From positions 1 to 40,760 of the forward strand of contig JAFRGW010000127.1 of NCBI GenBank assembly GCA_017433615.1: a stretch of DNA of 40,760 nt. Reading direction: 5' to 3'. Position numbers and translations under genes: made by a program. Origin of the DNA: Eubacterium sp. Its GTDB lineage: Bacteria > Bacillota > Clostridia > Lachnospirales > Lachnospiraceae. The notes below the pieces were generated by a model, which saw only the letters and a list, made by a program, of their open reading frames with translations, did no database searches and was not told where the DNA came from. Below, in pieces: positions 1-40,760 of this stretch (its first letter is position 1; each line of letters begins with the position of its first letter).

Positions 1-1
1 A

Positions 2-406
2 AAGACATCCTTTAGCAATCTTACACATGGTTATTATGAAATATCCGAAAAAACATCACCTGACGGATATGTTTTATCGGGAGATGCAACGTTCTATTTC
101 AAGATTGAAAGCGGTGCAGTAAAATGGCTTGTGAAAGGAAGCAATAAGCCATCAGAATGGGAAGAGAAAGCAGAAAAGGCAGACGGCGAGATAGTTGACT
201 TTGATCCGGCGCATCCGGCTGTAGTAGCCGATCCGGAAAACAATGTTGAAGCGCAGAGTGCTAAAAATGCCACATTTACAGTGGAAAACGAACCCGGCGC
301 TGCCCTCCCATCTACCGGCGGCCCCGGCACACGAATCTTCGCGATCCTGGGATCTCTCATGATCTTATTTGCGGGAGCAGTGCTGCTGCGCAGAAGAATC
401 TTATGA
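2..406 (+). CDS. C-terminal end of a Cna-B/SpaA-type LPxTG surface adhesin (5' truncated by the window)
   Basis: The frame is open from the first bases of the window, so only the last 134 residues are visible. They begin in a SpaA/prealbumin-like repeat (GYYEISEKTSPDGYVL), a fold that often carries isopeptide bonds in Gram-positive adhesins. The end is a cell-wall sorting signal: LPSTGGPGTR, a hydrophobic segment (FAILGSLMILFAGAVLL) and a short basic tail (RRRIL). A sortase would cut between T and G and join the protein to peptidoglycan or a pilus. Both the SpaA repeat and the sorting signal closely match the end of the next gene (GYYEISETKSPDGYVL; LPSTGGPGTR), so the two are tandem paralogues. 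A strong hairpin terminator follows. The size and N-terminus cannot be judged. An internal ATG at 131 is not the real start, because the same domain continues upstream of it. Confidence 0.93.
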   Translation, partial: KTSFSNLTHGYYEISEKTSPDGYVLSGDATFYFKIESGAVKWLVKGSNKPSEWEEKAEKADGEIVDFDPAHPAVVADPENNVEAQSAKNATFTVENEPGAALPSTGGPGTRIFAILGSLMILFAGAVLLRRRIL

Positions 407-581
407 CAGGTATGAGACTTGAGCAGGAAACGAATAGCCTGGAAACGCAAAGCATGGCAGCCCAAAGCCCTGTGAGCAAAATCACAGTAACGCAAATCCG
501 CATAAAGCGGCAAATGTAGTTTATTGATATGTGACAGCAGCTTTGATTCTGCTGATCAACAAGTACCTGTAGATCTTCAAA

Positions 582-613
582 AAAGACCGGCCTGAGCAAT
601 CAGGCCGGTCTTT
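582..613 (+). terminator. Rho-independent terminator after the first adhesin
   Basis: A perfect 14-bp stem (582-595 with 600-613) with a GCAA tetraloop. Its core is GACCGGCCTGA paired with TCAGGCCGGTC. It ends in TTT and separates the two adhesin genes. The A-run on the 5' side means it could also act on the opposite strand. Confidence 0.9.
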
Positions 614-668
614 AACTGCCTGAAAATGTGCTTTTCTACATAAATTTAACTAAAATTAGCAGAACGTG

Positions 669-698
669 TTGTGGCCATAATCAAAAAGGTGCTATAAT
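669..698 (+). promoter_or_regulatory. Probable sigma-A promoter with extended -10 for the giant adhesin
   Basis: A perfect TATAAT at 693-698 is preceded by TGC (690-692), giving an extended -10. A weak -35 (TTGTGG, 669-674) lies 18 bp upstream. It sits between the preceding terminator and the adhesin start and would give a leader of about 110 nt. The same TGC-TATAAT form recurs at 20665 and 40432. Confidence 0.6.
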
Positions 699-816
699 CG
701 TACATATATGTGAGAACCTGCAGAGCATAATAATTAAGCAGTACATAGCTTGCGTGGATTTTCCAGTATTAATTATTAGATGAGGTTATATACACATTTA
801 CAGTATGAGGCGTACC

Positions 817-3800
817 ATGAAAATAATTCTTGTAAAACTGACAGAACTTTACCAGCGATTACATTTATCCGACGGCGTGTGGAGGCGCGCACGGTCTGTG
901 ACGGCGATCGTGCTTGTATTTGTCACGACCTATTCATTGATTATTCCGGCGATCACGCTGGATAACGACAGAGCGAATGATATGGCAGGTTTAAATCTCC
1001 CTGAACAGAGCCGGGGCGATCTAAGCTGCCATTTTGTTGTGCATACACATACAGATGCCTGTTACACAGAGCGGCCGGTGTATGATGAAGACGGCAATCA
1101 GACTGGGACCGAGAAAGTCCTCAGCTGCGGAAAGGCTGACTGGGTCATACATCAGCATGATGAAAATTGCTATAGAGACGGACAGCTCATTTGCCAGCTT
1201 CCGGAAAATGAGGAACATGTGCACGATGCGCACTGCTACACAAAACAGAAGGTGCTGACCTGCGGACAGGAAGAAACACCGGGACATCAGCATACAGATG
1301 CATGCTATGAGACTCATACAGAACTGGTTTGCGGAAACGAAGAACATATACACAGTGATGAATGTTACGAAGAAGATCCGGATACAGGCGAATTTGTGCT
1401 TGTATGTGGTTTAGAAGAACATGTTCATTCAGATGCCTGTTATGAGACAGAGAAGGAACTCGTCTGTGATCAGGAAGAGCGCGAGGGTCATACGCACACA
1501 AATGCCTGCTATACAGAAGAGAAGGTTCTGATCTGTGACAAGCTCGAACTGCATACCCATAATATGAGCTGTTTTGAAACAGGGCCAAACGGGGAGAGTC
1601 CTGTCGAAATGGGCTGGGTTACGCTGGAGACAGACGAAAACGGAAATGAGATTCTGTGCGGTGATCCGGCGCATTTGGTGTGCGGCAAAGTGGAACTGCT
1701 GAAGCACCAGCACGATGACAGTTGCTTCCTGCCGGCTGAAAATACAGGTGATGGCATTTCTGTAGATGACTTCACTGAGAACAATACAGCAGAAGGTGAT
1801 GCGTTGGAATCTAACACGACAGAAGGGGATGTTTCGGGTAATAGTGCTGTTGACTCCGCGGATAATCTGATTGTAATGGATCCGGCAGCAGACAAAAATC
1901 AGCTGGATGACATAGACGTTATTACTGATGCGGATGCAGAAAAGGCCGATGCGGAGAACCGTGGGAAAATTGCTGAAGATACGGATGACGGCGGACAAGC
2001 TGCATCAGACGAGGCGCAAAATGGGAAGGCTGTCTCCGGCAGTACAGATGCAGAAGAGTCCCGGAACTATTCTGCTTTTACACGTACTGTCGCTGTAGAC
2101 GGCGCTTCATATAGTCTGCGTATTAATTGTTCCGAAGCAAGCTGTATCCCGGAGGACGCAGAGTTCCGGGCAACTGCGATCACAGCAAAGCGGGAGGATT
2201 ATGATGCATACCGCAGCCGCGCACTGGAAGCGGTCGATAATTACATAGAGGACGAAGCAGGGCATGCAGAAGAAATGCCGGGCTTATTTGACCTGTCTAT
2301 TTTTGATAAAGACGGCAATGAAATCCAGCCGGCGGCACCGCTGTCAGTCAGCATTGATCTCGGTGATGCTATCGCGGAAGATGCACTTAACGTATATGCG
2401 GTTCATTTTCCGGGAACCAATATCGACACAACTATGACGCCTGCTGCCACCAATCCTGTCACAAAGGCTGCACAGGTCATCAGTGAGAAGATCAGCGGAA
2501 CCAGCACAGAAGTTATCGAGACCACTGATGATCAAAATGGCGCAGTGCAGTTCGAGGCTGAGAGTCTGTCTGTTTATGCGATTGTGTATACGGTGGACTT
2601 TAAGTGGGAAGTGAACGGAGAGACATTTGAATACAGTATGGTCGGAGGAGATATCATCAGTCTGAAAGATCTGATAGAGAGCCTGCATGTACTTGATAAA
2701 GAAAACACAGACATATCGGATTTTATAAATGATATTGCTGATGTAGAGTTCTCGGACGAGAGCTTGGTTAAAGTCGTCCCTGTGACGGAAGGAATCACAG
2801 CGGCCGGACTGCGACAGAAATATGATCTCGTATCGGTATATTCAGATGAGCTTACGGATGCGCAGATCGAAACTATGAATGATAAAGAGTTTCATGCACC
2901 GGATCTGGCTATTGTTAGCCTGGATGCGTTCAGCAGTGACGAAATAATGACAATCACCATGAATACCGGTGAGGTGTTTAAGATCATGGTTTCGGATGCG
3001 CAGATACGTACAGATTATATCAGTGCATCCGGGGAGAATTATGAGATAACGGTGACTTATGATGCATCAGCACAGATTCCGGATCATGCGAAGCTAAATG
3101 TCAGTGAGATAAAGCAGGGAACAAAAGAATATACCCAGTATATGCAAAGTGCGGCTTCAAAGCTGAATATGACCAGCAGCGAGGTCTCCTTTGCGCGCTT
3201 CTTTGACATAGAGATTGTTGATGAAAAAGGTGGCAAGGTAGAGCCAAAAACGCCGGTACAGGTAGAGATTGCCTATAAGGACTCTGTTAAACTTGAAAAA
3301 GAAGAATTCCTGAAGATCGTCCATTTTGCTGAGGAAAAAACGGAAGTTATAACAGATGTTGATATATCAGCGGATGGCAGAGAAATCAGTTATATGCAGG
3401 GAAGCTTTTCCGTGACTGGTACGATTGCGGGCAGTACACCGGCGAATAATGAACCGCAGATGATCCTTGTGAAGGATGGAAACAGATATTATATCGTCAA
3501 CAATGATGCTTCCCTGACAGAAGTAGGATACGATGAAGCAAGCGGAACCGTCAGCGTGACGGATCCGATGCTTTGGACCATTGACGGCAGCGGAAGTAAC
3601 CGGCATATCTATTTCCATTCGGAAGCCACCGGTTTCGGAAATAATCAGGTTGCGTCGGATTACTTCAGACGTTATCTCGATCCTGGCGCGGATACGGGAA
3701 CAACAGAAGAAAACAGGGAAAATGTGAATGTTACCCGTGATTACGTGTGGGACAATAATGGAACACAGGTAGAAGCAAACCACATCGAGCGTAGTAATCA

Positions 3801-6800
3801 GGCCGGACAATTGACGCGGAATATGATGAATAATACGACTGTCGCAATCAGCGGTGATGGTCTGATTTCTCATGGAAGTAATTATCTCGCAATCGAACGG
3901 GATGCTGCAGGTACGCCGGTTCGTCTTGTGGGAAATAGTAATTCTTCCGATGCTGTCCGGTTTGTATTTGCTACAGCATCCAAGGTGCCGAGTGGCCTTC
4001 ATCTTGAGAATGCGGTAAACCACATTGATATCTCTATCCAGGGTGATGCCGCGGTTAAAGTGCCGTTGGCATACGGCGATTATTACGATGTGGCCGGTAA
4101 CAAGATACTTACAGTATCTGAAAATACAAACCTTGAACTGAAAAAAGAGCAGGCGGTAAATCAAGACGATTTGAAGATCACAACGGATGATATGAAACGG
4201 GCGACAATCGTCGCCATGGATAAGAATGGCAACGAGATAGACGATGCCTTCTATGTCACTGGCTTCTCGGCAAACACGAGTACCGACTACAGTACTGTTC
4301 AGGTGCGTATCGAAGGCAGATTCCTCTGCGCAGATCTCCGGGGAACTGAATATGAGACAATCGATGGGAACAGATATGACGGAAATTTCTGGACATGGCC
4401 GCCGCGGTGGGCAGATGATAACTATGTGAATGCTGTCAGACAGGCAAGGCTGAACAATATAGTAGACTATACGGTTACTGTAATAAAACCGGTGACATTT
4501 AACCTGGTCGATCCCAACCTTGGTCAGCTATATGATGCGAATGGTCATAAACTGACGGTTACAATGGATGTTGCTTTCTCCGGAAGCTTTAATTACTGGG
4601 ATTACGGGGAGAATGAGAGAAACAGCGGAAATGAATGCCCGCCGCTTCAGGGGAATGCTGCGTGGCGTCAGGGGGATATCCCTAACCACGACATGAGTGG
4701 TATGGACTTTGTCCTCAAGGGTGATGCTGAACATGAAGGGTCTCCACTGGTTGCTATTGAAATTATGAAGGTCATCCGCGATGAAAACGGAAATACCATT
4801 CAGCTGGCAGTCCCGGTTACCAACACATTTGATATCTATCAGAATAAATCTGCAGACAGGAACGCCGTTGCAGGATACAATGTGGAGCAATATGAAGGCG
4901 AAAACCCTGCTCTGTATGAAGGGTATGGTGAAGACCCATTCCATACGAAGAGTATCACCGTTGGGGAATCGGGTTCAGCCTTAATGTACGATTACACGGT
5001 ATCAAACGGTATGTACTATATTGAAGAGAATAAGGATACCGTTCCGGAGACGGTTACAGCTAAGAACGGCAAGGAATATACCTATGTGAAGACTTATATC
5101 GAAACGGAATATGTCCGCCGTGGAGATCAGTATGATTCCTATAAGGATCCCATGCATGTCAGTAAGAACTACACAAAGGCAGATGAACATTTCAGAAGTT
5201 CGCCGGAGGTCGTGGGTTACTTCCATACTTTGACGGGCGAGTATAAGAAGAGTGGATTCCTGGAGTACTATGTCTACAATATTTATACCAGCGACAAAGA
5301 ACTGCCGGTAGAAAAGGTATGGGCAGAAGGTACAGACGTTCCGGAGGGCACTCAGGTCAAAGTCAGACTGCATTATGACAAGCGCCTGATCAAGGACAAG
5401 GATGGCAAGGAGCCGGAAAGTATCGCGGACTGGAAGGAGAAGAGCCAGTATCAGCCTGTTGTCGCAGGACAGGATGGCTTTGCTGCGTCTTTGATCACGG
5501 AAATGACTTTGCAGGCAGATACAAGTGATCCGGATAAGAATTGGAAGGGGGTATTTGAAAATCTTCCCAACACATTGACTGATCCGGAGGGCAATGTTTA
5601 CGAAGTTGACTATTATGCTGAGGAGACAGCGGTTCTTATTCCGGATGAGGGCAGTTCGGTTGATGATAATACGAAGAATCAGATCACTGACTATGAAGTC
5701 AATACACAGGTCAGAGATGGAAAGGTTGTTATTACCAATAAGAAGTCGTTAACCAGACTTGATGTTGAAAAGACATGGGGTGAAGGGACGACACCGCTAA
5801 AGGGAACAGAAATCACTGTAGATCTCTATGCAGCAAAACGTCTGGTCAGAGATGAAAACGGCCAGCCGGTAAACCCGGCCGGTGAATGGTCTGAGCCGGA
5901 GAAAGTCGAAGGAAAATCATTAATTCTGAAGGCGGATGCCGTTGATGCAGAAAAAAACTGGAAAGGAGCATTTACGGATCTGCCCAAAACAGTAACGGAT
6001 GTGGATGGCAAGATCTATGAACTGGACTATTCGGCCAAAGAAGTATCGGTTAAAATCCCCGCTGAAGGAAAAACATCTATTGATGAAAACAGTCAGGAAG
6101 TTCTGCAGCAATTTGATGTAAGGGAAGTGAAAACAGAAGCTGCGGGAGCCGATGACAGCAGCGGTAAGGTGGTTATAACAAATACCAAGAAAAAAGTAAC
6201 GCCCAAGGTGACTAAAGTATGGAATCCGACACCTGCAGCAGAGTCCAATGCCTATGCGCGAGTTCAGCTTAAGCGATATATGAAACCGGAACCGGAAGCT
6301 GCAGAAACAGAAGCTACAGTGATCAAGCGCTGGGATGATAATAGCAACCGTGCCGGCAAGCGACCGGAGAGTATCACGGTAACACTGCTGAAGAATGGCT
6401 CGGATACGATAGATACCGTTACTTTAAATGAATCCAACGGGTGGAGTGCGACTGTCTGCAACCGGCCGGTCAAAGAAGGTGATAATAAGATAACATATAC
6501 GTGGACGGAATCTGACATGCCGGATGGATATTCACTGAAGAGCAGTGAAACGGAAGGCACAGTAACGACGCTTACCAATCAGTATACGCCGGCGACCACA
6601 TCTATGACTGTCAAAAAGATCTGGGATGATGCGGAGGATCAGGATGGAAAACGACCGGAGAACCTGACGGTTACACTGAAGAAAAACGACGCGGAAGATG
6701 CCGGAACCGTTGAACTGAGTGAAACAAATGACTGGACAGCTACTATTGATGATCTGCCGATCAAAGACGGCACCGGTACTGTCAATACTTATGTGTGGTC

Positions 6801-9800
6801 AGAGGATAATGTTCCGGAAGGATATGAGCAGACGAGTAATACCAAAGAAGGCGACATCACCCTGCTTACAAATACGCATACACCGGAGAAAACGGAAGCG
6901 ACGATAAAAATAACCTGGGATGGAAGTGAGAATGATAATGAACCTGCGCTTCGCCCTGAAGAAATCCAGGCAGAACTCTCGAATGGCCAGATTGTAACGC
7001 TGAATGAGGCAAATAACTGGGAAGCAACCGTACCGGATCTCGATAAGTATTACGAAGGCAGGGAGATTTCGTATACTTGGGAAGTTCCGACATTAGAAGA
7101 ATATGAAGCGCCCGAGAAAGCAAAAGATGGAACACTGACAAATGTTACATATAAAGCAATTCCCGAAAAAGACACAGTTATGGTAACTCTGAATACTGCT
7201 TTATATGAAAACCTTCCTGAGGGATGGAATGTTAATATCTATAATGTCACAGTTAATGGTACGGATATTACAGGTACATTAGGGAATCTGTATATGACCA
7301 GCTATTCCTTGAAGCCGGTTTCCTTTGAAGTACCCAAAAATAGCACAGTCTCTTATCATTACCAGGTATCTAACAACATTCGGCTGAATGGTGTGACTTC
7401 ACAGGATACAACAATCCGGTCGTTCAATACGGATTCTTCAGGAAACAGAGATGTCATGTTTAAAGTTAAAACACATGATGTTGATGTTTATAATGTGATT
7501 ACCGGAACGGATGTAGCATTAAATCCAGATATCATACCTGAACCGAAGTATATGAATGTAACCATCAGACTCATCAGGGAGCAGGGATCAAAATCAACTG
7601 GTTTTGGATGGAATCCTCCGATTAAAGGTGTGTTTTCTACCCAGAATCCCTATAAATCTTATGATTGGCTGGCGTCAAGTACTTCGACTAATGAGTGGAC
7701 ATATAATGGAGCAAGAGTAGAGACGGATATGGATGATCCCATCACATATGGGTTCGAAAGCTTCAGTTTCTGGGGGCTTGATAATGACGATTTGCTCGTG
7801 ATTTCATCTAATGCAACATTAACTGGTCCAAATACTTTTACAAGCGCAGATAATAATAAACAGCTGAATGGTAATATCAAACTTGAGGCACAAGAGGGAG
7901 ATGTAACAATCGAAGTCAGAATCGTTCCGAAGTCATCTCTGCAGACTAACAGCCTCAATCCGCTGAGAGCACCTTTGAGATTGATAAAGGCAGTGCTTTC
8001 TGCTCCGAGACTGACAGGAAATGGGGTTGCAACGGATGGCGAAGTGAAAAACAGGGTACTTGAAAACATGAAGAGTTCTTCGTCCGACGCACCGGAAGGA
8101 TATGTCGAGGATGAAACCTTTAATAGCGGAACTGGGGTCACGCTGCTTCTGAATAATGAAAACGGATGGACGCGTACCTTCCCGGAACAAGATCAGTATG
8201 ACAGTTGGGGAAGAGAGTATATTTACTATGTAGAGGAGATTGCCCATGCTCCGGAAGATTATCAGTTGACATCTATTGATGGTGATGCATCGTCTGAGGG
8301 AGGTGTGATCATCACAAATACAAAGGATGAACCGACCGGCGGACTTACGATCACCAAGTCGGTGACCGTTAATAATGGACCCGTTCCGGAAAACAATAAA
8401 ACGATTGCAGACGGCACATATACATTTACGATTACAGGACCGGAGAGTTATTCGGAAACCAGATCAATTACGGTAAGCGAAGGTGTGGCTTCCGGTGAAA
8501 TTGTTTTGGATGGACTGAAAGCCGGTGAATATACGATTACAGAGACCGGCAGTGATAATCCATATATCACGCTTGCAAAGCCGCAGACTGTGACTGTTGT
8601 GGAGAATGATCAGGCAAGTACAAAAGTTGTATCGTTCACGAATAATCTGGAGAGTACGGATATTAACTTTGCCAAAAACTGGAGTGGTACGTCTGGTAAA
8701 GATAATACCCCGGTTACATACACCCTTTGTCAGATTGCTGAATCAAAAGCTGGCGGTAATCCGGTATATGACAATGTTTATGTTGGGACATGTGTTGTAG
8801 GTAATGAAATAAAGACATCGACTGCAAACAGCCCGATTACCTTTACAGTTACGAAGAATTCACCGGTTGAGGTATCCGGCTTGCCGCTGAATGGTATGAT
8901 TGGAACCACTCCTGTAACATTTAAATATTATGCATTGGAAGCAGAAGTGGAAGGATTTACACCGGATGTTCCAAATGCAATATCAGATGGTACATTTACG
9001 ATCACTAATACACCGATACCTCCATCTGCAACATTTGAAGATGTTGAGGTTGAGAAAAAATGGATTGGTGATGGTGCAGATCAAATAGGAGGTTATAGAT
9101 TTAAGCTGACGCAGGAAAGAGCCGAGCTTTCGACATCTGGGAATCAGGGAAGCGGCGCTTTCCATCCGATCACGATCAGAACGATCGATGGTGATGGTAC
9201 GAAACATGATACAGTATATTATGTTGCGGCCGGAAAAAATATAAAGATAACAGCAAAAAAGCTTAAAAATACTGCGGGCTCATGCACGTATTCATGGGGA
9301 AATACTAAAGAGACTATTACTGTAACAACTACGATAAGTACTGGCGCGCCTATGGGTGGATACATCAGAGTATTCAAACTGACTTCTGGTAATAAGTGGG
9401 GTACAGATTGGTCAATTTCAGCAACAGGAGAAACCTCGTCGAATGATGTATCGGATAATCCGAAGACATTTATCAACAGGCTGACAAACTTGAATTATTC
9501 TTCCTCGTTTGATGGACAGCTTATACTGCAGGTCAATGTTCCGTCAGCAGCAAGCGCTGCAGTAGATGGAGGTGGATATGCTGCTGTGGCTGAAAACTGG
9601 AAAGCGAAGGTTCAGAAAGTTCCATATTATTACTACGATCGTACAGCTGGAAAATATTATACATACCGCTATAGAGTTGAGGAGGTATCAATAATATCAG
9701 CAGATGGTACAACACTTGAAGCGGTTGTAAATAATACGGATGGAACCGGAGGGGAATCTCCGCACTTTACAGTAACTTATAATAACAGCGGGACGCCCTT

Positions 9801-10341
9801 GAAGATTACGAACACTTTGAAGAATAAGCTGACACTAAATATAGTGAAAGTTGATGCTACTAATATGATTACACCATTGGAAAATGCACAGTTCACAATA
9901 AAAGAACTTGCGCCTGAAGGAAATGGAGACTATCGTACCGGAGCGAATGCGTTTGAGAAGACATCTGCTGATACTGACGAAGAAGGTAAAACGTCAATTA
10001 CAGATATTCCTGATGGATATTATGAGATCAGTGAAACAAAATCTCCAGATGGATATGTATTGGTGAATGATGGTAAATTCTATGTGTCGGTGAAAGGTGA
10101 TGAGATCAGATTGTTATTGAAGGATACTGGTAAAACTGTAACGGAATGGCAAGAAAAAACCCTATCTGATGCAGATAAACTTGAATTTGACGTAGCATCT
10201 AAGACTGTAAAAATAGGCAACACCCCCGGTGCCTCCCTCCCATCCACCGGCGGCCCGGGCACACGCCCATTCGCAATTCTCGGCAGCATTCTGATCCTTG
10301 GTGCAGGCCTGCTGCTGTGGAGAAAGCGCAGAACAATTTAA
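817..10341 (+). CDS. Giant multidomain Cna-B adhesin with His/Cys repeats and LPSTG anchor
   Basis: A cell-wall-anchored adhesin of about 3,175 residues. From the ATG at 817, residues 28-48 form a hydrophobic export segment ending PAITL. Residues ~71-305 hold nine HxHxxxC(Y/F) motifs, mostly alternating with LxCG-like motifs, a potential metal-binding or disulfide region. An acidic linker (~310-420) and beta-rich domains (~420-950) follow. Cna-B domains begin near 1494, 1645, 1833, 1929, 2027, 2612 and 2740, recognised by VEKxW/VIKRW/VKKIW strands and TNT-type endings expected for Lys-Asn isopeptide bonds. A SpaA-like repeat (~3005) precedes LPSTGGPGTR (~3141), a transmembrane segment and a basic tail. 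ATG 805 is in frame, but ATG 817 has GAGG six bases upstream and 805 has no site. The role in adhesion is inferred from architecture; the ligand is unknown. Confidence 0.93.
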   Translation: MKIILVKLTELYQRLHLSDGVWRRARSVTAIVLVFVTTYSLIIPAITLDNDRANDMAGLNLPEQSRGDLSCHFVVHTHTDACYTERPVYDEDGNQTGTEKVLSCGKADWVIHQHDENCYRDGQLICQLPENEEHVHDAHCYTKQKVLTCGQEETPGHQHTDACYETHTELVCGNEEHIHSDECYEEDPDTGEFVLVCGLEEHVHSDACYETEKELVCDQEEREGHTHTNACYTEEKVLICDKLELHTHNMSCFETGPNGESPVEMGWVTLETDENGNEILCGDPAHLVCGKVELLKHQHDDSCFLPAENTGDGISVDDFTENNTAEGDALESNTTEGDVSGNSAVDSADNLIVMDPAADKNQLDDIDVITDADAEKADAENRGKIAEDTDDGGQAASDEAQNGKAVSGSTDAEESRNYSAFTRTVAVDGASYSLRINCSEASCIPEDAEFRATAITAKREDYDAYRSRALEAVDNYIEDEAGHAEEMPGLFDLSIFDKDGNEIQPAAPLSVSIDLGDAIAEDALNVYAVHFPGTNIDTTMTPAATNPVTKAAQVISEKISGTSTEVIETTDDQNGAVQFEAESLSVYAIVYTVDFKWEVNGETFEYSMVGGDIISLKDLIESLHVLDKENTDISDFINDIADVEFSDESLVKVVPVTEGITAAGLRQKYDLVSVYSDELTDAQIETMNDKEFHAPDLAIVSLDAFSSDEIMTITMNTGEVFKIMVSDAQIRTDYISASGENYEITVTYDASAQIPDHAKLNVSEIKQGTKEYTQYMQSAASKLNMTSSEVSFARFFDIEIVDEKGGKVEPKTPVQVEIAYKDSVKLEKEEFLKIVHFAEEKTEVITDVDISADGREISYMQGSFSVTGTIAGSTPANNEPQMILVKDGNRYYIVNNDASLTEVGYDEASGTVSVTDPMLWTIDGSGSNRHIYFHSEATGFGNNQVASDYFRRYLDPGADTGTTEENRENVNVTRDYVWDNNGTQVEANHIERSNQAGQLTRNMMNNTTVAISGDGLISHGSNYLAIERDAAGTPVRLVGNSNSSDAVRFVFATASKVPSGLHLENAVNHIDISIQGDAAVKVPLAYGDYYDVAGNKILTVSENTNLELKKEQAVNQDDLKITTDDMKRATIVAMDKNGNEIDDAFYVTGFSANTSTDYSTVQVRIEGRFLCADLRGTEYETIDGNRYDGNFWTWPPRWADDNYVNAVRQARLNNIVDYTVTVIKPVTFNLVDPNLGQLYDANGHKLTVTMDVAFSGSFNYWDYGENERNSGNECPPLQGNAAWRQGDIPNHDMSGMDFVLKGDAEHEGSPLVAIEIMKVIRDENGNTIQLAVPVTNTFDIYQNKSADRNAVAGYNVEQYEGENPALYEGYGEDPFHTKSITVGESGSALMYDYTVSNGMYYIEENKDTVPETVTAKNGKEYTYVKTYIETEYVRRGDQYDSYKDPMHVSKNYTKADEHFRSSPEVVGYFHTLTGEYKKSGFLEYYVYNIYTSDKELPVEKVWAEGTDVPEGTQVKVRLHYDKRLIKDKDGKEPESIADWKEKSQYQPVVAGQDGFAASLITEMTLQADTSDPDKNWKGVFENLPNTLTDPEGNVYEVDYYAEETAVLIPDEGSSVDDNTKNQITDYEVNTQVRDGKVVITNKKSLTRLDVEKTWGEGTTPLKGTEITVDLYAAKRLVRDENGQPVNPAGEWSEPEKVEGKSLILKADAVDAEKNWKGAFTDLPKTVTDVDGKIYELDYSAKEVSVKIPAEGKTSIDENSQEVLQQFDVREVKTEAAGADDSSGKVVITNTKKKVTPKVTKVWNPTPAAESNAYARVQLKRYMKPEPEAAETEATVIKRWDDNSNRAGKRPESITVTLLKNGSDTIDTVTLNESNGWSATVCNRPVKEGDNKITYTWTESDMPDGYSLKSSETEGTVTTLTNQYTPATTSMTVKKIWDDAEDQDGKRPENLTVTLKKNDAEDAGTVELSETNDWTATIDDLPIKDGTGTVNTYVWSEDNVPEGYEQTSNTKEGDITLLTNTHTPEKTEATIKITWDGSENDNEPALRPEEIQAELSNGQIVTLNEANNWEATVPDLDKYYEGREISYTWEVPTLEEYEAPEKAKDGTLTNVTYKAIPEKDTVMVTLNTALYENLPEGWNVNIYNVTVNGTDITGTLGNLYMTSYSLKPVSFEVPKNSTVSYHYQVSNNIRLNGVTSQDTTIRSFNTDSSGNRDVMFKVKTHDVDVYNVITGTDVALNPDIIPEPKYMNVTIRLIREQGSKSTGFGWNPPIKGVFSTQNPYKSYDWLASSTSTNEWTYNGARVETDMDDPITYGFESFSFWGLDNDDLLVISSNATLTGPNTFTSADNNKQLNGNIKLEAQEGDVTIEVRIVPKSSLQTNSLNPLRAPLRLIKAVLSAPRLTGNGVATDGEVKNRVLENMKSSSSDAPEGYVEDETFNSGTGVTLLLNNENGWTRTFPEQDQYDSWGREYIYYVEEIAHAPEDYQLTSIDGDASSEGGVIITNTKDEPTGGLTITKSVTVNNGPVPENNKTIADGTYTFTITGPESYSETRSITVSEGVASGEIVLDGLKAGEYTITETGSDNPYITLAKPQTVTVVENDQASTKVVSFTNNLESTDINFAKNWSGTSGKDNTPVTYTLCQIAESKAGGNPVYDNVYVGTCVVGNEIKTSTANSPITFTVTKNSPVEVSGLPLNGMIGTTPVTFKYYALEAEVEGFTPDVPNAISDGTFTITNTPIPPSATFEDVEVEKKWIGDGADQIGGYRFKLTQERAELSTSGNQGSGAFHPITIRTIDGDGTKHDTVYYVAAGKNIKITAKKLKNTAGSCTYSWGNTKETITVTTTISTGAPMGGYIRVFKLTSGNKWGTDWSISATGETSSNDVSDNPKTFINRLTNLNYSSSFDGQLILQVNVPSAASAAVDGGGYAAVAENWKAKVQKVPYYYYDRTAGKYYTYRYRVEEVSIISADGTTLEAVVNNTDGTGGESPHFTVTYNNSGTPLKITNTLKNKLTLNIVKVDATNMITPLENAQFTIKELAPEGNGDYRTGANAFEKTSADTDEEGKTSITDIPDGYYEISETKSPDGYVLVNDGKFYVSVKGDEIRLLLKDTGKTVTEWQEKTLSDADKLEFDVASKTVKIGNTPGASLPSTGGPGTRPFAILGSILILGAGLLLWRKRRTI

Positions 10342-10358
10342 CATTTGCTAATGGGAAG

Positions 10359-10388
10359 AGCCGGTCTCAGTGATGAGGCCGGCTTTTC
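10359..10388 (+). terminator. Terminator after the giant adhesin
   Basis: The 5' arm AGCCGGTCTC pairs with GAGGCCGGCT over 10 bp (one G-T pair) around the loop AGTGAT, followed by TTTT. It lies 17 bp after the stop codon. Confidence 0.85.
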
Positions 10389-10416
10389 TGCTGCCTTTTT
10401 TTCACTGGACATAGGA

Positions 10417-10445
10417 TTGTGAAAAGTCGTATAAAGTCGTATAAT
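10417..10445 (+). promoter_or_regulatory. Probable promoter of the ATPase gene, embedded in the repeat array
   Basis: TTGTGA (10417-10422), a 17-bp spacer and a perfect TATAAT (10440-10445). The spacer and -10 are formed by the first two copies of the AAGTCGTATAA repeat, so a repeat-binding protein would directly affect polymerase access. Confidence 0.6.
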
Positions 10446-10511
10446 AATAAAAAAGTCGTATAAAGACGTATAAAAAGTATAAAGACGTATATCATATGAA
10501 AAGTCGTATAA
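10424..10511 (+). repeat. Helically phased array of AAGTCGTATAA repeats (operator- or iteron-like)
   Basis: AAGTCGTATAA or AAGACGTATA(A) starts at 10424, 10434, 10453, 10463, 10482 and 10501, with a degenerate copy near 10475. The start offsets (0, 10, 29, 39, 58, 77) are close to multiples of 9.7 bp, so the copies face nearly the same side of the helix. The array runs from the promoter spacer to just before the ribosome binding site (AGGGGCGG, 10514-10521) of the ATPase gene. It is not seen elsewhere in the window. A binding-site array for a regulator, possibly the ATPase itself, is an inference. Confidence 0.85.
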
Positions 10512-10526
10512 ATAGGGGCGGATACT

Positions 10527-11579
10527 ATGCAGAATAATCCATTTGATATTTCCTTTGGGAAGAAACCCCGGGAATCGATTGCCAGGATCAGACAGAGCAA
10601 AGAAATACTGGATTCCTTTATGGCGGAACCAATTGTGCAGCAGGTCTATATGATTACCGGTGTGCGCGGATCAGGCAAGACAGTTTTGATGAATTCTATT
10701 GCGAACCGGTTGGAAGAGGAAAAGGACTGGGTAGTAGTCCGGTTGAATCCGGACCGGGATCTCCTGCTTTCAATGGGCGCAAAACTGTCTGGCGATCAGC
10801 AGTGTGCGGAAGTATTCCGCCTTGCAAAATTGAACCTCTCCTCTTTTGGATTTGGTGTATCGATTGAAGATGTGCCCCCGCTCAATGATATAGAAGCAGC
10901 GCTGGAGAGAATGCTAAAAAGCCTGAAAAAACAGCGGAAACGAGTGCTGGTTACAATTGACGAAGTGACAAACAATCCACAGATTCGGACATTCTGCAGT
11001 TCGTTTCAGATTTTTGTAGGACAGGAACTCCCTGTGTTTTTGCTGGTGACAGGTTTGTATGAGAATGTCTACTCACTTCAGAATGAGAAGAATCTGACAT
11101 TTCTGTATCGTGCGCCGAAGATCATGATGGATCCGCTTAGTATTTCCATGATAGCGGCCAGATATGAGAGCGTTTTTTCGCTGCCGCATGAAGAAGGACT
11201 TAAGATGGCAAATCTGACAAAAGGATATCCGTTTGCTTTCCAGGCACTGGGGTATTCTGTCTGGCGCAGTCCGGATGACGAGAATCACTATATGAATGAT
11301 TACAGGCAGATTCTGGAGGAATTCGTTTACGAGAAAATCTGGTCAGAGTTGTCTGCAAAAGATAAGCGGATCGTTGATGGAATTGCCCATTGTCCGGACG
11401 GAAAGATCAGCAAGATTGTCGCATATCTTAAGTTGAAAAAGGATGCGATTAATCAATACAGGAGACGCTTGATTCGTAAAGGGATTGTAAATGGTGACGA
11501 ATACGGATATCTGACCTTTACGCTGCCGCTGTTTGATGAATTTGTGCAGGATAAAACGGCCATGCAGGATGAACCTTAA
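10527..11579 (+). CDS. AAA/STAND-like ATPase with C-terminal winged-helix-like region
   Basis: A soluble 350-residue P-loop protein. Walker A is GVRGSGKT at residues 45-52 and a Walker B-like strand RVLVTIDEV follows around residue 137. This resembles the archaeal-type AAA ATPases often annotated only as ATP-binding protein. The last ~90 residues (SELSAKDKRIVDGIAHC, then KLKKDAINQYRRRLIRKGIV) look like a winged helix, suggesting DNA binding. The start has AGGGGCGG 5 bp upstream. The gene is a single-gene unit between two terminators, and its promoter and 5' UTR lie in a phased AAGTCGTATAA array, which suggests autoregulation or a repeat-bound complex. It has no clear link to the adhesins on either side. 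The cellular role is unknown; it could be a regulator or part of a mobile or defence function. Confidence 0.88.
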   Translation: MQNNPFDISFGKKPRESIARIRQSKEILDSFMAEPIVQQVYMITGVRGSGKTVLMNSIANRLEEEKDWVVVRLNPDRDLLLSMGAKLSGDQQCAEVFRLAKLNLSSFGFGVSIEDVPPLNDIEAALERMLKSLKKQRKRVLVTIDEVTNNPQIRTFCSSFQIFVGQELPVFLLVTGLYENVYSLQNEKNLTFLYRAPKIMMDPLSISMIAARYESVFSLPHEEGLKMANLTKGYPFAFQALGYSVWRSPDDENHYMNDYRQILEEFVYEKIWSELSAKDKRIVDGIAHCPDGKISKIVAYLKLKKDAINQYRRRLIRKGIVNGDEYGYLTFTLPLFDEFVQDKTAMQDEP

Positions 11580-11607
11580 AAGTGAAAAAGAGAGAATGAT
11601 CAGGAGG

Positions 11608-11635
11608 GCGCCGCAGTGATGCGGCGTCTTTTTTG
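11608..11635 (+). terminator. Terminator after the ATPase gene
   Basis: GCGCCGC (11608-11614) pairs with GCGGCGT around the loop AGTGAT, followed by CTTTTTTG. The loop sequence matches that of the terminator at 10359. Confidence 0.85.
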
Positions 11636-11830
11636 TATCGCGGTGATGAGGCAACCATATCTTTCGGTTCTTCTTTCATCTGGCTTAACTAGTATGAAAA
11701 ATCGTAACAGGAGGATGAACTCAAGAAATTTCGGAAAATCCAGAGCAACAAATGCGAACATACACAGATAATAGGATGAATAAACCATACATATTAAGAA
11801 AAGTTTAAAATTACATGCGAAAAATTTTTG

Positions 11831-11836
11831 TATAAT
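11831..11836 (+). promoter_or_regulatory. Probable -10 box for the 2,813-residue surface protein
   Basis: A perfect TATAAT in an A/T-rich stretch, with no convincing -35 at 17 bp. TTTAAA lies 21 bp and TTACAT 14 bp upstream. Transcription from here would begin near 11843, just before the hairpin at 11847. Confidence 0.5.
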
Positions 11837-11846
11837 ATATGGAAAG

Positions 11847-11930
11847 GGTGCGGAGTGAGCATACAAATATACATAAATTTGCACAAATCATAACCGCACC
11901 GAAACGTTATCCTTCGGAAGATTTTCCGAA
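11847..11930 (+). promoter_or_regulatory. Predicted structured 5' leader RNA
   Basis: GGTGCGG (11847-11853) is fully complementary to CCGCACC (11894-11900) and closes a ~40-nt A-rich domain with an internal weak stem (TGAGCA with TGCACA). A second hairpin, TTCGGAA-GATT-TTCCGAA, occupies 11913-11930. The ribosome binding site GGAGG is at 11949-11953. The first stem would sit within about five bases of the predicted 5' end. I do not recognise a known riboswitch class. In addition, TTTCGGAAAATC at 11729-11740 is an exact inverted copy of 11920-11931. Confidence 0.45.
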
Positions 11931-11960
11931 ACAGCAGCACTGGAAACTGGAGGACATTAT

Positions 11961-14900
11961 ATGAAGAACAGAATAGCAGCATGGTTGATGACGGCGGTTC
12001 TGGCGGTTACAACGGTCGGCGCAGATGCATCGATTGTATTTGCGGATAATCCGGATGTGGCAGCGGAATCTGTTGTGGAGAGCGCAGAGGAGGTATCTGC
12101 AGCTTCTGAGGCATCTGAAGAGCAGACAGAGGCGGAACCTGTGCTAAGTGCAGGGGAAGCGGGTGGATCAGACAGCGATGCGGTGCAGGAGACCGGCGCG
12201 GCAGAAGCTGCACAGGAAGAGACGGCTGTGTCTCCGGCAGCGGAATCGGAAACAGTTTCGGAAGATGCGGACAGTGATGATGCTGCAGCCGCATCTGAAG
12301 CTGCGTCTGCCAGCGCCGGAACTGACGAGACGGTGGTCGAGACACAGACAGAGCAGGAATCATCGCCTGCGATGAATGCAGAGGGCGTTACGATGGTCTC
12401 TGAGATCAATGGGGAATCGGTCTATCTTCTTTATACAGATGATGAAGAGGGGCAGATGATTCAGGCTAACGGTAATTATTATTACTATGGATTTTTACCG
12501 CAGGAAACAGGCTATTATACGGTTTATCTGTCAGGCGGGCAGATTACTTATGGCCAGTTCTGTATGCTGGACGCGGATGGGAATTCAGTCAGTTACGAAT
12601 ATACGGATGGACGGACTAAATACTATGATAGCTTCCCGGGCTCCCTTACATGCAAGCTGACAGAAGGCAATGCGGTTTATTTCAGAATCTATTGCAATTC
12701 GAACAATGGCAGCAAGAGTCGTGTAAAGATCAAAAAGAAAACAGATCCGGAAGAAGTAACACTGCAGGATGTCCAGATTGATACTGCAGCATACGCATAC
12801 GGAAAGGATCTGGCAATCCGGGTAAAACTGAATCAGTCAAATTATAATGCGGTCGAGGCGTCGATCAGGGATGCATCGAATTCTACTTCATGTGGAAATG
12901 ACAATGCATATCCGCAGAAAGCAGATGCAAATGGCTATTACACATTGAACTGGAGTGACTTCAATATATCCGGCGATATTTATCTGGACAGTATTCGGGT
13001 ATATGATCAGTATGGTTATTATACGAATGTGACGATTCCGGCGACTTATACAGATACAGCACTCTTCTCAGTTTCGCAGCTGCAGAATGAGCTGAATCAG
13101 TTAGCTGAGAACGATGGCGGAACGTATACCTGCAGCTACTATACTGTTAAAGAAGGAGAAACACTGACAATTCCTGAAGGCGTCACACTGGATATATCAA
13201 ATATGTATGTATCTGGTACGCTTAGTGTTAAAGGGAAGATGATTGCATATTATTTGAATATGGATAAAGATGCAGTCTATTCTGATGACGGCGGCACGGT
13301 GGTTGTCAGATCCGAATATAGTGATTATGCGGGATATAATCCTGCAACGGTTGGATTTACGGGATACTATAATGCATGCTACTATGATCGCACAGGATCT
13401 TATTCTGACGTGGCAGATCTCGAATGGCGGCACGGAAAATGGCGTGAGCCGCTTGAGAAGAGAAACGGAATTCCGGAAGATGATGAAATTATGGTTCTGG
13501 ATTCGTATCTGGAGGCAAACGGATCTTTCAATACATCCGGACAGAGCGATGAACCGAATTATGATACACACTGGTTCCGTTATACACCGGAGAAGGATAC
13601 ACTAATTACCCTGACTGCTTCCATCGGAGATGCTTCCTGGGGCAATTTTGATACATATGTTAAAAATGAAAGTGGCTTAAGCTGCATAATCGGAAGAGAT
13701 TATAATGCATATGACAGACAGTCATATACCTTGTCGCTTACTGCAGGAAAGACGTTTTATTTCTATATTGAGGCGAATGGAAGTAATGTGACATATTCTT
13801 TCGATGCTGAATTGCAGGAGGGTGTTCTGACAGCCAGTAAAGTAGCTGCGGCGCTGGATTTTGCGAATGCTTCCTATTCTGTAACAGATCTGAACACGGG
13901 TCTGAGGAACAGGAAAATCACAGTCACGATTCCGGTAAATACGGAAAACGAAGCGGTTTTGGCTGTGCTGGATGGTTCCGGCGGAAATCAGGTGGAACTG
14001 TGTTTTGAAAGCCAGGAGGGGAGAAATTACTGGATCTATGGCGAGTTGGATACTTCCCGTAAAAATCTGGTTCTCTCGCAGGAGTGTGACGTATACAGTG
14101 TGGCATCGGATGAAATACAGCTGGTGCCGCGGCAGATTGAGTATGTTAAGGATAACAGCTGGCAATACATTTATAATTCCGAGAATGAGAACGCTGCCTA
14201 TCTGGCAGGAGAGGCGTACACCGATTTTGGCGATAAGATTGACCCGATCAAGGTTACCGGCTGTAAGGTGGATGCTGATCCGATGACATTGAATTCGGAG
14301 ATTGCACTGACACCCGGAACAACAGAAGTTTATGCATACACGGCAGTTGAAAAGGGATCCTACACAGCTTATCTGACAGATGCAGGCGCATGCATCGACG
14401 TGACGGTGATATACGGAGGCGAGAATGGCGGTACATCACGTTATGGAAACAACGACTTTCCGTATTCTGCCGCAATGGATCTGGATGATGGAGATACCGT
14501 CTACATTGTTGCGCAGGCATATGACAATACAGAGGCGGCACCTGCACTCGGACTGACTGCAGATACCGGCGAGATTGCAGTTAACAGTATCACACTGAAT
14601 GAAACTGCGGCGGTGGCGGGGCAGACTGTTTCGATGAATGTTTCCTGCAGCGGAACGAAGGAGGATGGCAAATTCCGAAGAGCGGAGGCTTATTTTACTT
14701 CAGCTGCCGGATATTCCTTTGGGATTTCCGCGGAAGCAAACCGTGCAGATCAGATGCTTTCGCAGATGACATTAACAGGTTCGACATCACATGCAGGTTC
14801 ATACAAATTAAACTATATTACGATCTATGATTATTACGGAAGAAACCATACCTATTATAACGGAGATATCGAGGGGATTGATTTTGCTGACTATTTCATT

Positions 14901-17900
14901 GACATTCAGTCCGTGAATGATTATCTGAATGTGCAGGCAGAAGCCGGTGTATCGGATGTCACCCTTGATTATGTACAGCTTAACACGGAAAGTGAAGATC
15001 TGGTGATTCCGGAAGGAATGACGGTGACGATCAATCAGATTTATGTCGAAAGCAATTTCAGAAACCTGATTGTAGTGAATGGAACGCTGAAAATCAACAG
15101 CGGCGACGTTTATCTCGGTGTAAAAGAAAGCCTCTTCTCAAAGGGAGCGAATGGTTCGATTATCCTGACAGGATCAATCTGTGCGAATCCGCCGGAGAAG
15201 CTGGCAGATACATCGGACACCCCGATGATCACTGGTGTTGATTCGGATTCACGCATTTACGGCTGGTCAGACGAGAATGGTTACATTGAATATGTCTGGA
15301 GAAACGGTCTCTGGAAGCAGCAGAGATCAGATGGATATGCAGATCTTGAGGATATGATTGAACTGGTGCAGCAGGCGGATGGTTCTGTCAGCTGGAGTTC
15401 TGCAGAAATGGCGCCGGGAGAGGAAATCTGGTTCAAGTTTAAAGTAAATGAATCTGGATTGTACAAAGTAAACCGCAGCGGGATGAGTATATCAGAGATC
15501 CTGGTAGCCAGAGAAGATAACGATTACTCGCATGTAGATGGTTATTCTTCAAATGGCACTGTTTATTATCTGGCGGCAGGTGAGCAGATTGTACTTCGGA
15601 CTTATAAGTATGATGATGATGATGATGAAGGAGAAAACACCACAACCTGTGGGTTCTCTTTTACGAAAGAATCAGAACAGGGTATTACGGGTGAAACACT
15701 GGCGGCAGATCTGGATGTAGATAATATCAAGATTAATGCCGGAAATAGCACAGCAGAAAGCGTGTTTGTGCCGGTTGAAATCACGATTCCGCTGAAGGGC
15801 AGCGCAGGCGGTGTTGCAGATTTGTATAACAGCATCGGCGAGGGCGCTTATTTCAGTGTTCGCACCTGGCTGAACGGTGAGAATTATTCAACAACTATTT
15901 ATGGTTCATACAATGCGTCTTCCGGAAATCTGGAGTTGTCGCAAAATGTGGCGATTGCAGGACGTGAAGCAGATACGCTGCGCCTGAGCGAAATAGAAAT
16001 TGAAGTGGAAGGAAATAGCGGCTGGAGAACATATATGATTGAAAATCAGTCATCTTCCTCTGAGACAGATGTTCAGACGCACTCCACCAGATATGGCTAT
16101 GCCAATATTTCCAACGCTGTCGTATCGCTTCCGGCAGGACCGGAACTGACCATTGACAGCAAAACGGGCAAGTTTACTGCTTATACAAATATCAATGGTC
16201 TGTATTACAGTTTTACACCGGAAGAATCAGGCTATTATTATCTGGATACAGACTATCAGGATCTGGACTGGGAGTTTGACTTCTATGAGTGGCATGAGGA
16301 ATACTCTGGCTGGGAAGACTGCAGCCGGGATCTGACAGCAGGAAAAACATATCGTATATATTTTGGAGTCTGGGATGAGTCCGAAGATCATTCACGTCCG
16401 ACCGGAACACCAATCGATTTGAAACTGTCGGTGGATAATGCAGAAGTTGAACTGACTTCGGTTACACTGCCTGAGACAACTTACGAGAGCTGTGTCTTCG
16501 ATGCAGATGTCAAAGTATCTGTGAAGAATGGAGAGATTACTTACGGTTATCTGTATTTTGGAAAAGATCCATATGATGATGAGGGGTCCACATACTATAA
16601 TGATACTGATTCTGTCCGCCTGAAAGTGTTGGATGGAGGTACGCTCAAAGTTGACAGAGAAAGTATTTATACAGCTGGTGAATGGGAATTGTATGAGGTC
16701 GTTCTGTATGGCAGGGGCGGTAAAACCTTGCATTTCCGGGAACTGGATGGAATCGTCAATCATAAGACATTGACAGTCGGAACGTTGAAGGAACGTCTTG
16801 AATCAGCGAAGAGTGGAGATGTTCTGGATATTTCTTACCTGGGTGTAAATTCCGGGGAAACGGTTACGATTCAGGAAGGGGTCACGGTAAATTCAGATTA
16901 TGTCTTTGTGGACGGAGATGCTGAACTTCTGGTTTATGGAACGCTAAATGTCAATGACGAACTGGAAATCAATAATACCGTTGAAGTCGGAAACCAGGGC
17001 CGGATCAAGGCTGCCTGGGTGCATATGTTTGACGGTGGCATCAATTTCGCGGCTGGTGCATCCGCTCAGATAACGAATACCTTCAGCGGCTATGGAGCAG
17101 AAGATACTGCGAAATGGGAAGAATACCGCGCGAAGATTACCGGTGCAGATGGTGCAGAAATGTATCCGCGGTATTATGATAAAGAACCCGTCGAGGACGG
17201 ATACTACTATACATATGATACTTCACTGGTGTACAGATGGAACGGCAGTGCATGGGTACTGGCCGGCGGCGAGGAACCCGAACCTGATCCGGTCGAGAAA
17301 ACAGATATTTCCTCCATGGCGGCGGATTTTGCGCTGGCTGTGGAGGAAGTGACTTACACTGGTTCTGCACAGAAACCGGATGTCACATACAGCGGCACGA
17401 ATGGTCTGCTGGAAGGCAGAGACTATTCCGTGGCATATAAGAGCAACAAAGATGCCGGAACAGCGACAGTAACGATCACCGGTATTAATAGTTACACCGG
17501 CTCGATAACGAAGAACTTTACGATTAATAAGGCTGAGCGGCAGCTGATCCCGGAAAGTACGGCGATCCAGAAATCTCCAGATGCAGCAGCATTTACAATC
17601 GACTCCAATGCATGGGGAACCGTGACTTATACGAGTAAAGATACGAATGTTGCGGAAATCACGGCAGACGGCAAGATTCAGCCGAAGGCACATGGTGAGA
17701 CAACGATTACCATGACGGTCGCAGAAACCCCAAATTATAAAGCGGCGACAGCAGAAGTGACGCTGACGGTTCTGAAGAAGGCAAGTGTGCTGAAAGCACT
17801 GGATCTGGCATGGAATCTGGGCGCAGGAACGGCGGACAACAAGCTGGATATTTCGGGCAGATTCCGCTATAACGGAACGACGACGGATACAGCACCGGCT

Positions 17901-20402
17901 GACCTGGTTTATGCCAGCAGCGATGAGGCAGTAGTAACTGTGGATGAAAACGGCACAATCAAAGGTGTCGGAACCGGTACAGCTGAGATCAGCATCTATG
18001 CGGCGCAGACTGAAGATTATGATCAGTCGAACACGGTGAAAGTACCTGTCAATGTGAAAAAAGAAGTTGCAGAATACAGTGGCAGTAACTATATCAGCGT
18101 ATCTTCTGCGCTCGGACAGATACCGATAGATGAAACTGAAGGAACGATCAATCTTCTGGATGATACCGAGAAGTCTGAGATTTTGCATCTGCCGTCTGAC
18201 AAGGCAGTTATCGAGAAAGACAAGATCATTACACTGGATCTGAAAGGACACCACTACTACGGCAGCCTTAAGATTCAGGGCAAGCTGATCCTGAGAAATA
18301 CGATCGAGAAATCTGTTCTGCAGAAGGCAGCATCGCTGCTGAATTCGCTGTTTGGCATTGTGACTGTAAATGCAGAGGATGGCGACACAGGCGAATTTAC
18401 GCTGGATGGCGGAAGCATTGAGATTCAGAACTCTGTCACGGAAGAAGATCTGAGGGAAATCGATGTCAAAGGACATACCGCAAGTATCACAAGCACCGAC
18501 GCTGAAGCAGAGACAGTTACAACCTATTATGCGAAAGTAGAAGACGCGATCAGTGCGGCAAATACAATCGTAGAGGAAAGCGCGGTTGGCGGAGAAACAT
18601 CTGCAGAAGTAACGGTTACACTTACAAATCCGGCAGTTCTGACCGAGGGTGCAGAGATGAAATCCGGTGTCACCCTGGACCTTGCAGGCAATTCGCTTGG
18701 TACTGACGGAAGTGAAGGTGTGAAGCTGAGCGGAACAGAAGGATCAACCGTTATTTCAACTAAGGATGGAACTGAGACAGAAGCGGTTATTGCGGAAGAG
18801 GTATTAAGTTCTACTGCGGCGCCGCAAATTGAAGGGACAAAGATCCAGCAGATTAAGACAGAAGCCATTGAGATTCCTTATAAGGTGGAAGAAAACCAGA
18901 CATATCCATATGACGGGGAAGTTCCTTCACTTGAACTGACGGCCACAGAAAGTACGGAAGGATACAGAACAGTTCAAGTAGCGGGAGGAGAAAACGAAGT
19001 TGGTAAACATACATATGCTGTTGAAGTATATTACCAGAACGTTTACGTAAAAACGCTTAAAGGGACAGTCGAAATTCTTCCTAAGGTAATTGATGTGGGC
19101 GATGTTAAACTGGAAAATGACCATTTCTGCCCGGATGAAAAAGCACATAACCTTGTAGTAGAGTGGCCGGATGGTGAAATGCCCGATGGCCTTGTGGTAA
19201 GTTATACCAGCGAAAAAGCAGATGCGGGAACTTATCCGGTCAAGGCGATTATATCACTGCAGGATGATAAGAATTATCAGTTAAAACACAATGGCAATGT
19301 TGTCGATGATGTTGTCCTTGAAGCAGAGATGAGAATCAGCCACACACCAGGTGAGGAAACCAGCGAAGTAACGGAGAAAGCTACTTGTTATAAAGAAGGA
19401 AAGAAAGTCTTTAAAACGGTTTGCGAAGATTGTGGAGACGTTCTCAATAAAAGGGAAGTATCAATAGCAAAAACGGACCACACAAAGGCGGAAGAATCGG
19501 TTGCATTGAACAGGGTAGAACCTACCTGCAAGGAAAAAGGTCGCTATGAAGAGGTGTATTATTGTTCCGAGTGCGAGAAGCAGGGTACTAAGACGATCGT
19601 AGATTCAAAGGTGGTTGAAATTCCTGCCACCGGAGAACACACATACGATACTACTGGCAAAGTGACCAAAGAGCCGACATGCGTGAAGGAGGGTGTGAAG
19701 ACGTTCACATGCAAAGTCTGCGGAGACGAGAAGACTGAGCCCATCCCGGCCACCGGCAAACACACAGAGGTCAAGGACGCAGCGGTCGCAGCAACTACTT
19801 CGGCAGCTGGCAAGACAGCAGGTTCACATTGCTCCGTCTGCGGTCAGGTACTGACAGCACAGAAGTCTATTGCGAATATCGGTTCACTGACCCTGAGCAG
19901 CAAGTCATTTACCTACAATGGAAAGGCGCAGAAACCGCAAGTGACGGTGAAGGACGCAGCCGGTAAGGCGATTGCAGCATCCAGCTATACTGTAAAATAC
20001 AGTGCGGGCTGTACAAATGCAGGCTCCTACAAGGCAACTGTGACATTTAAGGGCAGCTATTCCGGAACGCTGAGTGGAACATTTACGATCGCAAAGGCAA
20101 AACCGACTGTGAAGGTCAAGACAGCTTCGAAGAAACTGAAACTGAAAAAAGTTAAGAAGAAAAAACAGACATTCGCGATTGGCGCATCTGTGACCGGAAA
20201 TGGAAAGCTGTCCTATAAGATCAGCAAATACAAAGGAAAGGCGAAGAAGTATATTAAGATTAACAAGAGCAACGGCAAGATTACAGTCAAGAAGGGAACG
20301 CCGAAAGGAACCTACACAGTGACTGTGCAGGTGACAGCAGCGGCAAGCACAAATTATAATGCAGCGACGCTGTCGAAGAACATTAAAGTTGTTGTGAAGT
20401 AA
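11961..20402 (+). CDS. Giant secreted modular surface protein with Ig-like and CxxC repeats
   Basis: A 2,813-residue exported protein. It has a signal peptide (residues 1-28, ending near ASIVFA), then an Ala/Glu/Ser-rich acidic stretch to about 135. A ~610-residue module starts near 266, repeats near 872, and appears truncated near 1496. Each unit has a beta domain, a ladder-like part with 'tltIpeGvtv' strands, and the first two end in a WxxF(R/K)(Y/F) domain. A YTGSAQKPDVTYSG Ig-like domain (~1790) and a BIG2-like domain (~1860-1945) follow. Cys-rich repeats (2474-2630) contain CEDCG, CSECE, CKVCG and CSVCG. A second Ig-like copy (FTYNGKAQKPQVTV, ~2645) and a Lys-rich tail close the protein. 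There is no LPxTG or membrane anchor, so it is secreted or held by charge. GGAGG lies 7 bp before the ATG. The function is unknown. Confidence 0.9.
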   Translation: MKNRIAAWLMTAVLAVTTVGADASIVFADNPDVAAESVVESAEEVSAASEASEEQTEAEPVLSAGEAGGSDSDAVQETGAAEAAQEETAVSPAAESETVSEDADSDDAAAASEAASASAGTDETVVETQTEQESSPAMNAEGVTMVSEINGESVYLLYTDDEEGQMIQANGNYYYYGFLPQETGYYTVYLSGGQITYGQFCMLDADGNSVSYEYTDGRTKYYDSFPGSLTCKLTEGNAVYFRIYCNSNNGSKSRVKIKKKTDPEEVTLQDVQIDTAAYAYGKDLAIRVKLNQSNYNAVEASIRDASNSTSCGNDNAYPQKADANGYYTLNWSDFNISGDIYLDSIRVYDQYGYYTNVTIPATYTDTALFSVSQLQNELNQLAENDGGTYTCSYYTVKEGETLTIPEGVTLDISNMYVSGTLSVKGKMIAYYLNMDKDAVYSDDGGTVVVRSEYSDYAGYNPATVGFTGYYNACYYDRTGSYSDVADLEWRHGKWREPLEKRNGIPEDDEIMVLDSYLEANGSFNTSGQSDEPNYDTHWFRYTPEKDTLITLTASIGDASWGNFDTYVKNESGLSCIIGRDYNAYDRQSYTLSLTAGKTFYFYIEANGSNVTYSFDAELQEGVLTASKVAAALDFANASYSVTDLNTGLRNRKITVTIPVNTENEAVLAVLDGSGGNQVELCFESQEGRNYWIYGELDTSRKNLVLSQECDVYSVASDEIQLVPRQIEYVKDNSWQYIYNSENENAAYLAGEAYTDFGDKIDPIKVTGCKVDADPMTLNSEIALTPGTTEVYAYTAVEKGSYTAYLTDAGACIDVTVIYGGENGGTSRYGNNDFPYSAAMDLDDGDTVYIVAQAYDNTEAAPALGLTADTGEIAVNSITLNETAAVAGQTVSMNVSCSGTKEDGKFRRAEAYFTSAAGYSFGISAEANRADQMLSQMTLTGSTSHAGSYKLNYITIYDYYGRNHTYYNGDIEGIDFADYFIDIQSVNDYLNVQAEAGVSDVTLDYVQLNTESEDLVIPEGMTVTINQIYVESNFRNLIVVNGTLKINSGDVYLGVKESLFSKGANGSIILTGSICANPPEKLADTSDTPMITGVDSDSRIYGWSDENGYIEYVWRNGLWKQQRSDGYADLEDMIELVQQADGSVSWSSAEMAPGEEIWFKFKVNESGLYKVNRSGMSISEILVAREDNDYSHVDGYSSNGTVYYLAAGEQIVLRTYKYDDDDDEGENTTTCGFSFTKESEQGITGETLAADLDVDNIKINAGNSTAESVFVPVEITIPLKGSAGGVADLYNSIGEGAYFSVRTWLNGENYSTTIYGSYNASSGNLELSQNVAIAGREADTLRLSEIEIEVEGNSGWRTYMIENQSSSSETDVQTHSTRYGYANISNAVVSLPAGPELTIDSKTGKFTAYTNINGLYYSFTPEESGYYYLDTDYQDLDWEFDFYEWHEEYSGWEDCSRDLTAGKTYRIYFGVWDESEDHSRPTGTPIDLKLSVDNAEVELTSVTLPETTYESCVFDADVKVSVKNGEITYGYLYFGKDPYDDEGSTYYNDTDSVRLKVLDGGTLKVDRESIYTAGEWELYEVVLYGRGGKTLHFRELDGIVNHKTLTVGTLKERLESAKSGDVLDISYLGVNSGETVTIQEGVTVNSDYVFVDGDAELLVYGTLNVNDELEINNTVEVGNQGRIKAAWVHMFDGGINFAAGASAQITNTFSGYGAEDTAKWEEYRAKITGADGAEMYPRYYDKEPVEDGYYYTYDTSLVYRWNGSAWVLAGGEEPEPDPVEKTDISSMAADFALAVEEVTYTGSAQKPDVTYSGTNGLLEGRDYSVAYKSNKDAGTATVTITGINSYTGSITKNFTINKAERQLIPESTAIQKSPDAAAFTIDSNAWGTVTYTSKDTNVAEITADGKIQPKAHGETTITMTVAETPNYKAATAEVTLTVLKKASVLKALDLAWNLGAGTADNKLDISGRFRYNGTTTDTAPADLVYASSDEAVVTVDENGTIKGVGTGTAEISIYAAQTEDYDQSNTVKVPVNVKKEVAEYSGSNYISVSSALGQIPIDETEGTINLLDDTEKSEILHLPSDKAVIEKDKIITLDLKGHHYYGSLKIQGKLILRNTIEKSVLQKAASLLNSLFGIVTVNAEDGDTGEFTLDGGSIEIQNSVTEEDLREIDVKGHTASITSTDAEAETVTTYYAKVEDAISAANTIVEESAVGGETSAEVTVTLTNPAVLTEGAEMKSGVTLDLAGNSLGTDGSEGVKLSGTEGSTVISTKDGTETEAVIAEEVLSSTAAPQIEGTKIQQIKTEAIEIPYKVEENQTYPYDGEVPSLELTATESTEGYRTVQVAGGENEVGKHTYAVEVYYQNVYVKTLKGTVEILPKVIDVGDVKLENDHFCPDEKAHNLVVEWPDGEMPDGLVVSYTSEKADAGTYPVKAIISLQDDKNYQLKHNGNVVDDVVLEAEMRISHTPGEETSEVTEKATCYKEGKKVFKTVCEDCGDVLNKREVSIAKTDHTKAEESVALNRVEPTCKEKGRYEEVYYCSECEKQGTKTIVDSKVVEIPATGEHTYDTTGKVTKEPTCVKEGVKTFTCKVCGDEKTEPIPATGKHTEVKDAAVAATTSAAGKTAGSHCSVCGQVLTAQKSIANIGSLTLSSKSFTYNGKAQKPQVTVKDAAGKAIAASSYTVKYSAGCTNAGSYKATVTFKGSYSGTLSGTFTIAKAKPTVKVKTASKKLKLKKVKKKKQTFAIGASVTGNGKLSYKISKYKGKAKKYIKINKSNGKITVKKGTPKGTYTVTVQVTAAASTNYNAATLSKNIKVVVK

Positions 20403-20471
20403 AGAAGTCAGCCACAGGTATATCACAAAGGATTTAATCCTGATGGGAACGAAAAAGTGAGCTGGCAAGAG

Positions 20472-20507
20472 AACTGCCGCACTAAGAAATTAGTGCGGCA
20501 GTTTGTA
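20472..20507 (+). terminator. Terminator after the modular surface protein
   Basis: A perfect 14-bp stem, AACTGCCGCACTAA with TTAGTGCGGCAGTT, around a GAAA tetraloop. The T-tract is short and interrupted (TTTGTATT). Confidence 0.8.
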
Positions 20508-20641
20508 TTAATTTCCATACAAAACTGATGAATTGACGTTTATTATGACAGATTATAACTATAATTAATGTTAAATGAGACTATTGGAGTTTTGCACCGC
20601 TTGGAGCATGGAACAAACATTCAATGTTGCAAAAATTGAGG

Positions 20642-20670
20642 TTATCAAAAGTGAATTTTCATGCTATAAT
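20642..20670 (+). promoter_or_regulatory. Promoter of the BTAD regulator gene
   Basis: TTATCA (20642-20647), a 17-bp spacer and TATAAT (20665-20670) with an extended TGC just upstream. It lies after the terminator at 20472 and ~70 bp before the GTG start. An ORF that covers this promoter (from 20575) is therefore unlikely to be a gene. Confidence 0.7.
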
Positions 20671-20740
20671 GTCACAGTATATAGGGCGTACTATGCAATT
20701 TCGTATGAGGTTTTTTGGAAACAGATAACGGGAGTATATT

Positions 20741-21970
20741 GTGACAGGTACAGATAAGGAACAGCCGGAGAATTTATTATATGTAAAAACACTGGGTGGA
20801 TTTTCTCTGTCCTGGAACGGGAGGCAGATTGCCATCGGTCCGAAGGGCCGGGACTCCCAGTTTGTTCGTTTGCTGGAAGCTGTGATTCATAATCGTGAAG
20901 AGGGTGTCCTCAGAAGTCAGATGGAGGAGATCCTTTTTGAAGACCGCGAGATTGATGATATTGCACACGGTATGCGCACGATTATTTACAATGCCCGCAA
21001 ACGTCTGGAGAAGGAAGGCCTGCCGAAGGCAAATTATATCGAGAACCGGGAGAACCGCTACTTCTGGAGCGAGGAGATTCCGGTGCAGGAGGATGCCTGG
21101 GAGTTTGAGGAACTCTACAAAGAGGCCGAGAATGAGAAGGATCCGGATGTCCGCCTGCGTCTGTATCTGGAAGCCTGTGAACTGTACACTGGTGAATTTC
21201 TGCCGCATCAGACGCGAATGATCTGGGTCGCGCAGGAGGAACGCAAGTACAGCACGATCTATGAGGCCTGTGTACAGAATGCCGCAGCACTGCTGCGTAT
21301 GAACAAAAATTATCATCAGCTCGAGATGCTCGGACAGCAGGCATCCCGGCTGCAGCCGCTCTCTGAGTGGGAGGCGCTGACAATGGAGGCGCTGATCGCG
21401 CTGGGCCGCGATGAGGAGGCCAGAAGGCTTTACGAAACCACTGAGAGTTATTATATGGATGAGCTCGGCTTCCGGCCGACGTTCAGCTCGGTGGAACTGC
21501 TGGAGCGTCTGGGCAATTCGCTGGAGCATCAGCATGCGCTTCTGGATGAGATCCAGATGGCGCTGTCCGGTGCGAGTGAAGACATGCCGGGCGGATACAT
21601 GTGTTCGTACCCTGTATTCCGCGGTGTATACCGCATGATCGAGCGTATGGCGGAGCGCGGCGGCCAGTCGATTTATCTGATGCTGTGCACCATTGTTGAC
21701 AAAAAAGGCGTGCCGATGCGCGAGAGCGCGACGCTGGACCGCCTTTCCACAAAACTCGGCGATGCAATCTGTCATTCTGTGCGAAGATCCGATGCGGTCT
21801 GCCGCTACGGAAAAGGACAGTATCTGACATTGCTGATCAATACGACCCGCGAAGACTGCACGATCGTTCAGAAGCGTATCAATTATCATTTTCTGGCAGG
21901 AACGCAGCGTGCGGGCGTTGAGTATTTCATTAACAGCGTAATTCTGACACCGGAAGGAACAGTATTTTAA
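20741..21970 (+). CDS. SARP/BTAD-type transcriptional regulator with degenerate GGDEF-like tail
   Basis: A 409-residue cytoplasmic regulator. Residues ~12-100 form an OmpR-like winged helix typical of SARP proteins (VKTLGGFSLSWNG, then MRTIIYNARKRLEKEG). Residues ~105-255 are a helical BTAD/TPR region (WEFEELYKEAE, WEALTMEALIALGRDEEARRLY). The last ~110 residues resemble a GGDEF fold: SIYLMLCTIVD, then SDAVCRYGKGQYLTLL where R-GGDEF would be. The active-site motif is lost, so it could sense a nucleotide but is unlikely to make c-di-GMP. The start is GTG with GGGAG six bases upstream. It overlaps the next gene by one base (TAATG) and precedes the sortase/pilin/SipW locus, which it probably controls. 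Confidence 0.88.
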   Translation: MTGTDKEQPENLLYVKTLGGFSLSWNGRQIAIGPKGRDSQFVRLLEAVIHNREEGVLRSQMEEILFEDREIDDIAHGMRTIIYNARKRLEKEGLPKANYIENRENRYFWSEEIPVQEDAWEFEELYKEAENEKDPDVRLRLYLEACELYTGEFLPHQTRMIWVAQEERKYSTIYEACVQNAAALLRMNKNYHQLEMLGQQASRLQPLSEWEALTMEALIALGRDEEARRLYETTESYYMDELGFRPTFSSVELLERLGNSLEHQHALLDEIQMALSGASEDMPGGYMCSYPVFRGVYRMIERMAERGGQSIYLMLCTIVDKKGVPMRESATLDRLSTKLGDAICHSVRRSDAVCRYGKGQYLTLLINTTREDCTIVQKRINYHFLAGTQRAGVEYFINSVILTPEGTVF

Positions 21971-22461
21971 TGGCAAACGACCTGTACATCGGATGTCCCA
22001 ACGGCATTGTGCTGTGTGTGGATGAAATCAATCAGATGGGATGCAGCGGCCGGTTCTACCATTCTTACCAGGAGGAGGCGGTCTCTTTCGGGAGCCTTGG
22101 CGAGATGCTGTTCCGGATGGAAGAATTTTTTGACAGTCTGAATTTTCCGCGAAGAGGCAACACGGACCGAACATTTACTGACACACATGCGGCAAATGCC
22201 GGACGGCATGAAGAGAGGGAACGGATTATGGCAGACAAAGATGTACTGGGACACAAGGGTAAACAGGAAACCTTTATCGTCCGCGTTCAGCACCGCCAGA
22301 ATAATACCTGGCAGGGGCGGATCACATGGGCTGATAAGGACAAGACACTGACATTCCGCTCGATCTGGGAGATGGTTCATCTGATGGAAAATGCCCTTTA
22401 TGAGGACGCGGCTCCGGATGAGATCCCGGATATTCAGTCATGGGACGGGGAATCTCAGTAA
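21970..22461 (+). CDS. Small protein of unknown function coupled to the BTAD regulator
   Basis: A soluble 163-residue protein with no signal peptide. Two halves look related: one has GRFYHSYQEEAVSFGSLGEM with LFRMEEF, the other has VQHRQNNTWQGRITWADKD with RSIWEMVHLMENAL. The shared pattern is a short beta part with W/F-x-G, then a F-x-S-x-x-E-M helix, suggesting an internal duplication. Its ATG overlaps the regulator stop (TAATG), so translation is coupled and the two probably work together, for example as regulator and cofactor. I do not recognise a named family. The frame has no convincing alternative and ends before the promoter of the sortase gene. Confidence 0.82.
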   Translation: MANDLYIGCPNGIVLCVDEINQMGCSGRFYHSYQEEAVSFGSLGEMLFRMEEFFDSLNFPRRGNTDRTFTDTHAANAGRHEERERIMADKDVLGHKGKQETFIVRVQHRQNNTWQGRITWADKDKTLTFRSIWEMVHLMENALYEDAAPDEIPDIQSWDGESQ

Positions 22462-22473
22462 TCAAAGTTTTTA

Positions 22474-22502
22474 TTGAATAATAACCAGACGTGGCGTAAA
22501 AT
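22474..22502 (+). promoter_or_regulatory. Probable sigma-A promoter of the sortase/surface-fibre operon
   Basis: TTGAAT (22474-22479), a 17-bp spacer and TAAAAT (22497-22502). It lies just after the small coupled protein gene. A second TATAAT at 22614-22619 has TTGACG only at a 32-bp distance and is less likely. Confidence 0.5.
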
Positions 22503-22773
22503 AGATCTAATAAAGGTGGGATTCTGCGCATTTTTTGCATTTGTCCGCCTGGCAGAAAGGTTACTTCCACACGATTTGACGCTTTCTGTGATGTTACCCG
22601 CTGTATAATATGTGTATGAATCGGTAACTGTCTGGATTTGCAGGCCGGCGGATATAAAGCGTTTTGCCGGATTGGTTCAAACAGGGATTTTGCAAATGGC
22701 AGACTGCCGGATTTTCGGATCCGGGCCGGCTTACACGAACACGAAAACACGCCACATGGTTGATTATTGACTT
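22503..22773 (+). other. Non-coding leader region before the sortase gene
   Basis: About 270 bases with no supported gene. It contains a second -10-like TATAAT (22614) and several CCGG-rich segments around 22644-22730 (GGCCGGCGG, TTGCCGGATTGG, CTGCCGGATTTTCGG) that could pair with one another. I see no known riboswitch signature. No clear ribosome binding site precedes the sortase ATG at 22774. Confidence 0.4.
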
Positions 22774-23679
22774 ATGAATAAGAAAAAAAGAAGAAGCAGC
22801 ACCCGCTCAACGATCATCCTGTTCGTGATCCTGCTGGCCGGGATTGCGATCCTTCTATATCCGACATTTTCTAACTGGTGGAACAATTTCCATCAGACGC
22901 GCGCGATTGCAGGCTACGTAGAGGCGGTAGCCAACATGGACGCGGAAGAATATGAGCGGATGTGGAATGATGCGGTGGAATACAACAAAGCACTGTTGTC
23001 CAAGTCCAACCGCTACAATATGACAGATGAACAGCGCAAGGAATACGAATCAGTCCTTGACGTCACCGGTACCGGCATCATGGGATACATCGAGATCCCG
23101 TCGATCGATGTCAGCCTGCCGATCTATCACGGAACAAATGAATCCGTTCTGCAGATCGCGATCGGCCACATTGAGAGTTCTTCCCTTCCGGTCGGCGGCA
23201 TCGGCACGCACTGTGTTATTTCAGGACACAGAGGACTTCCTTCTGCGAAGCTGTTCACTGATATTGACCAGCTGCAGAATGGCGACAGGTTCATGATCCA
23301 GGTTCTGGACAGAACACTGACATACGAGGTGGATCAGATCCGGATCGTCCTGCCGAGTGAACTGCAGGATCTGGAGATCGATCCCAATCAGGACTACTGC
23401 ACACTGGTCACCTGTACGCCGTACGGCGTCAACACACACCGTCTGCTCGTGCGCGGACACCGCGTCGAGAATGAAAAAGGGCAGGCGAATGTAACAGCAG
23501 AAGCGATTCAGTTTGAGCCGGTTATCATGGCACCGCTCATCGCAGCTCCGTTGCTGCTGATCCTGATTATCTGGCTGTTCATTTTCACAGGCAAGCGCGC
23601 AAAACATAAGGACGCGCTGCGGGAACAGCGGGAACGCTTGCTGGATGAAGAAGAAATTAATGAAGTGAAAAAACATTAA
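22774..23679 (+). CDS. Class C (pilus-type) sortase
   Basis: A 301-residue membrane sortase that would join surface proteins by transpeptidation. There is an N-terminal membrane segment (~14-33) and a C-terminal one (~249-272) followed by a charged tail, the class C topology. The catalytic triad is visible: H152 (SGHRG), C214 (TLVTCTPYG) and R223 (THRLLVRG). The pilus-sortase lid motif DP(W/F/Y) is not seen; the lid position reads ALLSKSNRYN. It heads the locus that encodes a pilin-like protein, a VRTGD-anchored protein and a SipW-type peptidase, which are likely partners. Whether it also handles the LPSTG adhesins upstream is unknown. The start lacks a good ribosome binding site, but the N-terminus fits the family. 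Confidence 0.93.
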   Translation: MNKKKRRSSTRSTIILFVILLAGIAILLYPTFSNWWNNFHQTRAIAGYVEAVANMDAEEYERMWNDAVEYNKALLSKSNRYNMTDEQRKEYESVLDVTGTGIMGYIEIPSIDVSLPIYHGTNESVLQIAIGHIESSSLPVGGIGTHCVISGHRGLPSAKLFTDIDQLQNGDRFMIQVLDRTLTYEVDQIRIVLPSELQDLEIDPNQDYCTLVTCTPYGVNTHRLLVRGHRVENEKGQANVTAEAIQFEPVIMAPLIAAPLLLILIIWLFIFTGKRAKHKDALREQRERLLDEEEINEVKKH

Positions 23680-23776
23680 TTGATAGATGCAGCACAAAGG
23701 AAGGAACCCATTGTCGAATCTGTGTATCGTGCAGAAAAGGGAACCGTAGTTTCTCAATAAAAAGAGAGGTACGCAT

Positions 23777-25096
23777 ATGAAACTAAAAAGTTTAACCGGT
23801 AAGAGAAAAACAGGGAAAGGACGTATCGCTGCCGTACTTGCGCTGGCGGTGCTGCTTAGCGCAGCGCCGGCAATTAAGACGGAGGCAGAGCTTCCGGATC
23901 TGGAGAATGGGAAATTTTCAGTCACGTTGAATGGCCCTGCCGCAAGTGCAACTGAATATAATGAGCTTGGAGATGCCAAAGTTGTTGTGGATGTCTATAA
24001 AGTCGCCAGCGCTAAAGAACTCGAGGGATATGACGCTTATGAATTTGACTTCACAAACAGTGCTTTTACGGAGGCGGAAGAAAAATATAAAGTACTCCAG
24101 GAAGCGTCGGAGGCCGCTCAGGGGCAGCCAATTGAAGCTTCGCTGATTAATGATTTTGCACAGTACCTGGAAGGGTTTGTATTTGAAAATCCTGCAATAG
24201 AAAAAGCAGCGACCGTGCCTATGAAGAAAGATAATGCGACAGGTGTAGTATCTGCAACCGTCACAATGGATGGTGCACCGGGCATGTATCTGCTGATACC
24301 GCGGGGAAGCGATCTTACAGATTACCAGTATAAACCGGAAAATGATCCGGATTACAAGGCTACGATTGCTAATGGCCCATCCAAGCAGTATATTTTTGCT
24401 CCGATTCTTGTGTCTGTACCGAACCGTGGATTTGATATAAATGCTGAAGAAAATGAGACATTCAAAATCGATGGGAACGATCAGTGGACATATAAAGTTG
24501 GTGATGACAATACAGCCAACACAGATGGTGGATGGGAGTCCGCTCTGGATGTTAATCTGAAGATCGGCCAGAAAGACCTTATCACGAAGTTCAGTATTGT
24601 CAAAGATCTTACAGAATATGAGACTTTAGATGGTCGTGAAGATGAAGGGACATTTGTCTTTAAGATCGAAGCGGTGGATGCAGATAATAATCTTGTTTTC
24701 AGCGACGTCCGTTCACTGCGGCTCAGCGACATCACCAGCAAAAGCACGGTGGTCGAAAATGTTCCGGTGGGTTCGAAAGTGACTGTTTCGGAGGTGTACG
24801 CTGGCGGAGATTATAAGTGCAGCGGCGCTGATATCGATGAAGCAAGCAAGGATAAAACAGAGTATTCAATTGATGAAAACTACGACGTCACATTTACTGC
24901 TATTCCGTATGAGACATCCGAAGATAGCACGCAGGAAACCATGCTGACAGTTACGTTTGAGAATAACTACAACGATACCTGGAAGGATACCGGCTCAGTT
25001 ACGAACAAGATGACGCCGCGGGCAGATGGCGGTTGGAATGATCCGCAGCAGGATTACTCTCACGAGACACCGGCACCTGATAATACGCAGAATTAA
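23777..25096 (+). CDS. Secreted pilin-like isopeptide-domain protein without LPxTG
   Basis: A 439-residue exported protein with a signal peptide (~14-37, ALAVLLSAAPAIKTEAE). The N-terminal part (KFSVTLNG, VVVDVYKVASAKE) resembles the first domain of SpaA/FimA-type major pilins. The segment from ~270 (KFSIVKDLTEYE, GTFVFKIEAVD, LTVTFENNYND) resembles a Cna-B/DUF5979-like domain. The C-terminus is short, polar and Pro/Asp-rich with no LPxTG, hydrophobic stretch or basic tail. It is therefore not a standard sortase substrate although it lies directly after a class C sortase. GAGAGG precedes the ATG by 7 bp. The next gene starts within ~10 bp, so it belongs to the operon. It is probably a structural fibre component, partly inferred. 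Confidence 0.87.
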   Translation: MKLKSLTGKRKTGKGRIAAVLALAVLLSAAPAIKTEAELPDLENGKFSVTLNGPAASATEYNELGDAKVVVDVYKVASAKELEGYDAYEFDFTNSAFTEAEEKYKVLQEASEAAQGQPIEASLINDFAQYLEGFVFENPAIEKAATVPMKKDNATGVVSATVTMDGAPGMYLLIPRGSDLTDYQYKPENDPDYKATIANGPSKQYIFAPILVSVPNRGFDINAEENETFKIDGNDQWTYKVGDDNTANTDGGWESALDVNLKIGQKDLITKFSIVKDLTEYETLDGREDEGTFVFKIEAVDADNNLVFSDVRSLRLSDITSKSTVVENVPVGSKVTVSEVYAGGDYKCSGADIDEASKDKTEYSIDENYDVTFTAIPYETSEDSTQETMLTVTFENNYNDTWKDTGSVTNKMTPRADGGWNDPQQDYSHETPAPDNTQN

Positions 25097-25107
25097 GGAG
25101 GTACATG

Positions 25108-25620
25108 ATGAAGAAAAGAATATATGGGATTCTCATGGCCGCTGCGGTTCTGTCGATTGCAACAGCCGGACTGGGAAAAGCAAATGCATATTTCACTACA
25201 TATGCAACAGCTGCCGGCAGCAACAGGATTTCACTTGGAGATGAAACGACGGTTCACGAGGATTTCTCAAGTTGGACGAAGACACTTACATTTACGAATA
25301 GTGCAGATTCAAGCCATGACGTTTATATTCGGGCCAGGGCATTCTATGGTGACAAGTATGAAGATTATGTAAGTTATGAACCGGGCGAAAAATGGATATT
25401 AGGCGATGACAAAGAATGGTACTACTTCACGGAGCCTGTTGCACCGGGTGAGGCGGCTGATGAATTTGTACTGAAAGTCGGACCGGTTCCGGATGAAATA
25501 GCAAAAGATCTTAATGAGTATAATGTCGTGGTTGTTTACGAGACAATTCCGGCAGCTGACGCCAGCTATGCGGATGCTGACTGGAGTCAGGCAGAGAGTA
25601 ACGGCTGGACGAAGCAGTGA
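25108..25620 (+). CDS. Protein with SipW-type signal peptide, TasA/camelysin-like (first copy)
   Basis: A 170-residue exported protein. Its signal ends TAGLGKANAYFTTYATA, matching the SipW-cognate signal class, in which cleavage occurs before or near an AyFt-type motif. The mature part is a short beta domain (TKTLTFTNSADSSHDVYIRA) rich in Asp/Glu and aromatics. Proteins of this class in Bacillus (TasA, CalY) form extracellular fibres after SipW processing; that role is inferred here. A SipW-like peptidase lies 3 kb downstream in the same run of genes. AAGGAGG at 25095-25101 favours ATG 25108 (6 bp) over ATG 25105 (3 bp). Confidence 0.88.
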   Translation: MKKRIYGILMAAAVLSIATAGLGKANAYFTTYATAAGSNRISLGDETTVHEDFSSWTKTLTFTNSADSSHDVYIRARAFYGDKYEDYVSYEPGEKWILGDDKEWYYFTEPVAPGEAADEFVLKVGPVPDEIAKDLNEYNVVVVYETIPAADASYADADWSQAESNGWTKQ

Positions 25621-25636
25621 TTAAGGAGGCGGAATT

Positions 25637-26449
25637 ATGAAGAAATCAAATAAATGGTTACGCTCTCCAATCGTTACGGTCGTAGCATTTGCAGTGGCAA
25701 TCGTTCTTCTGCTTGGCGCAGGAATTGGAACGGCGAGAGCGGCACTTACATACTTCTCTGAAGTATATTCGACACAGATCGGTATGGACAACATCGGTGT
25801 TTCACTTCTTGAGAATGGCGAAGCTGTTTCCTACCGGAATTATGACAGCAGCAAGGCGAATGGAACCTGGATCGAGGCAACCGGTAAACTTTTAGACAAC
25901 ATGGTTGAAGAAGGCAAGAATGTTGAACTCGGTAAAGAATATACGGAGGAACTTTCTGTTAGAAATACCGGTATTGCATCCGGTGATAAAGCTGCTATTA
26001 ACGAATATGTCCGTGTAACGATTTACAAATACTGGACAGATGGCGAAAACGAAGGAACCGGTAAGGAACGTACACTTACACCGAATCTGATCAAACTGAA
26101 ACTAGACGGCGTGGATCTGTTCGACGACAGCGTTACAAGCTATGGCAACTGGATCAAAGATCCGTCCTCTACAACAAAAGAGCGTGTTGTTCTGTATTAC
26201 AACCAGCTGCTGAATGCCGGAAGCACAACAGACAACTTCGCGAACGAGATCTCCATTGACAAGGGTGTCATGAAGGGCGCAACGCAGAAGCAGGAGGGCA
26301 AGAAATTTATTACCTCTTACGCATATGACGGCATGGAGTTCAATCTGGAAGTTCAGGTTGATGCAGTCCAGGAGCATAATGCACAGGATGCAATTCTCAG
26401 TGCGTGGGGTAAGAATGTAACCATCAGCGGAACATCACTCAGTTTATAA
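25637..26449 (+). CDS. Protein with SipW-type signal peptide (second copy, larger)
   Basis: A 270-residue exported protein. The N-terminal hydrophobic region ends LLGAGIGTARAALTYFSEVY, again a SipW-cognate signal with the TYFS variant. The mature protein has a beta-sandwich pattern (IGMDNIGVSLLENGEAVSYR; EYTEELSVRNTG; EYVRVTIYKYW), a form I recall as common in Lachnospiraceae surface loci. AAGGAGG lies 7 bp before the ATG and only 16 bp separate it from the first SipW-type gene. It probably forms or caps the same fibre. There is no anchor motif, so it must be held by polymerisation or by a partner such as the next gene product. Confidence 0.88.
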   Translation: MKKSNKWLRSPIVTVVAFAVAIVLLLGAGIGTARAALTYFSEVYSTQIGMDNIGVSLLENGEAVSYRNYDSSKANGTWIEATGKLLDNMVEEGKNVELGKEYTEELSVRNTGIASGDKAAINEYVRVTIYKYWTDGENEGTGKERTLTPNLIKLKLDGVDLFDDSVTSYGNWIKDPSSTTKERVVLYYNQLLNAGSTTDNFANEISIDKGVMKGATQKQEGKKFITSYAYDGMEFNLEVQVDAVQEHNAQDAILSAWGKNVTISGTSLSL

Positions 26450-26464
26450 AGAAAGAGGCAGAGT

Positions 26465-27304
26465 ATGAAAAAGAATAGTTTGAAAACCCTGCTTCTTGCA
26501 GGTGTGATAGCAATCGCAGCCGTGTTTACTGGAGTTCCGGCAGAACCGGTACAGGCCAATACAGTAAACGGAGCTTCTGACTGGGCAGTTACTTTCACAT
26601 CAAAGAACAAGATGGAAAGTAACTTCAAGACCGGCGACTTTGATGAAGTCATCGGTCATATGCAGCCGGGTGACAATGCGATTCTCAAGATTAAGGTTTC
26701 CAATTCCAATCCCAAGACAACGGCCTGGTATATGGAAAACAAAGTACTGAATTCTCTTGAGGACAGTGTCGCAAATGCCAACGGCGGTGCGTATACCTAT
26801 AAGCTTACGTATACAAGCGCAGGCGGAACAAGTACAGTCCTGTTTGATTCAGAAACTGTCGGTGGTGACGCAGACAGTGTTGCGGATGAAGGACTGAAAG
26901 AGGCAACCAACAACCTCGATGACTGGCTCTATCTTGATGAGCTGGAAAACGGTGAGAGCGGCAATATTACACTGGAAGTCGGACTTGACGGCGAAACGCA
27001 GGGCAACGCATACCAGGATACACTGGCAGACCTGACAATGAACTTCGCAGTTGAGCTGGTGGAGCCGACACAGGAAACACCGACACCGACACCGGGCACC
27101 AGAAGAACAACGACAGTACCGACAACACCGCGTACTTCTGTTCGTACCGGTGATGAGAATACGCCGATTCTCTATCTGGTTCTCATGGGAGTTGCCGGAA
27201 TTCTGATGCTGATCATTGCAATTGTGAGCATGCGTGCTCGCAAGCAGGCAAAAGCGGAGGCCATGAATCCGGACATTGATAAAAGAAGAAGGGAGGGACG
27301 CTGA
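26465..27304 (+). CDS. Membrane/wall-anchored fibre partner with VRTGD anchor region
   Basis: A 279-residue exported protein with a standard signal peptide ending near PVQA (~30). The domain at ~35-205 contains MQPGDNAILKIKVSNSN and KTTAWYMENKVLNSLEDS, with Asn-rich, TasA-like beta strands. A Thr/Pro linker (TPTPGTRRTTTVPTTPRT) leads to SVRTGDENTP, a degenerate LPxTG-like motif, then a hydrophobic helix (LYLVLMGVAGILMLIIAIV) and a basic tail. It may be a substrate of the neighbouring sortase despite lacking LP, or simply a membrane anchor for the two SipW-type proteins. The gene ends directly at the next start (TGA then ATG). Confidence 0.87.
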   Translation: MKKNSLKTLLLAGVIAIAAVFTGVPAEPVQANTVNGASDWAVTFTSKNKMESNFKTGDFDEVIGHMQPGDNAILKIKVSNSNPKTTAWYMENKVLNSLEDSVANANGGAYTYKLTYTSAGGTSTVLFDSETVGGDADSVADEGLKEATNNLDDWLYLDELENGESGNITLEVGLDGETQGNAYQDTLADLTMNFAVELVEPTQETPTPTPGTRRTTTVPTTPRTSVRTGDENTPILYLVLMGVAGILMLIIAIVSMRARKQAKAEAMNPDIDKRRREGR

Positions 27305-28537
27305 ATGAAAAAGCATGCACGGTTCCTTCTTCGGAATCATAAAAGACGAGTCAGTTTACTGCTGGCACTTTGCCTGACAATCGTGATGTTCTGCGGCGCC
27401 GTTCTTACATATGCCGCAGATGAATACAAGTACACCGTCCGGATCTTTGCCGGCGATAAGGGCACATTCAGTAGTTGTCCGGCAGGCGGAACAATTACGG
27501 ACGGCGGTAAGACGATCATTATTGACAATCTTGATCCGGGAACAATGCCTTCCTTCAATAATTCGATGGTATCTATTACAGATGATAAATACTATGTGAA
27601 GGGTATCCGCGAGGCCGGTAAGGACAACAGTACTGTCGGATCATCAGCACCGACGATTACAGAAGACATTGATTACGTTGTAGCTTATGGTATCAGAGGC
27701 AGTTCCGTACAATACACGGTAGAATATGTTAGCGTTGATGGAGAAGAACTTGCTGATACTGAGACATATTACGGAAATGTAGGTGATCGTCCGGTCGTAG
27801 CATATAAGTATGTCGAAGATTACTTCCCGAATGCTTATAACATTACCGGAACACTGAAGGCCGACGCTTCCCAGAATGTATTCAGATTTATCTATCAGCC
27901 GCTTACAACGGAAGCACCGGAACAGCCGGCACAGCAGAATACGCCTGAGCAGCAGACCGGAACAACGACGACTACTACGACGACTACTGGCGGCGCAGCA
28001 GCGACAGCCGGAACAGCCGGCGGAGCAGCGGCAGCCGGTGGAGCAGCGGCAGCTGGTGGAGCAGCCGGAGCTGCCGGAGCGGCCGGTGGAGCAGCAGCCG
28101 GGGCAGCTGGCGGAGCAGCTGGTGGAGCAGCGGCAGGAGCAGCTGGTGGAGCAGCGGCAGGAGCAGCCGGAGCAGAAGAAGGAAACCTTCCGGCAACTCC
28201 ACAGGCAGTACCAGAGGTGATTGATCAGGATGGTACTCCACTTGGTGAAAATTCTGGTGCAGCTTCCGATGGCAGCACAGCAGAATCCAGCAGCAGTGCA
28301 TCCTCTGCAGGAACAGAGCCGACAACAGAGACCATTAGTGAAGGTCAGACACCGCGTGCAGGTCTGTCCGGTGGTGCGATTGCAGGTATCGTGGTTGCGA
28401 TCGCAGCAGCAGCGGCAGCAGCACTGTTTGGCGGACGTTATGCACTCAATAAGAAGCGTGCAAATGACGCGGCATCTTCATCGGGTTCCGAAACATACAA
28501 GTTTGATGATGACGGAAATCTGAAGAAGAAAGACTAA
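27305..28537 (+). CDS. MucBP-domain surface protein with Gly/Ala tract and C-terminal membrane helix
   Basis: A 410-residue exported protein with a signal peptide (~15-38, GAVLTYAAD). Residues ~45-130 are a beta domain. Residues ~138-200 match a MucBP-type repeat (VQYTVEYVSVDGEELADTE; NVFRFIYQP), linked in other proteins to mucin binding. A Thr run and a 62-residue Gly/Ala tract (229-290) follow, then LPATP (295-299), a Ser-rich linker and a membrane helix (GGAIAGIVVAIAAAAAAALF) with a basic, charged cytoplasmic tail. LPATP is internal and not followed directly by a hydrophobic stretch, so it is probably not a sorting signal. The start directly follows the previous stop. It is likely a tip or base component of the fibre; the role is inferred. 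Confidence 0.86.
   Translation: MKKHARFLLRNHKRRVSLLLALCLTIVMFCGAVLTYAADEYKYTVRIFAGDKGTFSSCPAGGTITDGGKTIIIDNLDPGTMPSFNNSMVSITDDKYYVKGIREAGKDNSTVGSSAPTITEDIDYVVAYGIRGSSVQYTVEYVSVDGEELADTETYYGNVGDRPVVAYKYVEDYFPNAYNITGTLKADASQNVFRFIYQPLTTEAPEQPAQQNTPEQQTGTTTTTTTTTGGAAATAGTAGGAAAAGGAAAAGGAAGAAGAAGGAAAGAAGGAAGGAAAGAAGGAAAGAAGAEEGNLPATPQAVPEVIDQDGTPLGENSGAASDGSTAESSSSASSAGTEPTTETISEGQTPRAGLSGGAIAGIVVAIAAAAAAALFGGRYALNKKRANDAASSSGSETYKFDDDGNLKKKD
27989..28174 (+). repeat. In-frame Gly/Ala low-complexity repeat tract
   Basis: 62 codons almost entirely GGN/GCN, made of short repeats such as GGAGCAGCGGCAGGAGCAGC, all in multiples of three. Slippage would change the protein's linker length without breaking the frame. 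Confidence 0.9.
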
Positions 28538-28561
28538 AGATTCATATCAGGAGTAGTAACA

Positions 28562-28594
28562 CAGCCGTACAGAGTCAGCGATTCTGTACGGCTG
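28562..28594 (+). other. Strong intercistronic hairpin before the signal peptidase gene
   Basis: A perfect 12-bp inverted repeat (CAGCCGTACAGA with TCTGTACGGCTG) with a 9-nt loop and no T-run after it. The signal peptidase ATG lies 16 bp downstream without a clear ribosome binding site. It could lower expression of the peptidase relative to the structural genes by attenuation or RNA processing. Confidence 0.75.
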
Positions 28595-28610
28595 CTGTGA
28601 AAATAAGCTT

Positions 28611-29162
28611 ATGGCAAAGAAAAAAGCAAAAAAAGATAAGCGACGGATGGCGTCGGTCATCTGTCGCCTTTTTGGTATTATCATCCTGATTGCGGTAATA
28701 GCTGCGTTATTGCCGATCACACTGCCGCATTATATGGGATATGAGATTTATAATGTCATCAGCGGAAGCATGGAACCGGATATTCCGGTTGGAAGTATTA
28801 TATATGTGCAGGATACGTCAGCAGATACACTTGAGAAAAATGATGTGATTGCATTTATGAGCGGCGGTTCAATTGTGACACACCGCGTTGTAGAAAATCA
28901 TATTCTTGAAGGTTATCTGACAACCAAGGGCGATGCCAACGCCCAGGAGGATCTCGGTGAGGTTCCGTATGATAACGTGATCGGGAAGGTTGTGAAACAT
29001 GTTCCGTATCTCGGCCAGCTGATGTGGATCCTTTCCAGCAATGTCGGTAAAATACTGTTGATGACGCTGGCAGTATGCGGTGCATTGCTGAATATCCTTG
29101 CTTCACGTATTAAAGGGCAATGGAAAGAGGACCAGCAGGCCATGAGACAGCAGCGGAAGTGA
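28611..29162 (+). CDS. ER-type signal peptidase I (SipW-like)
   Basis: A 183-residue membrane serine protease that removes signal peptides outside the cytoplasmic membrane. The nucleophile is S53 in SGSMEP. The general base position is H91 (VTHRVV) rather than lysine, which marks the archaeal/ER-type class that includes SipW. Acidic residues D108 and D114 lie in GDANAQED. Membrane segments are at ~17-38 and ~145-165. It closes the locus with two SipW-cognate substrates, so it is very likely their dedicated peptidase. A strong hairpin lies upstream, and a terminator follows at 29214. Confidence 0.93.
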   Translation: MAKKKAKKDKRRMASVICRLFGIIILIAVIAALLPITLPHYMGYEIYNVISGSMEPDIPVGSIIYVQDTSADTLEKNDVIAFMSGGSIVTHRVVENHILEGYLTTKGDANAQEDLGEVPYDNVIGKVVKHVPYLGQLMWILSSNVGKILLMTLAVCGALLNILASRIKGQWKEDQQAMRQQRK

Positions 29163-29213
29163 CGAAACAGAATGGCCGTATGGTGTGGCTGAATATTGTT
29201 GCAGAATGATATG

Positions 29214-29244
29214 ACAGACTCATGGAGACGTGAGTCTGTTTTTG
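29214..29244 (+). terminator. Terminator after the SipW-like peptidase gene
   Basis: ACAGACTCA (29214-29222) pairs with TGAGTCTGT (29231-29239) around an 8-nt loop and is followed by TTTTTG. It ends the fibre locus. Confidence 0.85.
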
Positions 29245-29338
29245 CGTTTATAAACGCAAAACAGACAGGGGTGCACAGTTCGCGACAGGGAAGATCGCTT
29301 CGCGATCACGCTCGCGCGCAGAGCGTGCACAAGTGCAC
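29241..29338. repeat. Cluster of palindromes and small hairpins
   Basis: A perfect 20-bp palindrome, TTTGCGTTTATAAACGCAAA, spans 29241-29260. It is followed by GATCGC-TTC-GCGATC (29293-29307), ACGCTC-N7-GAGCGT (29308-29326) and GTGCAC-AA-GTGCAC (29325-29338). No convincing gene covers this 259-bp gap. The cluster could be an operator region or a repetitive extragenic palindrome. Confidence 0.75.
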
Positions 29339-29421
29339 GCTATCAAATTTGTCGCTTAAATTGTCAGTAAAAATGTTAATTTTTATGGCAGTAGTCAATA
29401 TGATTAGTATATAATAAAGCT

Positions 29422-30528
29422 ATGTGTAACAGAATTATCAACAATTACATATGTAAAAGGATATGCCTGATCCTGCTGACGGTTGCGCTCACACTTTCGC
29501 TGTTTGCATGCGGGAGCAGTCAGGAGGCCGATGCTGCGTCGGACAGCGCGGCGAATGCAATCTCATCCGCAGGCGCCGCGATTTCCTCTGCGGTCGATCC
29601 ACAGAAAGCGATTCTGGGATTCGGCAGCTCCAAATCAAAATCATCGGGATCGTCAGATTCATCGAAATCCCCTGCGGGCAAGACTTCAGCTGGTGCTGCA
29701 TCTGCGCCGGCAGAACCGGAAACAAAATATGAGATCCCGCCGTTCCGCGGTGTGGAATTTCATGAGGATGCGGCAGAAGGAAATGGATTTGTCTCGATTG
29801 ATTTGTCTTCCATCGAGAAAGGATATTTCGGCCTGCTCTGCAAGACGGATAAGCAGATGCTTTTCCAGGTGATCAAGGACGATACGACCTATAATTATGC
29901 TGTGATCAACGGCGAGGAGATGTTCTTCCCGCTTCAGCTGGGAGACGGACATTATACTTTCCGTGTGATGGAAAATATCGAAGGCAACAAATATCTGGAA
30001 TACTATAAGACCGAAGCAGATGTTTCAATTGCCGACCCATTGGACCCGTTTTTGCGGCCGAATACTTACTCGAATTATGCAGAGGACTCTGAATGTGTGA
30101 AGAAAGCGAAGAGTTTCGCGGAGAATTCTGCAGATGTCGAGGAATTCATTGAGCAGATTTACGACTATGTCTGTGACAACATTAAGTATGACAGGGAACT
30201 GGCCGAGAATGTCCAGTCGGGATACTTGCCGAATCCGGATAATACTATGGCAACGAAGAAAGGTATCTGCCTGGACTATGCCAGCCTTGCGGCCGCGATG
30301 CTTCGCAGCCAGGGTGTGCCGACAAAGATTATTTTCGGATATGTCGCGCCGAATGATGTGTACCACGCGTGGAATAAATTTTACACGGAGGAAGGCGGCT
30401 GGACACTGGTTGAATTCAAGGTTGTCGGAAAAGACTGGAACAGGATCGACCTGACATTTTCAGCCAACGGCGCCGACAGTGATTATATCGGTGACGGATC
30501 GAATTATTTAGAGGTTTACACGTATTGA
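29422..30528 (+). CDS. Transglutaminase-like lipoprotein
   Basis: A 368-residue lipoprotein. The hydrophobic signal ends LSLFAC, with C30 the lipidation site, followed by a long Ser/Ala-rich tether. The C-terminal domain is transglutaminase-like, with C283 (KKGICLDYAS), H315 (YHAWNKF) and D343 (RIDLTF) as the expected Cys-His-Asp triad. This fold often acts on peptides or makes crosslinks at the surface. The gene starts the second cluster and is followed by a 36-bp tandem repeat, then pilC. No ribosome binding site precedes the ATG, and TATAAT (29410-29415) lies only 6 bp upstream, so the mRNA could be leaderless. A weaker TTGTCA (29361) to TATGGC (29384) pair is an alternative promoter. Crosslinking of pilus components is speculative. 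Confidence 0.92.
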   Translation: MCNRIINNYICKRICLILLTVALTLSLFACGSSQEADAASDSAANAISSAGAAISSAVDPQKAILGFGSSKSKSSGSSDSSKSPAGKTSAGAASAPAEPETKYEIPPFRGVEFHEDAAEGNGFVSIDLSSIEKGYFGLLCKTDKQMLFQVIKDDTTYNYAVINGEEMFFPLQLGDGHYTFRVMENIEGNKYLEYYKTEADVSIADPLDPFLRPNTYSNYAEDSECVKKAKSFAENSADVEEFIEQIYDYVCDNIKYDRELAENVQSGYLPNPDNTMATKKGICLDYASLAAAMLRSQGVPTKIIFGYVAPNDVYHAWNKFYTEEGGWTLVEFKVVGKDWNRIDLTFSANGADSDYIGDGSNYLEVYTY

Positions 30529-30646
30529 GTGTGCCAGGGTGCGTTCTGTACAGGAATCAATCAGGTGTGCCAGGGTGCGTTCTGTACAGGAATCAATCAG
30601 GTGTGCCCGGCTGCGTTCTGTACAGGAATCAGTCAGGTGTGCCCGG
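30529..30646 (+). repeat. 36-bp tandem repeat directly after the lipoprotein stop codon
   Basis: Full copies lie at 30529-30564, 30565-30600 and 30601-30636, with a partial fourth from 30637. The first two are identical; the third has a few changes. Each contains the palindrome CTGTACAG. The array begins at the base after the TGA stop. There are no spacers, so it is not a CRISPR. Open frames across it are by-products of a period divisible by three. Confidence 0.95.
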
Positions 30647-30676
30647 AAGCTTAACTGGCAGAAAGAGAAAAATCAG

Positions 30677-30781
30677 ATGCGTACGGAATGGTCAGACGAC
30701 AGCAGAGGTGTGACTTTCCGGAAGCTCTCAGATAACGATAACAACGATAAGAAATATCAGCAGGAGAGGATGCGCGTATGA
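30677..30781 (+). CDS. Possible 34-residue ORF overlapping the pilC start
   Basis: From ATG 30677 the reading frame gives a charged, Asp/Asn-rich peptide (MRTEWSDDSRGVTF, then NDNNDKKYQQERMRV). Its stop overlaps the pilC start as ATGA, an arrangement typical of translational coupling. There is no good ribosome binding site before its own ATG, and pilC has a strong one (AGGAGAGG). It may be chance. I list it because of the overlap only. Confidence 0.25.
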   Translation: MRTEWSDDSRGVTFRKLSDNDNNDKKYQQERMRV

Positions 30782-31845
30782 GTGCAGACAAGAAAACAGG
30801 AAAAGCGGCGCTTGGCTATGCGGAGATGGGTTCCTTCTTCGAGAACATGGCGATGATGATCAAGGCCGGCATTACGGTAAATGAAGCTGTCGGTCTGCTG
30901 AAGGATGAGACAGACCGCGACAATCAGGTGATGATCAATACACTGACGAGTCTGAACGATCAGATGTCTGTTGGTGTCTCCTTTGGTGATGCCATGCGTG
31001 ATGCCGGAACATTTCCGGATTATGCAGTGGATATGGTCGGTGCGGCGGAATACACCGGACGGTTGGAGGATACATTGTTCCATCTGTCGGAATATTACCG
31101 GTCCGAGGAATCCATGCGTAAGACGCTGATTTCGGCCGTCCGCTACCCGATTATTCTGCTGGTCATGGTAATCGCGGTGCTGATCGTCATGCTGAAACTG
31201 GTATTCCCGGCATTTTATGGCGTGTACAACAACCTGACCGGCAGCCTGTCGGCATCGTCGTACCGCTATATTGACGTGTCATTTATGATCTGCCGGATCA
31301 TGCTGGTTGTCATGATCGTTCTGGTTGTGGTTCTGTTGATCGGTGTGCTGATGTGGCGCGGCGGAAAGCAGGATGCAATTCGCCGGATTCTGATGAAATT
31401 CCCGGCATTTGAACAGCTGATCAGCAATCTGGATCTGTACCGCTTCACATCCTGCTTCGATATGTTCATTTCCAGCGGCGAACTGCAGGACGAGGCATTG
31501 AAGAAGAGTCTGTCCGTCGTGGAGACCGGTGCATTGCGCGGCAAAATCGAGCGCTGCATTCAGAAGATGGAAGCGGAGGGCAAGAGCTTCTCGCAGACAG
31601 CATATGAAGAGCAGCTGTATGACGCCATCAACAACCGTATGCTGATTCCGGCAGAGCGAAGCGGTATGCTGGATTCCATCCTGCAGAAAATCATGCGCAA
31701 TCTGAAGGACAACAATGATGCATACATCAGCCGGATCGCAAATACGATCGAGCCGCTGCTGACAGGTATTCTGATGATTTTCATCGGGCTGATGCTGATC
31801 AGTCTGATGATTCCGCTGATCGGTATTATGAACAGTATCGGGTAA
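30778..31845 (+). CDS. pilC: Type IV pilus/type II secretion inner-membrane platform protein (PilC/GspF family)
   Basis: A 355-residue polytopic membrane protein with two GspF-type halves. The first has AGITVNEAVGLLKDE, the second SSGELQDEALKKSLSVVE, and both contain the typical helical cytoplasmic domain. Membrane segments lie near 120-145, 168-195 and 325-350. In type IV pili this platform couples the ATPases to pilin assembly. AGGAGAGG lies 7 bp before the ATG. It is followed by a diverged 37-bp repeat and then by a run of small pilin-like genes and a PilT-type ATPase. Family membership is clear; the gene symbol is by family only. Confidence 0.93.
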   Translation: MSADKKTGKAALGYAEMGSFFENMAMMIKAGITVNEAVGLLKDETDRDNQVMINTLTSLNDQMSVGVSFGDAMRDAGTFPDYAVDMVGAAEYTGRLEDTLFHLSEYYRSEESMRKTLISAVRYPIILLVMVIAVLIVMLKLVFPAFYGVYNNLTGSLSASSYRYIDVSFMICRIMLVVMIVLVVVLLIGVLMWRGGKQDAIRRILMKFPAFEQLISNLDLYRFTSCFDMFISSGELQDEALKKSLSVVETGALRGKIERCIQKMEAEGKSFSQTAYEEQLYDAINNRMLIPAERSGMLDSILQKIMRNLKDNNDAYISRIANTIEPLLTGILMIFIGLMLISLMIPLIGIMNSIG

Positions 31846-31847
31846 AA

Positions 31848-31958
31848 GTTTTTGACGTGTCATGCTGAGATGATCAGATGCAGCGTGCAGGACATGACAA
31901 CCTGCGATGCTTAGATATTATGTGCAGGACGTGACATGTTGAGTTTATCTGGTGAAGA
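31848..31958 (+). repeat. Diverged 37-bp tandem repeat after the pilC stop codon
   Basis: Three decayed units begin at 31848, 31885 and 31922, sharing the pattern GT....GACNTGNCA..(C/T)TG. The last two share GTGCAGGAC(A/G)TGACA. The array starts 2 bp after the TAA stop and runs toward the next start. It is weaker than the other arrays in this cluster. Confidence 0.6.
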
Positions 31959-31980
31959 AACTTACATAAGGAATATTTCC

Positions 31981-32298
31981 ATGAACAAGAAAGACCACTC
32001 CACAATCATTATCCTCGTCTGGGCGATTCTGGCTGCCGTTCTGCTGATCGGCGTTCCCATGTCGCGCAGCGCAGCTGCGGAAGGCGGGGAAGACAGCATC
32101 CAGTCCATCCGGGAAACCGTGATGGAGCGGGCGCTTCAGTGCTATGTCATTGAGGGTGCATATCCGCAGGATCTGGCGTATCTTGAGGAGAATTATGGTC
32201 TGACGGTTAACAAGGAAGATTATCTCGTCGTATATACACCGTTTGCGGAAAACTTGCCGCCGGATGTTCAGGTGATTGACCGGAACGAAGGCAGTTGA
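31981..32298 (+). CDS. Small membrane-anchored pseudopilin-like protein
   Basis: A 105-residue protein with a short basic start (MNKKDH), a membrane helix (TIIILVWAILAAVLLIGVP) and an extracytoplasmic domain with one Cys (ALQCYVIEGAYPQDLAYLEE). The AYPxDLxYLE pattern is like pseudopilin C-terminal domains, but there is no canonical prepilin cleavage site. AAGGAA lies 7 bp before ATG 31981. An in-frame ATG at 31936 with a weaker site would add 15 residues that lie partly within the 37-bp repeat, so 31981 is preferred. The last nine codons form the first unit of the 38-bp repeat. It sits between pilC and three similar small genes. Confidence 0.82.
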   Translation: MNKKDHSTIIILVWAILAAVLLIGVPMSRSAAAEGGEDSIQSIRETVMERALQCYVIEGAYPQDLAYLEENYGLTVNKEDYLVVYTPFAENLPPDVQVIDRNEGS

Positions 32299-32423
32299 CC
32301 CGGGTGGAAGTGATTGACCGGAGTGCAGGTAGTTGACCCGGGTGAAAGTGATTGACCGGAGCGAGGGCAATTGACCCGGGTGAAAGTGATTGACCGGAGT
32401 GAAGCTGTCTGACCGGGATGCAG
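32272..32423 (+). repeat. 38-bp tandem repeat (paired 19-bp units) spanning the stop codon
   Basis: Copies lie at 32272-32309, 32310-32347, 32348-32385 and 32386-32423, the last more diverged. Each consists of two related 19-bp halves, GTGATTGACCGGAGTGCAG and GTAGTTGACCCGGGTGAAA types. The first copy includes the last nine codons and the TGA of the upstream gene. The palindrome ACCCGGGT recurs in the first three units. Confidence 0.95.
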
Positions 32424-32487
32424 GGAATGGTATCAGCTGACAAATGAAATTCGTTGAAATGGAAGCACAGGACAGGGGATTTAAGTG

Positions 32488-32943
32488 ATGAGAAGAAACG
32501 GTGAAAAAATATTTGGCGACGTGATTTCCACAGTCACGGTTGCGGTCCTGTTCTTTGTGATCCTGATGCTGGTGGTGTTTTCGGCAGTATCTTATCAGCG
32601 GTCCGTTGAAATATCTGACGCAAACGGGAATGCACGTGCTGTGCTGTCCTACATCATTACGGCGGTTAAGGCCAGTGAGGCCAGCCGTGTAAGTATCGAG
32701 GATATGGACGGGATGCAGGTGCTTGTGATTGAAGATGCATCCACGGGATATGCTCAGGAGATTTTCCATAAGGATGGAAAGGTGCAGGAAAATTACGGCC
32801 GGATTGGCGAACCGGTAAATGTAGAGGATGCGCTGGTGATCGGCGAAGCGAATGTATTTGAATTTGACATGGCTGCCTACAATTTGCTGCAGGTGACTAC
32901 AGATCTGGGCAGTTCTTACGTACATCTGCACACGGCACAGTGA
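32488..32943 (+). CDS. Small pilin-like membrane protein (DUF4860-like)
   Basis: A 151-residue protein with a basic N-terminus (MRRNGEKIFGD), a membrane helix (VAVLFFVILMLVVFSAVSY) and an extracytoplasmic domain (ARAVLSYIITAVKASE; DMDGMQVLVIED). It resembles the DUF4860-type proteins I associate with Gram-positive type IV pilus operons; that match is from memory. GTG at 32485 directly precedes ATG 32488. AGGGG (32474-32478) suits either, and ATG is preferred. A minor pilin or assembly role is inferred from the position after pilC and before the PilT-type ATPase. Confidence 0.83.
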   Translation: MRRNGEKIFGDVISTVTVAVLFFVILMLVVFSAVSYQRSVEISDANGNARAVLSYIITAVKASEASRVSIEDMDGMQVLVIEDASTGYAQEIFHKDGKVQENYGRIGEPVNVEDALVIGEANVFEFDMAAYNLLQVTTDLGSSYVHLHTAQ

Positions 32944-32953
32944 GGACGAATAT

Positions 32954-33439
32954 ATGAAGAAGGAACGTAACATCGCATTTATCGTGGAGCTGCTTCTTCT
33001 TTTCATGATTTTGCTGTTCGTGATTGTAGTGATCACGCAGACATTCATGAAATCCAGGAGTCAGAGCCTGTATGCGCGGCATTTAACGGAAGCGGTCACA
33101 CTGGCCGAAGAAGTTGCAGAAGTCTCGGCATCGGCAGAAGATCTGACCGAGGCGGCAGAACGGTTTGGCGCCATGGAGCAGGTGCTGGAGGTTCAGGAGA
33201 CGCAGGGAGAATCAGGCGAGACTTCGGCTTCGGGTTCAGGCCTCGTGATGGCAATGGAATTTGCTGCAGAGAACGGAACACGGGATGAATACCGTGTCGA
33301 GCTGGACTGGGTGGAAGAAAAAGACAGAGCCGATGCAGCTGCCGGCGGCCGATTCGTTACAAAACAGATCCGGGTCTATTTCGCAGACGAACAGGAACCG
33401 ATCTACACACTGGATGCAGGAGATTTGAAAGCGTCTTAA
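32954..33439 (+). CDS. Small pilin-like membrane protein
   Basis: A 161-residue protein with the N-terminus MKKERN, a strong membrane helix (IAFIVELLLLFMILLFVIVVI), then an Ala/Glu-rich helical region (EAVTLAEEVAEVSASAEDLT), a Ser/Gly linker and a beta-rich end (YRVELDWVEEKD). The helix-then-globular layout is that of a minor pilin. Its ribosome binding site GAGGA overlaps the preceding stop, with 7 bp to the ATG, so translation is coupled. No named family is recognised. Confidence 0.85.
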   Translation: MKKERNIAFIVELLLLFMILLFVIVVITQTFMKSRSQSLYARHLTEAVTLAEEVAEVSASAEDLTEAAERFGAMEQVLEVQETQGESGETSASGSGLVMAMEFAAENGTRDEYRVELDWVEEKDRADAAAGGRFVTKQIRVYFADEQEPIYTLDAGDLKAS

Positions 33440-33461
33440 CGCATGAAATGGAGAAGCAGGT

Positions 33462-33878
33462 ATGAGTCACAAGATCAGACTTGGACCAATTGCAATATTT
33501 CTGACAGTCATCGCGGCTGTGCTGGCGACGCTGGCGATGCTGACTGTTGCGACCTCGCGTGCGGATGCCACGCTGGCGGAGCGATTTGCAATAGTTACAT
33601 CTTTGCGCTATGAGCTTGAGACGGACGGAAACCGTTTTCTGCAGCAAATAGACAGTAGCCTGCGGACCGACGGACTGCTTGAACTGCCGGAAGGCGCAGA
33701 ACAGCTTGACAATGGGAATGTGCATTACAACGTCGAGAAAGAGGGATATGCGCTTGATGTTGAGGTGGCTGTTCTGCCTGACGGATCAGATGCAGGTAAC
33801 TATGAAGTGGTTGACTGGAAAATCAGTAAGATCTGGAAGGGCGCAGATCCGTTCGAGAATCTCTGGCCGGGTTTCTGA
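33462..33878 (+). CDS. Small pilin-like membrane protein
   Basis: A 138-residue protein with the N-terminus MSHKIRLG, a membrane helix (PIAIFLTVIAAVLATLAMLTV), a helical segment (LAERFAIVTSLRYELETDGN) and a beta-rich end (YALDVEVAVLPDG). It is the fourth small protein of this type in a row, 22 bp after the previous gene. The hydrophobic N-terminus and short ectodomain suggest a pilin-like subunit, but no prepilin peptidase motif is clear. The function is inferred from context. Confidence 0.85.
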   Translation: MSHKIRLGPIAIFLTVIAAVLATLAMLTVATSRADATLAERFAIVTSLRYELETDGNRFLQQIDSSLRTDGLLELPEGAEQLDNGNVHYNVEKEGYALDVEVAVLPDGSDAGNYEVVDWKISKIWKGADPFENLWPGF

Positions 33879-34012
33879 GCCGGCAGTGAACCGGCAGCTG
33901 TCCGGATTGTATCTGGGCGCCGGAAGATCAAGGAAGCAGGAAATCGGCAGCCCCGGAAGCGAAAAAAGGGCGCCGAAAGGATAAGAAAGCAAGAAAAAGG
34001 AGCCAGACACAC

Positions 34013-35068
34013 ATGACATTGCACGAAATTCTGCATCGCGCCACGGAAAGCGGCGCCTCTGACATATTCCTGATTGCCGGCCTGCCGGTCACCTACAAGG
34101 TGAAGGGTGCGCAGCAGCGTGTCGGCGAGGGGATCATGAAGCCAAATGATATCATACCGCTGATTGACGAGATCTATGAGGCGGGACGGCGGGCGAAGAC
34201 CAATTACGAGAACGGGGTGGACGATGATTTTTCATTCTCGATTCCGCAGCTGGGAAGATTTCGCGTGAATGTATTCCGGCAGAGGGGTTCTGTGGCGGCG
34301 GTAATCCGTGTAATCAAGTTTGGCATTCCGGATCCGGCGCAGCTTGGCATCCCGGAGAGTGTTCTCTCGCTGGCGGATAACAAGACGGGTCTTGTTCTGG
34401 TGGCCGGTGCGGCGGGTTCCGGTAAATCCACGACACTTGCATGTATGATTGACCGGATCAACCAGCGCAGGGAGTGTCATGTGATCACCATGGAGGACCC
34501 GATCGAGTATTTGCACTCGCATAACAAGAGTATTGTCAGCCAGCGCGAAGTGTTTATCGACACGCCGGGATATCTGGAGTCGCTGCGCTCGGCACTGCGT
34601 GAGAGTCCGGATGTCATTCTGCTGGGTGAGATGCGCGATTACGACACGATTTCGTCTGCGATTACAGCTGCCGAGACAGGTGTGCTGCTTTTCAGTACCC
34701 TCCATACCAGCAGTGCGGCAAATACAATCAACCGCATCGTAGATGTATTTCCGGCAAATCAGCAGCTGCAGGTGCGCGGACAGCTGGCGCAGCTGATCCG
34801 CGGGGTGGTCTGCCAGCAGCTGATCACGACGACAGACGGCCATCTGCAGCCGGTATTTGAAATTCTGAAGACCAATCCGGCAATCCAGAACATGATCCGC
34901 GAGGGCAAGATGCACCAGCTTGATTCTGCGATGCAGGCCAATGCGGCGGAAGGCATGACAACGATGGACGGCAGTCTTTTCGAGTTGTGGCAGAAGGGGA
35001 TGATCACGAAGGAGACGGCACTGTCTGTCTGCAACAACTATGAATTTCTGAGTAAGCGTATCCGCTGA
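34013..35068 (+). CDS. pilT: PilT-family type IV pilus ATPase
   Basis: A 351-residue secretion ATPase. Walker A is GAAGSGKS (132-139), with the Asp box and Walker B region near ITMEDPIEY and DVILLGEMRD, and the His box TLHTSSAANTINRIVDVFP. The C-terminal AIQNMIREGK resembles the AIRNLIRE motif of retraction ATPases, so PilT is a better label than PilB. The length is normal for PilT. It is the only pilus ATPase in the window; no PilB, prepilin peptidase or PilM/N/O is visible. AAGGAG lies 10 bp before the ATG. The preceding 134-bp gap has weak, diverged internal repeats (GGGCGCCG at 33915 and 33968). Confidence 0.94.
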   Translation: MTLHEILHRATESGASDIFLIAGLPVTYKVKGAQQRVGEGIMKPNDIIPLIDEIYEAGRRAKTNYENGVDDDFSFSIPQLGRFRVNVFRQRGSVAAVIRVIKFGIPDPAQLGIPESVLSLADNKTGLVLVAGAAGSGKSTTLACMIDRINQRRECHVITMEDPIEYLHSHNKSIVSQREVFIDTPGYLESLRSALRESPDVILLGEMRDYDTISSAITAAETGVLLFSTLHTSSAANTINRIVDVFPANQQLQVRGQLAQLIRGVVCQQLITTTDGHLQPVFEILKTNPAIQNMIREGKMHQLDSAMQANAAEGMTTMDGSLFELWQKGMITKETALSVCNNYEFLSKRIR

Positions 35069-35148
35069 CGGATCAGGAATATGATCCGAATATGCATCTG
35101 CTGACGCTGACGGATCAGGAAATTGACGCGGATGCGCATCCGCTGACG
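35065..35148 (+). repeat. 42-bp tandem repeat at the pilT stop codon
   Basis: Copies lie at 35065-35106 and 35107-35148, both beginning CTGACGGATCAGGAA and ending CTGACG. The first TGA is the pilT stop. Unit 1 contains CGGATCA-N6-TGATCCG. Unit 2 contains the perfect 16-bp palindrome GCGGATGCGCATCCGC (35128-35143). Confidence 0.9.
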
Positions 35149-35257
35149 CTACACCAGGCATTTACGTATCTTTTCTTATAAGCAGCACCAGGAAATCTGC
35201 AGCGCGGTCCCGATACAGGCAGCATATTTCCGGAAAAGAAACGGCAGGATTATATTT

Positions 35258-36625
35258 ATGAAAAAAAGACACATCAAAAGTTCCTTCCTCTACATTGCAT
35301 TTACATTGCTTGTCGCTGTGTTTGGAACGATGACGCTGGTCAGTCTGAATCATCTGCACAGCGGCCTCGGCTCGATGCAGGCAACGACAGAGGAGTATAT
35401 TGAGTCGCAGCAGGCGGTGAGCAGTATGCGGGAGGCGTCTGACTTTCTGACGATGCAGTCGCGGGAGTATGTTGTCAACGGCGATCCGGTGAACCTGCGG
35501 GCGTATCTGGAGGAAATCAACGAGACAAAGCGCCGCGACAATGCCCTGGAGGTTCTGGCAAAGTACCAGCCGGAGGGAACGGCGTATCAGCAGCTGATGA
35601 CGGCAGTCGAAAGCTCCAATGCGCTGGCGGAAGTCGAGATGTATGCGATGCGTATGACGTCGGAAGGCTATGAGATGTCAGAGACGGAACTGGAGAATTA
35701 TTTCCCGGACACGGTACTCACGGATGAGGACCGTGCGCTGTCTCTGGAAGAGAAGAAAGCAAAAGCCATCAGCATGATGTTTGATGAGAACTATACGGAG
35801 ATGAAGCATGTCATCATGAACAATTCCTACAGCAGTCTGGAGGAATTGATCGGCATGACGCGTGACAGGCAGGTTACCAGTTACGAGGAGACAACGCGGC
35901 AGGTTACGCGTGTGGTCCGGGTCACGATTATGATTCTGCTGGTGGCACTGGCGATGCTGATTATCAATACGCTTCTGGTTCTTACGCCGATGACCCGGAG
36001 TGTTTCCTACATCCGGAAGCATGAGCCGCTGCCGCTGAAGGGCGTCGCGGAGTATGTGTATCTTGCGGATGCCTATAACCAAATGCTTGAGCGGACAGTC
36101 GAGCATCAGGAGAAGCTCTCCTACGAGGCCTCTCACGACGAGCTGACGGATCTGTACAACCGGAAAATGTTCGAGGAAATGCGGCTGGAGCTGGTGGATA
36201 AAGGAATCGCCATGCTGCTGATCGATGTGGACTATTTTAAGAGCATCAATGATACCTACGGCCATGGAATCGGTGATGAAGTGCTGAAAAATGTAGCAGC
36301 GATTCTGGCACACAGCTTCCGTATGGAGGACTATGTCAGCCGGATCGGCGGCGATGAATTTGCCGTGATTATGCGGCATATGGACAGCAGTCTCAAACAT
36401 GTTGTGGAGGCCAAGATTCAGCATGTGCGTGAGACGCTGGCGGAGACGGAAGGACTGCCGCCGGTCACACTCAGTATCGGTGTTGCATTTTCCGAAAAGG
36501 GAAACCGCGAGGATGTCTATCAGAAGGCAGATCTCGCACTTTACGATGTAAAAGACCGGGGCCGGAACGGTTATGCGTTCTATGAGTCCTGGATGCTCGA
36601 GAAGAAGACTGCCGGGAAGGCCTGA
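35258..36625 (+). CDS. Membrane diguanylate cyclase (sensor plus GGDEF)
   Basis: A 455-residue enzyme predicted to make c-di-GMP from two GTP. A membrane helix (~8-29) and a second (~220-245) flank an extracytoplasmic helical sensor. A short linker precedes a GGDEF domain with an intact active site, RIGGDEF (362-368), and an intact inhibitory I-site, RMED (355-358), five residues before it, so product inhibition is expected. AGG precedes the ATG by 9 bp. It lies directly downstream of the PilT-type ATPase gene and upstream of a c-di-GMP phosphodiesterase, so it probably sets local c-di-GMP for pilus or surface control. Its stop codon lies at the start of a 37-bp tandem repeat. Confidence 0.94.
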   Translation: MKKRHIKSSFLYIAFTLLVAVFGTMTLVSLNHLHSGLGSMQATTEEYIESQQAVSSMREASDFLTMQSREYVVNGDPVNLRAYLEEINETKRRDNALEVLAKYQPEGTAYQQLMTAVESSNALAEVEMYAMRMTSEGYEMSETELENYFPDTVLTDEDRALSLEEKKAKAISMMFDENYTEMKHVIMNNSYSSLEELIGMTRDRQVTSYEETTRQVTRVVRVTIMILLVALAMLIINTLLVLTPMTRSVSYIRKHEPLPLKGVAEYVYLADAYNQMLERTVEHQEKLSYEASHDELTDLYNRKMFEEMRLELVDKGIAMLLIDVDYFKSINDTYGHGIGDEVLKNVAAILAHSFRMEDYVSRIGGDEFAVIMRHMDSSLKHVVEAKIQHVRETLAETEGLPPVTLSIGVAFSEKGNREDVYQKADLALYDVKDRGRNGYAFYESWMLEKKTAGKA

Positions 36626-36768
36626 GAGAGAGGTCGGAAGAGGCCGCAAAGGCCAGACCTGAGAGAGAGGTCGGAAGAGGCCGCAAAGGCCAGACCTGAG
36701 AGAGCGGTCGGAAGAAGTCGCAAAGGCCAGGGCTGAGAGAGCGGTCGGAAGAAGCCGCAGAAGCCTGA
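36621..36768 (+). repeat. 37-bp tandem repeat at the diguanylate cyclase stop codon
   Basis: Copies lie at 36621-36657, 36658-36694, 36695-36731 and 36732-36768. The first two are identical and the later ones diverge gradually. The first copy contains the TGA stop of the upstream gene. Units can fold: AGGTC pairs with GACCT, enclosing GGCC-GCAAA-GGCC. Confidence 0.95.
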
Positions 36769-36828
36769 ACGGCGTGAATTGACAGAACGAAAAACAGATG
36801 GAATTTTTGCATTTGGAGAGAAAATGCT

Positions 36829-38520
36829 ATGCTGAAAAGTCATGTAAAATTTCATTCAACAGCGGGGAAGCGTCTGGTGCTGATTGTCGATGATGAACAG
36901 GTGAACCGCGAACTGCTCGGATTCATTGTGTCCTCTGATTTTGATGTCCTGTATGCGGCGAGCGGCGAGGAGGCCATGCAGGTTCTGAAGGAGAACGCGC
37001 GGCATATTTCACTGGTTCTTCTGGATCTGATGATGCCGGGGATGGACGGATTTGATGTTATGCGGATCATGCGGAATGATCCGGCATACGAGGGAATCCC
37101 GATTCTGGTGCTCACCAATGAGGAGAAGGCAGAGGTCGAAAGCCTGCGCCTGGGCGCGTCGGATTTTATTATCAAACCGTTCCGCAATCCGGAAGTGATT
37201 ATTGCGCGGATGCAGAAGGCGATCGAGCTGTTCGAGGACCGGCATATCATCGAGTCGACAGAGCGCGAGCCGCTGACGGGACTTTTTATTAAGAACTTTT
37301 TCTATCGGTACGCGGAGCAGTATGACCAGTACCACACGGATACGCAGATGGATGCCATTGCACTGGATATCAGCCATTTTCATCTGATCAATGAGATGTA
37401 CGGCAGGGATGCGGGCGACGGCGTGCTGAAGCATCTGGGCGCATTTCTGAAAAGCGTCATCGAGCGGGTGAATGGAATGGCCTGCCGTCTGGAGGCGGAC
37501 AAATTCCTGATGTACCTGCCCGCGGATTCAGAGAGCTATGAAGATATGTTCGTGAAGATCAACGAGCATTTTAACTCCTACAGCGACATCAACGTCCGGG
37601 TGCGCGGCGGTATTTACAAAAATGTGGACAAGTCGCTTGGTATAGAGCGGCGGTTTGACCGCGCGACGCAGGCGGCGAACCAGATCAAGAATGATTTTAC
37701 CAAGAGCTTTTCCTACTATGACATCACGAAGCATGAGCGGGAGATTTACGCGGAGCGTCTGATCAATGAGTTCGATGCTGCGATCGAGAATCATCAGTTC
37801 CAGATTTATTATCAGCCGAAATACAATGTGCAGGGGGAGGAACCTGTGCTGGCCAGTGCCGAGGCACTGGTGCGCTGGAAGCATCCGGATCTGGGCATGG
37901 TGAGCCCGGGGATGTTTATTCCGCTGTTTGAGAAAAACGGTCTGATTCAGAAGCTGGATTACTATATCTGGGCGCGGGCAGCGGAGAATGTCAGAGTCTG
38001 GAAGGAAACAATTGGACGGAGCGTGCCGGTCTCTGTCAATGTTTCACGTGTGGATCTGTACCACCATGATCTGGTGACATATCTCCAGAAAATATTGGCG
38101 GAAAATTCGCTTTCGACGCAGGAAATGTATCTGGAAATTACGGAATCTGCCTATACGGAGAATGCGGATCAGATTGTATATGTCATCGATCTTCTGCGCA
38201 AGAAGGGCTTTCAGATTGAGATGGATGATTTCGGAACCGGGTATTCTTCGCTGAATATGCTTGCCGATATTCCGGTCGATATTCTGAAGCTGGATATGAA
38301 GTTTGTTCAGAATCTGCGCACGAACCAGAAACAGGAAACACTGGTCCGTCTGATTATGGACATTGCACGGTATCTCAATATGCGCGTTGTCGCAGAAGGG
38401 GTTGAAGAAAAGAGCCAGGTGGATTTCCTGCGGAGCGTCGGATGCCACGTCATCCAGGGATATTATTTCTCAAAGCCGCTGCCGGAGGAGGAATTTGCGC
38501 AGCTGCTGAAGGAGCTGTGA
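36829..38520 (+). CDS. Response regulator with REC, degenerate GGDEF and EAL domains (c-di-GMP phosphodiesterase)
   Basis: A 563-residue soluble protein. The REC domain (~15-130) has D21/D22, phosphoacceptor D66 (LLDLMMPGMDG), T96 and K116, all in place. The middle domain is GGDEF-like but reads EADKF at 222-226, so it should not synthesise c-di-GMP. The EAL domain (~305-560) has EALVRW at 345, EITES, DDFGTG at 466, KLDMKF and EGVEE, so it looks catalytically intact. The likely role is phosphorylation-controlled breakdown of c-di-GMP, opposing the preceding cyclase. GGAGAG lies 8 bp before the ATG. It is followed by an HPt gene; no histidine kinase is in view. Confidence 0.94.
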   Translation: MLKSHVKFHSTAGKRLVLIVDDEQVNRELLGFIVSSDFDVLYAASGEEAMQVLKENARHISLVLLDLMMPGMDGFDVMRIMRNDPAYEGIPILVLTNEEKAEVESLRLGASDFIIKPFRNPEVIIARMQKAIELFEDRHIIESTEREPLTGLFIKNFFYRYAEQYDQYHTDTQMDAIALDISHFHLINEMYGRDAGDGVLKHLGAFLKSVIERVNGMACRLEADKFLMYLPADSESYEDMFVKINEHFNSYSDINVRVRGGIYKNVDKSLGIERRFDRATQAANQIKNDFTKSFSYYDITKHEREIYAERLINEFDAAIENHQFQIYYQPKYNVQGEEPVLASAEALVRWKHPDLGMVSPGMFIPLFEKNGLIQKLDYYIWARAAENVRVWKETIGRSVPVSVNVSRVDLYHHDLVTYLQKILAENSLSTQEMYLEITESAYTENADQIVYVIDLLRKKGFQIEMDDFGTGYSSLNMLADIPVDILKLDMKFVQNLRTNQKQETLVRLIMDIARYLNMRVVAEGVEEKSQVDFLRSVGCHVIQGYYFSKPLPEEEFAQLLKEL

Positions 38521-38683
38521 AGTGCACTCTCTGAATGTGGCGCGGGCTGCGTGGTATTTGACCCGCTGATGCCAGATGATTGAGAAAACTGTCGGCGGAA
38601 GAAACAGCGAAGATTCAAACCGCGGATGGAAGGATCGGAAAAGAGAAACCTGCAGAAAATGAAAAAAGGAGGAGAAACAGAAA

Positions 38684-39022
38684 ATGCTCACAATCGACGC
38701 GCTGAAGCAGCTGGGTGCGGATACGGAAGAGGGTCTCACCAGATGTATGAATAACGAGGCGTTTTATCTGCGGCTTGTCGGAATTGCACTGAAGGATGCA
38801 AATTTTGCAAAGCTCCGGACGGAGATCGAGGCCGGCAATCTGGAAGAGGCATTTGAAAGTGCACATGCACTGAAGGGAATGCTCGGGAATGTGTCGCTGA
38901 CGAATGTAGCGGATCCGGTAATCAAAATCACCGAGGCGCTGCGTGCGAAGGATGCCGGTGCCGATTACGGGACATGGCTGGATCAGATGGAATCAGAACT
39001 TGAAAAACTGCGGGCGCTGTAA
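38684..39022 (+). CDS. HPt-domain phosphotransfer protein
   Basis: A 112-residue helical protein, mostly a single HPt domain. The phosphorylatable histidine is H61 in SAHALKGMLGNVSL, and the surrounding helices match the family. It would pass phosphate between a kinase and REC domains such as that of the preceding gene. AAGGAGGAG gives a strong ribosome binding site. The 163-bp gap before it holds no gene or clear repeat. It is the last gene of the run, and its terminator includes its stop codon. Confidence 0.93.
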   Translation: MLTIDALKQLGADTEEGLTRCMNNEAFYLRLVGIALKDANFAKLRTEIEAGNLEEAFESAHALKGMLGNVSLTNVADPVIKITEALRAKDAGADYGTWLDQMESELEKLRAL

Positions 39023-39037
39023 GCCCGCAGTTTTTTT
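39003..39037. terminator. Bidirectional terminator between convergent genes
   Basis: AAAAACTGCGGGC (39003-39015) pairs with GCCCGCAGTTTTT (39023-39035) over 13 bp. The loop contains the HPt gene's TAA stop. A/T runs on both sides let it serve this gene and the convergent repressor gene. Confidence 0.9.
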
Positions 39038-39080
39038 ATATGCAGCAGGGAATAGCCTTTCGATAGCCTGCCGCCGGATT

Positions 39081-40193
39081 TTATATCGTCAGTTTTTTTA
39101 CGGTTTCGCCGGTGACGACTTCCGGCCGGAATGTATAGTTTGCATCAAATGAAGGATCCTGAATCAGGCGCAGCAGATTTTCTGCCGCCTTGATGCCGAG
39201 CTGCTTTTTAGGATGATTGATAGTGGTCAGTTTCCGGTGCAGATCCGGAAAGGATGCATTGTCGTAGCCGGTGACAGAAATATCTTCAGGAATTCGCAAT
39301 CCCTGCTTTTCCAGCAGATAGATCATATCGTAGGCGACCTGATCGTTGTAGCAGACAATAGCCGTACAGCCGGACAGGGTGTCTGCGCAGGGGGCCGGGA
39401 GGGTGTTTTTGAACAGCAGCGGATAGGTGTCCAGTGTATACCAGAACATGCGTCCGGGCTCAACTTCCAGACCCGATTCCAGCAGCGCCTTGGCGTAGCC
39501 CTGACCGCGCTTGATGCCCTGCCGGTAGTCCGAACGTCCGATATAGGCGATCTCGCGGTGTCCTTTTTCGATCAGGTGGCGCGTGATGAGATAACCGCCG
39601 AGGATGTCATCCAGTGCCACGCAGGGCAGATGATATCCCTGATAGCGGGATTCCATCATGACGGTCGGATATTTGTGGATGACCTGCCGGAAGAGTGTCT
39701 CATCCAGCCGCGGAAACGCACTCTGTGTGCCGTCCAGCAGAATACCTGCGTAGTCCCCTTCGAGCAGCTGACGGAAGATCTGAATTTCCTTTTCGCTCCG
39801 GTTGTCGGTGAAAAACAAATTGATAAAATAACCGGCATTCTCCAGAGCCTCATAGATTCCGCTGATTCTGGCGGGGAAAATATATTCTGCAGGTTCCATG
39901 TGAACCAGTGCAATCTGCCGGGAGTCTGTCCTGACCGGCCGCAGAATTTCACGCTGAAGTTCAGCGTCCGGCACGGCAGGTTTCAGGAGTTCATTCACGT
40001 ATATGCCGCTGCCCTGGATGCTGTAGAGGAGCCCTTCCTCTTCCAGAATCTGGATCGCGCGCCGCACGGACTGCCGGCTGACAGAGAACTGCTGCATCAG
40101 GGACATTTCCGTCGGAAGCTTGCTGCCGGACGAATAATTGCCGCGTGTGATCTGTTCACGTATCCAACTCGTTATTTTTTCGTACTTATACAT
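39081..40193 (-). CDS. GntR-type repressor with LacI/AraR-like sugar-binding domain
   Basis: A 370-residue regulator. Residues ~1-70 are a GntR winged helix (YEKITSWIREQITRGNY; SKLPTEMSLMQQFSVSRQSV). The rest is a periplasmic-binding-like effector domain (ISGIYEALENAGY; DDILGGYLITRHLIEKGHRE; AIVCYNDQVAYDM; ISVTGYDNASFPDL). This GntR plus LacI-type arrangement is that of AraR from Bacillus, a sugar-responsive repressor, so a carbohydrate effector is likely but not identified. It is the only - strand gene and has its own promoter. No sugar-use genes are visible nearby. A long ORF on the + strand opposite it is a shadow. Confidence 0.93.
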   Translation of the reverse strand: MYKYEKITSWIREQITRGNYSSGSKLPTEMSLMQQFSVSRQSVRRAIQILEEEGLLYSIQGSGIYVNELLKPAVPDAELQREILRPVRTDSRQIALVHMEPAEYIFPARISGIYEALENAGYFINLFFTDNRSEKEIQIFRQLLEGDYAGILLDGTQSAFPRLDETLFRQVIHKYPTVMMESRYQGYHLPCVALDDILGGYLITRHLIEKGHREIAYIGRSDYRQGIKRGQGYAKALLESGLEVEPGRMFWYTLDTYPLLFKNTLPAPCADTLSGCTAIVCYNDQVAYDMIYLLEKQGLRIPEDISVTGYDNASFPDLHRKLTTINHPKKQLGIKAAENLLRLIQDPSFDANYTFRPEVVTGETVKKLTI

Positions 40194-40269
40194 ATATCCT
40201 ATCCGATGATTTTGCGAATGAATGCAATTACTTCAGGGAACAGCGCTGATGAACTTCAGCAGTAACATA

Positions 40270-40298
40270 AATATAACTGAAATGGTACTTTTTTGCAA
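40270..40298 (-). promoter_or_regulatory. Promoter of the GntR/LacI-type repressor gene
   Basis: On the - strand, TTGCAA (40298-40293), a 17-bp spacer and TATATT (40275-40270). It gives a leader of about 70 nt before the start at 40193. Confidence 0.55.
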
Positions 40299-40320
40299 GG
40301 GAAAATGACAAATTTGTACT
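40281..40320. promoter_or_regulatory. Possible operator pair for the repressor
   Basis: AATGGTACT (40281) and AATTTGTACT (40311) are direct repeats 30 bp apart, about three helical turns, across the - strand promoter. ATTTGTAC resembles the half-site of AraR-type operators as I recall it. Autoregulation is inferred. Confidence 0.3.
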
Positions 40321-40431
40321 GAAACGTTGGGGAATGCGGCATAATTTGTTTTATCCGGATGTGCATAGACTGTTTTTCACAGACGGTTTATAAGGCGGAT
40401 GGCGGCTCTTTTTTGCTTGTTTGAATCGTGC

Positions 40432-40437
40432 TATAAT
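40432..40437 (+). promoter_or_regulatory. Extended -10 promoter of the last gene
   Basis: TATAAT preceded by TGC, as for two other promoters in the window. No good -35 lies at the usual distance. Confidence 0.55.
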
Positions 40438-40443
40438 TATTGA

Positions 40444-40586
40444 AATGTATATCTCATTGGAAGATGCCCCCGTCTCTATAGGCGGCGGGCAACAAACCAG
40501 TCTCAGTGGCGGGACTTGAATTGCTTCGTGCGGCAGCACCGGCAGAGAAAGAATGAATGCGCGTAAAAAACAGGGAGGAGTACAGC
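40444..40586 (+). other. Possibly structured leader of the glycine-rich gene
   Basis: Downstream of the extended -10 lies a GC-rich hairpin: GCCCCCGTC pairs with GGCGGCGGGC (one bulged C) around TCTATA, at about 40467-40492. A short GTCTC-N6-GGGAC stem follows near 40500-40515. The ribosome binding site GGGAGGAG precedes the ATG at 40587. No known RNA family is recognised. Confidence 0.35.
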
Positions 40587-40760
40587 ATGGCGAATCAGCC
40601 TCTTGGAAGAAAGAAGAATACAGGAACAGGCGGAAGTGGTGTCAATCGACGGGGCGAGGGACTCGGCGGCGGTCCGGGCGGTGTTAAGCGGCCGGGTATG
40701 GGCGCTTCCGGGCGCGGTGCAGCTCCGGGCGGTTCCGGCGCATCGGGCGGCAGCGGCGCA
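40587..40760 (+). CDS. Glycine-rich protein, N-terminal part (truncated by the window)
   Basis: The first 58 codons are visible and open to the window end. The product begins MANQPLGRKKNTGTGGSG and continues as a Gly/Arg/Ser/Ala-rich stretch without a signal peptide. GGGAGGAG lies about 7 bp before the ATG, and a promoter with an extended -10 lies upstream. It may be a basic, disordered N-terminus of a larger protein. The function cannot be told. Confidence 0.75.
   Translation, partial: MANQPLGRKKNTGTGGSGVNRRGEGLGGGPGGVKRPGMGASGRGAAPGGSGASGGSGA

Follow-up and report, generated by a model that had tools for sequence, protein, structure and literature searches.

Tandem repeats at the gene ends of a type IV pilus-like cluster look like ordinary minisatellite-type duplications that selection tolerates at stops and excludes from starts

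Repeats lying between bacterial genes have been described in several forms. Dispersed palindromes of the REP/BIME type are intergenic and often follow stop codons. Bacterial intergenic minisatellites/VNTR, which arise by replication slippage, are built of head-to-tail units of tens of base pairs, are lineage-specific and vary in copy number. In one published account (PMC12548453), MIRU are presented as short, apparently mobile repetitive sequences which insert at start codons and bring a coupled open reading frame. The five tandem arrays considered here share all the listed features of minisatellites, but several of their units consist of the coding 3′ end and the stop codon of the preceding gene, and the asymmetry between stops and starts counted below goes beyond that comparison. 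Like MIRU, they sit at gene junctions within operons, and the ATGA of the pilC start closes an open frame that runs through the first array; unlike MIRU, each array has its own local unit, the array consensus units differ, and starts are avoided (1/51). They also differ from REP/BIME sequences, as their units are singly not hairpins beyond chance and are not the same from array to array. No description of bacterial tandem repeats overlapping stop codons was found among the titles and abstract openings searched, which included few subscription papers and are thus weak evidence of absence. We consider it probable (about 0.8) that the arrays are independent, minisatellite-like tandem duplications of slippage type, seen through a selective filter. 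The arrays are real and look ordinary in origin; they appear to add further cases of tandem duplication between genes and not to form a new element.

The window, that is, the whole stretch of DNA analysed, is one entire contig of 40,760 bp from a 173-contig draft genome totalling 2.97 Mb and related to Lachnospiraceae; its fragmentation and contamination figures suggest a metagenome-assembled genome (MAG). In a PilT search across 41 genomes, the closest matches came from RGIG4369 (99%), a MAG called Eubacterium sp., and FE2018 (96%), a Lachnospiraceae bacterium. Coding nucleotide identity between the window and RGIG4369 is 88.9–95.3% for the six genes measured. The type IV pilus-like cluster (all features on the + strand) encodes a transglutaminase-like protein (“lip”, an ORF at 29422..30528; PF01841, 81.4 bits), a T2SSF, PilC-like protein (30778..31845; PF00482, 114.2 bits), four small proteins, a T2SSE, PilT-like ATPase (34013..35068; PF00437, 131.7 bits), a GGDEF protein (35258..36625; PF00990) and a receiver-GGDEF-EAL protein. 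“Lipoprotein” is only an earlier label, and so is “pilin-like”, since the second alone of the four small proteins has a Pfam match (DUF4860). The GGDEF protein measures 455 aa in the window, 465 aa in RGIG4369 and 458 aa in FE2018. MutS and MutL are both present above curated cut-offs, so loss of either gene was ruled out as the cause of the arrays.

Array 1 (30529..30643; 36 bp × 3.2 by Tandem Repeats Finder, TRF) starts at the base following the TGA of lip, which ends at 30528. Array 2 (31846..31945) is a decayed repeat of period 37 bp and about 2.5 copies that starts some 7 nt past the pilC stop. Array 3 (32272..32423) comprises eight 19-bp half-units, reported by TRF as 38 bp × 3.5 over 32272–32404, and the stop of the first pilin-like gene, pilin1 (32296–32298), falls within its first 38-bp unit. 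Array 4 (35057..35150; TRF 42 bp × 2.1 over 35063–35150) lies at the pilT stop (35066–35068), and array 5 (36621..36768; TRF 37 bp × 3.8 over 36621–36759) at the stop of the GGDEF gene (36623–36625). These are the five arrays that a first-pass annotation had reported; it was also right that in three of them the first unit contains the stop codon. Four were recovered by TRF, which missed array 2; self-comparison detected the latter with 39/63 matches (0.62) at an offset of 37 bp, where the 99th percentile of the best offset in mononucleotide shuffles was 0.47 and 0/2000 shuffles reached the observed value. Units within an array match at 82–96% (TRF) and are not identical, and we agree, judging by eye, that they are unrelated from array to array, with no sequence seen to be common to the arrays. 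One site had been overlooked, an 11-bp unit present twice (33876..33897) and containing the stop of the gene at 33462..33878. Five of eight successive gene ends in the cluster thus carry arrays, and a sixth carries an 11-bp duplication.

Comparison with close relatives, which had been proposed as a check, indicates that the arrays are lineage-specific. The gap between lip and pilC measures 249 nt in the window, 66 nt in RGIG4369 and 41 nt in FE2018; in the same order, the gaps are 135, 17 and 25 nt after pilC, 189, 81 and 21 nt after pilin1, 189, 145 and 158 nt between pilT and the GGDEF gene, and 203, 45 and 74 nt after the latter. The pilT–GGDEF gap of FE2018 is near that of the window in size, yet its sequence is different. 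The arrays are absent from the orthologous junctions of both relatives, except for a short decayed repeat of about 20 bp at pilin1 of RGIG4369, which was read from the alignment and is not reported as an array by TRF. In this species-level comparison, copy number therefore varies between close relatives. The first-pass annotation had seen one process acting repeatedly on the same kind of site. Tandem duplication, repeated and independent, stands as such a process, given that the arrays are specific to a lineage, with empty or single-copy sites in the relatives; a preference for stop codons does not emerge from the scan presented below.

The relatives also reveal where several of the units come from. 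In array 3, GTGATTGACCG is coding in all three genomes (window, RGIG4369 and FE2018), and the unit begins with GTGATTGACCGG, the first eleven bases of which code V-I-D-R in all three. The pilin-like gene's coding end forms the first unit, and the gene's stop, in the window as in RGIG4369, is a TGA that the out-of-frame copies supply in shifted phase. The repeated unit at pilT terminates in GCGCATCCGCTGACG, a near copy of the conserved coding end GCGTATCCGCTGACG plus the TGA stop. At the 11-bp site, TGAGCCGGCAG is single in RGIG4369 and double, with one change, in the window. The last unit of the GGDEF array gives a gapped and weaker alignment to the end of the orthologous coding sequence in RGIG4369, whose protein is 10 residues longer, and an ungapped comparison of the unit with the window's own coding end is poor (11/37). 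In the lip and pilC arrays the coding end is not part of the unit: the opening bases of the lip unit resemble a post-stop sequence present once in RGIG4369 (GTATGCCCGGATG), and no source of the pilC array was recognised at the RGIG4369 and FE2018 junctions. A local single-copy origin is accordingly seen for pilin1, pilT, the 11-bp case and, in part, lip, and is weak for GGDEF. Midway along the pilT–GGDEF gap, off the stop, 34 bp that the window has once are duplicated in RGIG4369, and therefore duplications in the cluster are not limited to stops. The lip gene of UBA3645 carries its own, different 34-bp array across the stop.

Seven further stop-overlapping arrays were found in the sample of the window's own genome, and six of them (all except L105) were compared with RGIG4369 and FE2018. 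One clear coding-end copy is present in some relative for five of the six. L064 and L071 have a single clear copy in each relative. The other three are single in FE2018, with about two copies in RGIG4369 for L020, a different insertion at the RGIG4369 site for L112, and 2.8 copies in RGIG4369 (L077) and 3.8 in the own genome for L098. For L006, no single-copy ancestor was seen in these two genomes, the gene tail of FE2018 being different and the RGIG4369 match stopping short of the gene. In L064 the stop is lost in a later copy (TAA to CAA), as expected when the first copy alone is under selection.

A repeat scan, the test by which the first-pass annotation had said its claim could be refuted, covered 1,702,628 bp with 1,370 called genes in parts of three genomes (59 stretches of the own genome including the window, 31 of RGIG4369 and 31 of FE2018). 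The stretches were picked by contig number or length, not randomly, and those of RGIG4369 and FE2018 include the pilus loci. Instead of a standard gene finder, a simple custom script that gave ORFs a Markov score was used to call genes; it found none in six stretches, each below 3 kb, among the first 20 from the own genome. Arrays had a period of at least 18 and a TRF score of at least 60, thresholds which work against two-copy arrays with short units. Among 74 non-coding arrays, 51 lie between co-directional genes, 8 between convergent and 6 between divergent genes; a further 8 lie at the edge of a stretch or contig and 1 within a called gene, and only the 51 entered the co-directional test. 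Its null takes the gap minus the extra copies and lets a unit of length p lie at any point between the position p bases ahead of the stop and the next start. Overlap with the downstream start was found once in 51 arrays against 15.0 expected, and 0/20000 simulations were as low; none of the 6 divergent arrays overlaps a start, and 4 of the 8 convergent ones overlap a stop. Inside genes, the period is divisible by three in 89 of 90 arrays, while the 21 stop-overlapping arrays (18 co-directional, 3 convergent) have periods of remainder 0, 1 and 2 in 7, 9 and 5 cases.

These observations can be combined in a simple scheme. Duplications, mostly of about 20–45 bp, would arise anywhere in the genome, presumably by slippage-type copying, and would last only at sites where selection lets them stand. 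A period divisible by three would let them survive within a gene; across a stop codon any period would do, because the first copy retains the original coding end and stop and the protein stays intact; across a start codon they would be nearly absent. Where an out-of-frame duplication starts within the coding end, a phase-shifted second copy may provide the new stop, and for that reason the array would sit on the stop. Such a copy supplies the stop of pilin1 and probably that of the GGDEF gene. Copies behind the stop would be free to multiply and decay. The scheme takes its empty and single-copy sites, the coding origin of several units, the frame rule and the stop/start counts directly from the data, and the arrays are most likely neutral or nearly neutral minisatellites.

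What this duplication-plus-filter model does not explain well is the crowding of arrays in the cluster. The three genomes have 4.3 non-coding arrays per 100 kb (74 in 1.70 Mb), against 1.6 per 100 kb in eleven further genomes from their genus (two genomes, 25 kb, with no array), family and order (6 arrays in 385 kb; binomial P = 0.005). This is a modest excess, given the small 385-kb sample and the window's own contribution of five of the 74. Within the window, four TRF arrays fall across 9 consecutive genes; among 264 overlapping 9-gene windows of the own-genome sample, four contain at least 3 arrays, all of them in the window, where a Poisson model expects 0.11 per genome. The locus was picked for its crowding, which may therefore be the tail of chance; other possibilities are that gap length is less constrained at this locus, or that spacing was selected.

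Selection for spacing would mean that longer gaps, which uncouple translation or stabilise or terminate mRNA, were favoured in the operon. We regard this as unlikely, although the low expected crowding, the lip–pilC gap (249 nt, against 66 nt in RGIG4369) and the fact that translational coupling concerns closely spaced neighbours, as stated in the account of MIRU cited above (PMC12548453), are in its favour. Against it, the relatives manage without arrays, the arrays share no sequence visible by eye, and single units show no fold beyond chance. One unit per array (four TRF consensus units and one pilC unit) gave z values against shuffles of +0.62, +0.62, −0.42, −0.15 and −0.42, so the palindromic or foldable core described earlier does not exceed chance, and a structured RNA unit was rejected. 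Whole arrays gave −1.02, −2.38 (pilC), −2.46 (pilin1), −1.13 and −1.71, and the entire pilC array folds as one long imperfect hairpin; of all the folding results, those for the whole pilC and pilin1 arrays come closest to supporting a fold and favour selected spacers, but mildly, as whole-array shuffles destroy the repetition and are not a fair control. Eleven terminator-like sites (a GC-rich hairpin followed by a T run) occur in the region and none lies within an array, so that intrinsic terminators were also rejected as the identity of the arrays. Promoter-like sites number 9 against 9.4 in shuffles, two of them touching the pilC array. These folding and pattern scans thus yielded no evidence for the suggested roles in RNA stability or insulation, or for termination. 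A MIRU-like coupled ORF was rejected as well: in the window, the frame running through array 1 into the ATGA of the pilC start stays open over 89 codons, but its counterparts reach 28 codons in RGIG4369 and only 5 in FE2018, so the feature is not conserved. Separate dispersed hairpin-forming elements, distinct from the array units, are present in these genomes.

Very improbable, in our view, is a dedicated process, be it a mobile element, a recombinase or a conflict between replication and transcription, which adds tandem units at stop codons. The run of neighbouring gene ends in the cluster with units of similar length speaks for it, but the geometry of the scan does not. The upstream stop is overlapped by 18 of the 51 co-directional arrays against 15.0 ± 2.7 expected (P = 0.17), by 15 of 46 against 13.4 when the window is left out (P = 0.33), and by 15 of 39 against 12.2 in an earlier, smaller version (P = 0.16) that was later enlarged with FE2018 stretches. 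An array edge lies within 7 nt of the stop in 7 of 51 cases, where 7.3 are expected; four of the five edges in the window do so (within about 7 nt), tighter than the spread of the sample. Array starts relative to the stop, expressed as a fraction of the unit, are consistent with a uniform distribution (KS P = 0.24, 17 of 18 arrays, one being dropped as longer than its unit), and 13 of 32 arrays touching neither codon are nearer to the stop. Co-directional gaps are short (median 77 nt), and therefore a 37-bp unit often touches a stop. Units that copy local sequence in several cases, and non-coding periods that extend from 18, the lower limit of the scan, to more than 160 bp, likewise argue against a dedicated process. 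The anchoring at stops claimed at first thus does not exceed geometry in this three-genome sample, and strong stop-codon targeting was rejected, although a weak preference is possible given the sample size. Rather than being visibly attracted to stops, the repeats are excluded from starts and from reading frames.

An artefact of short-read assembly is hardly credible: the draft has 173 contigs and 53-bp arrays at contig ends (L003, L006), so that arrays do disturb assembly and the copy number of an array in the draft could be wrong, but units within an array differ, similar arrays occur in two other assemblies, including FE2018, whose title bears no MAG label, and one array is common to two species (L098 and L077).

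Independent duplication under a selective filter thus remains our preferred reading, and it provides a simple rule for a pattern that resembles targeting: duplications across stops, unlike those across starts, are hidden from selection on the protein. A geometric null is needed whenever repeats are sought that seem “anchored” at stops. It is conceivable, though we think it unlikely, that the three species have a raised birth rate of 20–45-bp duplications which keep extending and rewriting the 3′ ends of genes, with a new stop made by an out-of-frame duplication and the remainder turning into a spacer that grows, and that spacers of the pilus operon have been retained for the changes in coupling they cause. 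Such duplications also illustrate one route by which closely related species come to differ in their C-termini and in the gaps of their operons.

Besides the short tandem arrays, whose units are mostly ~20-45 bp, long arrays with periods of 86, 106 and 172 bp occur in three of the scanned DNA stretches, namely L093 (8589-9319 and 16554-16854), L094 (11138-11318) and L085 (8183-8669, from the relative FE2018). These long arrays are of another kind than the short ones, and palindromes of the GCATCCGCA/TGCGGATGC type are common to those of L093 and L094. Arrays with a period of 53 bp lie at the extreme ends of contigs (L003, 21-269; L006, 1-176), which suggests that this assembly breaks at longer arrays and undercounts them.

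Repeats are also found within coding sequence. The gene at 27305..28537 of the window carries GGAGCAGCCG-rich coding repeats at 27965-28175, and comparable coding repeats, differing in length, are present in the two nearest relatives, RGIG4369 and FE2018. A coding repeat in L019 (17233-17260, 12 bp x2.3) has the unit GTGATTGACCGG; the unit of the array at the end of the first pilin-like gene (window 32272..32423) opens with these 12 bases too, an identity that may be due to chance. Upstream of the pilus genes, the window holds two very long ORFs, at 805-10341 (3178 aa) and 11961-20402 (2813 aa).

Upstream of the transglutaminase-like gene lies a palindromic stretch (window 29291-29341) containing GATCGCTTCGCGATC and GCGTGCACAAGTGCACGC, with one related copy (L102 10019-10069, 84%). 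A GC-rich dispersed element of ~50 bp was found at L006 18666-18716, L003 10849-10898 and L109 2060-2110, with shorter matches in L016, L099, L102 and the window (40467-40489); it is repeated in RGIG4369 and FE2018 as well. Distinct from it is another dispersed element, up to ~54 bp long and able to form hairpins (L064 6974-7027). Within the own-genome sample, similar copies (77-86% alike) occupy nine other places, in L073, L003 (twice), L016, L096, L095, L019, L105 and L106, and L063 holds a 19-bp match. Many copies exist in both relatives too, and this element appears to be REP-like.
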